Source: Acidobacteriota bacterium (lineage in GTDB: Bacteria > Acidobacteriota > Vicinamibacteria > Vicinamibacterales > UBA823). Taken from it: 51,404 nt of DNA. Below the pieces are notes generated by a model. The model had not been told where the DNA came from. It did no database searches and saw nothing but the letters and a program-made list of their open reading frames with translations. The stretch lies in assembly GCA_002730525.1 (NCBI GenBank), contig PCAK01000042.1, forward strand, positions 1 to 51,404, in the 5' to 3' direction. Positions 1-51,404 of the stretch are shown piece after piece. The first letter of the stretch is position 1. Every line of letters starts with the position of its first letter. The position numbers and the translations under genes were made by a program.

Positions 1-101
1 GCCCCAGCTGCCGCGAAACGATTGGCCGTCCGCAATCGTCTTTAGAGCAGGTCATCGGCGGGGTTCTCCCGCCGGAACCACCCGAAAGGAACAACGTTCT
101 C

Positions 102-2372
102 GTGACCCGAAGCGCCCGCTGTCGACCGGTCGTGCTCCCGCTCTTGGCGGGCCTCTGTGCCGTCGCCGTCGCTCCGGCCGAGGCCCAGCAGGTCCCGCAG
201 CTCACGGTCGGCCGCCTCACCGGCGAGGCCCGGCCCGTCATCGACGGCGTCGTCGACGATGACATCTGGTCGGTCACTGAACCGTACAGCACGTTCACGC
301 AGCAGGAGCCGCTCGAGGGGCAGCCGGCGACCGAACGGACCGACGTCTGGTTCCTGCTCGACCAGACCAACCTCTATGTCGCCGTCGTTGCTCACGACTC
401 GGAGCCCGACCGGCTCGTCGTCACGCAGAGCCGGCGCGACGCCAACCTGAGCAATACCGACTCGATCCAGATCCTGCTCGACACGTTCAACGACGGCCAG
501 AACGCGTTCGTCTTCGGCACCAATCCGTTCGGCATAGAGTTCGATGGCCAGGTCATGGCCGAGGGCCAGGTCGGCGGACGCGGCGGAGGCGGCGGAGGCG
601 GCGGTGGCTCCCAGCGCGGACAGCTCCGCGGCTTCAATGCCAACTGGGACGCCGACTTCACCGTCCAGGCCCGCCCGACCGGGCGCGGCTGGGAGGCCGA
701 GTTCGCGATCCCGCTCAAGACGCTGCGGTACGCGCCGGGCGACGACATGATCTGGGGCGTCAACATCCAGCGAAACATCCGGCGGAAGAACGAGCAGGTC
801 TTTCTGGCGCCGGTGCCCCGCGGCTACAACCTCTACCGAGTTTCGGTCGCCGGCAAGCTGAACGGCCTCGACCTGCCGACCCGCCGGGACATCAAGGCGA
901 CGCCCTACATCGCCGGGTCGGCGAACGACGACCGGACTTTGACCGGCGACACCGTCGACCGGACCGGCGACATCGGCCTCGACCTCAAGTGGGGTGTCCG
1001 AAGCGACCTGACGCTCGACATGACGTTCAACACCGACTTCGCCCAGGTCGAAGCGGACGAGGAACAGGTCAACCTGACACGGTTCGGCCTGTTCTTTCCC
1101 GAGAAGCGGCCGTTCTTTCTCGAGAACGCCCAGGTCTTCCAGCTCGGCCAGCCGCAGTCGATCGACCTCTTCTTCTCGCGGCGGATCGGTCTGGCCGGGG
1201 GCCAGCCTATCGACATCATCGGCGGCGGTCGGCTCAGCGGGAAACTGGGCGGCTACAACGTCGGCATGCTCAACATGCAGACCGCGAGCGCCGTCGACCG
1301 CGACGGCGACGCAATCGCACCGTCCAACAACTTCTCCGTCGTCCGCGTTCAGCGCGAGGTGGGCCGCTCGAATTTCGGCGGGATGTTCGTTAACCGTCAG
1401 GGGGTCGGCAATCTCGCCGCCGAGGACGACTACAACCGCGCCTACGGCCTGGACGTCGCCCTGCAGGCCACCGAGAACGGCAAGTTCTTCGGCTTCATCG
1501 CGCGAACCGACTCACCCGCCAGCAAGGGCGGCTCGGACTACGCCGGCCGCGCGTTTTACTCGTACGCCAACGATGTCAATAGCGCCAGCCTCGGATACTC
1601 CCAGGTCGGCGACGACTTCAACCCCGAGGTCGGCTTCCTGCCGCGGCGGGGCTACCGCCGTCTCGAGGGCGGCTACAACCTGAGCTACCAGCCACTCCAG
1701 TGGCCGTGGATCCGCCGGATCGCACCGCACGTTCGCTTCAATGTCTTCACCGATCTGGAGAACAACCTCGAGAGCTCGTTCGCGCACTGGCACTTCTTCG
1801 ACATCCGCACCAACAACGGTGGGCGGTTCGGCTATCTCGTCGAGACCAACCAGGATCGGCCGCGCGAGGCATTCACCGTGTTCGAGGACGTCGAGGGAAA
1901 GACGGTCGTGATTCCGCCCGGCGAGTACTCATGGACGCGCTGGGCGTTCGAGGGCAACACCGATCCCAGCGCCCCGATCAGTGCCCGGCTCATCCAGCGC
2001 GTCGGGAACTTCTACGACGGCGACTACTTCGGGTGGGACCTGACGATCGGTCTGCGCGCCGGCGCGCGGCTCCTCACCGAAATCGGCTGGAACCGCGACG
2101 ACATCTCCCTGCCCGGCGGCGACTTCGTCAATGACCTGATTCCAGTCAAGGTCAGCTACGCGTTCACGAGCCTCGCCAACCTGCAGGGGCTGATCCAGTA
2201 CAACAAGCAGCGGTCGACGATCTCGTCGAACATCCGCCTAGCCCTGCTCAACCGGAGCGGCACCGGCCTGTTCATCGTCTACAACGACCGGCGCGATACC
2301 TCGCGCTTTACCCCCGACCAGCTACTAGGCCGTTCGCTCATCATCAAGTACACCCGGCTCTTCGACTTCTGA
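102..2372 (+). CDS. DUF5916 / CBM9-like outer-membrane protein
   Basis: This 756-residue protein begins with a Sec signal peptide ending near the AEAQ motif (about residue 29). Residues about 40-220 resemble a family 9 carbohydrate-binding-like domain (the VIDGVVDDDIW stretch is typical), and the rest is a long beta-rich DUF5916 region ending in an aromatic strand (TRLFDF), as expected of an outer-membrane barrel. The family is common in Acidobacteriota and Bacteroidota and its function is not established; a role in surface glycan or substrate binding is inference. The start is GTG with a GAAAGGA ribosome site about 11 bases upstream. A run of glycines (about residues 158-167) sits in a loop of the first domain. 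No co-oriented neighbour forms an obvious operon with it. Confidence 0.85.
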   Translation: MTRSARCRPVVLPLLAGLCAVAVAPAEAQQVPQLTVGRLTGEARPVIDGVVDDDIWSVTEPYSTFTQQEPLEGQPATERTDVWFLLDQTNLYVAVVAHDSEPDRLVVTQSRRDANLSNTDSIQILLDTFNDGQNAFVFGTNPFGIEFDGQVMAEGQVGGRGGGGGGGGGSQRGQLRGFNANWDADFTVQARPTGRGWEAEFAIPLKTLRYAPGDDMIWGVNIQRNIRRKNEQVFLAPVPRGYNLYRVSVAGKLNGLDLPTRRDIKATPYIAGSANDDRTLTGDTVDRTGDIGLDLKWGVRSDLTLDMTFNTDFAQVEADEEQVNLTRFGLFFPEKRPFFLENAQVFQLGQPQSIDLFFSRRIGLAGGQPIDIIGGGRLSGKLGGYNVGMLNMQTASAVDRDGDAIAPSNNFSVVRVQREVGRSNFGGMFVNRQGVGNLAAEDDYNRAYGLDVALQATENGKFFGFIARTDSPASKGGSDYAGRAFYSYANDVNSASLGYSQVGDDFNPEVGFLPRRGYRRLEGGYNLSYQPLQWPWIRRIAPHVRFNVFTDLENNLESSFAHWHFFDIRTNNGGRFGYLVETNQDRPREAFTVFEDVEGKTVVIPPGEYSWTRWAFEGNTDPSAPISARLIQRVGNFYDGDYFGWDLTIGLRAGARLLTEIGWNRDDISLPGGDFVNDLIPVKVSYAFTSLANLQGLIQYNKQRSTISSNIRLALLNRSGTGLFIVYNDRRDTSRFTPDQLLGRSLIIKYTRLFDF

Positions 2373-2410
2373 TCCGCTCAGCGGCGGCGCGGGAAGGTGC
2401 TCACTCGGCC

Positions 2411-2416
2411 TATAAT
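2411..2416 (+). promoter_or_regulatory. candidate -10 box (TATAAT)
   Basis: A perfect TATAAT followed by CCGC lies 33 bases before the ATG of the FAD oxidoreductase gene. No convincing -35 hexamer is visible at the usual spacing. The same TATAATCCGC decamer occurs again at 32077. Confidence 0.5.
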
Positions 2417-2449
2417 CCGCAACAGAAACCTGCGCCGGAGACCGCGATC

Positions 2450-3640
2450 ATGCATCGACGCCAACTGCTGCAACTCTTCGGCGGCCTCGCGGTCGGCGGC
2501 CTGGCCCGCCTTCGGGCGCAGCCGCGCACCAGACGTCGCATCGTCGTCGCGGGCGGCGGGATCATAGGCGCGTCGATCGCCTACCACCTCGCCCGGCGCG
2601 GCGCGTCGGTCCGAGTCCTGGAGAAGACCGCACCGGCGGCCGGCGCGACGCAGAACTCATTCGCCTGGATCAATGCCGGCTTCAGCAAGCGCCCACGCGA
2701 GTACTACCGCCTGAACCACCTCAGCATGCTGGCGTACCGGCAGCTGGCCCTCGACCTTGGGGACGACCTGCCGGTGCAATGGGGTGGCAGCCTCGCCTGG
2801 TCCGATCGTGCGGAAGCGACGGCCAGGCTCGAGCGGCAGGTGCGCGCCCGACAGGCCTGGGGCTATCCGGTGCACCTGGTGGACGACGCGGAGTTCCGCC
2901 GTCTCGAACCGGGTGTCGTTCGCGCGACGGCGTCGCCGGCCGTTCATGCGACAGAGGAGGGCAACGTCGATCCGGTCGCCGCGACGCTTGCGCTGCTGGC
3001 CGCCGCCGAGGCCGCCGGCGCCGAAGTCGAGTATCCCTGTGAAATCACCGGCCTCGATCTGTCCGCTGGAGGTCTCACCGGCGTCACGACCACTCAGGGG
3101 CCGTTCGAGGCCGACGCGTTGGTCATCGCGGCAGGCGTCGCGACGCCGCGCCTGGCGGCGCTGGCCGGTCTCGACGTGCCGCTCAAGGAGTCACCCGGCC
3201 TGCTCGCGCATACCGACCCGGCGGACCGGTCGGTCGGACGGGTGGTCCTCGCGCCAGGCGCGCACGTCAAACAGAAGCATAACGGCCGGTTCGTCGTTGG
3301 GGCCGGACTGGGCGAAACGGCGGTGGCCGACAATCCCGACGAGGCCCCGCCGACCGACACCTCGGCCGAGCGCGGCCGGCGGATGCTCGAGGCCGCGGCG
3401 CGCGTCATCCCGGCGATCGCCGGTGCGACGTTGGATCGCGTGACGCTGGGGTTCCGGCCGCTGCCGCGCGACAACTACCCTGTCGTGGGATTCGCCGAGC
3501 GTCAGCCCGACGTCTATCTCGCCGTTATGCACTCGGGCATGACGCTTGCTCCGCTCGTTGGCCGGCTCGCCGCCCAGGAGATTCTCGACGACGTCCGCGT
3601 CGATCTGCTCGAGCCGTACCGCGTCGAACGGTTCGGCTGA
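2450..3640 (+). CDS. Tat-exported FAD-dependent oxidoreductase (DAO family)
   Basis: The 396-residue protein opens with a twin-arginine-like signal (RRQLLQLFGG) and then a Rossmann FAD motif GGGIIG at residues 35-40 followed by an ELEK-type acidic end of the second strand. The rest has the layout of the DAO superfamily (glycine oxidase, D-amino-acid dehydrogenase), with the C-terminal FAD-contact region around HSGMTLAPL. It probably oxidises an amine or amino acid in the periplasm; the substrate cannot be read from the sequence. It is transcribed alone, followed by a convergent gene. Without the signal it would be a normal-length DAO enzyme. Confidence 0.85.
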   Translation: MHRRQLLQLFGGLAVGGLARLRAQPRTRRRIVVAGGGIIGASIAYHLARRGASVRVLEKTAPAAGATQNSFAWINAGFSKRPREYYRLNHLSMLAYRQLALDLGDDLPVQWGGSLAWSDRAEATARLERQVRARQAWGYPVHLVDDAEFRRLEPGVVRATASPAVHATEEGNVDPVAATLALLAAAEAAGAEVEYPCEITGLDLSAGGLTGVTTTQGPFEADALVIAAGVATPRLAALAGLDVPLKESPGLLAHTDPADRSVGRVVLAPGAHVKQKHNGRFVVGAGLGETAVADNPDEAPPTDTSAERGRRMLEAAARVIPAIAGATLDRVTLGFRPLPRDNYPVVGFAERQPDVYLAVMHSGMTLAPLVGRLAAQEILDDVRVDLLEPYRVERFG

Positions 3641-3653
3641 GCCAGCGCGCCGT

Positions 3654-4625
3654 TCAGGAACCGGTCTCGCCCGCCATCACCAATTCCGCCTCGGCCGGCC
3701 AGTAGCCCTGGGCGTTCTCGCTGACAAGCTCCCGCCAGATTCGAACCGCCGCCTCCTGCTCGCCGCGGAAGTGGTCGTCCATCGCCACGGCGTACCTGAT
3801 GAGGCTGTCGGCGCCGTCCAGAACCTCCTCGCGCGTCCGGACGCCTTTGAAGAACAACACCGACTCGTAGTACGTGAAGTTCTCGATCAACTCGAGATCC
3901 TCGGGCACCTCGGCGACGACCGCGTCGGCGAGATCGTCCTGGCCTAGCTTCCGGTGCGCCAAGTAGCGCCAGTAGGCCGTCGACCCCAGCCGGTCGGGCG
4001 ACCCGCCGAGCGGCTCCGCCTCGGAGCGCTCCATCGCACGAACCGTCGTCTCGTAGTCCCCCACCGCCATGCTCGTCTGGCCGAGGTAGTAGTGGATGTT
4101 CGCTCGGTAGGTTGTGATCGGCTGCTCGATCGAATTCAGGATCCCGTCGGGCTCGAACGTGTCGCGGACGCCCTCGACCAAGTCGGCCGCGCGGCGGTAG
4201 TCGGCGATCGCACCCTCGAACTCCCGGTTCCGGGCGCGATGGCGCCCGCGGTAGCGCAGCAGCTTATAGCTGTCGGGATGCAACTCGAGGCCAGCCGTGA
4301 AGACGTCGATCGCCTCGGAGAACCGCGCCAGATAGCCAAGGCGTCGGCCGAGCCAGATGAACGAGCCCTCTCGTTCCGGCGCGACGTCCATCTGCGCCTG
4401 GGCAATCGCCAGATCCTCTTCGAGCCGAGCACACACCTCCGGCGTGAAGTCGGGCTCGCGCAGCGGCGTCCCGATGAGCGAGAACCGCGGCTCGGCCGCA
4501 TCCTCCGCTGCCGCCTCAGTCATCGCCCCGGCCTCCGGGACTTCGCCGGCCGGCGCACAGGCGGCCAGCAGGAGACCAAGGCTCACGAACACACCGACGA
4601 CGGCTACGGCTTCCGTTCGCGCCAT
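3654..4625 (-). CDS. TPR-repeat lipoprotein
   Basis: The protein has 323 residues with a lipoprotein signal (LLLAAC, lipid-bearing Cys about residue 23), so it should be anchored in a membrane facing the periplasm. Residues about 85-190 contain helical repeats with TPR-like spacing (for example the RFSEAIDVFTAGLELHPDS segment), a typical protein-interaction scaffold. The remainder is helical with no further recognised domain. It lies 6 bases downstream of the small coiled-coil gene at 4632-4928 on the same strand, so the two probably form an operon. Its partner is unknown. Confidence 0.8.
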   Translation of the reverse strand: MARTEAVAVVGVFVSLGLLLAACAPAGEVPEAGAMTEAAAEDAAEPRFSLIGTPLREPDFTPEVCARLEEDLAIAQAQMDVAPEREGSFIWLGRRLGYLARFSEAIDVFTAGLELHPDSYKLLRYRGRHRARNREFEGAIADYRRAADLVEGVRDTFEPDGILNSIEQPITTYRANIHYYLGQTSMAVGDYETTVRAMERSEAEPLGGSPDRLGSTAYWRYLAHRKLGQDDLADAVVAEVPEDLELIENFTYYESVLFFKGVRTREEVLDGADSLIRYAVAMDDHFRGEQEAAVRIWRELVSENAQGYWPAEAELVMAGETGS

Positions 4626-4631
4626 CCCGGG

Positions 4632-4928
4632 CTACCCCCTGTTGTCCAGCTTCGCCATGACATGCGCGAGCCCCTCTCCCACCAATCGGATCTGGTCGTT
4701 CAGCCCCTCAGCCACGACGTCGAAATAGCTCCGGGTTCGCTTGCCCTCTTCGTACATCTCCCTCCGAAGCTCCTTCAGTTCGACCTTCGTCCCAAGCGGT
4801 TCCAGGTCCGCCTTTGTCGCGAATCGCTCCAGGTCCACCTTCGTCGCCAGAGTCGGCAGAATCTGCTCAATCCCCGCGACCCGCCGATCGACGTTTCTGA
4901 TCAACTGCTCCATCTCGATTCGATTCAC
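4632..4928 (-). CDS. small coiled-coil protein with nine-residue repeats
   Basis: A 98-residue charged, helical, cytoplasmic protein without a signal peptide or membrane segment. Residues about 28-54 are three tandem nine-residue repeats: ATKVDLERF, ATKADLEPL, GTKVELKEL. The flanking sequence is compatible with a continuous coiled coil. Similar short repeat proteins are widespread and poorly characterised, often beside transporters or toxins, and I cannot assign a function. The gene ends 6 bases before the TPR lipoprotein start, suggesting co-transcription. A divergent promoter region separates it from the hydrolase gene at 5041. Confidence 0.65.
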   Translation of the reverse strand: MNRIEMEQLIRNVDRRVAGIEQILPTLATKVDLERFATKADLEPLGTKVELKELRREMYEEGKRTRSYFDVVAEGLNDQIRLVGEGLAHVMAKLDNRG

Positions 4929-4984
4929 CCTGCGCCTCCGGATTCTAGCACCGGGGCCAGCGCAAAGGGCATGCCGTTCTCAGC

Positions 4985-4990
4985 TATACT
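4985..4990 (+). promoter_or_regulatory. candidate -10 box (TATACT)
   Basis: TATACT lies 50 bases before the ATG at 5041 in the short divergent gap between the coiled-coil gene and the hydrolase gene. No clear -35 element is visible. Confidence 0.35.
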
Positions 4991-5040
4991 TCCCCGTTCC
5001 CGGGACAAGCCGCAGGCGAAGTCCTGCGAGGAGATTGCAG

Positions 5041-6846
5041 ATGCCGTCTAGAAACCACTTGCCGCGGATCGTCCAGGTAATCCTTGCCGTCACCCTCGCC
5101 ACACCCGCCCTCGCCCAGGAATTCCCCACCACTCCCCCGCCGCGGAACGAGATCCGGATCGACAACCGGGTGCCGGTCCCGATGCGCGACGGCGTAACGC
5201 TCTACGCCGACGTCTACCGCCCGGCCGGGGAGGGACCATTCCCCGTCATCGTCTCTCGGACGCCCTACTCGACCGAGCGCTTTCCGAGCGCGTACGCCGC
5301 GGCCGTCTACTTCTCGCGCCGTGGCTACGTCTACGTCTTCCAGGACGTCCGGGGCCGGCACGAATCGGAGGGAGGCTGGGAGCCGTTCCGCGACGACTAC
5401 GAGGACGGCTACGACACCATCGAGTGGGCCGGGACGCAGCCCTGGTCGAACGGCCGGGTCGGGATGGAGGGCGGGTCGTACCTCGGCTACGTCCAGTGGC
5501 GAGCGGCCCAGTCACGGCCGCCGCACCTGGTGACGATCTTCCCGCGCGTCGCGTCGACGAGCATCTACCACGACTGGATCACGGTGAACGGCGGCTGGCG
5601 ACTGGCCTTCAACTTCGGCTGGGGGCCGGTCCGTCAGGAATCGCGGATCATGCAGAACACCGGGCCGCACACCTTCGTGGGCGGCCCCGACGGGATCAGT
5701 TACGACACCGTCGTCTGGCACCTGCCGCTCGACGGGATGCAGGAACTGGTCGGCCGGAACGCCCAATTCTACCGGGACTGGATCGAGCATCCGGACTATG
5801 ACGAGTACTGGCAGGCGCTGAGCGTCGAGGAGGACTTCGACGCGATCGACGTCCCGGTACACACAATGGGCGGCTTCTTCGACATCTTTGCGCAGGGGAC
5901 GTTGCGCGGTTACGCCGGGGTCAGCTCGCAGGGCGCGACCGAGGCGGCGCGGACCGGCAGCAACATCGTCATCGGCCCGTGGGAGCACGGCGTCTCGCAG
6001 GTCGTCGGGGACATGGACTGGGGCGAGGCGGCCGTCGTCGACACGAACGCCCTGGGGCTCCGCTGGTACGACTACTGGCTGAAGGAGCTCGACAATGGGC
6101 TCGCTGACGAACCGCCGGTGAAGATCTTCGTCATGGGGCGGAACGAGTGGCGCTACGAGCACGAGTATCCGCTGGCGCGCGCCGAGAACCGGCCGCTGTA
6201 TCTCCACAGCGACGGCTCGGCGAACGGCGCGCAGGGCGACGGCCGGCTGTCATGGACGATGCCCGCCTCCGAAGCAGGCCCGGCACACGACCATTACCGC
6301 TACGACCCGAGCAACCCGGTTCCAAGCCTCGGCGGCTCGAACTGCTGCGGCGTCGCGACAACCTCCGGCGCGCGTGACCAGCGGCCGATCGAGCACCGGA
6401 CCGACATCCTCGTCTACACGAGCGAATTCCTGACGGAAGACCTGGAAGTCGTCGGCCCCGTCAAACTGGTTCTCCACGCCGCGTCGAACGCCGTCGACAC
6501 CGACTTCGTCGCGAAACTGGTCGACGTTTACCCCGACGGCCGGTCGATCAACATCGCGGAGGGGATCCTGCCGGCGCGCTACCGGAACGGCCTGGAACGC
6601 TCCGAACCGCTTGTGCCGGGCGAGGTCTACGAGCTGGAGGTCGATCTGATCGGGACGGCAAACCTCTTCCAGGCGGGCCACCGGATCCGGGTGCACGTGA
6701 CGAGCAGCCACTTCCCGCAATTCGCCCGGAATCTGAACACGGGCGAGCCGCTCGGCACCGGTGAGGCGATGAGCGTCGCCGAACAGACGATTCACCACTC
6801 GGCCGACCGGCCGTCGCACATCTTGCTGCCGGTGATTCCCGAGTAG
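5041..6846 (+). CDS. secreted CocE/NonD-family alpha/beta hydrolase
   Basis: The 601-residue protein has a Sec signal peptide (cleavage near TPALAQE) and matches the CocE/NonD (peptidase S15, cocaine esterase-like) family. The first part is an alpha/beta hydrolase domain with nucleophile Ser146 in GGSYLG, Asp281 in GFFDIF and His316 in GPWEHG. Residues about 390-600 form the usual C-terminal jelly-roll domain. It would hydrolyse an ester or acylated amino compound in the periplasm. I chose the ATG at 5041 over an in-frame start 300 bases earlier because it follows a GAGGAG ribosome site and begins directly with a signal peptide. It is convergent with the GMC gene, 9 bases apart. Confidence 0.88.
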   Translation: MPSRNHLPRIVQVILAVTLATPALAQEFPTTPPPRNEIRIDNRVPVPMRDGVTLYADVYRPAGEGPFPVIVSRTPYSTERFPSAYAAAVYFSRRGYVYVFQDVRGRHESEGGWEPFRDDYEDGYDTIEWAGTQPWSNGRVGMEGGSYLGYVQWRAAQSRPPHLVTIFPRVASTSIYHDWITVNGGWRLAFNFGWGPVRQESRIMQNTGPHTFVGGPDGISYDTVVWHLPLDGMQELVGRNAQFYRDWIEHPDYDEYWQALSVEEDFDAIDVPVHTMGGFFDIFAQGTLRGYAGVSSQGATEAARTGSNIVIGPWEHGVSQVVGDMDWGEAAVVDTNALGLRWYDYWLKELDNGLADEPPVKIFVMGRNEWRYEHEYPLARAENRPLYLHSDGSANGAQGDGRLSWTMPASEAGPAHDHYRYDPSNPVPSLGGSNCCGVATTSGARDQRPIEHRTDILVYTSEFLTEDLEVVGPVKLVLHAASNAVDTDFVAKLVDVYPDGRSINIAEGILPARYRNGLERSEPLVPGEVYELEVDLIGTANLFQAGHRIRVHVTSSHFPQFARNLNTGEPLGTGEAMSVAEQTIHHSADRPSHILLPVIPE

Positions 6847-6855
6847 CGTGGGTCG

Positions 6856-8502
6856 CTACAGGTTGCCTCGCCGCAACTCTTCGGCGAGGTAGTCGCTCGC
6901 CCGCCACGACAGGGCGAGGATACTGAGCGTCGGGTTCTTCTCGCTCGCGGTCGTGAACGCCGAGCCGTCGACGACGAAGACGTTGTCGACGTCGTGCATC
7001 TGATTGTGGGCGTTCAAGACCGATTGCCGCGGGTCGTCACCCATCCGGCAGGTGCCGTGCTCGTGGATCGCGGTGCCGGCGATGTCGTAGGCCTCGCGGT
7101 CGAACGGCGCGATCTCGGCGCCGGCTGCGTGCAGGATCTCCTCGCAGGTCGCGTACATCTCGTCGAGCATCCGGAACTCGTTGTCGCCGAAGGCGACGTC
7201 GATCTTCATCAGCGGCACCCCGTAGCGGTCAGTCCGTTCCGGATCGACCGTCACCCGATTCTCCGGCCGCGGCAACACCTCGCCGTAGGGGTGCATCGAG
7301 ACGAGCGCCGTGTAGCGGTTCTTCACCTCCGCCTTGAACCCTTCGCCAAAGCCGGACAGGTGCCGGGCGACGTCGGTGCCGGTCGTCGGCGTGCGGGTGT
7401 TCCAAAGCTGGATGCCGTAGCCGCGCAGATAGTCCCGATTCGGCCGGCGGTGGTTGAACCGCGGGATGTAGATGTGCGACCCGCCGATGCCGTCGTCATT
7501 CTGGTACGGGCGGCCGTAGAGCTGCGGCAGGAAGCCGGTTACGTGCGTCCGGATCTGCTCGCAGAAGTTCCGGCCGAGCTGATCCGAGCTGTTGCCCAAG
7601 CCGGTCGGATGCTGCCGGGAGGTCGAGTTCAGAAGGATCCGCGTCGAGTCCATTGCCGAGGCCCCGACAACCACGACCCGGGCGTCGACCTGCGACTCGA
7701 CACCGGAAAGGCGGTCGAAGTGCTGGACGCCGCGCGCGCGGCCCTCGTCGTCCACGAGGATCCGCGAGACGACGGCGTTCGACCGGATCTCCAGGTTGCC
7801 GGTCTCGAGCGCGAACGGGATCAGGTGCTCGGTGGACGTAAAGAACGACGCCGTGCCGCAACCCCGGCCGCAGGCACCGCAGTAGTGGCACGGCTCGAAC
7901 CCGCGGTGCGGCCGCGTCAGGTTCGCGCTCCGCTTCGCGACGACGGGGATGTCGCGGCTCTCGGCGGCCGCCTTGAGCAGCACTTCGTTGCAGCGCGGCG
8001 GCGCCGCCGGCATGTGGTACCGGCTGCCCGGCAGGACATCGGAGTCATCGTCGCCGCCGCAGACGCCAATCAACTGGTCGACCCGGTCGTAGTAGGGCGC
8101 CAGGTCGGCGTAGCGGATCGGCCAGGGGATCCCCCAGCCGTCGAGTTCGGCGGACCCGAAGTCGAGGTCGGACATCCGGAGGCTGACACGTCCCCAGATG
8201 TTCGTCTTGCCGCCCAGCCCCCAGACGCGGATCAGGTCGAACAGCTTGTCGTCGGGCGTGAGGTACGGCTGCTCGTTCGTGTCGAGCCTGAACGCCGGCG
8301 GCACCTCACCGGCCCGGATGCGCGCGTCGGCCTCGAACGGCAGGACGTGCGTCCAGAGGTCGGACTTGTCGAACGCCGCCCCTGCGTCGAGAATCAGCAC
8401 CTTCACACCGAGCCGGGTCAGGTTGTAGGCCGCCATGCCGCCCGCCGCGCCGCTGCCGATGACGACGACGTCGTGCGTCGGACGCGATTCGATGACTTGC
8501 AT
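6856..8502 (-). CDS. GMC-family oxidoreductase (glucoside-3-dehydrogenase-like catalytic subunit)
   Basis: This 548-residue flavoprotein carries the FAD motif GSGAAGG near residues 16-22 and the GMC active site at the C-terminus: [10 protein letters not shown] (His about 480/482) and EKNPT (Asn about 523). A cysteine cluster, C205-x2-C208-x2-C211-x3-C215, could hold an iron-sulfur cluster, as in three-subunit FAD sugar dehydrogenases. It has no signal peptide of its own. The next gene upstream encodes a Tat-signal-bearing subunit-3-like protein, so the pair probably folds in the cytoplasm and is exported together. It is the last gene of a three-gene operon with the escort protein and a Tat-exported TIM barrel. 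The substrate is inferred to be a sugar or glycoside. Confidence 0.85.
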
Positions 8503-8516
8503 CTAGTCCTTGGTGC

Positions 8517-9116
8517 TCACTCGGCGCCCGGGTCGGGCCGCGCGGGTCGCCAGGCGAGGTGCTCCGGGTGCGCGCAGCCGGCGAACTCGGTAAGGAAGGT
8601 GTTCCCGGCGAAGCCCAACTCCTCGAACATGCCGGCCTCGGAGCGGTAGTAGCCCTCGATCGTCAGCTCCTTCATCAGGACGAAGAAGGCGTGGCCTTCG
8701 GGGGCTGCGGCAGTTGCCGGGTCGGACAGCGCCGTCAAGATCTCATCTTGCCGATCCTGCTGGAGGTCGGCGAACGCAGCACGGTGCGCCTCGCGGACGT
8801 GGCGTTCGAACCAGCGCACGAGCGTGGCGAAGCTCTCGCGCGCCTCGGCCTCGCCACGATCGAGGGCAAAGTCGATGTACTCGTGAACGGCGGCGTCGCG
8901 CGCGCCGGGCGTCTCCGTCCGCGGGATGATCCGCTCGGCGACTGCAGCGACCGTTTCGATGTCGTCAGGGGCGAGGAACTGCGGCTGCCAGGCCTCGCCC
9001 ACCGGCACCTGGACCGACGGGTGGTGCAGTCGCCCTGGGTCGAGCAAGGGCAGCGCCGCGGCGGCGGCGAGTATCTGCAGCGCCTCCCGCCGGCTGACCG
9101 ATTGATCGGACGGCAT
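8517..9116 (-). CDS. gluconate 2-dehydrogenase subunit 3-like protein with Tat signal
   Basis: A 199-residue protein of the gluconate_2-dh3 family, which forms the small subunit of membrane or periplasmic FAD sugar dehydrogenases. The N-terminus has a twin-arginine signal (SRREALQIL followed by an alanine-rich hydrophobic stretch), and the body is helical, with IIPRTETPGARDAAVHEYID as a family-typical segment. The signal-less GMC gene follows 14 bases downstream, so this protein likely carries the GMC subunit across the membrane. The start at 9116 is chosen because the Tat signal begins there and the upstream gene ends 8 bases earlier. No cytochrome c subunit is encoded next to it. Confidence 0.85.
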   Translation of the reverse strand: MPSDQSVSRREALQILAAAAALPLLDPGRLHHPSVQVPVGEAWQPQFLAPDDIETVAAVAERIIPRTETPGARDAAVHEYIDFALDRGEAEARESFATLVRWFERHVREAHRAAFADLQQDRQDEILTALSDPATAAAPEGHAFFVLMKELTIEGYYRSEAGMFEELGFAGNTFLTEFAGCAHPEHLAWRPARPDPGAE

Positions 9117-9124
9117 GAGGTCCG

Positions 9125-10024
9125 CTACTGATCGACCTCGACGTAGGCGCGGATCACGCGCCCCTCCCCCGCTCGCCCTTCTTCGGAGTTGCCGTGCTCC
9201 ATGCCGACGACCCCCTGGTAGCCCTTCCGCTTCAGGTGGCGGAAGACGTTCCGGTAGTGGATCTCGCCGGTCGTCGGCTCGTTGCGGCCCGGGTTGTCGC
9301 CGACCTGGATGTAGGCGATCTCGTCCCAGGCCCGGTCGAGGTTCGGGATCAGGTTCCCCTCGGTGATCTGCTGGTGGTACAGGTCGTCGAGGATCTTGCA
9401 CGACGGGCTACCGACCGCCTTGCAGATCTGGTACGCCTGCGGGATGCCGGTCAGGAAGACGCCGGGATGATCGGTCAGCTGGTTGAGCGGCTCGAGGACC
9501 ATCGTCACACCGGCCCGCTCGCAGATCTCCGCGGCGCGCTTCAGGTTGTCGATGACGTTCGCCGTCTGGTAGTCCCAGGCCAGGTTCCGGTCGTACTCGC
9601 CCGGGACGACGGTGCACCACTGGGCGTCGACCCGGCCGGCGACCTCCACGGCCGTCCGGATGTCGGCCAGGATCCGGTCCCGCACCTCGGGCGAGTCGGA
9701 CGCAAACGAGATCTCGCCCCAGGCGGTGTGAGCGACGAAGACGCCCATCCGGATGCCCAGCCGGTCCAGTTCGCGTCCGAGCCGCTCCTGGACGGCCACC
9801 TCGCGCGTCGGCAGGTTGTTGTCCTCCAGCGCGCGGAACCCCTCATCGTGCATGAACTGGAGTTCGTCGAAGAGATCCTCGCCGGCGTGGTGTCGGAACA
9901 TTCCGAAGTGCGGCGCATAGTCGAGGCCGAAACGCCCACCCGGCATCCTCTGCGCCAAGGCAGGCCACCCGGCGACGCCGGCGGCGATAGCCGGGAGACT
10001 CCCAAGAAACGCACGTCTCTGCAC
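9125..10024 (-). CDS. Tat-exported hydroxypyruvate isomerase-like TIM barrel
   Basis: The 299-residue protein (from the GTG at 10024) starts with a Tat-type signal (QRRAFLGSLPAIAAG) and has the xylose isomerase-like TIM-barrel fold. Typical metal and substrate segments are VLEPLNQ, ILDDLYHQQ, the hydroxypyruvate-isomerase-like GRNEPTTGEIHY and VGMEHGNS. An exported member is unlikely to be a genuine hydroxypyruvate isomerase. Beside a GMC/escort pair it may act on the oxidised, for example 3-keto, sugar made there; this is inference. It is the first gene of the operon, 8 bases before the escort gene. A TTG at 10045 is an alternative start; neither has a strong ribosome site. Confidence 0.8.
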   Translation of the reverse strand: MQRRAFLGSLPAIAAGVAGWPALAQRMPGGRFGLDYAPHFGMFRHHAGEDLFDELQFMHDEGFRALEDNNLPTREVAVQERLGRELDRLGIRMGVFVAHTAWGEISFASDSPEVRDRILADIRTAVEVAGRVDAQWCTVVPGEYDRNLAWDYQTANVIDNLKRAAEICERAGVTMVLEPLNQLTDHPGVFLTGIPQAYQICKAVGSPSCKILDDLYHQQITEGNLIPNLDRAWDEIAYIQVGDNPGRNEPTTGEIHYRNVFRHLKRKGYQGVVGMEHGNSEEGRAGEGRVIRAYVEVDQ

Positions 10025-10066
10025 GGCGCTATTCGTATCAGCCAATGCCCTGACGGTCAATCGGTC

Positions 10067-10072
10067 TACAAT
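10067..10072 (+). promoter_or_regulatory. candidate -10 box (TACAAT)
   Basis: TACAAT lies 44 bases before the ATG at 10117 in the divergent gap between the TIM-barrel operon and the amidohydrolase gene. There is no clear -35. Confidence 0.35.
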
Positions 10073-10116
10073 TGGCCGTCCGTGGCTAGGGAGAACCGTC
10101 CGGAGGCAGCGCAACA

Positions 10117-11658
10117 ATGGGAATTGTTCATCGCTATCGAACTCTCCGTGGCCTCGTGAACGCCGTCGTCCTGACGGCGGCGATCGTGGTCCTGGCCGGG
10201 CTACCGGCCACGAGCCTCGGCCAGGAAGCCGAGCCTTACGACCTGGTCCTTGCGGGCGGCCGGGTGATCGACCCGGAAACCGGCCTCGACGCCATCCGAC
10301 ACGTCGGGATCCGCGGCGACCGGATCGCCGAGATCTCGACCACGCCACTCTCCGGGCGTGAAGTCGTCGAAGTATCGGAACTCGTGGTTTCGCCGGGTTT
10401 CATCGACCCGCACTCGCACGGCCAGACCAACGAGGCGAACGAGTATCAGGCACACGACGGCGTCACGACGGCGCTGGAACTGGAATCCGGCCGCATGTTC
10501 GTCCGTCGCTGGCTCGCGGCGCGCGCCGGCGACGCCATGATCAATTTCGGCGCGTCGGCCGCTCACGGGACGGTGCGCCGCTTCGCCATGGAGCACTACG
10601 GCGAGCAGACGGCGGCCATCACCCGCCTCATCGAGACGGAGGGGCTGGAATCCGAGGGACTCGACGACTTGTTCACGGAGACCGCCAACGCCAGGTACGA
10701 ACCGGTCGAGCCACACGAGACACCGGCGATGCTCATGGAGCTCTCCAAGGAACTGGACGCCGGCGCGCTCGGGATCGGCGTGCCGGTCGGCTACTACCCC
10801 GGGGCAACCCGAGACGAGATCTTTCGGATCTTTGAACTGGCGGCCGCGCGCGACGCGCCCATCTACACCCACATCAGGGACGCTCGGGACCGCATCGCCC
10901 CAGTCCAGGAGATGCTCGCGAACGCCGCGATCACCGGCGCGCCGCTGCACATCGTCCACCTTAACAGCATGGCGCTCGGCGACATCGGCGTCGCGCTTGA
11001 TATGATCGCCGCCGCGCAGGCGCGCGGCCTCGACGTGACGACGGAGGTCTACCCCTACACCGCCGCCTCGACCAGCCTCGAGTCGACGCTGTTCGATCCG
11101 GGCTGGCGGGAGTTGATGGGCATCTCGTACGGCGACCTGCAGTGGGAGGAGACCGGCGAGCGCCTCACCGAGGAGACCTTCGCGACCTATCGCGAGGAGG
11201 GCGGCACCGTCATCATCCACATGATGCGGCCGGAGTGGATCGCGGAAGGGGTCGCCTCGCCCCTGACGATGATCGGATCGGACGGCATGCCCTACGCGCC
11301 GGGCGCGCACCCGCGGTCGGCCGGCACATTCGCCCGCGTCCTGGGACGCTACGTGCGCGAGGAGGCGGCGCTCAGCCTGATGAACGCCCTGGGGAAGATG
11401 ACGATCCGCCCGGCGCGGCGCCTGGAGGGGATCGCGCCGTCGATGCGCCTCAAGGGGCGGCTGCAGGTCGGCTGTGACGCTGACATCACGATCTTCGATC
11501 CGGACACGATCATCGACACCGCGACGTTCGAGGACGACCTGTCCTTCTCCGAGGGGGTCCACCACGTCATGGTGGGCGGGAAGTTCGTCGTTCGGGATGG
11601 CGAGACGGTCGAAGGCGTCCGCCCCGGACGCCCGATCCTGGGCCGGTATCGACAGTGA
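10117..11658 (+). CDS. secreted N-acyl-D-amino-acid deacylase-type amidohydrolase
   Basis: A 513-residue amidohydrolase-superfamily protein with a Sec signal peptide (cleavage near SLGQE). The N-terminal beta-sandwich half (YDLVLAGGRVIDPETG) and C-terminal half (CDADITIFDPD) frame a metal-dependent barrel. The DPHSHGQTN motif, YTHIRD, HIVHLNS and SDGMPY match the D-aminoacylase branch, where His residues and one Asp bind zinc. It probably releases amino acids from N-acyl (D-)amino acids in the periplasm. ATG 10117 follows a CGGAGG site. The related hydrolases in this window (CocE-like, amidase) point to scavenging of modified amino compounds, though specificity is not shown. Confidence 0.85.
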   Translation: MGIVHRYRTLRGLVNAVVLTAAIVVLAGLPATSLGQEAEPYDLVLAGGRVIDPETGLDAIRHVGIRGDRIAEISTTPLSGREVVEVSELVVSPGFIDPHSHGQTNEANEYQAHDGVTTALELESGRMFVRRWLAARAGDAMINFGASAAHGTVRRFAMEHYGEQTAAITRLIETEGLESEGLDDLFTETANARYEPVEPHETPAMLMELSKELDAGALGIGVPVGYYPGATRDEIFRIFELAAARDAPIYTHIRDARDRIAPVQEMLANAAITGAPLHIVHLNSMALGDIGVALDMIAAAQARGLDVTTEVYPYTAASTSLESTLFDPGWRELMGISYGDLQWEETGERLTEETFATYREEGGTVIIHMMRPEWIAEGVASPLTMIGSDGMPYAPGAHPRSAGTFARVLGRYVREEAALSLMNALGKMTIRPARRLEGIAPSMRLKGRLQVGCDADITIFDPDTIIDTATFEDDLSFSEGVHHVMVGGKFVVRDGETVEGVRPGRPILGRYRQ

Positions 11659-11745
11659 GGGCGCACCCGAACCGATGACCGGCCAGGGGAACGCCGAGAC
11701 CGCGGTCGAAGCGATCGACGAGTGGATTCAGCAACCTCCTGACGC

Positions 11746-12339
11746 CTACTCGGCCCAGGCGAGGCCACGCGTCATGACGCCGAGGCGCCGGCCGTCCCCA
11801 CCCCCGGGCTCGTAGGGCGGATCGGCCCAGAGCTCCACCCGCGGCCCCAGGGCAGGATCGGAACCCTCGCTCAGGGCGTAGTCGAGGACGTGCCATTCGT
11901 GGTCGGCGAGCGCGATCTCATCGCGTGATTCACCGTTGATGACTACCCTGAGTGTCTGCGCCTCCGGCGCGATCGATCGCACCTCGAGGGTGAGCCTGCC
12001 GGCGCCCGCCGTCCAATCCATCGCCTGGCCGTCGAGCAAGCCGTAGTCGACGACGAGCAGGTTGCCCTACGCCCAGAGGACTCCGCCGACCCCGACCAGC
12101 AGGCCGAGATAGGGATGGAACAGCCGTTCGGGCGCCAGGAGCCCGATCGCGACGAGCGCGGCGACAGCCGCCAGCAGCGCCGGTAGTCAGAACACGGCCA
12201 GGTCGAGGAACGGCGCGCTGAACTCGCTCTGTTTGCTGAGACAGAGGGTGAAGGGGCCGAAGACGAACAGCTGCAAAGGTCCAAGGAGCGCCGGGAACAG
12301 AAGCGTCAGACTGCGGCGGGCGAGACTCGAATCCTGCAT
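11746..12339 (-). pseudogene. membrane protein gene with two in-frame stop codons
   Basis: Read from ATG 12339, the frame stays open in sense for 197 codons except for a TGA at codon 51 (12189-12187) and a TAG at codon 91 (12069-12067). It encodes two or three hydrophobic segments (FPALLGPLQLFVFGPFTL, ALLAAVAALVAIGLLAP, LGLLVGVGGVLW) followed by a soluble beta-rich tail ending RRLGVMTRGLAWAE. This matches a type of membrane protein often found with sulfatase-like or glycosyltransferase genes, in which W would be expected before the second hydrophobic segment and Q in the LWAQGN turn. Both stops are one transition from those residues (TGG to TGA, CAG to TAG). Only the last 97 codons remain as an uninterrupted frame. 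Confidence 0.7.
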
Positions 12340-12453
12340 GGCCGTGCGCCGCCGCTGGCGCGCGGTCGGATTACAGCAAAGGGCACGCGCGCCTCCGCGA
12401 CACGCTCGTCGGTGCGGATGGAGATTTCCTTCCGTCCCAGCCGAGTCCCGCGC

Positions 12454-12459
12454 TATGAT
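12454..12459 (+). promoter_or_regulatory. candidate -10 box (TATGAT)
   Basis: TATGAT lies 40 bases before the ATG of the PQQ dehydrogenase gene, with a GGGGAGG ribosome-site candidate between them. No clear -35. Confidence 0.4.
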
Positions 12460-12499
12460 ACCGACAAATTAGAGGACAGCTTCTGGGGAGGATGAACCA

Positions 12500-14542
12500 A
12501 TGAGAGCGCACCAGATTCGCCGGTGGCAGCTATCTGTCGCCCTGGCGCTCGCCGTGCTGATCGCCTGGCCGGCGATGGCCCAGGCGCAGGAGCGGCAGAA
12601 TCCGTACGGTGAGTGGCGCTACCAGAGCGCCGATGCCTGGGGCACGCGGTATTCGCCGGTCGATCAGGTGACCGCTGAGAACTTCGAGGACCTCGAAGTC
12701 GCCTGGCTCTGGCGCGGCGACAACTTCGGCCCGATCCCGGCGAGCACCTCCCGGTCAACGCCGACCTACATCGACGGCATCCTTTACACGGTCTCCGGCG
12801 AGCGACGGACCGTCGTGGCGATGGACCCGGCGACGGGCGAGACACTCTGGACCTACCGCGAACCGAACACGACGCGGTGGGAGCGTTCGATGCGCGCCAG
12901 TTACGGCAAGGGCGTGGCCTACGACGAGGTCGACGGCCGCGGCGTCATCTACATCATCACGCCGGCGTTCTTCCTGCACGCCCTCGACGCGAAGACCGGA
13001 CACCACCTCGAGAACTGGGGCGAAGCCGTCCCGTTGCCGGGCTTCCCCGAGAGTGGCGTCGTCGACATGCTCCCCGACCTGCTCGCCGAATGGGGCCCGT
13101 GGGAGAACTGGAACGAGCCCTACGACCCCGACTTCGGCATCCCGGTGGAACTCGGATACATCACGAGTTCGTCGCCGCCGATCGTCGTCAACGGCACAGT
13201 CGTCATCGGCAACTCGGCCGAGCAGGGCTACAACCAGAGCCGCGCCGAGAACATTCCGGGCGACATTCTCGGATACGACGCCCGCAACGGCGACTACAAG
13301 TGGAAGTTTCACGTTGTGCCGCGGCCCGGTGAATTCGGCCACGACACCTGGCTGAACGACGCTTGGCAGTACACCGGCGACATCTCGTCCTGGGCGCCGC
13401 TCTCGGCCGACTACGAACTGGGCCTGGTCTACATCCCGACCAACCCACCGACGATCGACTACTTCGGCGGCTTCAGGCCCGGCGACAACCTGTACGGCAC
13501 CAGCACGATCGCACTCGACGTCGAGACGGGCGAACGGAAGTGGCACTTCCAGACCGTCCACAACGACCAGTGGAACTACGACCTGCCGAACGTTCCGATC
13601 ATCGCCGACCTGACCGTCGATGGGCGTGAGGTGCCAGCGGTCATCCAGAACACGAAGCAAGGGATGATCTTTGCGTTCAACCGGGAGACCGGCGAGCCGA
13701 TCTGGCCGATCGAGGAGCGCGAGGTTCCCGAATCGGTCGTCCCTGGTAACTGGACGGCGCCCACCCAGCCGTTCCCGACCAAGCCCGAGCCGGTCGAAAC
13801 GCTCGGCCTTCCCGACGAACGGTTGATCGACTTCACGCCCGAGTTGAAGGCCGAGGCCCAGGAGATCCTGAGCCGCTACAACGTCGGCGGCCCGTACATG
13901 CCCCGGCTGCACGTCGGGAACGACCTCGATGTCACGGCCAACGTGGCGTGCAGCGGCGGCGTGAACATCACGCACCCGGTCTCGATGGATCCGTCGACCG
14001 GCATCATGTATGTCTCGTCGAACATGGGGTGCAGCGCCGGCTTGGTGGCGCCGGGGCCGGAGAACGACGCGGCCGACGACCCGTACACGACCGGCACGAC
14101 GATCGTTGACTGGGTGCGCGGACCGGGTGGACGGCTGAATGGCCCCCAGGGGCTGCCGATCTTCAAACCACCCTACAGCCGCGTGACCGCCGTCGACATG
14201 AACACGGGCGAACACCTCTGGTGGGTGCCCTCGGGTCAACCCGCTGCGCGGATCGCCAACCACCCTGCGCTGGCTGGCGTGGACCTCAGCCGAGCGGGCG
14301 GCGGCGGCCCGGCGATCTCGATGGTCATGGGCGACCTGCTCGTCATGTCGGACGGCGGACGGGGCGAGGCCGTCATTCACGGCGTGAACAAACGGACCGG
14401 CGACCGGATCGGCACGGTAGAACTGCCGGCCACCGGCCAGTACGGCATGATGACCTACCTGCACGACGACAAGCAGTACGTCGTGGTGCAGATCGGCGGC
14501 TCGCAGCATCCGAGCGGATTGGTGGCGCTGACGCTCCCGTAG
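12500..14542 (+). CDS. PQQ-dependent dehydrogenase (quinoprotein), periplasmic
   Basis: The 680-residue protein has a Sec signal (cleavage near MAQAQE) followed by an eight-bladed PQQ propeller of the glucose/alcohol dehydrogenase type. The opening EWRYQSADAWGTRYSPVDQ segment, the blade tryptophan motifs (DVETGERKWHFQ, DMNTGEHLWWVP) and a WNYDLPNVPI segment are characteristic. It lacks both an N-terminal membrane domain and a C-terminal cytochrome c domain, so a soluble electron acceptor is expected. It would oxidise an alcohol or sugar in the periplasm. No pqq biosynthesis genes are in the window. It appears monocistronic. Confidence 0.87.
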   Translation: MRAHQIRRWQLSVALALAVLIAWPAMAQAQERQNPYGEWRYQSADAWGTRYSPVDQVTAENFEDLEVAWLWRGDNFGPIPASTSRSTPTYIDGILYTVSGERRTVVAMDPATGETLWTYREPNTTRWERSMRASYGKGVAYDEVDGRGVIYIITPAFFLHALDAKTGHHLENWGEAVPLPGFPESGVVDMLPDLLAEWGPWENWNEPYDPDFGIPVELGYITSSSPPIVVNGTVVIGNSAEQGYNQSRAENIPGDILGYDARNGDYKWKFHVVPRPGEFGHDTWLNDAWQYTGDISSWAPLSADYELGLVYIPTNPPTIDYFGGFRPGDNLYGTSTIALDVETGERKWHFQTVHNDQWNYDLPNVPIIADLTVDGREVPAVIQNTKQGMIFAFNRETGEPIWPIEEREVPESVVPGNWTAPTQPFPTKPEPVETLGLPDERLIDFTPELKAEAQEILSRYNVGGPYMPRLHVGNDLDVTANVACSGGVNITHPVSMDPSTGIMYVSSNMGCSAGLVAPGPENDAADDPYTTGTTIVDWVRGPGGRLNGPQGLPIFKPPYSRVTAVDMNTGEHLWWVPSGQPAARIANHPALAGVDLSRAGGGGPAISMVMGDLLVMSDGGRGEAVIHGVNKRTGDRIGTVELPATGQYGMMTYLHDDKQYVVVQIGGSQHPSGLVALTLP

Positions 14543-14572
14543 GTCGAAGACTTGTCGGCAGCTTTCGCCAGT

Positions 14573-14602
14573 TTTCCTTGACCGGCGCGAGTCGGTCGGA
14601 AA
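14573..14602 (+). terminator. candidate hairpin after the PQQ dehydrogenase gene
   Basis: TTTCC and GACCG (separated by TT) can pair with CGGTC and GGAAA around an 8-base loop, giving a ten-pair stem with a small bulge 30 bases after the stop codon. There is no T-tract downstream, so a classical intrinsic terminator is not proven. Confidence 0.3.
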
Positions 14603-14764
14603 GTGCCAGTCGCAGGCTCTAGCTGAGCCAGCCAGGTCTCGCTAGAGCCAGCGCAACGTTATCCTGGGGCGGCGAACAATGGTCTACGCAACCAATGGCG
14701 GAATGCGTCCGACTGGCCCGAGTCCGTGGATGATGGCTCTCTGTAATGCCGACAAGAGGCGCAG

Positions 14765-15337
14765 GTGCCCGACGCCGTCAACGCGCTGAACGTCGGGATT
14801 TCGCCAATGTCGTGGATCGTCCGAACGGAGGTCGACCCGCGTGTCCTCAGTGAGGCGATTCAGGACCAGCGCCGTCAGGCCAGCGGCCTTCCAGTCTCGG
14901 ACATCCGCACGATGGACGAGATCGTGTCGCGCACGACGTCACGCCAGCGGTTCAACATGTGGTTGATGTCGATCTTCGGCGCCTCGGTCTTGCTCCTGGC
15001 GGCCATCGGCATCTACGGCCTGATGGCCTACTCAGTCGCACAGCGCACCCAGGAGATCGGGACCCGCCTCGCGATGGGCGCCGAGCCCGGTCAGGTTCTA
15101 CGACTGGTCGTCGTGCAGGGGATGCGGCTGGTGCTGCTGGGCATCGTCATCGGCGGCGCGGCGGCCGCTGGTCTGTCGCGCCTGCTTGCGAGCCTCCTCT
15201 TCGGCGTCGAGGCCTCGGACCCCGGGACCTTCGTCGCCGTGCCAGCGATCCTGGCGACGGTCGCTTTCCTGGCCGTCCGCATCCCGGCTCAGAGAGCGAG
15301 TAGAATCGACCCGACCGACGCGCTGCGCTACGAATAG
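14765..15337 (+). pseudogene. C-terminal remnant of an ADOP/MacB-type ABC permease
   Basis: The frame encodes only the last ~190 residues of a protein normally about 800 residues long. It contains the end of a periplasmic MacB-like domain (SWIVRTEVDPR, VSDIRTMDEIVSRTTSRQRF) and the C-terminal FtsX-like membrane block with QRTQEIGTRLAMGAEPGQVL, ending RIDPTDALRYE. This matches acidobacterial duplicated orphan permeases. A TAA in the same frame at 14744 closes it upstream, and the preceding 200 bases show no sign of the missing part. The GTG at 14765 has no convincing ribosome site. It is most likely a non-functional fragment left by a deletion. Confidence 0.8.
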
Positions 15338-15370
15338 CGCGGCCGACACCGTGCCATGTCCCGAGCACCC

Positions 15371-15377
15371 AAGGAGG
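15371..15377 (+). promoter_or_regulatory. strong ribosome binding site for the cupin gene
   Basis: AAGGAGG lies 4 bases before the GTG at 15382 and 7 bases before the next GTG at 15385. The spacing favours 15385, which also gives a cleaner signal peptide (MKALLRFPLLAALP). Confidence 0.6.
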
Positions 15378-15384
15378 TTCCGTG

Positions 15385-15948
15385 GTGAAGGCGCTCCTGC
15401 GCTTCCCGTTGCTCGCCGCACTCCCGATGCTGCTCCCGGCCGTGGCCGCGGCTCAGGAGGGCGGTCGCTCGACGACAGCGACCGACGTGACCAAGGCCGA
15501 GATCGACACCGTCCTGGCCAGCCCGGACGGCGGCGTCGATCGTCAGGTCAAGGTGGTCGATATCGGCCACGGCAACGTCGCGGTCGGTATCCTCCACCGC
15601 GGCCCGACGCCCGCCGACGGCACGATCACCGGCATCATCCATCATCGCGTGACCGAGGTGTACTACGTCACGTCGGGAGGCGGCACACTGACGACCGGTG
15701 GTTCGCTCGTCGATCCGACACCGCGCGCGCCGGACAGCCTGTCGGTCCAGGTCCTAGGCGGACCCAGCGATGCGGGAGAGGGACGAGGCGGGCGGAGCCG
15801 GCAAGTGTCGGTGGGGGACGTGATCGTCATTCCGGCCGGCGTCTTCCACGGCTGGAGCGCCATCGAAGATCATGTCACCTACCTGAGCGTCCGGCCCGAC
15901 CCGCAAGGTCTGCTCCCGGCCGGCTACGTCAATCCGGCGATCCGTTAG
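15385..15948 (+). CDS. secreted cupin-domain protein
   Basis: A 187-residue protein with a Sec signal peptide (cleavage near AVAAAQE) and one cupin domain. Cupin motif 1 is visible as IIHHRVTEVYYVTSGGG (two His and a Glu metal ligand) and motif 2 as GDVIVIPAGVFHGW. A glycine- and serine-rich insertion, GPSDAGEGRGGRSRQ, separates the two motifs. Single-domain secreted cupins bind a metal ion and may be isomerases, dioxygenases or sugar-binding proteins; nothing here decides among these. It is flanked by a broken permease and a PQQ-like propeller gene, each apparently with its own signals. Confidence 0.8.
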   Translation: MKALLRFPLLAALPMLLPAVAAAQEGGRSTTATDVTKAEIDTVLASPDGGVDRQVKVVDIGHGNVAVGILHRGPTPADGTITGIIHHRVTEVYYVTSGGGTLTTGGSLVDPTPRAPDSLSVQVLGGPSDAGEGRGGRSRQVSVGDVIVIPAGVFHGWSAIEDHVTYLSVRPDPQGLLPAGYVNPAIR

Positions 15949-16008
15949 TCAGATGGGGCGCCGGGGCGCCAGCCCTCTAACTCAGGTGTCCGCTCGTGCC
16001 AGCGCGCG

Positions 16009-16024
16009 CCGTTCATGTGAACGG
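16009..16024 (+). promoter_or_regulatory. 7-2-7 inverted repeat upstream of the propeller gene
   Basis: CCGTTCA-TG-TGAACGG is a perfect seven-base inverted repeat with a two-base centre, ending 45 bases before the candidate -10 box at 16070. Position and symmetry fit a dimeric regulator site, but only one copy is seen. Confidence 0.3.
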
Positions 16025-16069
16025 GTTCCTTCTGGCCGATCCCCGGATTCTGGATCCATCGGTGGACGC

Positions 16070-16075
16070 TACAAT
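16070..16075 (+). promoter_or_regulatory. candidate -10 box for a leaderless mRNA (TACAAT)
   Basis: TACAAT ends only 6 bases before the ATG at 16082, so transcription would begin at or very near the start codon. No ribosome site precedes this ATG. Confidence 0.45.
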
Positions 16076-16081
16076 CACGGA

Positions 16082-17308
16082 ATGCAACAGGTCCGTTGGA
16101 CGATTGTCCTGTGCACTCTCGTGCTCGCGATCACCTCCTCCGCGACGCCTCAGGACTGGCCGCAGTGGCGTGGCCCGAACCGTGACGGCGTCGTCACGTC
16201 GTTCGATGCCCCGGCCATCTGGCCGGACGCCCTGACCGCGCACTGGGCGGTCGAGGTCGGCCTAGGCTACGCGACGCCGGTGCTGGTCGATGACCAGATC
16301 TTCATGTTCACGAGGCAGGGCAACGACGAGGTTCTGTCGGCGCTCGACGCGGCCTCGGGCACGGTTGTCTGGCGGACGGCGTACCCGGCGCCGTTCGAGA
16401 TGGCGCGCGCGACGTTCCAGCACGGTCCGGGACCGAAGTCGACGCCGACCTTCGCCGACGGCCGGTTGTTCACCCTCGGAATGAGCGGCATCGTGACGGC
16501 ATTCGAGGCCGACACGGGCCGGACGCTCTGGCAAACCGAACCGCCGCCCGTCGAACCGCTGTACCACACAGCGATGTCACCGCTCGTCGATGGCGACCGC
16601 GTCATCGTGCACGTCGGCGGCCACGACGACGGCGCCTTGACCGCGTTCGATGTCGCCACCGGCGCCGCTCGGTGGCGGTGGGCCGGCGACGGCCCAGCCT
16701 ATGGCTCGCCGATGCTGTTCCAACTCGACGGCCTCAGACAGATCGTGACGTTCACCCAGGAGAACATGGTCGGCGTCTCGGCCGACACCGGTGCCCTGCT
16801 CTGGCGCCGCCCGTTCACGACCCCGTCGACGACGACATCCCAGACCCCGATCCTCTACGGCGACACCGTGATCCAGGCCGGGCGGGCCAATGGCATCACG
16901 GCGTTCCGCGTCGAACGTGACGGCGACGCCTGGCGCACCGAGGACGTCTGGCGGACGACCGACGTGTCGCTGCACATGACGAACGGCGTCGTCGTCGATG
17001 GCGTTCTGTACGGCCTCTCCCATCTGAATAGTGGCCAGTACTTCGGGCTCGATCTCAACACCGGCCGCGTACTCTGGACGAGCGCACCCCGGCAGGCCGA
17101 GAATGCCGCCATGCTGCGCGCCGGCAACCTGGTCTTCTCGCTCCAGGATGACGCCAACCTCCTGGTGCTGCGGCACAACCGGGACCGGTTCGACCCGATC
17201 GAACGCTACACGGTCGCCGACAGCACGATCTGGGCGCAGCCGACGATCGCCGGCAGCCGGATCTTCGTGAAGGATGTGTCGACGCTAGCGCTCTGGACGG
17301 TGAACTGA
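16082..17308 (+). CDS. secreted PQQ-like beta-propeller protein
   Basis: The 408-residue protein has a signal peptide and begins its mature part with DWPQWRGPNRDGV, a motif very typical of PQQ-like (WD40-like) propeller proteins in Acidobacteriota and Planctomycetota. Repeated blade motifs are visible, for example ALDAASGTVVWR, AFEADTGRTLWQ, AFDVATGAARWR and GLDLNTGRVLW. At this length it lacks the active-site features of quinoprotein dehydrogenases, so it may be a binding or assembly protein rather than an enzyme. ATG 16082 is chosen over upstream in-frame codons because the signal peptide starts there and a TACAAT box lies just upstream. Confidence 0.82.
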   Translation: MQQVRWTIVLCTLVLAITSSATPQDWPQWRGPNRDGVVTSFDAPAIWPDALTAHWAVEVGLGYATPVLVDDQIFMFTRQGNDEVLSALDAASGTVVWRTAYPAPFEMARATFQHGPGPKSTPTFADGRLFTLGMSGIVTAFEADTGRTLWQTEPPPVEPLYHTAMSPLVDGDRVIVHVGGHDDGALTAFDVATGAARWRWAGDGPAYGSPMLFQLDGLRQIVTFTQENMVGVSADTGALLWRRPFTTPSTTTSQTPILYGDTVIQAGRANGITAFRVERDGDAWRTEDVWRTTDVSLHMTNGVVVDGVLYGLSHLNSGQYFGLDLNTGRVLWTSAPRQAENAAMLRAGNLVFSLQDDANLLVLRHNRDRFDPIERYTVADSTIWAQPTIAGSRIFVKDVSTLALWTVN

Positions 17309-17317
17309 GGCCGCCCG

Positions 17318-18851
17318 TCAGGCGATCCGGTCGTAGCTGGGGTCGTAGACGTGGGCCTCGATTAGCGCATGCAGATCATCCGCTGCGGGCGCCATGGCCA
17401 GGCCGCGTTCGTAGGCCACGCGCGCGACCGCCGTCGCGATGTCGAGCGACAGCGCCCGTACACGGCCGAGCGGGGGAAAGACGCGGCCCTCGCGCCAGTC
17501 CGCGTCGCCGACATCCGCGGCCAGCGCCTCCGCCGCGGCGATGAACATCTCGTCGGTGACCCGCCGCGCGCCCGGCGCTCCAGGCGTAGGCCTGCTCGGC
17601 GGTGCACTCGGCCTTCGACGTCGGATTCGACAGGGCGAAGACGATCGGTCGCTCGTTCGCGTCGCTCATCCTCTCGATGACCTCACGGGTGAAGAGCTGG
17701 GGCTGGCCCGACACGCCGATGAGCACCGTGGGCCGCAGGGTGCGCACCGCCGACAGGACATCTGGCGCCGGTGCATGACCGTGCGCGAACTCTCGCTTGT
17801 ACTCGTCCAGGTCCGCTCTCGCGCTCACAACGAGGCCTCGCGAGTCGACGAACCAGCATCGCTGCCGGGCCTCGTCCGCCGACAGCCCCTCCCGAGTCAG
17901 CGCCTCGGTGACGAGACGCGCAATGCCGATCCCCGCCTCACCCGCGCCCACGAGCAGAATCTTCTGCGCCGCCAACTCGCGCTCGGGCCGCATCCGGCCG
18001 ATCGCGCGGAACCCGGCCAGGACGACGCCGGCCGTCCCCTGGATGTCGTCGTTGAAGCAGCACGTCTTCTCGCAGTAACGCCGAAACAGGCGCAGGGCGT
18101 TGGCCTCTCCGAAGTCCTCGAACTGGATCAGCACGCCCGGAAAGCGCTCCGTGGCGGCCGTGATGAACTCGTCGACGAAGGCATCGTAGTCTTCGGCGGC
18201 CAGCCGCTCCCGCGCCAGGCGCGGGTACAGCAGATCCGCCCGCAGTCCGGCGTTCCGTGTGCCGACATCGAGGGTTACCGGGAGACACGACGCGGGATCG
18301 ACGCCCGCGCAGACGGTATAGAGCGAGAGCTTGCCCACAGGGATCCCCATGCCGTTGGCGCCCAGATCGCCAAGACCGAGGATGCGTTCGCCGTCGGTGA
18401 CCACGATGGTGCGGACCGGCCCGTACGGCCAGTTGCCCAGCACCTCAGCGACGCGCCCGCGTTCCTCCGCGATGATGAAGACCCCGCGGGGCCGCCGCCA
18501 GATGTGACTGTAGCGCTGGCAGGCCAGGCCCACCGTCGGCGTGTAGATGATCGGCATCATCTCCTCGAAGTGGTCCATCACGACGCGGTAGAAGAGCCGC
18601 TCGTTCCGTTCCTGCAGCGAGATCAAGAAGATGTACTTCTCGAGGTCGCTCGTCTTGTTGCGGAAGTTCTCAAGAATCCGCTGCACCTGCTCGGACTGGG
18701 AGAACATGCGCGCCGGTAGGAGTCCGCGGAGGCCGAGGCGAGGCCGCTCCGCCTCGGTAAACGCCGTCCCCTTGTTGAGCGTCGGCTCGTGCAGGATGTC
18801 GATGCCGGTCAGGTGCCGTTCACGCCGCGGGTCCGCGCGATCGGCTCCCAT
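17318..18851 (-). pseudogene. NAD(P)-malic enzyme, broken by internal deletion and frameshift
   Basis: From ATG 18851 the sequence follows a malic enzyme closely: the malic N-terminal domain with YTPTVGLACQRYS, the NAD-binding GAGEAGIGIARL and NPTSKAECTAEQAYAW. At about 17570 the frame then changes. The second frame resumes at GARRVTDEMF and runs to a normal C-terminus at 17318. Intact enzymes have roughly 40 residues between these two points (the ...ASGSPF...GQGNN... segment), which are missing here. The junction lies in a GC-rich GGGCGCGCGGCGGG tract. The gene would have made a cytoplasmic enzyme converting malate to pyruvate and CO2. Unless this is an assembly error, it is inactive. Confidence 0.82.
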
Positions 18852-18886
18852 CGCTCTCCTTCGCGGAACGGCGCCGGCGGCGGCGC

Positions 18887-19567
18887 CTAGACCTGTTCGA
18901 TCGTTTCGATCTGCCCGTCGCGCAGGTGCACGATCGACTGGGCATGTTTCGCCACGTCGCGTTCGTGTGTCACCACGAAGAGGGTATGTCCCTTCTTGTG
19001 GAGACTGTCGAGCAACCCGAGCAGCTCAGCACCCGTGACCGAATCGAGATTTCCGGTCGGCTCGTCGGCAAGGAGGATCGACGGATCGTTGACTAGCGCG
19101 CGCGCGATGGCGACACGCTGGCGCTGCCCTCCCGATAGCTCATTCGGGCGGTGGGTCACCCGATCGGACAGATCGACCTTCTCGAGCGCCGTCTGGGCCC
19201 GCGCCCGCCGCTCGTCGGCGCCGACGCCGGCGTAGACCAACGGTAACTCGACGTTCTGGAGCGCCGTCGCCCGAGCGAGGAGGTTGAATGTTTGGAAGAC
19301 GAAGCCGATCTCCTCGTTCCGGACCTGGGCCAGGTCGTCCTCGGCCATCGTGCTGACGTCGCGGTCGTTCAGGATGTAGCGTCCGCTCGTGGGCGTGTCG
19401 AGGCAACCCAGTAGGTTCAGGAACGTCGACTTGCCCGAACCCGAAGGCCCCATGATGGCAATGTACTCGCCTGCCTCGACCCTCAGATCCACACCCCGCA
19501 GCGCATGGACCTCCTCCGACCCCATGTCGTAGCTCTTCTTCAGCTGTTCGACCTCGATCAGGCTCAC
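18887..19567 (-). CDS. MacB/LolD-type ABC transporter ATP-binding protein
   Basis: A 226-residue ATPase with Walker A GPSGSGKS (residues 40-47), Q-loop FQTFNL, signature LSGGQ (144-148), Walker B ILLADE (164-169) and the H-loop in VVTHE. The family powers mechanotransmission transporters (MacAB, LolCDE), which expel peptides, lipids or macrolides from the inner membrane and periplasm rather than pumping across the bilayer directly. It is the last gene of a four-gene minus-strand operon, 10 bases after the first permease stop. The start is GTG. Confidence 0.92.
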
Positions 19568-19577
19568 TCGGTCTCTC

Positions 19578-20858
19578 TCATTCGTGGCGGAGCGCCTCGA
19601 TCGGATCGAGCCGCGAAGCGCGGATGGCCGGGGCCATGCCGAAGACGAGACCGACGCTCGCCGAGAACCCCAAACCGAGCGCGAACGACCACCAGGGCAA
19701 CGAGATCGGGAATCCAGAGACCAGGTGCACTAGGACTCCGGTCCCGCTGCCCAGCAGGACACCGAGCACCCCGCCGGCCAGGGTCAACGTCGCCGCTTCG
19801 ACCAGAAACTGCCAGAGGATTTCGTGGCGTTTCGCGCCCAGCGCCTTCCGGAGGCCGATCTCGTTCGTGCGCTCGGTGACCGACATCGTCATGATCGCCA
19901 TGACACCGATCCCGCCGACTAGCAGCGCGATCGACGAGATCACGACGAGGCTCAGGAACACCACCTGGGTCGTCTGTTCCCAGATCCTCAGCAACGCGTC
20001 CTGGGTAATGAGATCGAAGTCGTTCTCCTCGTCCAGCCGGAGGCCGTGCCGGATCCGCATCGTCTCCTCGATCTCGCGCAACGCGCGCGCGCGCTGGCCT
20101 TCGCGAGGCACGGCCGTGATCGTCACGTCGCGGTGCGGCCCCCCACTCACCCGCAACGCCGGCACGCCGAACTGCGTCTCGTAGCGAGTGTAGGGAATAA
20201 CCGCGATCTCATCCTGCCCGGCGTTGAAGCCTCCCGGACTCGGACGTGGCCCCATGACGCCGATGACGGTGTACTGCTGGTCGGCAACTCGAACCTGCTT
20301 GCCAATCGGATCGATCAGTGGAAAGAGCGATTGGTACGGGTCTTGGCCCAGCACCACGACGGCCCGTCGGTGTCGCACTTCACTCGCGGTGAAGAAACGA
20401 CCCAGCTCGATCGGGATGTAGCCGACCTGCGCGAACAGCTCGGTCGTCCCCATGATCTGCAGCCGCTTCGTTTCCTCGCCGCGGTGCGAGAGCCGCTCCC
20501 GGCTGTCGTCGAAACCCCCGCCGAGCATCGTGTCGGTGTAGCGCACCGACTCGAGACGCTCCAGCGCCAGGGCGTCGTCAGGTGTCAGATTCGGCCGTCG
20601 GATCAGATCGATGAACTCCTTGCCCGACATGAAACTGAGGCCGCTGAACTTCGCGACGAAGACGGTGTTTGGGCCCAACACCTCGACCATGCCCTTGAAG
20701 GATCGGTCGAATCCCCGGACGAGCGAAGTCATCCCGACGATCGCGGTGATGCCGATCACGACCCCGACGATCGTCAGCGCCGAGCGCATCTTGTTGGCCC
20801 GGAGGGTCTCCAGCGCCATCGTAGCAATCTCGGCGAGCAAGGCCGCTCGGATCTTCAC
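19578..20858 (-). CDS. MacB-type ABC transporter permease (second of pair)
   Basis: The 426-residue protein has the MacB/FtsX plan: one N-terminal membrane helix, a periplasmic MacB-core domain (about residues 45-260) and a C-terminal FtsX domain with three membrane helices. It includes the conserved cytoplasmic loop [25 protein letters not shown] and ends in [13 protein letters not shown]. It starts with GTG one base after the TGA of the preceding permease, so translation is probably coupled. With the neighbouring permease it should form a heterodimer driven by the ATPase at 18887. Confidence 0.9.
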
Positions 20859-20859
20859 G

Positions 20860-22086
20860 TCAGTCCTTTCGGAGCGCCTCGATCGGGCTGAGCCGCGCGG
20901 CCCGCAGCGCCGGATACAGGCCGAACACCAGCCCGACGCCGCCCGTCATGCCGATGCCCAGGCCGACCGACCAGGGCGCTACCGCGGCCGGCACCGGCGT
21001 GGCCTGCTCGATCGCCAGCGCGACGCCGAACCCCAGGACGATGCCCACGGCGCCGCCAACGGTCGAGAGCGCCACCGACTCGGCCAGGATCTGCCAGACG
21101 ATGTCGCGGCGGCGCGCGCCGAGCGCCTTGCGCAGGCCGATCTCCCGCGTCCGTTCGGTCACGAGCATCAGCATGATGTTCATGATCACAATGCCACCGA
21201 CGACCAGCGACAGCGCGACCACGCCGATCAGGACCGCGAAGATTCCAGACGTCGCTGCCTCCCACAATCCCAGGATGGTGCCCGATGTGAACAGACCGAA
21301 GTTGTTCTCTTCGGCCGGTTTGAGCTGACGCTCGATGCGCAGCGCCACGACAGCGTCTTCCATCGCCCCGAGCATCTCGCCGGGGTCATCCGGCTTGACC
21401 ATGAGCGACAGGCTTCGGCGGATGCCGAATATCCGCTGATGCGCCCCGAGCGGGACGACGACGAATTCGTCCTGCGACAGGCCGAAGACCGCACCCTTCT
21501 TCTCGCTGACGCCGACGATACGAAAGTGACGGTCCTCGACCTTGATCGTCTTGTTCAGCGGATCTTCACCCTCGAACAGCCGATCGGCGATGCCCCAGCC
21601 GACGACCGCCACGGGCCGGCGGCGCCGAACCTCGGTGGGCGTGATCAGGCGACCTACCTCGACGCTGTAGTTGGAGAACTGGATGTAGTCCTCACTGACC
21701 CCTTCGATCTGGGTCCGCTCCAGCTCCCGGCCGCGATACGTGACCCGTCCCCGCTGCTCGACCTTCGCCATCACGGCCTCTACATCGCGCGAGTAGCCCT
21801 CGACCGCCAGGGCGTCCTCGATAGTGATCCGCGGGTTCAGCCGTCGCGCGCGCTCCGCTTCGTCCTCGTCCGTGATGATGCCGACGCGCTCGATCATGAA
21901 TGCATCGGCGCCGGCCTCGGACGTGATCGCGTCACCGACTGCGACGTTCATCCCCTCGATCAGGGTGACGACCGCGATGATCGACGTCACCGCGACGATG
22001 TTGCCCAGGACGGTCAGGAGGGAGCGCAGCTTGTGCGACCAGATGGCGTCCAGCGCCAGCCAGAGGGCTTCCAGGAAGTGGGACAT
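20860..22086 (-). CDS. MacB-type ABC transporter permease (first of pair)
   Basis: A 408-residue permease with the same plan as its downstream neighbour: N-terminal helix, MacB periplasmic core, and a C-terminal FtsX block with [27 protein letters not shown] (read in parts) ending ARLSPIEALRKD. The two are clearly paralogous but well diverged, which fits a LolC/LolE-like heterodimer rather than a recent duplication. It lies 17 bases downstream of the adaptor gene. The substrate is unknown. Confidence 0.9.
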   Translation of the reverse strand: MSHFLEALWLALDAIWSHKLRSLLTVLGNIVAVTSIIAVVTLIEGMNVAVGDAITSEAGADAFMIERVGIITDEDEAERARRLNPRITIEDALAVEGYSRDVEAVMAKVEQRGRVTYRGRELERTQIEGVSEDYIQFSNYSVEVGRLITPTEVRRRRPVAVVGWGIADRLFEGEDPLNKTIKVEDRHFRIVGVSEKKGAVFGLSQDEFVVVPLGAHQRIFGIRRSLSLMVKPDDPGEMLGAMEDAVVALRIERQLKPAEENNFGLFTSGTILGLWEAATSGIFAVLIGVVALSLVVGGIVIMNIMLMLVTERTREIGLRKALGARRRDIVWQILAESVALSTVGGAVGIVLGFGVALAIEQATPVPAAVAPWSVGLGIGMTGGVGLVFGLYPALRAARLSPIEALRKD

Positions 22087-22103
22087 CAGGGGATGGCCGC
22101 CGG

Positions 22104-23369
22104 CTATGATTCGTCGACGCGAGCGTCGTCATCGTCCTCGGCGATTGTCACGACATCGCCTTCTTCGAGTTCCCGCACCTCACTGTAGGGGCCGGTGACG
22201 ACCTCGTCACCTTCGGTGAGACCCGACAGGACCTCGAAGTAGCGCTCGCCGGCGATGCCAACTTCGACCGGGGTGAACGTCACGACACCGTCCCGTAGCA
22301 CGAAGACGCCTTCTCGCTCCTCGTCCTGATCGTCCTCGCGCACGGTTAGCGCCTGAATCGGTACGGCGACGGCTTCCTGGCGCGTCGCGGTCGTGATCTC
22401 CGCGGTACACGAGAAGTCGGGACGGACGCCGGGGATCTCCTCCTTGATCGTCACCTCGACCTCGAAATTCGTGCCGCGCTGGTCGTTCGTCGCGCCGCCG
22501 CTGCCCGCCGCCTGTATGGCGCTCGACCCGATCTTGGTGACATGCCCCTTGAAGTCGACGTCGGGCAGCGCATCAATTTGCACCGTCGTCTCCTGGCCCA
22601 GCCTCACGTCGAGGATGTCGGTCTCGTCGACTTCGAGCACCGAGAGGATCACGGACAGGTCGGCGATCGTCATCAGGACGGTGCCGGCATTGTTCATCGT
22701 GCCGATCACGACGGTCTCACCCTGCTCGATGTTGAGTCGGGTGATCATGCCCTCCATCGGCGCGTCGATCGTCACCTTGCTCAACACGTGGCGCGCGCTG
22801 CGTAGATTGGCGGTCTCCTGCTGCAGCCGTTGCTCCTGCGCACGGACCTCGCTTTCGCGCGCAGCCAACTCGCTGCGCCGCACCTTGACCTCACTCTCGG
22901 CCCGGTCGAGATCTTCCTGCGACACGACCCGGTCGCGGCTCAGCTCGCGGGCCCGCGCCTCGTTCCGCTCCGACAACTCGAGGTTGGCCTCCGCCGTCTC
23001 GATCGCCACGCGCGCCGTGTTCAGCGACTCCTGGGCGGCGCGCAGACCGGCGGCACCCATCTCCACCGCGCTCTCGGCCGACTCCGGGTCGATCAGCATC
23101 AGGAACTGCCCCGCCTCGACCCGCTGCCCCTCCTCGACGGCGAGATCGGTGACCCGCCCCATCGTGTCGGCGCTGATATTGACCAGGGTTTCCGGCTCGA
23201 TCTTGCCTGAGGCCGCCACGGTGGCGACGAGGTTGCGGCGCTCGATCCGTTCGGCCTGCACCTCGGGAATCTGCGACCGTTCGCGGTAGCGTTGCCAACC
23301 GAATGCGCCGCCGGCCGCAAGGCCGAGGACAACGACAGCAGAGATGAGACGTTTCGTGCTTCGAGTCAT
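22104..23369 (-). CDS. HlyD/MacA-type periplasmic adaptor protein
   Basis: The 421-residue protein has an N-terminal membrane anchor (about residues 8-24), a lipoyl-like half near VAASGKIEPETLVNIS and a long helical hairpin with heptad-like spacing (about residues 90-190). The second lipoyl half, a beta-barrel domain and a membrane-proximal domain follow, ending in an acidic tail. This is the membrane fusion subunit of a MacAB-like tripartite exporter. The start at 23369 is chosen because upstream in-frame codons encode no plausible sequence. It is the first gene of the operon and is divergent from the amidase gene across 108 bases. Confidence 0.88.
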   Translation of the reverse strand: MTRSTKRLISAVVVLGLAAGGAFGWQRYRERSQIPEVQAERIERRNLVATVAASGKIEPETLVNISADTMGRVTDLAVEEGQRVEAGQFLMLIDPESAESAVEMGAAGLRAAQESLNTARVAIETAEANLELSERNEARARELSRDRVVSQEDLDRAESEVKVRRSELAARESEVRAQEQRLQQETANLRSARHVLSKVTIDAPMEGMITRLNIEQGETVVIGTMNNAGTVLMTIADLSVILSVLEVDETDILDVRLGQETTVQIDALPDVDFKGHVTKIGSSAIQAAGSGGATNDQRGTNFEVEVTIKEEIPGVRPDFSCTAEITTATRQEAVAVPIQALTVREDDQDEEREGVFVLRDGVVTFTPVEVGIAGERYFEVLSGLTEGDEVVTGPYSEVRELEEGDVVTIAEDDDDARVDES

Positions 23370-23449
23370 TGAAGTCGAGGTTCGCAGGGACTTACGGACC
23401 TGGTAGATACGAAGTTCCCTCAGACATTGTGTCCGATGCCGCCTCCGCC

Positions 23450-23455
23450 TACAAT
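23450..23455 (+). promoter_or_regulatory. candidate -10 box (TACAAT)
   Basis: TACAAT lies 22 bases before the amidase ATG, leaving a short leader that contains a GGAG ribosome-site candidate. It lies in the divergent gap with the exporter operon. Confidence 0.4.
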
Positions 23456-23477
23456 CAGGCGTCCCTGGAGCGCCTGA

Positions 23478-25100
23478 ATGCAGCCACCACCACACGGGTA
23501 CCGCCGCCTCGCGACGCTGATCTTCCTTCTCTTCTTATCGGGCGCTGCCGGCACCGGCTTCGCGCAGCCGGTCGACGTCACGACGGCCACGCTCGAGGAG
23601 ATCAACCGCGCCTTCGACGCCGGCACCCTGACCGCCGAGCATCTCGTCTCGCTCTACCTGGCCCGCATCGCGGCGTTCGACAAGGTCGGCCCCACCCTCA
23701 ATGCGGTGATCACGCTGAATCCGGACGCGCTCGGTCGGGCCCGCGCGCTCGACGCCGAGCGCCGTAGCCAGGGACCCCGCTCACGGCTCCACGGCGTGCC
23801 CGTCGTCCTGAAGGACAACCTCGACACGGCCGACATGCCGACGACCGCCGGCTCGAGTTTGCTGCGCGGCTCGCTGCCGCCAGACGACGCGTTCATCGTG
23901 CGGAAGCTGCGCGAGGCCGGAGCCATCGTCCTCGCCAAGCTGAATATGAGCGAGTTCGCCTCCGGCGGAGCCCAGAGCTCGCTCGGCGGCCCGATGCGCA
24001 ACCCGCACGATCTCGGACGGTCGCCCGCCGGCTCGTCGGGCGGCACCGGCATCGCCGTCGCCGCGGCCTACGCGCAGTTCGGCCTGGGCACCGACACGGG
24101 CGGCTCGGTTCGGATGCCCTCCACGGCGAATGGCATCGTGGGGCTGAAGCCGACCCACGGATTGATGAGCCGCGACGGCATTATCCCGCTCGCGTTGACG
24201 TTCGACATGGCCGGTCCGATGGCGCGCCACGTCTACGACGTCGCCGTCGCGCTCGGCGTCATGGCCGGCGTCGACCCGGCAGATGACTCCACGCGAAAGA
24301 GCGAGGGGCAGGCACGAACCGACTATGCCCAGTATCTCGACGCCGGGGCCCTGGGCGGCGCACGCCTCGGCATCGCCCGCGACTTTCTCGGACAAGATGC
24401 CGACGTCGACTGGATAGTGGAAGCGTCCCTGGCGGCGATGCGCGACGCGGGCACCACGGTCGTCGATGTGCGGCTGCCGGACTGGCTGCTCGACGCGAAC
24501 AACGCGCTGTACACGACAATCCGGCACCGCGAGTTCCGGGCGCAGATTCCCGAGTACCTCGCAACGCTTACGGCAGGGTATCCGGAAACGCTGGCCGCCC
24601 TGGTCGAGCGCGCCACCCGCCTCACCGCGCCGATCGATGGTGCCCTGCCGAACCCGGGCCGCTGGCGGTTGATGGAGCGCGAAGACGACAGCGGTGAACT
24701 GTCCGATCACGAATACGAGGCGGTCTACACCTACGGCCTGCCGCTCATCCGGACGATCGTGCAGGGTGTGCTGGACGCGAACGACCTGGATGCTCTCGTC
24801 TATCCGACGCAGCCGCGCCGGCCGACGCGACTCGATGCGGATCCCGCACCGACCGCGAGCGGCGGCCCGCGGCGGCCGTCACCGATCCGCTTCGCCAATC
24901 TGACGGGATTCCCCGATCTGGTCGTCCCTGCCGGCTTCACGGGCAACCGGCTGCCGGTGGGGGTGTCGTTCCTCGGGCGCCCGTTCAGCGAACCGCGGCT
25001 GCTCGCGCTGGGCTACGCGTTCGAGCAGATCACCCAGGCCCGGCGGTTGCCGGTCCACACGCCCGCCCTGAGCGCAGACGCCGACAGCCCGCAGCCCTGA
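23478..25100 (+). CDS. secreted amidase-signature-family amidase
   Basis: A 540-residue enzyme with a signal peptide (cleavage near GTGFAQP) and the amidase signature Ser-Ser-Lys catalytic set: Lys112 in VVLKDNLD, the Ser186-Ser187 pair in GSSGGT and nucleophile Ser210 in GTDTGGS. The length and the C-terminal FANLTGFPDLVVPAGF region fit exported amidases and hydrazidases related to GatA. It would hydrolyse a carboxylic amide in the periplasm; the substrate is not evident. It is convergent with the FAD lipoprotein gene. Confidence 0.9.
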   Translation: MQPPPHGYRRLATLIFLLFLSGAAGTGFAQPVDVTTATLEEINRAFDAGTLTAEHLVSLYLARIAAFDKVGPTLNAVITLNPDALGRARALDAERRSQGPRSRLHGVPVVLKDNLDTADMPTTAGSSLLRGSLPPDDAFIVRKLREAGAIVLAKLNMSEFASGGAQSSLGGPMRNPHDLGRSPAGSSGGTGIAVAAAYAQFGLGTDTGGSVRMPSTANGIVGLKPTHGLMSRDGIIPLALTFDMAGPMARHVYDVAVALGVMAGVDPADDSTRKSEGQARTDYAQYLDAGALGGARLGIARDFLGQDADVDWIVEASLAAMRDAGTTVVDVRLPDWLLDANNALYTTIRHREFRAQIPEYLATLTAGYPETLAALVERATRLTAPIDGALPNPGRWRLMEREDDSGELSDHEYEAVYTYGLPLIRTIVQGVLDANDLDALVYPTQPRRPTRLDADPAPTASGGPRRPSPIRFANLTGFPDLVVPAGFTGNRLPVGVSFLGRPFSEPRLLALGYAFEQITQARRLPVHTPALSADADSPQP

Positions 25101-25123
25101 CGCGCGACACTCCGGCAGTCTCT

Positions 25124-26371
25124 TTAGGATTCCAGGCCGAAGAAGTCTTCCAGCTTCGGGATATCCCGCGAGGCCTCCAAGCGCGCCGGTGGCACGCCCG
25201 GTCGTAGATCGCGCATCACGTCGTAGAGTGCGATGTGCGCCTCGACGGTGCGCGTGATCGCGTCGGGGTTCGGCTCCATCGACCAGACGCCGCTCTCCCC
25301 GGTGCGCCCGAGCGCGATCCCGTCTCTCCGCGGCATCGTCCCGATCTGGTGGAATCCCCCGTCGGGAGTGCGCAGCAGGCCGTTGATGATGTAGTCGACC
25401 TCGGGCTGCGGCACGAGGAAGGTCAGCTGCCCCTTGACCGGGGTCATCGTGTCGTCGCCGAACAGTTCGCGTGATCCCAGCGCGGTGCAGTTGACGACGA
25501 CCGGCTCCTCGAGCGTCATCAGGTCACGCGGCGTCTCGAACTTGCGAATGACGATCTTGCCGCCGAAGACGATCACATCCCGCATCAGGGCGTCGAGATA
25601 GATCGACGGCTCGATCCGCATCCTGAGCCCAAGGCTGGCATACGGCGACGGGAACGGATGCTGCCCCGGCTGGAGGATGCTGCGCCCGGTATCAAGATGC
25701 TGCGGTAGCAGCCCTTCCTCGGAACCGCCCGCGGCGATGCGGCGCCCCTGCGGCCTCTCGGACTGCATCATGCCGTAGCTGTCGATCCAGCTGATGCCGT
25801 GGCGCGGTCCGGCCAACAGCTGCAGCTCGCGGTAGGCGATCTCGGCGGCCTGCCGGAACTGTACCTCCCAGGCCGGCGTCCGGCCCGTCGCCGCCACGAG
25901 ACCGGACGTCGGCGTGAAGCCGGCCCAGGCCATGTTCGACGTGGTGTAGGGGGGCGTCTTGTCGGTGTAGATGGTCACGTCGAAGCCGCGGCGCTGCAGC
26001 TGGCGCGCGGCCGTCAGTCCCACGGTGCCGCAGCCCAGAACGGCGGCACGCCGTGACGGGTGTTGCACGGCCAGATCCGCCGCCAGCGAGCCGGTGCCCC
26101 ACCCCATCGAATGGCCGGCACCCCCGTGCCCGTAGTCGTGAACGATCGTCTTGTCGTCGAACGGCTCCGTCTTGACGACGAACCCGCCCGGCCGGTAGGG
26201 GCGAAGGCCGACCGTCGTCCGGATCACTCGATCCCATGAGGCCTTGACGGCCGGCAGGGCAACGCCCGGATTCGTCGCAGGCGCCGGAGGCGGTGTGCGC
26301 GCGGCGCAACCGCCGAACCCGAGGCCGAGGGCGGCCATGCTCCATGTCTTCAGTGCGGTTCGTCGGTCCAT
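25124..26371 (-). CDS. DAAO-related FAD lipoprotein with circularly permuted motif order
   Basis: A 415-residue protein with a Tat-type lipoprotein signal (MDRRTALK...LGFGGC, Cys22). The DAAO C-terminal signature comes first: GLRPYRP at 55-61 and HDYGHGGAGHSMGWG at 78-92. The Rossmann motif GCGTVG (113-118) and the DAAO-like stretch YTDKTPPYTTSNMAWAGFTP (135-154) follow. The C-terminal half contains the PVKGQL strand seen late in ordinary DAAO, then ends in a helix. In known D-amino-acid oxidases the Rossmann motif is at the very N-terminus and GHGG near the C-terminus, so the order here is rotated. Activity is inferred to be oxidation of an amino acid or amine in the periplasm. Confidence 0.82.
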   Translation of the reverse strand: MDRRTALKTWSMAALGLGFGGCAARTPPPAPATNPGVALPAVKASWDRVIRTTVGLRPYRPGGFVVKTEPFDDKTIVHDYGHGGAGHSMGWGTGSLAADLAVQHPSRRAAVLGCGTVGLTAARQLQRRGFDVTIYTDKTPPYTTSNMAWAGFTPTSGLVAATGRTPAWEVQFRQAAEIAYRELQLLAGPRHGISWIDSYGMMQSERPQGRRIAAGGSEEGLLPQHLDTGRSILQPGQHPFPSPYASLGLRMRIEPSIYLDALMRDVIVFGGKIVIRKFETPRDLMTLEEPVVVNCTALGSRELFGDDTMTPVKGQLTFLVPQPEVDYIINGLLRTPDGGFHQIGTMPRRDGIALGRTGESGVWSMEPNPDAITRTVEAHIALYDVMRDLRPGVPPARLEASRDIPKLEDFFGLES

Positions 26372-26686
26372 CGGATGTCGGGCATTCTGCGCCCATCCCG
26401 CCGGCGGGTCAAGGCGGACCCCGAACGAAGGAAGCTGTACCTGATCGTCCGCCTCGCCGCGAACCTCGGCCTGCGCGGGTTCTTCACGTACTTCAGCTTC
26501 TTCGTGGGCAGTGTCGGCGCTGCCCTCCAGGCCCTGCAACTGCCCGTTGGACTTCATCTGCTTCCAATTCTGATACTGCGGCGCGGACCGCCGAGCGCTA
26601 TAATCGGCCATCTCCGCGCATCGGCACGGCAGCTGAAGTCGGACCGGCGTTCGGGGCGGCGGCATCTAGGCCCGGGAGGTGAGCGC
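26372..26686 (+). other. divergent intergenic region, unassigned
   Basis: This 315-base gap separates the divergent FAD lipoprotein and ThDP enzyme genes. Both strands stay open in the frames of the flanking genes (plus from 26375, minus back to 26665), but neither extension looks like a domain, and both signal peptides begin at the inner starts. A TATAAT lies at 26599. A plus-frame segment around 26430-26570 is hydrophobic but too short to assign. Confidence 0.4.
26599..26604 (+). promoter_or_regulatory. candidate -10 box (TATAAT)
   Basis: A perfect TATAAT lies 82 bases before the ThDP enzyme ATG, with a GGGAGG ribosome site just before the start. No clear -35. Confidence 0.45.
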
Positions 26687-28579
26687 ATGAAGAACGCACG
26701 TCGAACCGACCGTTCACTTGACCGGCGTCGTTTTCTGAAAGGCGCCGCCGCTGGCGCTGCCGGCGCGGCGATGCTGGCCGCCGAGCCGACGTCGGCCTCT
26801 GCACCGCCACCCGAGCCGAAGCGACCGTCGGCCCTTCCACCCACCGAGGCGGCCCTTGCCAGAGAGACGCAGGCCGTCCAGCGCACGCCGGCCGTCGAGT
26901 CCTACATCGTCGAGAACCCCGCGTCCGACCAGATGGTGGACGTCCTCCGCGCGCTCGACCTCGAGTACTGCGCCTCCAACCCCGGCTCAAGCTTCGAAGG
27001 GCTCCAGGAATCGATCGTCAACTACGGTGACAACCGGATGCCGGAGTTCCTCACCTGTCTCCATGAGGAATCTGCGGTCGCCATGGCGCACGGCTATGCC
27101 AAGATCGAGGGCAAGCCGATGATGGCGTTGCTGCACGGCACGGTCGGCCTGCAGCATGGCGCGATGGCGATCTACAACGCCTACGCCGACCGGGTACCGG
27201 TCTACATCGTCGTCGGACTCGACAACGACGGTCCGGTGGCAGCGCACAACGCCCTCGACATGGCCGCGATGGTCCGCGACTTCGTCAAGTGGGACCACCA
27301 GCCCGAGTCGCTCGACCAGTTCGGCCGATCGGCCGTGCGGGCCTACACGCTCGCCACGACACCACCGATGGCGCCGGTCCTCCTCGTGCTGGACGCCCGG
27401 CTCCAGAAGGCGCCCCTAGAGGGTGCGCCAGCGGTCCCGACGCTCTCGGCACCGCGCTTCCCCGCCGCGGACTCCGCGTCGGTCAAGGAGATCGCGCGTC
27501 TGCTCGTCGCGGCCAACAGCCCCCGGATCAACGCCGGCCAGGTCGCGCGGACACAAGAAGGGATCGACCTCCTGGTGGAATTGGCCGAGCTGCTCCAGGC
27601 GCCAGTCAACGGCGTCACGAACCGGCTGAACTTCCCGTCACGGCATCCGCTCGCGGGCACCGGCACCGGGCTGGGCGACCTGGTCCTGAACCTCGAACCG
27701 ACCGGCCGCGGCGGCGCCCCGGGCATGGCTAACGGCACGACGATCACGATCAGTGCGTCGGAACTTCTCGTGACGAGCAACTACAACGTCCGCGGCGGCG
27801 CCCGCCGCGGCGACATCGTCGTGGCCGCCGATGCGCAGGCGACGCTGCCCGCGCTCATCGAGGAGGTGCGCCGGCAGGTCACCGACGATCGGAAGCGCCA
27901 TTTCGAGGAACGCGGCCAGCGCTACGCCTTGACTCACGCGCGACGGCGCCAGCGCGAGGTCGCCGACGCACGCCACGGCTGGGACGCGACACCGGTCAGC
28001 CTGGCGCGAGTGGCGGCCGAACTGTGGCCGCTCATCAGAGATCACGAGGACGATTGGTCGTTCGTCTCACCGCAGCGGTTCCTCGGCAGCTGGCCGGGCA
28101 AGCTCTGGAACATGACCCGATCTCACCACTTCATCGGGAACCACGGGGCCGGCGGAATGGGCTACGGTGCGCCGGCGGCGGTCGGCGCCGCGCTGGCCAA
28201 CCGGAAGTACGGCCGGATCTCGATCAACATCCAGGGCGATGGCGACCTGAACTACGCGCCGGGCGTCCTCTGGACGGCGGCGCATCACCAGATCCCGCTG
28301 CTGACGATCGTGGCGAACAATCGCGCCTACCATCAGGAGCTGATGTTCATGCAACAGCAGTGTGCCGCGCGGAACCGCGGCGTGGATCGGGCCCGAATCG
28401 GCACGACGATCGAGGATCCGAACATCGACTACACACAGATGGCCAAGGCCTACGGCCTGTACGCCGAAGGGCCGATCGCGAACCCGAACGACCTTGGTCC
28501 GGCGCTGCGGCGCGCCGTCGATCGCGTGAAGGCTGGCGAGCCCGCGCTGCTCGACGTCCTGACGCAGCCGCGGGGATGA
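26687..28579 (+). CDS. Tat-exported thiamine-diphosphate-dependent enzyme (acetolactate synthase-like)
   Basis: The 630-residue protein has a twin-arginine signal (DRRRFLKGAAAGAAG) and then the three-domain plan of the acetolactate synthase/benzoylformate decarboxylase family. The Pyr domain carries the conserved Glu (127 or 128) in LHEESAVAMAHGYA. The PP domain carries the ThDP motif starting GDGDLNY (517) and ending NN at 544-545. Export of a folded ThDP enzyme by Tat is plausible because the cofactor is loaded first. It likely decarboxylates or oxidises a 2-keto acid in the periplasm. Its TGA overlaps the ATG of a cytochrome c gene, which suggests an electron acceptor. I placed the start at 26687 for its GGGAGG site and Tat signal. 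Confidence 0.85.
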   Translation: MKNARRTDRSLDRRRFLKGAAAGAAGAAMLAAEPTSASAPPPEPKRPSALPPTEAALARETQAVQRTPAVESYIVENPASDQMVDVLRALDLEYCASNPGSSFEGLQESIVNYGDNRMPEFLTCLHEESAVAMAHGYAKIEGKPMMALLHGTVGLQHGAMAIYNAYADRVPVYIVVGLDNDGPVAAHNALDMAAMVRDFVKWDHQPESLDQFGRSAVRAYTLATTPPMAPVLLVLDARLQKAPLEGAPAVPTLSAPRFPAADSASVKEIARLLVAANSPRINAGQVARTQEGIDLLVELAELLQAPVNGVTNRLNFPSRHPLAGTGTGLGDLVLNLEPTGRGGAPGMANGTTITISASELLVTSNYNVRGGARRGDIVVAADAQATLPALIEEVRRQVTDDRKRHFEERGQRYALTHARRRQREVADARHGWDATPVSLARVAAELWPLIRDHEDDWSFVSPQRFLGSWPGKLWNMTRSHHFIGNHGAGGMGYGAPAAVGAALANRKYGRISINIQGDGDLNYAPGVLWTAAHHQIPLLTIVANNRAYHQELMFMQQQCAARNRGVDRARIGTTIEDPNIDYTQMAKAYGLYAEGPIANPNDLGPALRRAVDRVKAGEPALLDVLTQPRG

Positions 28580-29019
28580 GGATGGGGATGCGCATGACCG
28601 GATGGCTGTCGCTGGGGCTGGGTGTGTCCGGCGCCGCCCTGTTCACCGTCGTCACCGCGGGCGCGACGATCGAACCGTCACAGGACCCGGCCGCGCTTCG
28701 GGGCGACACCGACCGGGGCCGCGTCCTGTTCGAGACCTACACCTGCTACGGCTGCCACGGCTACACCGGCGAGACCGGTTTCGGCCCCCGACTGAACCCA
28801 CCGCGACACGACCAGGCCGAGTTCGTCCAGTACCTGAGGAACCCGCGCAACCCTCGGCGGATGCCGCCCTACCAGCAGGACGACGCCTCCGATCAGACTC
28901 TGGCCGACATCTTCGCCTATCTCACTTCCCTGCCGTCGGCGTCGCCCGAAGCCGAGAGCATTCCCCTGCTCCAGACGATCCTGACCGGGGACGAGAACGC
29001 GGACGACCCACCAAACTGA
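28576..29019 (+). CDS. single-heme cytochrome c, partner of the ThDP enzyme
   Basis: A 147-residue c-type cytochrome with an N-terminal membrane or signal segment (about residues 9-30), the heme motif CYGCH (Cys57, Cys60, His61) and a likely distal Met96 in RRMPPY. It follows class I cytochromes of the cytochrome c oxidase cbb3-III type in layout (GRVLFETYTCYGCHGYTG ... LADIFAYLTSLP). The ATG overlaps the upstream TGA by four bases (ATGA), so the two are co-translated. It probably takes electrons from the ThDP enzyme and passes them to the respiratory chain; this is inference from the arrangement. Confidence 0.85.
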   Translation: MRMGMRMTGWLSLGLGVSGAALFTVVTAGATIEPSQDPAALRGDTDRGRVLFETYTCYGCHGYTGETGFGPRLNPPRHDQAEFVQYLRNPRNPRRMPPYQQDDASDQTLADIFAYLTSLPSASPEAESIPLLQTILTGDENADDPPN

Positions 29020-29181
29020 TCGCACAGGAGGCTGCGACTCGCGCCCGTATGACCACCGTCATATCGCCCGCGCCACCCTGCCCCCACACTGAGCCCGACT
29101 CGGCATCGGGTGAGTTGCAGCCAGCCGGGTGAGCCCATTGCGGACAGCGTTTCGGCACAATTCCCCGTCTCTCGGAGGCAC

Positions 29182-30300
29182 ATGATGACCGGACGCTTGA
29201 GCATTGTCGTGGTGACGGCGTTCTGGATGGGCGGGACCCTGGCGGCGCAGGAGCGCGCGATCCAGTTTCCTGACGTACCTGGGTACCAGACACTGTCGGT
29301 GGACCTGCACACGCACTCGGTCTTCTCGGACGGCTTGGTCTGGCCCGACATCCGGATCGACGAAGCCCGCCGGGACGGCCTGGACCTGATCGCGGTCACC
29401 GAGCACCTGGAGTACCAGCCTCACGAGGATGACATCCCGCACCCCGACCGGAACCGGTCGTTCGAGCTGGCGACCGGGCACGTCGAGCGCCAGGAGAGCG
29501 ACCTGCTCGTCGTCAACGGCGCGGAGATCACCCGTGACATGCCGCCGGGCCACGTCAACGCGGTCTTCCTGAGCGACGCGAACGCGCTGCTCTCGGACAA
29601 CGCCATGGAAGCCTTCCGGGCGGCCGACCGCCAGGGGGCCTTCGTCTTCTGGAACCACCCCGCCTGGACGAGTCAGCGGCCGGACGGCATCGCCCGGCTG
29701 ACCGACATGCATCGCGATTTGATCCGGAGCGGTCTCCTGCACGGCATCGAGGTCGCCAACGGCGCCGGCTACACCGCCGAGGCGCTGCAGATCGCCTTCG
29801 ATCTTAATCTGACGATCCTGGGCGTCTCGGACATCCACGGCCTCATCGACTGGGATTACAACGTGCACGGCGGCGGACATCGCACGGTGACGCTAGTGCT
29901 GGCGCGCGAGCGGACAGCCGACGCGGTGCGCGAGGCGCTGATGGCGCGTCGCACGATCGCCTGGTTCAACAACCTGCTGATCGGGCGGGAGGACGCGCTG
30001 ATGCCGCTGCTCGAGACGTCGCTCACCGTCTCTGGTGCCGTGCTGCGGGGCGAGAGCGAGGTGGTCGGCGTGACCCTCTCGAACGGCTCCGACGCCGCGT
30101 TCGAGCTTCGAAGCGTGAGCGCGCACCGGTTCGCCGAGCACTCGACCGTCGTCCGGGTGCCGCCCCACGGTGAGGTCGTCCTCGGCGTGACAGGCGAGAC
30201 CCGGTCCGCGTTCGACCTGGAGTTCGAAGTACTGAACGCCGTCACTGCACCCGACACCCACCCGTCGCTCCGGCTGCGCGTCGATGTGGATGGCCGCTGA
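29182..30300 (+). CDS. secreted PHP-domain metal-dependent phosphoesterase-like protein
   Basis: The 372-residue protein has a signal peptide (cleavage near TLAAQE) and a PHP domain with the expected metal-ligand segments: DLHTHSVFSDG, TEHLEYQPHEDD, the MPPGHVNAVF histidine, WNHP and GVSDIHG. A C-terminal beta-rich domain (about residues 285-372) follows. Exported PHP proteins of this layout are common in Acidobacteriota and Bacteroidota and are poorly studied; phosphoesterase activity is a family inference. ATG 29182 follows CGGAGGC. It lies 162 bases after the cytochrome gene and may be separate. Confidence 0.82.
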   Translation: MMTGRLSIVVVTAFWMGGTLAAQERAIQFPDVPGYQTLSVDLHTHSVFSDGLVWPDIRIDEARRDGLDLIAVTEHLEYQPHEDDIPHPDRNRSFELATGHVERQESDLLVVNGAEITRDMPPGHVNAVFLSDANALLSDNAMEAFRAADRQGAFVFWNHPAWTSQRPDGIARLTDMHRDLIRSGLLHGIEVANGAGYTAEALQIAFDLNLTILGVSDIHGLIDWDYNVHGGGHRTVTLVLARERTADAVREALMARRTIAWFNNLLIGREDALMPLLETSLTVSGAVLRGESEVVGVTLSNGSDAAFELRSVSAHRFAEHSTVVRVPPHGEVVLGVTGETRSAFDLEFEVLNAVTAPDTHPSLRLRVDVDGR

Positions 30301-30315
30301 GCACTCCGAGGTCGG

Positions 30316-30885
30316 TCAGGACTGCGTGGCGGCCGCCTCGCCGAGACAGCGCATCACTTCGCGATAGAACTCGGGATGGGACTGCCAGGTCTGCGCTGTC
30401 ACGATCTTCCCGTCGCGCACCGCCTGCTCGATGCAGTAGGTGCCACCGGCCAGTTCGACCTCGCTCCGGACATGCTCGTAGCAGGTGACGCGCCGGCCAC
30501 CGACCAGGCCGGCGGCGATGAGGACCTGGATGCCGTGGCAGATCGCAAAGATCCAGCGGTCGTGCATGGCAAACTCCCGCACGAGTTCGAGCAGGGCGGC
30601 ATCGTGCCGCAGGTACTCCGGCGCCCGGCCGCCCAGCACCAACACGGCCGCATAGCCCTCGACCGACACCTCGGTGAACGTCACGTCCGACTCGAGGCCG
30701 TAGCCCTGGCGCTCGATGTAGGTATCCCAGCCCGGTTCGAAGTCGTGAATGACCAGATGCAGCCGGCGCCGGCTCGGCGCAGCGACGACGACGTCGACCC
30801 CTGCCTCCCGCAGCCGGTGGGTTGCGTAGAGCGCCTCGTAGCTCTCTCCTGCGTCGCCCGTCACGACGAGCACCTTCTCAGCCAT
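30316..30885 (-). CDS. DJ-1/PfpI-family protein
   Basis: A 189-residue single-domain protein of the DJ-1/PfpI superfamily with nucleophile Cys116 in the AICHG elbow, followed by His117. A Glu in the N-terminal GESYE segment may support the cysteine. No signal peptide is present, so it is cytoplasmic. The family includes glyoxalase/deglycase-like stress proteins and peptidase-like members. The gene is convergent with the PHP gene and divergent from a hydrolase remnant, and appears monocistronic. Confidence 0.88.
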   Translation of the reverse strand: MAEKVLVVTGDAGESYEALYATHRLREAGVDVVVAAPSRRRLHLVIHDFEPGWDTYIERQGYGLESDVTFTEVSVEGYAAVLVLGGRAPEYLRHDAALLELVREFAMHDRWIFAICHGIQVLIAAGLVGGRRVTCYEHVRSEVELAGGTYCIEQAVRDGKIVTAQTWQSHPEFYREVMRCLGEAAATQS

Positions 30886-30974
30886 CGATCAGTCTCCCCC
30901 GAACGCTGTTGACGATCCGCGAAGGGTATCACGCTTGCGGTATACTGCTTCGAACGCTCGGCGGCCATCAGTTC

Positions 30975-31169
30975 ATGACGACCTGCTTCAAGTTGGCGAT
31001 CCTGCTCGGCGCCGTCGTGCCGGTCGAGCGGGTGCGCGAAATGACGGACATTCTGCGGAGTGCCGGCGCCGACCCGCGCTACACGGAATACGCCGATCTC
31101 GGCCACCAGATCGTCGAGCGCACCTACGCGGAGCCGGCGTTCCTCGACTGGCTGCTGTCGCAGCGCCGG
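30975..31169 (+). pseudogene. C-terminal remnant of a secreted alpha/beta hydrolase
   Basis: About 50 codons (from VVPVERVREM to LLSQRR) match the last part of a prolyl-oligopeptidase/dienelactone-hydrolase-like esterase, including the catalytic-His region YADLGHQ. Nothing resembling the nucleophile elbow or the first 200-plus residues lies upstream, and no stop follows the natural end, so the frame runs on into unrelated codons. It is a leftover fragment. A TATACT at 30941 may be what remains of its promoter. Confidence 0.6.
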
Positions 31170-31227
31170 TCGGCCCGCTCAACGATCCCCCGCGCTTCGG
31201 CGAAAGACACGGAAGGACACGACGGAG

Positions 31228-31524
31228 ATGGGACTCGTCGAACGGCTGCGGGTGAAGTGGGGCGTCGGCCTCTGGGGCACCCTCGCGATACTGCTGGCCT
31301 TCGCGCTCGCGGGAACGACGACGCTACGGCTGAAGGACCCGATCCTGGGTCTCCTCATGCCCGACGATACGTCCGACACGGTGCGATGGGTGGTCTATCT
31401 CATCCTCGTGATGCCGCTGTACCAGGCCCTCCTGCTGGCCTACGGCACGCTGCTGGGCCAGGGGCGCTTCTTCTGGAGCAAGCTCGGGGCGATCGGACGG
31501 TACCTCGTTCGGAGCGCCGACTGA
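31228..31524 (+). CDS. small membrane protein, DUF6787-like
   Basis: A 98-residue protein with two hydrophobic segments (about residues 18-37 and 58-78) and a C-terminal FFWSKLGAIGRYLVR tail. The opening LVERLRVKWGVG and the layout resemble DUF6787, a family of small two-helix inner-membrane proteins of unknown function. ATG 31228 follows GACGGAG. It sits directly after the hydrolase remnant and before a convergent small secreted protein gene. Confidence 0.7.
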   Translation: MGLVERLRVKWGVGLWGTLAILLAFALAGTTTLRLKDPILGLLMPDDTSDTVRWVVYLILVMPLYQALLLAYGTLLGQGRFFWSKLGAIGRYLVRSAD

Positions 31525-31557
31525 CCGGCGCGCTGCCGGCGGCCTTGGCCCGTTCCC

Positions 31558-32016
31558 TCACGGACCCGAGCTGCGGCGGAAGCCCATCCGATTGCCGCTC
31601 GGAAACTCGATCGTGATCCGGTCGCCGTCGACCTCGAGCCGGCACTCCTCGACGACCTGATCCGTCACGCCGGGAATGTCGAACCGCAGCGGAATCTCCG
31701 GCAGCGTGCCGATCGTCTCACTGGCAATGACCAGGTAGTCGCGCAGGAGGACCAGTCGGTCGCCGTCGCGCGTATACGGCCCGCCCTCACCAGCACCGCG
31801 CCTGGGCTGGCCGGCCTCATCCTTGACGAAGTACACCACCGCCCAATCCGACTCGCTGAACAGCATCAGGCCGTCCACCTCGTGCCGGGCGCCGTCGACC
31901 AGGACGTAGGACTCGACCTGCCAGGCGCCCCGCAGGTCGGCATTCTGTCCCGCGACCAGCGCCGGGAACAGCAGGACCGTACAGAGTACCGATAACGTCA
32001 GACTCCTGAGTCGCAT
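31558..32016 (-). CDS. small secreted lipocalin-like protein
   Basis: A 152-residue protein with a Sec signal peptide (cleavage near ALVAGQN) and a mature part made mainly of short beta strands. The LRGAWQVESYVLVDG and FSESDWAVVYFV segments resemble lipocalin-like (DUF-type) barrels found in many bacteria. Function is unknown; a small hydrophobic ligand is a family-level guess. It starts 73 bases from the divergent MetE-like gene. Confidence 0.7.
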   Translation of the reverse strand: MRLRSLTLSVLCTVLLFPALVAGQNADLRGAWQVESYVLVDGARHEVDGLMLFSESDWAVVYFVKDEAGQPRRGAGEGGPYTRDGDRLVLLRDYLVIASETIGTLPEIPLRFDIPGVTDQVVEECRLEVDGDRITIEFPSGNRMGFRRSSGP

Positions 32017-32076
32017 CGGTTCACCCTCCTCTACCTGTTGCAGGATATCCTACGAGAGCCCGCTGCCTCCTGCCGC

Positions 32077-32082
32077 TATAAT
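32077..32082 (+). promoter_or_regulatory. candidate -10 box for a leaderless mRNA (TATAAT)
   Basis: A perfect TATAAT ends 7 bases before the ATG at 32090, which would place the transcription start at the start codon. No ribosome site is present. The decamer TATAATCCGC is identical to that at 2411. Confidence 0.5.
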
Positions 32083-32089
32083 CCGCACC

Positions 32090-33094
32090 ATGTCCGTGCC
32101 CGCGATCCGCACCGAAACGGTCGGCTCCTACCCGACCCCCGCCTGGCTGACGGCGATGCCGTCGCGCCCGGCGCTGCGCGACGCACTGCTCGTGGTGCTC
32201 AAGACCCAGGAACTCGCCGGTCTCGATGTCGTCGGCGACGGCGAACTGGCCCGCTTCGACGTGAATCATCCCGACACGAACGGGATGATCGAATTCTTCA
32301 TCCGCCCGCTGGGCGGCGTCGCCACCGACCTGACACCCGAGGAGCGCGCGGCGTTCCGCCAACAACCCGGGATGGGGTTTCGGAAGCGGCCCGCCGGCGT
32401 CGTTCGCGAACGGCTCGGCACCGGCACGCTCGACCTGCCGACGAGTTTCAGCCTGCTGCCCTCGTTGACCGGTCGCCCGCTCAAGTTCACAGTCACCTCG
32501 CCCTACATGCTGGCCAAGACATTGCTCGACCGGCACTACGGCGATCTGCGCGCGCTGTGTGCCGACCTGGCCGCAATTCTGGCCGACCAGGTTCGGGAGA
32601 TCGACGCGGCGGTGATCCAGGTGGACGAGGCCAACCTCACAGGGCACCCGGAAGACCGTGGCTGGGCCCACGAACCGATCAACACGGTGCTCGACGCGGC
32701 CTCGGGCAACACGGCCGTGCACCTCTGCTTCGGCAACTACGGCGGATCGACGATCCAGCACGGCACCTGGCGCGACCTCCTGCCGTTCCTGAACGCGCTC
32801 CACGCCGACCATCTGCTCCTTGAGTTCGCGCGCCGGGGCTACGACGAGCTGGATGTGCTGCGTGACCTCAGGCCGCAGATCACGCTGGGCGTCGGCGTGA
32901 TCGACATCAAGGACAACGAGGCCGAGACGCCGGAGATCGTGGCGGACCGGATTCAACGCGCCGCAGGAGTCCTCGGCCCCGACCGGATCCGCTGGGTCCA
33001 TCCTGATTGCGGATTCTGGATGCTGCCCCGCAGCGTGGCCGACCGGAAGATGGCGAGCCTCGTCAGGGGCCGCGACCTCTTCCTCGGACGCTAG
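32090..33094 (+). CDS. single-domain cobalamin-independent methionine synthase (MetE)-like protein
   Basis: A 334-residue protein matching only the C-terminal catalytic barrel of MetE. The zinc ligands are visible as His211 and Cys213 in VHLCFGN, Glu245 in LLLEFARRG and Cys307 in WVHPDCGF. Full MetE is about 750 residues with an N-terminal duplicated barrel, which is absent here. Such short proteins act as methyltransferases with other methyl donors in some bacteria, or have unknown roles. The TAG stop overlaps the stop of the convergent gene within the palindrome CTAG. It is cytoplasmic and monocistronic. Confidence 0.87.
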   Translation: MSVPAIRTETVGSYPTPAWLTAMPSRPALRDALLVVLKTQELAGLDVVGDGELARFDVNHPDTNGMIEFFIRPLGGVATDLTPEERAAFRQQPGMGFRKRPAGVVRERLGTGTLDLPTSFSLLPSLTGRPLKFTVTSPYMLAKTLLDRHYGDLRALCADLAAILADQVREIDAAVIQVDEANLTGHPEDRGWAHEPINTVLDAASGNTAVHLCFGNYGGSTIQHGTWRDLLPFLNALHADHLLLEFARRGYDELDVLRDLRPQITLGVGVIDIKDNEAETPEIVADRIQRAAGVLGPDRIRWVHPDCGFWMLPRSVADRKMASLVRGRDLFLGR

Positions 33095-35409
33095 AAGCCG
33101 TCCGTCACCTCGGCCGCCCTGCGCTCGATGTAGTGCGTGTCGATCCACGGATCATCGTCCAGATGCGCCCGCATCAACGCGATCCGCCGAGGCAGCAAGA
33201 CGTCGAAGTTGCGCCCGTGAATGAGCGGCGTCTCCTCCAGATCGGTCGTCGCCATGAACTCGACGCCCGAACCCACGAGGTCGAGCAGGTCTTCGCTGTT
33301 CGCGATCTCCCGGAGCATCATCTCCCGCAGCAGCGCTCGGCTGGCCCGCATCCCATCGCGGTCATGCGCGGCGCGGGCGGCCAGGAACCCGTGGACCCCG
33401 ACGACCCACGCGGCCACGCTGCGCTGGGTGCGCAGCCAGCACCGCAGGGCGCGGATCCGCACCCACTGGTCCTCGATGACGTTCATCGCACCCAGGGCCT
33501 GCCGCGCCGGTCCCCGCTCGGCCTCCAGCCGCGCGACCGCGCGATCGATCGGCGCCCAGACGTGGGCGTCGAACCGCTGCAGGTCTCGCCGACACGACGC
33601 CGGCGTCGTCAGTTGAAACAGGACGTCGCGGCTCAGGTCGACGTTGTTCGGGTTATGGGGGGTCGTGCACATGTAGGCCTGGTAGTACGCCCGCTCGGCC
33701 TCCGGAATCGCCTCGATGTTCGGCACGAAGGGACGCGTCCAGAGCCGATACCAGACGAACCCGTACATCGAGTACAGCGGCACGACGTTGGGGTACGCGA
33801 GGATCGCTTCCTCGGTCGCCTCCCAGGCGTCTAGCAGCGCGGGCGCCAGCCCCGGCCCAGCCCATCCGACCGCCAACCGCTCGGCTGCTCGATCGATATC
33901 GGCCTCAGGAGCAAACTGCAGCGTCGCGACCATCTCGTGATTCGGATCGAACGGCACGATGCCAGGCGGTGGTGTGCCGCCGACGTGCGCGATGTGCCTG
34001 ACACCGTTGGCATGCAGCAACTGCAGCCGGCGCCCGGTGAGCCTAGGGTACGGCACGCCCAGGAGCGGCGCGAAGATCGCATGAGGTCCGGCGGCGACAT
34101 AGAAGTCGGCGCGGACACCGCGCGCGCCGAGGTCGGCCAGCAACTCGCCCTCGCGGTCGTCGAAGCGGTCCTGATACACGGTGCCCGCGTTGACCGCGTG
34201 CGAGTCGGGATAGCGCCGGTGGGTGTAGGGCATCTCCCACCCCCGCCCCACGAGCGAGGCGCTCTCGACCTCGACGCCGTCCTCCAGCCCGGCCCAGATC
34301 GTGTCGTGCTCGCCATAGAACGACTCCATCCGGGTCAGCACCCGGAACGTAGGGTTCCGGGAGCGGCCGGCATCGCGCAGCGCGCGGAGGAACCGCAGCG
34401 CGTTCTCGCCGGCCGTCCGCGCGATGGCGGCGTCTTCGTTCCACTCGCGAATGAGGTAGGCGCCGCCGTTCCGGCCGACGTAGAGCGACTTCGTGTACTC
34501 GAACCCCGCCCCGCTGTCATTGGTCCAGATCGACAGGAAGCCGAGTTCCGGCACTTCGGCGAGCAGCCGGTCGACCATCTCCGCATAGTGTTCGAGGACC
34601 ACGGGGTGAGTGATCGTCATGTTGTAGCGCGGTTTGAAGCTGCGGAACGGGTGGTCGACCCGTGCGCCCCGAAGCATCGGGTGCTGTCTGAAGAACTCTT
34701 CGGGCACCGAACGCGGCTCGAAGCAGAACAATCCGGGCACGAGGCCGTGCCGCACGGCGTGCGCAGCGTTGGCCTTGAGGTTGGCGAGGTTGGCCGCCAG
34801 CCAGTCTTCGGGATACAGCCCGGCATTCAGTCGGCTGCTGACGAACTGGTCCAGCGCCGGCCCGTAGGTGTAGAACATCGGGTAGATCTCTCCGGGTGGG
34901 CCGGTTTCGAGCCCTGACGGCGCCGCCAATCCGTTCACCTCGACGTGGGTGAACCCGCGCGCGGCGAGACGCTCGATGTAGGCCGCCGGATCCCGGCCGT
35001 GCTGGATCCGCCCCTCCTGGGTCAGCACGAAATCGAACAGGCTCCGTTGCCATGCGAACGCAACAGGCCGTCGCTGCCCGTGCCGGTAGGTCTCCACTGG
35101 ATCGTCGCCGAGGCGCGTCACGAGGTTGACGGCGGCGCCGTAGAGGACCGAGGCCGACGTTGCGGCAAGCCCGCCCGATCCGTCCGCGTCGAGCTGGATC
35201 GTGACCGAGGGTGTTCGTTCGTCATTCGCCGCCACCCGCAGCGATACTCGAAAGACCCCTGGCTCGGCTCGAGCGGTGTCCGCGCTCGCCGTCACGACCT
35301 CCACGCCGACCTCGCTCGCGATCCGCGCCGCGGTCTGCGCGATCGCGGCCCCCGCCTCGGGGTCGATCCGCACCTCCGTCACTCGCGCCAGCGCCTGCGA
35401 AACGGTCAT
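33091..35409 (-). CDS. glycoside-hydrolase-like protein with hexosaminidase/glucuronidase-type layout
   Basis: The 772-residue cytoplasmic protein (no signal) has an N-terminal mixed alpha/beta domain (about 1-110) like the GH20b/alpha-glucuronidase N-terminal domain (TSASVLYGAAVNLVTRLG), then a probable TIM barrel from about 135 to 480. The stretch WTNDSGAGFEYTKSLY (295-310) has an acidic pair, Asp298 and Glu304, that may be catalytic. A helical C-terminal region follows. I do not recognise a numbered glycoside-hydrolase family. It is the last gene of the operon, and its ATG overlaps the preceding stop (ATGA). Role inferred: cleaving an imported glycan fragment. Confidence 0.7.
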   Translation of the reverse strand: MTVSQALARVTEVRIDPEAGAAIAQTAARIASEVGVEVVTASADTARAEPGVFRVSLRVAANDERTPSVTIQLDADGSGGLAATSASVLYGAAVNLVTRLGDDPVETYRHGQRRPVAFAWQRSLFDFVLTQEGRIQHGRDPAAYIERLAARGFTHVEVNGLAAPSGLETGPPGEIYPMFYTYGPALDQFVSSRLNAGLYPEDWLAANLANLKANAAHAVRHGLVPGLFCFEPRSVPEEFFRQHPMLRGARVDHPFRSFKPRYNMTITHPVVLEHYAEMVDRLLAEVPELGFLSIWTNDSGAGFEYTKSLYVGRNGGAYLIREWNEDAAIARTAGENALRFLRALRDAGRSRNPTFRVLTRMESFYGEHDTIWAGLEDGVEVESASLVGRGWEMPYTHRRYPDSHAVNAGTVYQDRFDDREGELLADLGARGVRADFYVAAGPHAIFAPLLGVPYPRLTGRRLQLLHANGVRHIAHVGGTPPPGIVPFDPNHEMVATLQFAPEADIDRAAERLAVGWAGPGLAPALLDAWEATEEAILAYPNVVPLYSMYGFVWYRLWTRPFVPNIEAIPEAERAYYQAYMCTTPHNPNNVDLSRDVLFQLTTPASCRRDLQRFDAHVWAPIDRAVARLEAERGPARQALGAMNVIEDQWVRIRALRCWLRTQRSVAAWVVGVHGFLAARAAHDRDGMRASRALLREMMLREIANSEDLLDLVGSGVEFMATTDLEETPLIHGRNFDVLLPRRIALMRAHLDDDPWIDTHYIERRAAEVTDGF

Positions 35410-37025
35410 GACACCGACGGCTCCGAGGCCAAGCCGACGACCACCGTGGCCTTCCCGGCCTCGTTCACCCCAAGATCCAGGTCCAGATAGGCGCTCGCGC
35501 CAACGAACCTCGTGTGATGAGGCATCGGACGCCCACCGGCCGTGACGCCGACCGCCGTCTGGCCTCCGGGCAGCAGCAGGTGCAGGCTCAGGTCGGCATC
35601 CGGCGGCGCCTCGACCTCGAGCGTGATCTGACTGGCGTCGGCCTGGTAGGTGTAGCCCGTCGCCGCGCCAGACGCGGCGTAGGCGATCCTGACCTCGACG
35701 CCGCCGATCCCCGCCGCCGCCCAGCGAGGCGACAGACGAATCCGGTCGAAGCCCCGGCCCTCGTCGGCGATCCCCGCCAATCCCTCCACCAGCGCGTACA
35801 GCATCGCCGACGATCCCCACCCGTCGGTCGGCTGGGCTTCGGGGCTGGTGCTCGCCTCGACGCTCGCCGGCCGGCCATCGGGAAAGTACCAGAGATAGCT
35901 GGCCTGCGACGCACCGACCAGGTCCCAGTACTGCTTGAGGATCTTCACGCCGTACGACTCGAAGCCATGCTCGAATGCGGCTCGGGCCAACTCACCGCCC
36001 ACCAGCGGCATGATGCCGCCGTTCACGTACGCGCCGCCCACCAGTTTGTCGTCACCGAAGATGCCGTCTGGAAACGGCGGGTCGATCGAGAACCACTCGG
36101 CGAACGCCGTGGTCGTCGCACGCCGCCGCCGGTATTCCTCGAGAATCGACACGGCCTGTGGTCGATCCGCCAGCCCGCGATTGATGTCGATCGGATTACT
36201 CAGGCTGAGCTGAGACGCTTCGTCGACACCGCCGATGCCGACCGGCGTTCGTTTCACGAAGTGCGTGTAGAAGGTGCCGTTCCAGCAGATGTCGTTGGCG
36301 CGCGCCTTGAGCCCCTCAGCTTGCCTCGCCCAATAGGTCGCTTGCTGCGAGTCGCCGACGTGCCCGTACAGCCTTCCGAGAATCTGGAACGCCTCGTAGT
36401 AGCCGCTGTTGTCGCCGTGCATGATGCCCCAGAACGTCTGATCGTCGATCTGGAACTGCAGCCAGTCGTGACACCCGGCGGTGTAGGCGAAGTCCCAGGT
36501 GTCAATGGTATAGGCCCGCTTGACGAGATCCAGCTCGGCGTCCCAGTACCAGGGATGGCGCATGATGTATCGCAGAGCCCGATCCATCGCTGGCAGGAGG
36601 CGCCGCAGCCAGTCGTCGTCGCCGGTCGCCTGCCAGGCCAGCCAGGCCGCCTTCACGAAGCGGTACTCGACGTCGGCCTCCACCGGCACCCGGACGTACT
36701 TCGTCCAGTTCTCTCGTTCGCACGGCTGCTTCTCAGGGAACGTCGTCACGTAGTCGAAGATCCGCCCGCTCGCCGACTGGGTCTCCGCGAAGTGCTCGAC
36801 GATGCTCGTCGGATCCGGATGAAAATAGCGGCCCGTCCGCAGCATGTCGCCGTGATCCCTGATCCAGATCGATCTGGCATCCGGTGTGCGGAAACCGCTC
36901 ACCCGGCGACCGTCGACCAGCAGCTCCATCACGTCCTGCTCGAGGAAACTCCGAACCGTCTCGAACAGCCCGTCGAACGCCGGATCGCCCGTCCGCAGGA
37001 AGGTCGACGAGCGCTCAGGGGGCAA
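35406..37025 (-). CDS. (alpha/alpha)6-barrel glycosidase-like protein
   Basis: A 539-residue protein from TTG 37025, with alternating helices of an (alpha/alpha)6 glycosidase (GH63/GH78/GH37-like). Telling segments are SIWIRDHGDMLRTGRYF near the N-terminus, ERENWTKYVRVPVEADVEYRF, NGGIMPLVGGELARAAF and PTDGWGSSAMLYALVEG. A beta-rich C-terminal domain (about 430-539) completes it. It is cytoplasmic. Candidate acids lie in IRDHGD and in the DGWGS region, but I cannot fix the pair. It overlaps the lyase gene by 11 bases; an ATG at 37073 would overlap it by 59 bases and encode an implausible N-terminus. Confidence 0.75.
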   Translation of the reverse strand: MPPERSSTFLRTGDPAFDGLFETVRSFLEQDVMELLVDGRRVSGFRTPDARSIWIRDHGDMLRTGRYFHPDPTSIVEHFAETQSASGRIFDYVTTFPEKQPCERENWTKYVRVPVEADVEYRFVKAAWLAWQATGDDDWLRRLLPAMDRALRYIMRHPWYWDAELDLVKRAYTIDTWDFAYTAGCHDWLQFQIDDQTFWGIMHGDNSGYYEAFQILGRLYGHVGDSQQATYWARQAEGLKARANDICWNGTFYTHFVKRTPVGIGGVDEASQLSLSNPIDINRGLADRPQAVSILEEYRRRRATTTAFAEWFSIDPPFPDGIFGDDKLVGGAYVNGGIMPLVGGELARAAFEHGFESYGVKILKQYWDLVGASQASYLWYFPDGRPASVEASTSPEAQPTDGWGSSAMLYALVEGLAGIADEGRGFDRIRLSPRWAAAGIGGVEVRIAYAASGAATGYTYQADASQITLEVEAPPDADLSLHLLLPGGQTAVGVTAGGRPMPHHTRFVGASAYLDLDLGVNEAGKATVVVGLASEPSVS

Positions 37026-39330
37026 GCTGCACCCGGTCGCGCCAGTAGCGCATCTTGCCGACGCCGCTGGCATCCTGGCTGCCGTCGAACGCGAGGTAGA
37101 AATACGAGGAACGGCCTTCGTACAACACTCGATCGCCGTAGGTGGCCCGGGTCAGGTTCGTGATCGTGTAGCTCAGCTCGTCGCCCTCGCGCGTGGCGAA
37201 GATGAAATCGCCGTTGGTCTCGATCTCGTCGAACACGAGGCGGCCCGCGTCGTAGGTGTAGCGCGGCCGGCGCCAGTCCCGCGCGACATCCATCCGCAGA
37301 TCCTGCTTGACTCCGATCGTGATCGTCTTGTCCCCAAACTCGATGGCCACGCCGAGCGCGGCGCCGGCCGGCGACGGCTCGATGAGGCGGACGCGTTCCA
37401 CCCAGGCCTCGGGCGAATCGTCGGCGTCGTGCGGCACGAGCACGGTGACGAAGCCCTCTGTCTCCCCCAGCTCGAAGTGATGCGCCGTCGTCTGGTGAAT
37501 CAGGAGCTCGTCCTGATAGTGACGGGTCTCCGTCTCGATGCCTTCGAGGCGATAGTGCGTGTCCGGGAAATGAATCAGCAGGCGGCGGTCCTGTGGCAGC
37601 TCTCGCACGCCGATCCGGTCGTAGCCGGTGTCGTACCAGTGGTCCCCCTGAGCCAGGATCTGACGCGTGTGCCACAGGTTGGCGATCGTGAAGTACTCCT
37701 CCACTCGCGACTTCACGATGTCGAAGACCACGAACACCTCGGGATCCTTGACGTACGCAATAACGCGGTCCCACTCGAATCCCCACCCGTCGTCGATCAT
37801 CCGGGTCCGGCTGTAGTCGATGTCGGGTAGGGTGAGGAAGTCGACCTTCTGCGTCCGCACCCGTCGGTAGGACCCGGCGTTGTGCAGGAACTCCAGAATC
37901 GGCTGGCCGGGCACCGCGTCCGGCGTGTCGAGCCGCGCCTCTCCGGCCTCCTGCCCCATCCAGATCTTCTCGGGTCGCACCGCGAGACGATTGTGAAAGT
38001 AGTCTTGCCGGTAGGCACCGAACGGCCCGCTCGGCATGTAGTCGCGATAGCCGCCGTCGTGCAGCAAGACCGACCCGCCCGACATGAGCAGCGTGAGGCT
38101 GTTCTCGTCGGCGTGGCCGTGGGTCATCTTCTCCTCCTCGACCGGAATCGTGTCGCGGAGGTAGTCCCGAAAATTGAGTCCGCCGTCGCCCTCGTCACGG
38201 TAGTTCAACAGCAGGTAGGTCGAATCCGCCTGCCAACCGTCGCGGAAGACGATCTTCTTACCCTGCACATCCTCCATCACCTCGGCCGACAGCGTCTCCG
38301 GAACTTCGGGCGTGAGTCCGTCCCGCCCCCAGCGATGGCAGTCCAAAAGAAAGTAGCCGAGGCCCACGTTGGTGGCGTCGTCGAAGTCGACGAACCGTTC
38401 CGCGATGACGCTGGCGGCCCATTCCAGCTGCGGGTCGTCGTAGGCCGCGGCCGCCGCCTCGAAGAAGACGAGGTAGTGCTGCCAGTTCGACAACCAGTTT
38501 GCGTCACCGAAGTCGGGCACCATCCCCATCGGTGCCATCAAGTTGAGGAAGTACTGCGCGTAGTAGTAGATCTCGGGTGTCCGAAACAGCGCGGGCAGAC
38601 GATCCGTGACGTCGGCGTGTCCCATCAAGGCGTACAGCCAGACGCCGTGGTAGATCGTGGCGTCCTCGATCTCCCAGTTGCCCCAGTTGTCGGAGGCCAG
38701 TGCGCGGTCCTGCATCCGCCAGACGTCGGCTCGTGGGTGATCGGGCAGCGCGCGAGCGGCCCAGGCCAGCGACTCGGCTCTGAGCATCGTCCGATTCATC
38801 GTGCCCCATTCGACCGTCCGGAGCAGATACTCCATGCTGTGGGCGATCAGTTCGCGAGCAGCGGTGACCTCACCGGCCGACAGCTGGTCGAGGCGGTCGA
38901 GCGCCTCGAACGCCTTGATGTAGCGCATCACCGTGAAGAAATCTGGCAGGGCGGGCACGCCGTCGGCGTAGTCGGGCCGCCGTTCGATCGCAGACTGGGG
39001 ATACTGGGTGCGGTAACCGCCGTACTCCACGACAACCCGCTTGGCGCGCTCGGCGTACACCGCCTCGCCTTCCGTTTCGAACAGGTAGGCGTAGATCACC
39101 GCCATCTCGAGCAGGCGGCCTGGCGGCCGGTAGCCAAAGATGCTGTCCGGATCGAACCGTTCGCGCCACTGCGCGATCAGATTGTCGTGATTGTCCCAGG
39201 TCCAGTCGGCGGTGCTGCGCGCGTACTCCAGGTAGGCCGACTGCGGCACCTGCGCCTCGGACGAGGGCGCCCCGCCGACGAGGAGGGCGCCCAGCAACAC
39301 CATCGTGACCATCCGTCCACTCAGAGACAT
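37015..39330 (-). CDS. secreted heparinase II/III-family polysaccharide lyase-like protein
   Basis: A 771-residue protein with a Sec signal peptide (cleavage near SSEAQVP). Residues about 25-350 form the helical (alpha/alpha) toroid and about 370-700 the beta-sandwich domain of heparinase II/III-like lyases. The family's HGHADENS motif is present near residue 402, followed by LLHDGGYRDY. Such enzymes cut uronic-acid-containing polysaccharides (heparin, alginate or similar) by beta-elimination. It is the only exported enzyme of the operon, so it should act first. The target polysaccharide is unknown. It lies 38 bases after the transporter gene. Confidence 0.85.
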   Translation of the reverse strand: MSLSGRMVTMVLLGALLVGGAPSSEAQVPQSAYLEYARSTADWTWDNHDNLIAQWRERFDPDSIFGYRPPGRLLEMAVIYAYLFETEGEAVYAERAKRVVVEYGGYRTQYPQSAIERRPDYADGVPALPDFFTVMRYIKAFEALDRLDQLSAGEVTAARELIAHSMEYLLRTVEWGTMNRTMLRAESLAWAARALPDHPRADVWRMQDRALASDNWGNWEIEDATIYHGVWLYALMGHADVTDRLPALFRTPEIYYYAQYFLNLMAPMGMVPDFGDANWLSNWQHYLVFFEAAAAAYDDPQLEWAASVIAERFVDFDDATNVGLGYFLLDCHRWGRDGLTPEVPETLSAEVMEDVQGKKIVFRDGWQADSTYLLLNYRDEGDGGLNFRDYLRDTIPVEEEKMTHGHADENSLTLLMSGGSVLLHDGGYRDYMPSGPFGAYRQDYFHNRLAVRPEKIWMGQEAGEARLDTPDAVPGQPILEFLHNAGSYRRVRTQKVDFLTLPDIDYSRTRMIDDGWGFEWDRVIAYVKDPEVFVVFDIVKSRVEEYFTIANLWHTRQILAQGDHWYDTGYDRIGVRELPQDRRLLIHFPDTHYRLEGIETETRHYQDELLIHQTTAHHFELGETEGFVTVLVPHDADDSPEAWVERVRLIEPSPAGAALGVAIEFGDKTITIGVKQDLRMDVARDWRRPRYTYDAGRLVFDEIETNGDFIFATREGDELSYTITNLTRATYGDRVLYEGRSSYFYLAFDGSQDASGVGKMRYWRDRVQLAP

Positions 39331-39368
39331 CGTCCTCGCTCCTATTCGCGCGCCACCGTGCGGCGCGC

Positions 39369-41468
39369 TCACCGGATGTTCACCATGAGCCAGAGCAGCA
39401 GCACGACCACGCCCACCAGGACCCAGCTGCCGCCAAAGCCGAGATAGTCGATCCGGCCCGGTTTCATCACCTCCCAGGCCGATCCCGGGAAGATCTTGTC
39501 GTCCTCGAACCTGCGTGGGTCCGCGTAGGCCCCCTCCAACGCGGCTGCGTCCAGCGCCGCTGTCGGCTGCACCGGCGTGCGGAGCTTCGCAAAGAAGCGT
39601 TCGACCGCCGCCGGCGCCACCGGCGCCGTCAACGCGCTGAAGAGGAACAACAGCACGAACGGGAACAGCGCGTCGAAGAAGAACCGCAACGCGACCAGCC
39701 ACGATCGGGATGTCTCTCGAAAGTCGAAGCCAAACCAGCTCAACACCCAGATCTCGGCGTTGAACCGGCCGAGTCCGACGCGCGGCGACGCCGGGTCAGC
39801 CGGATTCTCGCGTGCCACCTGATCGAAGAAAATCGCCGCCGGCGGAACCTCGCGGACACGGGCGATCGACTCCCCGACGCGCAACGCGCGGCCCGCCGCG
39901 ACGTCGGTGGCCAGCGCCGGCTCGTCCACCTCGATCGTCTGCGCCCGGGTCATCGCCAGGAAGCCTGGGTCGTGCCGCGACCAGTCCATCGCCGCGAACA
40001 GGTTCGGAATGATGGCATAGATCGCGACACAGATCACCACCTGCAGCATGACGGCCATTCGCGTCAGGCCACGCCAGATGAACCCCAGCCAGATCGACGC
40101 GCCGAAGATGGCCGGAATCGAAATGAAATAGCGGAACAGCTCCAGCAGATCGTTCACGAACACCGCAACCAGCACGCCGCCAGCCAACGTCAGGGGAATC
40201 ACCAGCCGACCAATCATCAGGTAGTGCGCTTCAGTACGGCCCGGCCGAAGCGGTTCGTACAGGTTGCGGATGAAGAGTGCCGAATACGACACCGACGTAG
40301 CGTCGAGCGTCGACATGTTCGCGGCCAGAACGCCGACCATCATCAGGCCGATCGCGCCGGGGGCGAGTAGGTCCCGGGTCATGTAGCCCCAGATCAGGTC
40401 GGGGTCGTGCAGGTCTCCGGCATAGAGTCCGATCGCGAGCAAGCCGGCCAGCGCCCAGAACAGCATGATGAACCGCTTGAAGAACATCCCGCCGATCATC
40501 CCGAGCCTGGCCGTCATCTCGTCACGCGCCGAGCCGGCGGTCTGCATGCCGGTGGCCACGGCGATGATCGACACCAGGTTCGCCAGGATCATGGCGACAA
40601 TGGTGGGCCCCCCGTAGTCGCTGAGCGCGGCAGATCCGAACAGATCGAACATGAAATCCGGAACTGTCGCGTGCAGGCCGGCGAACCCGCCGATCCGCGA
40701 CAGACCGATCGGGATCAGGATCAGCGAGAACAGGACGATGAGGGCGCCCTGGATAGCGTCGGTCACCGCCGCGGCCCGGAACCCGCCGAGCATCGTGTAG
40801 ACGCTGACGACCAGCGCGAAGACGATGTAGAAGACCAGTGGGTCGGTATGGGAGGCGAACGAGACGAGCTGGCCGAGCTTGTTCCGCTCGTTCAGTTCTT
40901 CCCATCGTCCGCGTTCGGCCGTCGTCAGACCCGACTCCAGCCGGTCGCTGAGCTCCCGGAACTCGCGAAACGCCAGCACCTGCTCCCGCTCGTCCGCGGT
41001 CCATTCGGCCTCGACCTTCGGCGTAACGGCCATGAAGGTCTTGCCGGCCACCATGAAGCCGGCACCGCCGCCCACGATCGACACCAGCAGGATGAAGATC
41101 GCGAACGCCCCCCCGAGACACGGACTTTGGAACCGCTCCGTGAAGTAGTCGCCGATCGTCGTCAGCCGCACCCGGCGGAAGAACAGGGTCTGGAACCAGT
41201 AGAACGGCGTGATGAAGAGGACCAGGTACTGGATCCACATCCCGCCGATGCCCTGGCGGTAGATCTCCCGAGAGACCGCCACGGCTTGATCCGCGTTCGT
41301 CGAGGTGCCGAAGTTGAGAAAGAACTGGTAGAAGCCGCCCAGCCGGCGACCGGCCAGGAAGAATTCGTTGCGATTCTGGGTCCGCGCGCCGACGCGGTGG
41401 CCGATCCAGAGGATGAGCACCAGGTACCCGAGCAGGATCGCCGCATCGAGCGGGTGAAGACCGAGCAT
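39369..41468 (-). CDS. sodium:solute symporter (SSS family) with large soluble insertions
   Basis: A 699-residue membrane protein with the SSS fold: NEFFLAGRRLGGF near residue 34, then many hydrophobic helices and VYTMLGGFRAAAVTDAIQG (about 223-241). It is longer than usual because of a charged insertion at about 150-208 and a soluble stretch at about 480-590 before the last helices. By family it would import a sugar, uronate or similar solute with sodium. It lies in the operon between the oxidoreductase gene (2 bases away) and the secreted lyase, so it likely imports the lyase product. Confidence 0.9.
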   Translation of the reverse strand: MLGLHPLDAAILLGYLVLILWIGHRVGARTQNRNEFFLAGRRLGGFYQFFLNFGTSTNADQAVAVSREIYRQGIGGMWIQYLVLFITPFYWFQTLFFRRVRLTTIGDYFTERFQSPCLGGAFAIFILLVSIVGGGAGFMVAGKTFMAVTPKVEAEWTADEREQVLAFREFRELSDRLESGLTTAERGRWEELNERNKLGQLVSFASHTDPLVFYIVFALVVSVYTMLGGFRAAAVTDAIQGALIVLFSLILIPIGLSRIGGFAGLHATVPDFMFDLFGSAALSDYGGPTIVAMILANLVSIIAVATGMQTAGSARDEMTARLGMIGGMFFKRFIMLFWALAGLLAIGLYAGDLHDPDLIWGYMTRDLLAPGAIGLMMVGVLAANMSTLDATSVSYSALFIRNLYEPLRPGRTEAHYLMIGRLVIPLTLAGGVLVAVFVNDLLELFRYFISIPAIFGASIWLGFIWRGLTRMAVMLQVVICVAIYAIIPNLFAAMDWSRHDPGFLAMTRAQTIEVDEPALATDVAAGRALRVGESIARVREVPPAAIFFDQVARENPADPASPRVGLGRFNAEIWVLSWFGFDFRETSRSWLVALRFFFDALFPFVLLFLFSALTAPVAPAAVERFFAKLRTPVQPTAALDAAALEGAYADPRRFEDDKIFPGSAWEVMKPGRIDYLGFGGSWVLVGVVVLLLWLMVNIR

Positions 41469-41470
41469 GC

Positions 41471-42709
41471 TCAGGCTCCATCCTCGAACGACGGAAACCG
41501 GTCGTACGACGAGAGATCGATCGTGCGCCCAGGAATCGACCAGGACACGCCGGCCGCGGACGGCAGGACGGCACGCTCGTAGCACCGGAGCAGGTCCGCG
41601 TCGAGACCTTCAATCCAGTACCGGTCGGGCTCGGTCGCCCGCCGCCGGATCCCCGTGGGCACCGTCGTCACGTCGGGCACAGACTCGTGGACCCCATCGA
41701 CGCACAGGGTCTGCGCCGACGCGGCCTCGGGGCCGCACACCACCGGCGCGCCGGTCGTCACCGCATCGAGGGCTTCCTCGAGCTTCACGAACTGATCGCT
41801 CGCCTCGGGCGAGGGATAGATCGCCACACGCTGGGAGTCGGCGTCGGCCGCAATCTCTCCGACCTCGTCGGCGCCGGGCATCGCGAAATGGACACGCGCC
41901 TCCTCGAACTCCAGCTCGAACCTCGGACCGTAGCTCTCACGTGAAGCGTGCGATCCGTAGAAGAGCACTTCGACGCCGGCGGCGGTCAGCGCGCGGCAGG
42001 CCACCGTGTCGAAACTCTCGATGCCGTTCGCACGGCAGGCCTCGGCCGTCACCTCAACCGGCATCGCGCTGGACGCCGTCTCCGGACCGAGCAGAAAGAA
42101 GAGGTTGTGGAGGAAGTGCGCCTGGGCGTTGTTCAGCGGGCTGTCCAGAACCCAGCCCCCGGTCACCGGATCGCGCAGCCGGCCGGCCCAGTCGTTTCGT
42201 CGGTAGTACGAGAGGGTACGCGGCCAGAGACAGATCGTCTTCGCTCGCTTCGGCGCACCGAAACGGCCCGCCTGAATATCTCGCTTGAGCGCGAGGATCC
42301 CCTCGGCATACGACCACTGATACCCGATCCGCACCGAGCGGCCCGCCGCGTCACGCGCGCGGATCAAGCGGCTCACGTCCTGGATTCTCGCCCCGAGCGG
42401 CTTGTCGCAGAGCACATGGCGCCCGTGCTGTAGGGCGACGACGCTCTGGGGGACATGATGGTGAATCGGCGAGGCGATGATCACCAGATCGGCCGCGGCG
42501 CCAGCGTCGAACAGTGCCTCGAGTGTCGGAAAGACCGGCGTGTCGCCGTCGGCAAGTTCGCGGGCGGCCCGCGACTGTCTCGGCGCCGGGTCGACCGCGG
42601 CCGTCAACTCGACCGTGGCCACCTGCTGTCGGCGCAGCGCCGCCAGGTACTCGGTGCCGTAGCCCCCGACGCCGACCAGGACGACCTTGACGACCTCGGG
42701 CGCGGTCAC
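41471..42709 (-). CDS. Gfo/Idh/MocA-family NAD(P)-dependent oxidoreductase (second)
   Basis: A 412-residue cytoplasmic oxidoreductase with the N-terminal Rossmann motif GVGGYG (13-18) and the family's cofactor/catalytic segment CDKPLGA in place of the usual EKP. The C-terminal alpha/beta domain carries the substrate site. The start is GTG, overlapping the TGA of the preceding gene (GTGA). It likely oxidises a hydroxyl of a sugar or inositol derivative. It shares a fold, but not close similarity, with the first-gene oxidoreductase at 45686. Confidence 0.88.
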   Translation of the reverse strand: MTAPEVVKVVLVGVGGYGTEYLAALRRQQVATVELTAAVDPAPRQSRAARELADGDTPVFPTLEALFDAGAAADLVIIASPIHHHVPQSVVALQHGRHVLCDKPLGARIQDVSRLIRARDAAGRSVRIGYQWSYAEGILALKRDIQAGRFGAPKRAKTICLWPRTLSYYRRNDWAGRLRDPVTGGWVLDSPLNNAQAHFLHNLFFLLGPETASSAMPVEVTAEACRANGIESFDTVACRALTAAGVEVLFYGSHASRESYGPRFELEFEEARVHFAMPGADEVGEIAADADSQRVAIYPSPEASDQFVKLEEALDAVTTGAPVVCGPEAASAQTLCVDGVHESVPDVTTVPTGIRRRATEPDRYWIEGLDADLLRCYERAVLPSAAGVSWSIPGRTIDLSSYDRFPSFEDGA

Positions 42710-43722
42710 GCCGCCTCCACCGATGCCACGATGGCGCGAAGCGCCGCGAGGTTCCGGATCATGCGCGCCTCGCAGATCTCCGGCCAGCGGTCACGATCGG
42801 TCGCCACACAGCCGGCCCGCTCGGCTTGGCGCGCCAGCAGCTCGAGCGCCGCGCGTTCATCGGCCGTCAGGTCCGGAAACTCCGCGAGAAACCGAGGGTC
42901 GCCGACCGGCAGCCGGATCACCCCGCCGTGATCCTCGATCGAGAGATGAATCGTCCGGCCGGACGCCGCCACGCGGCTGATGACGCCGGACAGATCGACG
43001 ATGCCTTCACCCACGGCGGTCGGGAACGTTTCCAGGTCGTCTTGCGCTGTGCGCAGCGCCCCGTCCTTGACGTGTGTCCCGACGACCCAGGGCAGAATCC
43101 GGTCCGTCGCGCGCACCGGATCCTCGAGCATCGTCAAGACGTTCATCGTGTCGAGTACCACGCCGATCCAGTCGTCGGGCTCCGCCTCGCACATCTCGAA
43201 CAACCGCAGCAGTTCGTGGGTCGTGAACTCGAAGTGCAGCTCGATCGCCAGGACGACGCCGTGATCGCGCAGCATCTCGCGCTGGGCGACCAGAGCGCCG
43301 GCGGTGTCGCGAAGCAGTGTCTCGGTCTGCGGCGCCGCGGCGTCCCATCGCATCAGCCCGCCCGAGCACGAGCGCAGGATGCGCGCGCCCAGCCGCGCGG
43401 CCTCCGCCGCCACCGCGCGGTTCGTCTCGAAGAGATCGCGCCAGGCCCAGGTCGTCATGTCCCGCGGGATGTGCCCGGCCCCGCCCCACTCGAGATAGAG
43501 CCCAGCGCCCTCCGCCATCACGCGCAGATCGTCGAGACACGCCGCGTCGATCCCCGCGCGCCATTCGGCTTCGAGGCCGGAGAACTGCACACCGTCTGCG
43601 CCGTGGTCGATCGCCCACCGCAGAAGCGCCTGCGGCGAGAGCCCGAGCGGACCCAGGCCGTACTGGTCGATACCGACGGCAAGCGCACCCGGGCGACCCG
43701 CATCGGGGCGACTAGACGGCAC
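42706..43722 (-). CDS. sugar phosphate isomerase/epimerase-like TIM barrel (second)
   Basis: A 338-residue xylose isomerase-like TIM-barrel protein. Metal or substrate segments are visible as AIELHFEF, GVVLDTMNV, GTHVKDGAL and HLSIEDHGG, in the order expected for this fold. The GTG at 43722 is used because the frame just before it overlaps the previous gene, giving an 11-base overlap. It is probably a cytoplasmic isomerase, epimerase or lyase acting on the oxidised sugar. It differs strongly from its upstream neighbour, which has the same fold. Confidence 0.85.
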   Translation of the reverse strand: MPSSRPDAGRPGALAVGIDQYGLGPLGLSPQALLRWAIDHGADGVQFSGLEAEWRAGIDAACLDDLRVMAEGAGLYLEWGGAGHIPRDMTTWAWRDLFETNRAVAAEAARLGARILRSCSGGLMRWDAAAPQTETLLRDTAGALVAQREMLRDHGVVLAIELHFEFTTHELLRLFEMCEAEPDDWIGVVLDTMNVLTMLEDPVRATDRILPWVVGTHVKDGALRTAQDDLETFPTAVGEGIVDLSGVISRVAASGRTIHLSIEDHGGVIRLPVGDPRFLAEFPDLTADERAALELLARQAERAGCVATDRDRWPEICEARMIRNLAALRAIVASVEAA

Positions 43723-44542
43723 GCGCGTATCTCTCGACGCAGACGCGCAGGACCTCGTCGGGGTCCCGGCGCCACCAGTTCTTCTCCGAGAAGATCTCGA
43801 TTTCGCAGCACCCGTCGTAGCCGGCGGCCTCGACCATCCCGCGCAGCCGGCGCAGGTCGATGACACCGTCGCCCGGCATCCCACGGTCCTCCAGGAGGTC
43901 TTCGGTCGGCTGGAGCCAGTCGCAGACGTGGTAGGCCAGGATCCGGCCCGCCGCACCAGCCCGGGCGATCTGCACCTCGAGTTCCGGATCCCACCAGACG
44001 TGATACGTGTCGATCGCGAGACCGACGTCCGGACCGAGCGCCTCGCACAGATCGAGCGCCTGGCGCATCGTGTTGATACAGCCTCGGTCGGCGGCGTACA
44101 TCGGATGCAGCGGCTCGATCGCGAGTCGCACCGCTCGAGCACGCGCGTGCTCTCCGAGCGCGGCGATTCCGTCCGCGACACGCCGGCGAGCGTCGGCCAG
44201 ATCCCGCGTGCCCTCGACGAGACCGCCGACGACCAGCACCAGACACTCGGCACCGACGGCCGCGGCCTCGTCGACCGCCAACCGATTGTCGTCAAGATTG
44301 AGGGCGTCGTTGGCCGTGAAGAACCCGCCACGGCAGAGCGACGACACGCGTAGACCGTGGTCGCGGATCCGCGACACCGCCTCGGGCACGCCCAGCGCCT
44401 GCAGCTGGTCGCGCCAGGGCGCGATGGCGCGGACCCCGTGCCGTGCGCAGCCCGCGATCGCCTCACCCAGGCCCCACCGCTTCCGGACCGTCGCCGTGTT
44501 CAGCGACAGCCGCGCCGGATCGGGCGATGTCTGGCCCGTCAC
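43712..44542 (-). CDS. sugar phosphate isomerase/epimerase-like TIM barrel (first)
   Basis: A 276-residue xylose isomerase-like TIM barrel with RLAIEPLHPMY, LAIDTYHVWWD, LAYHVCDW and CEIEIFSE as likely metal-binding segments. The GTG at 44542 overlaps the TGA of the DUF993 gene (GTGA), so translation is coupled. Like its neighbour it should act in the cytoplasm on a sugar intermediate. Pairs of such barrels beside Gfo/Idh enzymes are known from inositol and 3-keto-glycoside routes; the exact reaction here is unknown. Confidence 0.85.
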   Translation of the reverse strand: MTGQTSPDPARLSLNTATVRKRWGLGEAIAGCARHGVRAIAPWRDQLQALGVPEAVSRIRDHGLRVSSLCRGGFFTANDALNLDDNRLAVDEAAAVGAECLVLVVGGLVEGTRDLADARRRVADGIAALGEHARARAVRLAIEPLHPMYAADRGCINTMRQALDLCEALGPDVGLAIDTYHVWWDPELEVQIARAGAAGRILAYHVCDWLQPTEDLLEDRGMPGDGVIDLRRLRGMVEAAGYDGCCEIEIFSEKNWWRRDPDEVLRVCVERYARAV

Positions 44543-45684
44543 GCCACGATTCCCTGCGTTCGACAGAACGTCTGCATCCGATCGGCGGCCATGGCGGGAT
44601 CGCGTAGCAGACCGGCCGCGGCGGCCAGTCTGAATACCTCGGCCAGATGTGACGGTGATCGCTCGGACTCTTGCCCTCCGAGCATCGCAAAGTGGTCCTG
44701 GTGCCCATTCAGCCAGGCCATGAACACCACGCCCGTCTTGTAGAACCGGGTCGGCGCGCCGAAGACATGACGGCTGAACGGAACGCACGGCGCGAGGATC
44801 GCGTCGAACCGGCCGCGTCGACCGACCGCCAGTTCGTGCAACGCCGCGCCGGCCGCCGGCGCCATGGCATCGAAGATCCCGAGCAACGCATCGGAATGCC
44901 CCACGGCATCGCCGCCGATCAACTCCGCGAAGTCGAAGTCGTCGCCGGTGTACATCCGGACGCCGTCGGGTAGCCGGCGCCGCATCGCGATCTCCTTCGA
45001 CTTGTCGAGTAACGAGATCTTGATGCCCTCGACGCGCTTCGCGTGGGCCTGGATGAGGGACACCGCCACCTCCATCGCGGCGTCGATGTCGTCAGCCCCC
45101 CAGTAGCCCGCCAGCGCCTGATCGAACATCGGACCGAGCCAGTGGATGATGACCCGCTCCCGCGCCTGGCCCAGCAGGCGATCGTAGACAGCGAGATAGT
45201 CGTCCGGCGACCGCGCCGCACTCGCGAGGGCCCGGCTGGCCATGAGGATAACCCGGCCGTCGTGCGCCTCGACGTAGGCCATCTGCTCCTCGTAGGCTGC
45301 CACCACGTCGTCGAGGGTGACGTCGGGGCCCGGCGCCAGTTGATCGGTGCCGCAGCCGGATGCTACCAGCGCCTCCGGCCTGGTGCGCGCGGCCTCGAGG
45401 GTCCGGCGGATCAACTCGCGCGCCTGCGGCCAGGAGAGCCCCGCGCCACGCTGCGCCGTGTCCATCGCCTCGGCAACTCCCAGCCGACAGTCCCAGAGAT
45501 GCTCGCGGATCTTGAGCGTCGCGTCCCAGTCGATGGCGGTCGGATGGGCCGGCCGGCCGACGACGTGGGCCGCCGCGTACGCCACGCGATTCCTCGACAT
45601 CCCCGCCGGCTCCACCGGCGCGACATCAGGCCAGGTGAACGGCTGGAGGCCGCCATCCGCGGTCGGCAAGGTGATCACCGGCAT
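44539..45684 (-). CDS. DUF993-family protein (dihydrodipicolinate synthase-like barrel)
   Basis: The 381-residue protein matches DUF993 along its whole length, with recognisable blocks such as AYAAAHVVGRPAHPTAIDWDAT (read in parts), GISLLDKSKEIAMRRRLPDGVRMYTGDDFDF and ALLGIFDAMAPAA. The family is uncharacterised but related to class I aldolase barrels of the dihydrodipicolinate synthase type. The Lys residues in LLDKSKE are candidates for a Schiff-base lysine. It starts one base after the stop of the first oxidoreductase gene. A retro-aldol or dehydratase step is inferred. Confidence 0.85.
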   Translation of the reverse strand: MPVITLPTADGGLQPFTWPDVAPVEPAGMSRNRVAYAAAHVVGRPAHPTAIDWDATLKIREHLWDCRLGVAEAMDTAQRGAGLSWPQARELIRRTLEAARTRPEALVASGCGTDQLAPGPDVTLDDVVAAYEEQMAYVEAHDGRVILMASRALASAARSPDDYLAVYDRLLGQARERVIIHWLGPMFDQALAGYWGADDIDAAMEVAVSLIQAHAKRVEGIKISLLDKSKEIAMRRRLPDGVRMYTGDDFDFAELIGGDAVGHSDALLGIFDAMAPAAGAALHELAVGRRGRFDAILAPCVPFSRHVFGAPTRFYKTGVVFMAWLNGHQDHFAMLGGQESERSPSHLAEVFRLAAAAGLLRDPAMAADRMQTFCRTQGIVA

Positions 45685-45685
45685 C

Positions 45686-46834
45686 TCACGGCCCGTTCCG
45701 ATCGAGATCCACCCATGCGCGCCGGCGCGAGCTCTCGAGCGCGGCTTCGGCCAGCTCCACCCCCTTGACGCCCTCCCGCAGCGTGTAGGGCCAAGGCACG
45801 GCATCGTAGAGATGGCGGATGAACTGCTCCCACTGGGCGCGGAAGCCGTTCGGATACGTGCCGTCTGGATCGTAGGGCGTCCACTGGTCACGAAACACCG
45901 CAGCCTGCGGCTCGTCGGGGTTCCATACCGGGCGCGGCGTGTCGACGAGCGACTGCGTCCGACACCAGGTCAGACCGGCCACCGCTGACCCCTCGGTGCC
46001 GTCGATCTGAAAGATCGCCAGATCGTCGCGGTTGACCCGCGTGCACCAGCTGCTGTTGACCTGCGCGACGATGCCACCGTCGAGCTGCAACAGGGCATAG
46101 GCGGCGTCATCCGCGTCGGCGGCATACCGGGCGCCGGCCTCGTCCCACCGCTCCTGGACGTGAGTCGCCCCCAGGCAGACGACCGAGCGAATCGGCGCGA
46201 CGAGACGGTCGAGCACGTAGCGCCAGTGCGCCATCATATCGAAGATGATTCCACCGCCATCTCGCTTCCGATAGTTCCAGCTCGGCCGATTACTCGGCGC
46301 CCCCTCACCGGTGAACACCCAGTATCCAAAGTCGATGCGCACCGACAGGATGCGGCCGAAGAATCCCTCCGACACCAGCGCGGCAAGCTTGATGAGGCCC
46401 GGCAGGAACAGCTTGTCCATGACGACACCGGCTTTCACGCCCGCGCGCTCCGCCTGCGCGGCCACCATTCGGGCATCCGCCAGCGACGCCGCCACCGGCT
46501 TCTCGCAGTAGAGGTGCTTCCCGGCTGCGATGGCGCGGGCGAGGAGGTCTGGACGCATCAGCGTCGTGGCCGCGTCGAAGAACAGCGCGTGCTCTGACGA
46601 GCCGATCGCCGCGTCGTAGTCGGTGGTGTACGCGTCTCCCGTCTCGGCCCCGATCGCCGCCAGCTTGGACTCGTCGCGGCCCAGGAGCAGCGGGTCGGGC
46701 ATCACCCGGTCGCCGTTCCCCAGCACCACGCCGCCGTCCGCGCGCAGCGCCGCGATCGACCGGCGAAGGTGCTGGTTCAGACCCATCCGGCCGGTCACAC
46801 CATGCATGACGATGCCCAATCGGTGTGTCGCCAT
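45686..46834 (-). CDS. Gfo/Idh/MocA-family NAD(P)-dependent oxidoreductase (first gene of operon)
   Basis: A 382-residue oxidoreductase with an N-terminal nucleotide-binding region (LGIVMHGVTGRMG) whose glycine pattern is a variant of the usual GxGxxG, and the conserved EKPVAAS segment with the family's catalytic lysine. The C-terminal domain includes YRKRDGGGIIFDMMAHW, typical of the family's dimer sheet. It opens the nine-gene operon. A TATAGT box on the minus strand ends 7 bases before its ATG, so the operon mRNA may be leaderless. Confidence 0.87.
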   Translation of the reverse strand: MATHRLGIVMHGVTGRMGLNQHLRRSIAALRADGGVVLGNGDRVMPDPLLLGRDESKLAAIGAETGDAYTTDYDAAIGSSEHALFFDAATTLMRPDLLARAIAAGKHLYCEKPVAASLADARMVAAQAERAGVKAGVVMDKLFLPGLIKLAALVSEGFFGRILSVRIDFGYWVFTGEGAPSNRPSWNYRKRDGGGIIFDMMAHWRYVLDRLVAPIRSVVCLGATHVQERWDEAGARYAADADDAAYALLQLDGGIVAQVNSSWCTRVNRDDLAIFQIDGTEGSAVAGLTWCRTQSLVDTPRPVWNPDEPQAAVFRDQWTPYDPDGTYPNGFRAQWEQFIRHLYDAVPWPYTLREGVKGVELAEAALESSRRRAWVDLDRNGP

Positions 46835-46841
46835 CGGCGCT

Positions 46842-46847
46842 ACTATA
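46842..46847 (-). promoter_or_regulatory. candidate -10 box of the glycan operon (TATAGT, minus strand)
   Basis: TATAGT ends 7 bases before the first ATG of the nine-gene operon, without a ribosome site, as expected for a leaderless mRNA. Confidence 0.4.
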
Positions 46848-46889
46848 ACAAGCCCCTCCAGGCGGCCTGGCCGAGCGGTCGAACCTTGC

Positions 46890-46895
46890 TATAAT
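46890..46895 (+). promoter_or_regulatory. candidate -10 box (TATAAT)
   Basis: A perfect TATAAT lies 65 bases before the ATG at 46961. It is back to back with the minus-strand box at 46842 in the divergent gap. Confidence 0.45.
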
Positions 46896-46960
46896 CCCCG
46901 CCTCACTCAGGACAATCGACGGTAGGCGGAGCTCGGAGATGTCCCTGCAAGGAGCCAGGC

Positions 46961-47848
46961 ATGACCCGGCGAACGATCACCGACTACGATCCCGAACTCT
47001 TGAGCCTGTTCGACCGCTACGTCCACGGGTTCCTCACCCGACGCCAGTTCTTCGATCGAGCCGCGAAGTTCGCCGTCGGCGGCGTCACCGTCGCGGCGCT
47101 GGTGGACAGTCTGAGTCCGAACTACGCCCAGGCGCAGCAGGTCGCGCCTGACGACGCCAGGTTGATCGCGGCCCACGTCGAGTACCCGTCGCCGCAGGGC
47201 GCCGGGACGATGCGCGGCTACCTGGTCCGGCCGGCCGATGCCAGCGGCGCGGTGCCCGGTGTCGTCGTCATCCACGAGAACCGCGGCCTGAATCCGTACG
47301 TCGAGGACGTCGCGCGCCGCGTCGGCACGGCGGGCTTCGCCGCGTTCGCGCCAGACGCGCTCTTCCCGCTGGGTGGCTATCCGGGCAACGATGACGACGG
47401 CCGCGCGCTTCAGCGGGAACGCGACCGGGACGAGATGGTCGAGGACTTCATCGCGGCTGTCGGCTTTCTGAGGAATCACGAGGCCTGCAACGGCACGGTC
47501 GGCGCCGTCGGGTTCTGTTTCGGCGGCAGTATGGCGAACACGCTCGCCGTCCGGGTCCCGGAACTGTCGGCCGCGGTCCCCTTCTACGGCGGCCAGCCCG
47601 ATGCGATGGACGTGCCGCAGATCCAGGCGGCCCTCATGATCCACTACGGCAGTCTCGACGAGCGCGTCAACGCCGGCTGGCCGGCCTACGAGGCGGCGCT
47701 CCGGGCGAACAGCAAGACTTACACGATGCATATGTACGAGGGCGCCGCACACGGCTTCCACAACGACTCGACCCCGAGATTCGACGAGGCCGCGGCGGCG
47801 CTGGCGTGGGAGCGCACGATCGACTTCTTCAACCAGACGCTCCGCTGA
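46961..47848 (+). CDS. exported dienelactone hydrolase-family protein
   Basis: A 295-residue protein whose N-terminal 60 residues hold a Tat-like signal (TRRQFFDRAAKFAVGG), preceded by an unusual 25-residue n-region. The rest is a dienelactone hydrolase with Cys186 in GFCFGGS as nucleophile, Asp233 in GSLDERV, His264 in AAHGFHN and Glu106 in VIHENRG. It hydrolyses an ester or lactone, probably in the periplasm. It is followed 201 bases later by a separate transcription unit. Confidence 0.88.
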   Translation: MTRRTITDYDPELLSLFDRYVHGFLTRRQFFDRAAKFAVGGVTVAALVDSLSPNYAQAQQVAPDDARLIAAHVEYPSPQGAGTMRGYLVRPADASGAVPGVVVIHENRGLNPYVEDVARRVGTAGFAAFAPDALFPLGGYPGNDDDGRALQRERDRDEMVEDFIAAVGFLRNHEACNGTVGAVGFCFGGSMANTLAVRVPELSAAVPFYGGQPDAMDVPQIQAALMIHYGSLDERVNAGWPAYEAALRANSKTYTMHMYEGAAHGFHNDSTPRFDEAAAALAWERTIDFFNQTLR

Positions 47849-47996
47849 CGTCGACGCGCACCGACCCAGGAACCGTTCCGACAGGAGGCCAACCCCGTTC
47901 ACGCTCACATCGGCCACGCCAGGGACGGCTTCAGGGCCCTCCCGAGGCGACGGCCGATTCGAGTCGTATTGGCCGTGATTGCCGCCGGCCGCCGGG

Positions 47997-48002
47997 TATA
48001 AT
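47997..48002 (+). promoter_or_regulatory. candidate -10 box (TATAAT)
   Basis: A perfect TATAAT lies 47 bases before the ATG at 48050, with a strong ribosome site in between. Confidence 0.45.
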
Positions 48003-48037
48003 GCTCGCCTCGGCAGGCCGATTGGTTGGTTCCGCAG

Positions 48038-48044
48038 AAGGAGG
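48038..48044 (+). promoter_or_regulatory. strong ribosome binding site (AAGGAGG)
   Basis: AAGGAGG lies 5 bases before ATG 48050 and fixes that start over an in-frame GTG at 48026. Confidence 0.7.
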
Positions 48045-48049
48045 TCCGC

Positions 48050-49510
48050 ATGACCGTTCGGACACCTCGTTCCCTCCGCCGCCTCGCCGTCGGCGTCGTG
48101 ATCGCCTCGGTGGCCGGTGTCGCGCCACTGGCGCTGCCGTCTCCGGCGCACGCGCAGACGCCGATCATCGTCCAGACCAACGCCGCGGGGGACAACATTC
48201 ACCTGATCGATCCGAGCACCAACACGATCGTCGGGGAGATCTCCGGCATCGAGGTCAACCACGGCGCGACCTCGGCGCCTGACGGCAGCCGCTTCTACAT
48301 CACGAACGAGGTCGACCATACGCTCGACGTGGTCGACGCGCGGACGCTGGAGATCACGCACCAGGTGCCGCTCAGCGGCCGGCCCAACAACGTCGCCATC
48401 CGCGCCGATGGCCGGCGCGTCTATGTCGCCATCGTCTCGGCGCCCGGCGCCGTCGATGTCATCGACACCCGGTCGATGGAACTCGTCAAGAGCGTCCGGA
48501 CGGCCGGCGGCGTGCACAACACCTTCATCACGCCCGACAGCAAGCACGTCGTCGCCGGTTCGATCGCCGGGCGCAACCTCACGGTCATCGACGCCGAGAC
48601 CGAGGAGGCGCTCTGGACGCTCTTCTTCGACGCCGGTGTTCGACCTTTGTCGTTCGAGACCAACCCGAATGGCTCGACCCGCCGGGTCTTCGTGCAGCTA
48701 TCAGATTTCCACGGCTTTGCCATTGTGGATTTCGAGGAGCGCCGGGAGGTCGGGGGCCGGATCGAGCTGCCCGAGCTGCCGGAGGCCGAGCAGCATACCG
48801 AGTTCCTCCAGGGCTCGCCGTCGCACGGTCAGGGCGTGACCCCCGACGGCACAATGCTCTGGCTCTGTAGCAAGGTGAACAGCTACGTCTACGCCTACTC
48901 GCTGCCCGATCTGAAGTACGTGGGCGGCGTGCACGTCGGCAGCCATCCGGACTGGCTGACGTTCTCGCCCGACAGCCGCTACGTCTACGTGGCCAACGCC
49001 GGGTCGAACTCGACCTCGGTCGTCGACACGCAGACGCTCGAAGAGGTCGTCCAGATTCCGGTCGGCCAGGTCCCGAAGCGGGTGGTCACGGCGATCGTGC
49101 CGGACGTGACGGTCGCCGGCTGGAACGCCGCCGCGCCCGGATCGCGACTGTCGAGTACGCGTGACGCGCTCGACTTCGACTTCTTCCAGAAGGAGGTCCA
49201 GCCGATCTTCGTCCGGAAGCGAGAGGGCGCCGCCCGGTGCGTCGTCTGCCACTCGACCCGTACCGCGTTTCGACTGCAGCCGCTGCCACCGGAAGGCGCC
49301 ACCTGGAACCCCGAGCAGACACGACGGAACTTTCAGACGGCGCGGCGGATGGTCGCGCCGGGCGACCCGGACGCCAGCCGGCTGTTGCTGCTGCCGCTGG
49401 CCGAGGACGCCGGCGGCAATTCGTTCCACCCAGGCGGCAAGCACTGGACGTCGAAGACCGACCCCGAGTGGCAGGCAATCGCGACCTGGATCAGAGGAAG
49501 TCGACACTGA
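48050..49510 (+). CDS. secreted YVTN beta-propeller fused to a c-type cytochrome domain
   Basis: A 486-residue protein with a Sec signal (cleavage near AHAQTP). Residues about 40-350 form a seven-bladed YVTN/YncE-like propeller with repeats such as VDVIDTRSMELV and TSVVDTQTLEEV. Residues about 370-486 form a small heme domain with the CVVCH motif (Cys397, Cys400, His401) and the RMVAPGDPDASRLLL layout of planctomycete-type cytochrome c domains. It may bind a substrate or partner and pass electrons. The sulfatase gene starts at its stop (TGATG overlap), so both are probably co-expressed. Confidence 0.85.
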   Translation: MTVRTPRSLRRLAVGVVIASVAGVAPLALPSPAHAQTPIIVQTNAAGDNIHLIDPSTNTIVGEISGIEVNHGATSAPDGSRFYITNEVDHTLDVVDARTLEITHQVPLSGRPNNVAIRADGRRVYVAIVSAPGAVDVIDTRSMELVKSVRTAGGVHNTFITPDSKHVVAGSIAGRNLTVIDAETEEALWTLFFDAGVRPLSFETNPNGSTRRVFVQLSDFHGFAIVDFEERREVGGRIELPELPEAEQHTEFLQGSPSHGQGVTPDGTMLWLCSKVNSYVYAYSLPDLKYVGGVHVGSHPDWLTFSPDSRYVYVANAGSNSTSVVDTQTLEEVVQIPVGQVPKRVVTAIVPDVTVAGWNAAAPGSRLSSTRDALDFDFFQKEVQPIFVRKREGAARCVVCHSTRTAFRLQPLPPEGATWNPEQTRRNFQTARRMVAPGDPDASRLLLLPLAEDAGGNSFHPGGKHWTSKTDPEWQAIATWIRGSRH

Positions 49511-49539
49511 TGACTGAGGGACAACGACAGGTTCACATC

Positions 49540-50976
49540 ATGCGTCTACTTGCGACAGTACTGGGCACCACCTGGCTTCTCCTCCTCGCTGCTCCGGCCG
49601 CCGTCTCGGCGCAGGACGCGCGGCCGAACGTCGTCTTCATCCTGGTCGACGACCTCCGCTGGGATGACCTCGGCGCCGCCGGTCATCCGTTCGTCGAGAC
49701 GCCGCACATCGACCGGTTAGCGAACGAAGGAGCGATGTTCATGAACGCGTTCGCGGCCACGCCACTCTGCTCGCCGAGCCGGGGCACGTTTCTGACCGGC
49801 CTCTACGCGCACACTTCCGGCATCATCGATAACGTCGAGCGTGGCCCGGCGAGCCAGGAGCTGCAGACATTCCCCCGCGATCTCCAGCGGGCGGGCTACG
49901 ACACGGCGTTCATCGGCAAGTGGCACATGGGGCGCGACGACTCGCCGCGGCCCGGGTGGGACTACTGGCTCGGAATGCCCGGGCAGGGCCAACTCTTCGA
50001 TCCCCCGCTCAACGAGAACGGCGAGCGGAAGGTGTTCGAGGGCTACATCACCGACATCTTCGCCGACAAGGCGATCGAGTTCATCGAGCGTGACCGCTCG
50101 AACCCATTTCTGATCTACTTGCCCCACAAGGCGATCCATCCCGACCTCACGCGGCGCTTGCCCGACGGCCAGTCCGCGCTCGTTGCAGGCGGATTCCTCG
50201 CCGCGCCTCGGCACGAAGGTCGCTACGAAGACGCGGAGATTCCACGACCGCCCAGCTACGGCGTGCCGCCGACCGACAAGCCAGCGCTGATGCGCGATAT
50301 GGGGATGCCGCCGCTCGGCCCGGACACCGTCACGCCCGACGAGACGATTCGCGATCGCCTCGAGATGCTGCTGTCGATCGACGACGGCGTGGGACGGATC
50401 CTCGAGGCGCTCGTTCGCACCGGCCAGCTCGATAACACCATGGTCATCGTCGCTGGCGACCACGGCTACTTCTACGGCGAGCATGGCCTGAACGCCGAGC
50501 GGCGTCTCGCCTACGAGGAAAGCGCCCGCATCCCGATCGTCGTCCGGTACCCCGACCTGATCCCGGCCGGCACGCGGCCCGAGCAGCTTGCGCTGAGCAT
50601 CGATCTGGCACCGACGCTCCTCGAGCTTGGCGGGGCGCCCGCCGATCCGGCGCTCCAGGGCCTCTCGTGGGTGCCGCTGCTCAGGGGCGAGCGTCCGGCC
50701 GGCTGGCGGACCTCGATCCTGATCGAGCACCACAGCGATCCCGCGAGCTATCTCGGGCGGACACCCCTCCGGCGTGCGCTATTCATGGGTTACAAGGCGG
50801 TCCGGACCGATCGCCACAAGTACATCCAGTACACCGACCTGGACGGCATGGACGAGCTCTACGACCTCGAGGCCGATCCCTACGAGATGGAGAACGTGAT
50901 CGACCAGGCCGACAGGGCGAATCTCTTGAGCGAACTCCGTGCGGAACTGGACCGGCTCCTGGCAGCTACGCAGTAG
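49540..50976 (+). CDS. secreted sulfatase (formylglycine-dependent)
   Basis: A 478-residue arylsulfatase-family enzyme with a signal peptide (cleavage near AVSAQD). Asp37-Asp38 in ILVDDLR bind calcium, and the C77-S-P-S-R81 motif is the signature in which Cys becomes formylglycine, so a maturase elsewhere in the genome is required. GKWHMG and VAGDHGYFYGEHG follow in the usual order. It would remove sulfate from a glycan or other ester. ATG 49540 gives a clean signal peptide; an in-frame ATG at 49510 overlaps the upstream stop and would add ten polar residues. Confidence 0.9.
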   Translation: MRLLATVLGTTWLLLLAAPAAVSAQDARPNVVFILVDDLRWDDLGAAGHPFVETPHIDRLANEGAMFMNAFAATPLCSPSRGTFLTGLYAHTSGIIDNVERGPASQELQTFPRDLQRAGYDTAFIGKWHMGRDDSPRPGWDYWLGMPGQGQLFDPPLNENGERKVFEGYITDIFADKAIEFIERDRSNPFLIYLPHKAIHPDLTRRLPDGQSALVAGGFLAAPRHEGRYEDAEIPRPPSYGVPPTDKPALMRDMGMPPLGPDTVTPDETIRDRLEMLLSIDDGVGRILEALVRTGQLDNTMVIVAGDHGYFYGEHGLNAERRLAYEESARIPIVVRYPDLIPAGTRPEQLALSIDLAPTLLELGGAPADPALQGLSWVPLLRGERPAGWRTSILIEHHSDPASYLGRTPLRRALFMGYKAVRTDRHKYIQYTDLDGMDELYDLEADPYEMENVIDQADRANLLSELRAELDRLLAATQ

Positions 50977-51023
50977 CCGTTTCAAAGGCCGGCTCGTCCT
51001 GGCGGCTCGCCCCGGCAGATGGG

Positions 51024-51404
51024 ATGAGAGAGCCAGCTATCACGAGTGGCGCGGCGGTGACGATCGGGTTGGATCTGGGTGACCGGATGACCGAGGGCCG
51101 TGTGATGGATGCGCGACGGGGGCGGTGGTCGAGCGGTTCCGGACGCGGACGACCCGGGCGCGCCGGTCATCCTGGAAGTCGGGTCGCAGCGGCCGTGGCT
51201 GAGCCGCGCGCTGACAGCGGCGGGCTGTGATGTCATCGTCGCGAATGCGCGGCGGGTGCGGCTGATTGCCGAGCACGACGCCAAGAGCGACCGGCTGGAT
51301 GCGGAACTACTGCCCGGTTGGGCCGGGTGGCCCCGCTGTTGGCCATCCTCGAGCATTTGACGGCGACCATCCGGCAATTTGATCGCCAACTCGCGCGGCT
51401 GGCC
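51024..51404 (+). mobile_element. decayed IS110-family transposase gene, runs off the window
   Basis: The RuvC-like start of an IS110 transposase is present (VTIGLDLGDR, codons from 51057, with an in-frame ATG at 51024). After about 15 codons the frame is lost. A second frame then carries ILEVGSQRPWLSRAL and VIVANARRVRLIAEHDAKSDRLDAELL. A one-base loss near 51310 shifts frame again to VAPLLAILEHLTATIRQFDRQLARLA, which in intact relatives lies well downstream. At least three lesions, including two deletions, are therefore visible. The element ends are not in the window. Confidence 0.75.

Follow-up and report, generated by a model that had tools for sequence, protein, structure and literature searches.

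The nine-gene operon analysed here combines two gene sets, each of which also recurs without the other, and it is better described as their fusion than as the single nine-gene pathway that an earlier note on the same DNA had proposed. The first set, module A, consists of GfoA, DUF993 and TIM1; the second, module B, consists of TIM2, GfoB, an SSS symporter, HepL, GHa and GHb. The reading that we prefer, to which we give an even chance, is that this is a composite saccharolytic operon in which module A replaces the KduI/KduD/KDPG aldolase back end of uronate catabolism and DUF993 performs the cleaving step. The host is an uncultivated acidobacterium; the window, that is, the whole stretch of DNA that was analysed (51,404 nucleotides), is taken from one contig of its genome of 3.31 Mb with a completeness of 99.2%.

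Structure of the operon

All nine open reading frames lie on the minus strand at positions 33091-46834; no gap exceeds 38 bases and the overlaps are 4 or 11 bases long, so that the near-contiguous arrangement described in the earlier note is borne out by the coordinates. The first gene, GfoA (45686..46834), encodes a Gfo/Idh/MocA oxidoreductase that matches PF22725 (75 bits), PF02894 (58) and PF01408 (29) and contains EKP and D-x3-H motifs. It is followed, after a gap of 1 base, by DUF993 (44539..45684), a DHDPS-like barrel and proposed Schiff-base aldolase, which overlaps by 4 bases with TIM1 (43712..44542), a sugar isomerase/epimerase of the AP_endonuc_2 type (PF01261, 131 bits). TIM1 in turn overlaps by 11 bases with TIM2 (42706..43722), a divergent AP_endonuc_2 barrel (PF01261, 54 bits) for which no close solved relative was found, and TIM2 overlaps by 4 bases with GfoB (41471..42709), the second Gfo/Idh oxidoreductase (PF01408, 70 bits). 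A gap of 2 bases separates GfoB from the SSS-family sodium:solute symporter (39369..41468; PF00474, 65 bits). The largest gap, 38 bases, lies between the symporter and HepL (37015..39330), a predicted exported polysaccharide lyase of the heparinase fold; alternatively, this junction is a 4-base overlap if the GTG at 39372 is used. The start codon of GHa (35406..37025), an (alpha/alpha)6-type glycosidase-like protein, is uncertain: it overlaps HepL by 11 bases with a TTG start, or by 59 bases if translation begins at the ATG at 37073. Finally, GHa overlaps by 4 bases with GHb (33091..35409), a uronidase-like TIM-barrel protein. By eye, neither GHa nor GHb has a leader.

The symporter, both Gfo/Idh proteins, both AP_endonuc_2 barrels and DUF993 all pass their Pfam cut-offs. 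For HepL, GHa and GHb, no Pfam or NCBIfam family scored above its cut-off. A consensus scan upstream of GfoA detected no sigma-70-like promoter.

Two neighbouring genes should be mentioned. A gene for a MetE-like core methyltransferase (32090..33094, plus strand; PF01717, 76 bits), with the zinc-site motifs H-x-C, E and C, is convergent with GHb and overlaps it by 4 bases. Its membership in the system is uncertain; wherever the operon occurs among the family genomes (four cases), this gene is conserved next to it, and in HepL loci of other bacteria URO-D proteins, which have a similar fold, occupy a comparable place. Upstream of the operon and divergent from it is a sulfatase-like gene with a C-x-P-S-R motif (about 49510-50976 of the window, plus strand). 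Sulfatase-like genes are present in HepL locus L096, too, and such neighbours could mean that the glycan is sulfated.

Conservation and modular composition

Co-occurrence of the gene set in relatives, which had been proposed beforehand as a check, was confirmed: three relatives belonging to the genus or family of the host contain all nine genes in identical order and orientation, with protein identities of 65-93%. Such conservation might also be expected of neighbouring genes that share no pathway and are linked only through recent common descent, and indeed the flanking MetE-like, DLH and PfpI-like genes are partly conserved in these relatives as well. We consider this explanation very improbable, because start and stop codons overlap at most junctions, the gene order is intact though the proteins have diverged to 65-75%, and HepL, GHa, GHb and GfoB recur jointly across phyla.

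Outside the family of the host, the operon splits into two separately recurring modules: GfoA-DUF993-TIM1 occurs as a unit without GfoB and TIM2, and GfoB and TIM2 accompany HepL without GfoA and TIM1. The genes of module B are found in varied combinations in Vicinamibacterales (L051, which is the same as L059, and L052, the same as L073), in Bacteroidales (L065) and in locus L056, where they are accompanied by GH38, a weakly GH78-like protein, URO-D, ROK or a class V aminotransferase. TIM2 is present in L065 and L073, and GfoB adjoins HepL in seven loci (L051, L052, L056, L072, L080, L081 and L103), in one of which, L056, a symporter copy with 69% identity also adjoins HepL. Six loci of Aminicenantes or of other acidobacteria have HepL and a relative of GHb side by side. 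Their pairing persists at 25-31% identity in a gut clostridium, Subdoligranulum, a plasmid of which carries HepL beside a 25% identical GHb together with GH38, GH88, GH2, URO-D-like and ROK-like genes. GH88 is found in HepL locus L054, and the loci of two bacteria (L103 and L081) begin with a KDPG-aldolase/PfkB fusion.

These neighbours of module B, namely GH38, GH88, URO-D, ROK and the KDPG-aldolase/PfkB fusion, point to uronic-acid glycans as the target. Standard uronate genes (GH88 and the fusion) are present in HepL loci elsewhere where the family of the host has module A. The ties to uronate/mannose glycans come from the relatives of module B only; module A occurs in unrelated bacteria as a general back end. 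A glucuronomannan-like substrate, suggested by GH38 beside HepL in other bacteria, was considered and set aside, since GH38 was not found in the family of the host; for the same reason, the glycan degraded in this family may differ from that of other HepL loci. A literature search for "glucuronomannan lyase" found no papers.

Search for the standard uronate route

The standard route for unsaturated uronates consists of a lyase, GH88/105, KduI, KduD, KDG kinase and KDPG aldolase, among which KduD and KDG kinase belong to the broad SDR and PfkB families. The presence of the more specific families was examined by family profile searches of nine genomes of the host's family, five of which are 61-85% complete and four 91-99% complete; the results from the more complete four agree. 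The KDPG/KHG aldolase family (PF01081) was matched in 0 of the 9 family genomes and in 8 of 14 control genomes. KduI (PF04962) was searched for in the host genome only and gave no match there. GH88/105 (PF07470) was represented in the host genome by three adjacent fragments in three frames, with a leader (contig C31, 42665-43695), and was absent from the other eight family genomes. This frame-disrupted GH88/105-like gene is either a pseudogene or the product of assembly errors. The earlier note had reported the standard genes to be missing from the window and had named standard genes elsewhere in the genome, if shown to handle the lyase products, as a point against its proposal; when the search is extended beyond the window, neither KduI nor KDPG aldolase is found in the host genome, and the single GH88/105 copy is not intact. 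On the other hand, at least one DHDPS-family protein (PF00701) occurs in each family genome searched, which leaves room for a non-phosphorylative KDG aldolase.

HepL and the glycosidase-like proteins

The N-terminus of HepL contains a hydrophobic leader. The heparinase II/III-like label originally given to this protein is suggested by its fold match and residues and not by its Pfam score: against Hepar_II_III_C it reaches only 15.7 bits (E 0.011), under the cut-off of 24, and a clostridial relative reaches 18 bits against the same cut-off. A structure model of low confidence (6-row alignment, mean pLDDT 49) was compared using Foldseek and placed PL39 (E 7.7e-8) and PL17 (E 1.9e-4) at the top. 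The matches at E <= 0.001 were confined to alginate lyases with a heparinase-like fold (PL39 Dp0100, PL17 Alg17c and the ALW1 enzyme), and PL33, PL12 and PL15 followed with weaker matches. In addition, N179, Y227, H404, H406, H446 and N447 are invariant across 16 HepL relatives, down to 30% identity. Judging from the weak fold match and the invariant N, Y and H residues together, HepL is probably a secreted heparinase-fold lyase.

In Aminicenantes loci (among L057-L106), HepL homologues are located beside genes for peptidase C69, DUF6305, DUF6599 and M14 peptidase, not sugar genes, and these homologues may have another role. Because many Aminicenantes HepL genes adjoin peptidase or unrelated genes, HepL by itself is no proof of a uronate pathway.

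Of the two proteins that the earlier note called glycosidase-like, GHa agrees weakly with that label, matching MGH1-like_GH of Pfam at an E-value of 0.0005, below the cut-off, and exo-beta-D-arabinofuranosidase 8ic6 weakly; GHb has no match at all in Pfam or NCBIfam. The low-confidence model of GHb (7-row alignment, mean pLDDT 51) is closest to GH138 (E 2.2e-6), which acts on the pectin rhamnogalacturonan II; weaker matches are GH67 glucuronidase, GH84 and GH20. The model matches of HepL and GHb are taken as hints only. By comparison with these two databases, HepL, GHa and GHb look like clades of carbohydrate-active enzymes without an assigned Pfam or NCBIfam family.

DUF993 as an aldolase-like protein

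DUF993 aligns with all 382 positions of PF06187 and scores 551 bits, against a cut-off of 24. This is the only family that it matches at E-values up to 1, and the PF00701 model is not among its matches. Compared at the profile level with an alignment of 18 DHDPS members, however, DUF993 gives a probability of 83.7 (pairwise E 8e-6), and K222 aligns with K161, the Schiff-base lysine of DHDPS. Across 14 DUF993 sequences, among them a distant type (f49), no variation is seen at K222, H181, W182, D75, T76, Q78 and R79. The profile match and the lysine in register support the aldolase-like step suggested before. In contrast, H181 occupies the position of the catalytic tyrosine of DHDPS, and D75-T-A-Q-R79 that of its carboxylate-binding GTTGE loop; the loss of these two elements makes a pyruvate-forming cleavage of the KDG type doubtful. 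DUF993 likely catalyses a reaction of the class I aldolase type, the substrate of which need not be a 2-keto-3-deoxy acid.

The distant f49 type (L031-L033, L035 and others) has about 34-37% identity and is found in 11 genomes of one genus, in several of which the matched stretch contains one in-frame TGA.

By score, the orthologues of DUF993 and TIM1 are the PDB entries 4DNH (486 bits) and 3JU2 (358 bits), respectively, both solved and uncharacterised. The latter entry names S. meliloti SMc04130; the former we take to be SMc04132 of the same organism. No paper naming DUF993 was found in the literature searched, and SMc04132 and SMc04133 are listed in the gene table of a study of PhaR (PMC12542648).

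Module A outside the family

Module A is carried by alphaproteobacteria, actinobacteria and other acidobacteria, and nearby genes often encode transporters of the sugar-acid type or glycerate kinase. GfoA, DUF993 and TIM1 occur together in 8 of 16 plasmid loci (L042, L043, L049, L050, L142, L143, L144 and L147), with one gene inserted within the set in L144. They are more loosely grouped in L148 and are clustered in four acidobacterial genomes (G107, G036, G147 and G195). Five further plasmid loci (L044, L046, L048, L146 and L047, the S. meliloti pSymA locus) have DUF993-TIM1 with an SDR in the place of GfoA, flanked by acyl-CoA dehydrogenase and CoA-transferase and often with a GMC oxidoreductase; this context appears to be a separate pathway. 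Locus L045 (pAO1) contains GfoA-DUF993 and glycerate kinase without TIM1, and L145 contains DUF993 and glycerate kinase. In total, 6 of the 16 plasmid loci have glycerate kinase in the vicinity of DUF993, which fits a C3 product. In a DUF993 tree, the backbone of which is open, the acidobacterial sequences of family f17 are placed among actinobacteria (88/86) and apart from the group of the host, so that horizontal spread of DUF993 is likely. The tree includes a frame-broken sequence of P. silvicola, to whose branch no meaning attaches.

Since module A is present in bacteria without HepL, it may act on a substrate that has nothing to do with uronate. If so, module A would process some other sugar, such as a neutral sugar or an aldonate released from the same glycan, and uronate would be degraded by genes elsewhere in the genome that encode the standard route in an unrecognised form. 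The varied transporters, without a lyase, that accompany module A in alphaproteobacteria and actinobacteria are consistent with this, as are the absence from DUF993 of the loop and the tyrosine typical of pyruvate-type aldolases and the occurrence of PF00701 proteins in every relative searched. We nevertheless regard it as rather unlikely, because the profile searches found neither KDPG/KHG aldolase in the nine family genomes nor KduI in the host genome, and because all four copies of the lyase operon in the family genomes include module A.

Proposed pathway

For the composite operon that we prefer, we infer the substrate, the order of the steps and every activity as follows. HepL would be exported and would cleave a uronic-acid polysaccharide by beta-elimination, and the SSS symporter would take up the resulting oligosaccharides. 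In the cytoplasm, the uronidase-like GHb and GHa, with GfoB and TIM2, would convert these into monomers, GHa or GHb standing in for GH88/105. A uronate-derived keto-sugar acid would then enter module A, where GfoA would carry out a redox step and TIM1 an isomerisation, and DUF993 would perform a Schiff-base retro-aldol cleavage, probably to three-carbon units. Module A would thereby act in place of both KduI/KduD and KDG kinase/KDPG aldolase. The general outline given in the earlier note, a uronate or glycan operon with a predicted lyase outside, import, and processing in the cytoplasm, is supported at the level of predicted function.

A different assignment of the oxidoreductases and barrels is suggested by the Lgd set, which comprises four enzymes with one dehydrogenase, one reductase and two intermediate steps (PMC7676230). 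Two Gfo/Idh and two AP_endonuc_2 proteins match the gene types of this set, and in NCBIfam there is a weak resemblance to levoglucosan dehydrogenase and to glycoside 3-dehydrogenases. In an oxidative deglycosylation of this kind, the Gfo/Idh and barrel pairs would oxidise, beta-eliminate, hydrate and re-reduce a glycoside, and DUF993 would act on a side product. However, the levoglucosan dehydrogenase equivalog scores only 58.5 bits with GfoA and 28.2 bits with GfoB, against a cut-off of 650. Moreover, GfoA/TIM1 and GfoB/TIM2 belong to separate modules, and since these move separately, the four proteins do not make one Lgd-type set. We think it quite improbable that the operon works in this way.

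Returning to the composite operon, a broader proposal can be put forward tentatively: DUF993 may constitute a new Schiff-base aldolase family, and GfoA-DUF993-TIM1 an undescribed non-phosphorylative module for keto-sugar acids, widespread in soil bacteria, that replaced KduI/KduD/KDPG aldolase in the family of the host. The operon offers a testable function for DUF993 (structure 4DNH) and its partner isomerase (3JU2), both of which are encoded behind a predicted uronate lyase in genomes that gave no match to the usual aldolase. If the proposal is true, there is another lower half of uronate catabolism, and annotators could recognise degraders of acidic glycans that do not have KDPG aldolase.

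Comparison with known systems

With the standard unsaturated-uronate route, the operon shares a predicted exported lyase, import, cytoplasmic hydrolases and enzymes for redox, isomerisation and cleavage steps. It differs in having two Gfo/Idh proteins, two AP_endonuc_2 barrels and DUF993, whereas KduI, KDPG aldolase and intact GH88/105 were not found in the searches described above; elsewhere, relatives of HepL are associated with GH88 and the KDPG-aldolase/PfkB fusion. With the lyases of PL17, PL39, PL12, PL15 and PL33, which act on alginate or are related to alginate lyases, HepL appears from its low-confidence model to share the architecture of an alpha/alpha toroid and a beta-sheet, and it may share the conserved N, Y and H, but identity in the aligned models is only about 11-15%, and its match to Hepar_II_III_C is below the cut-off.

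DUF993 resembles the class I aldolases of the DHDPS/NAL type (PF00701) in its barrel and in a Schiff-base lysine in register, but it has H181 instead of the tyrosine and D75-TAQR instead of GTTGE, and it does not match PF00701. The S. meliloti proteins of 3JU2 and 4DNH are orthologues of TIM1 and DUF993; unlike the operon of the host, they are not linked with a lyase or glycosidase in the loci examined. As in the levoglucosan Lgd pathway, there are two Gfo/Idh proteins and two AP_endonuc_2 barrels, although the sequence match is weak; the published four-enzyme set includes neither a lyase nor a DUF993 protein.
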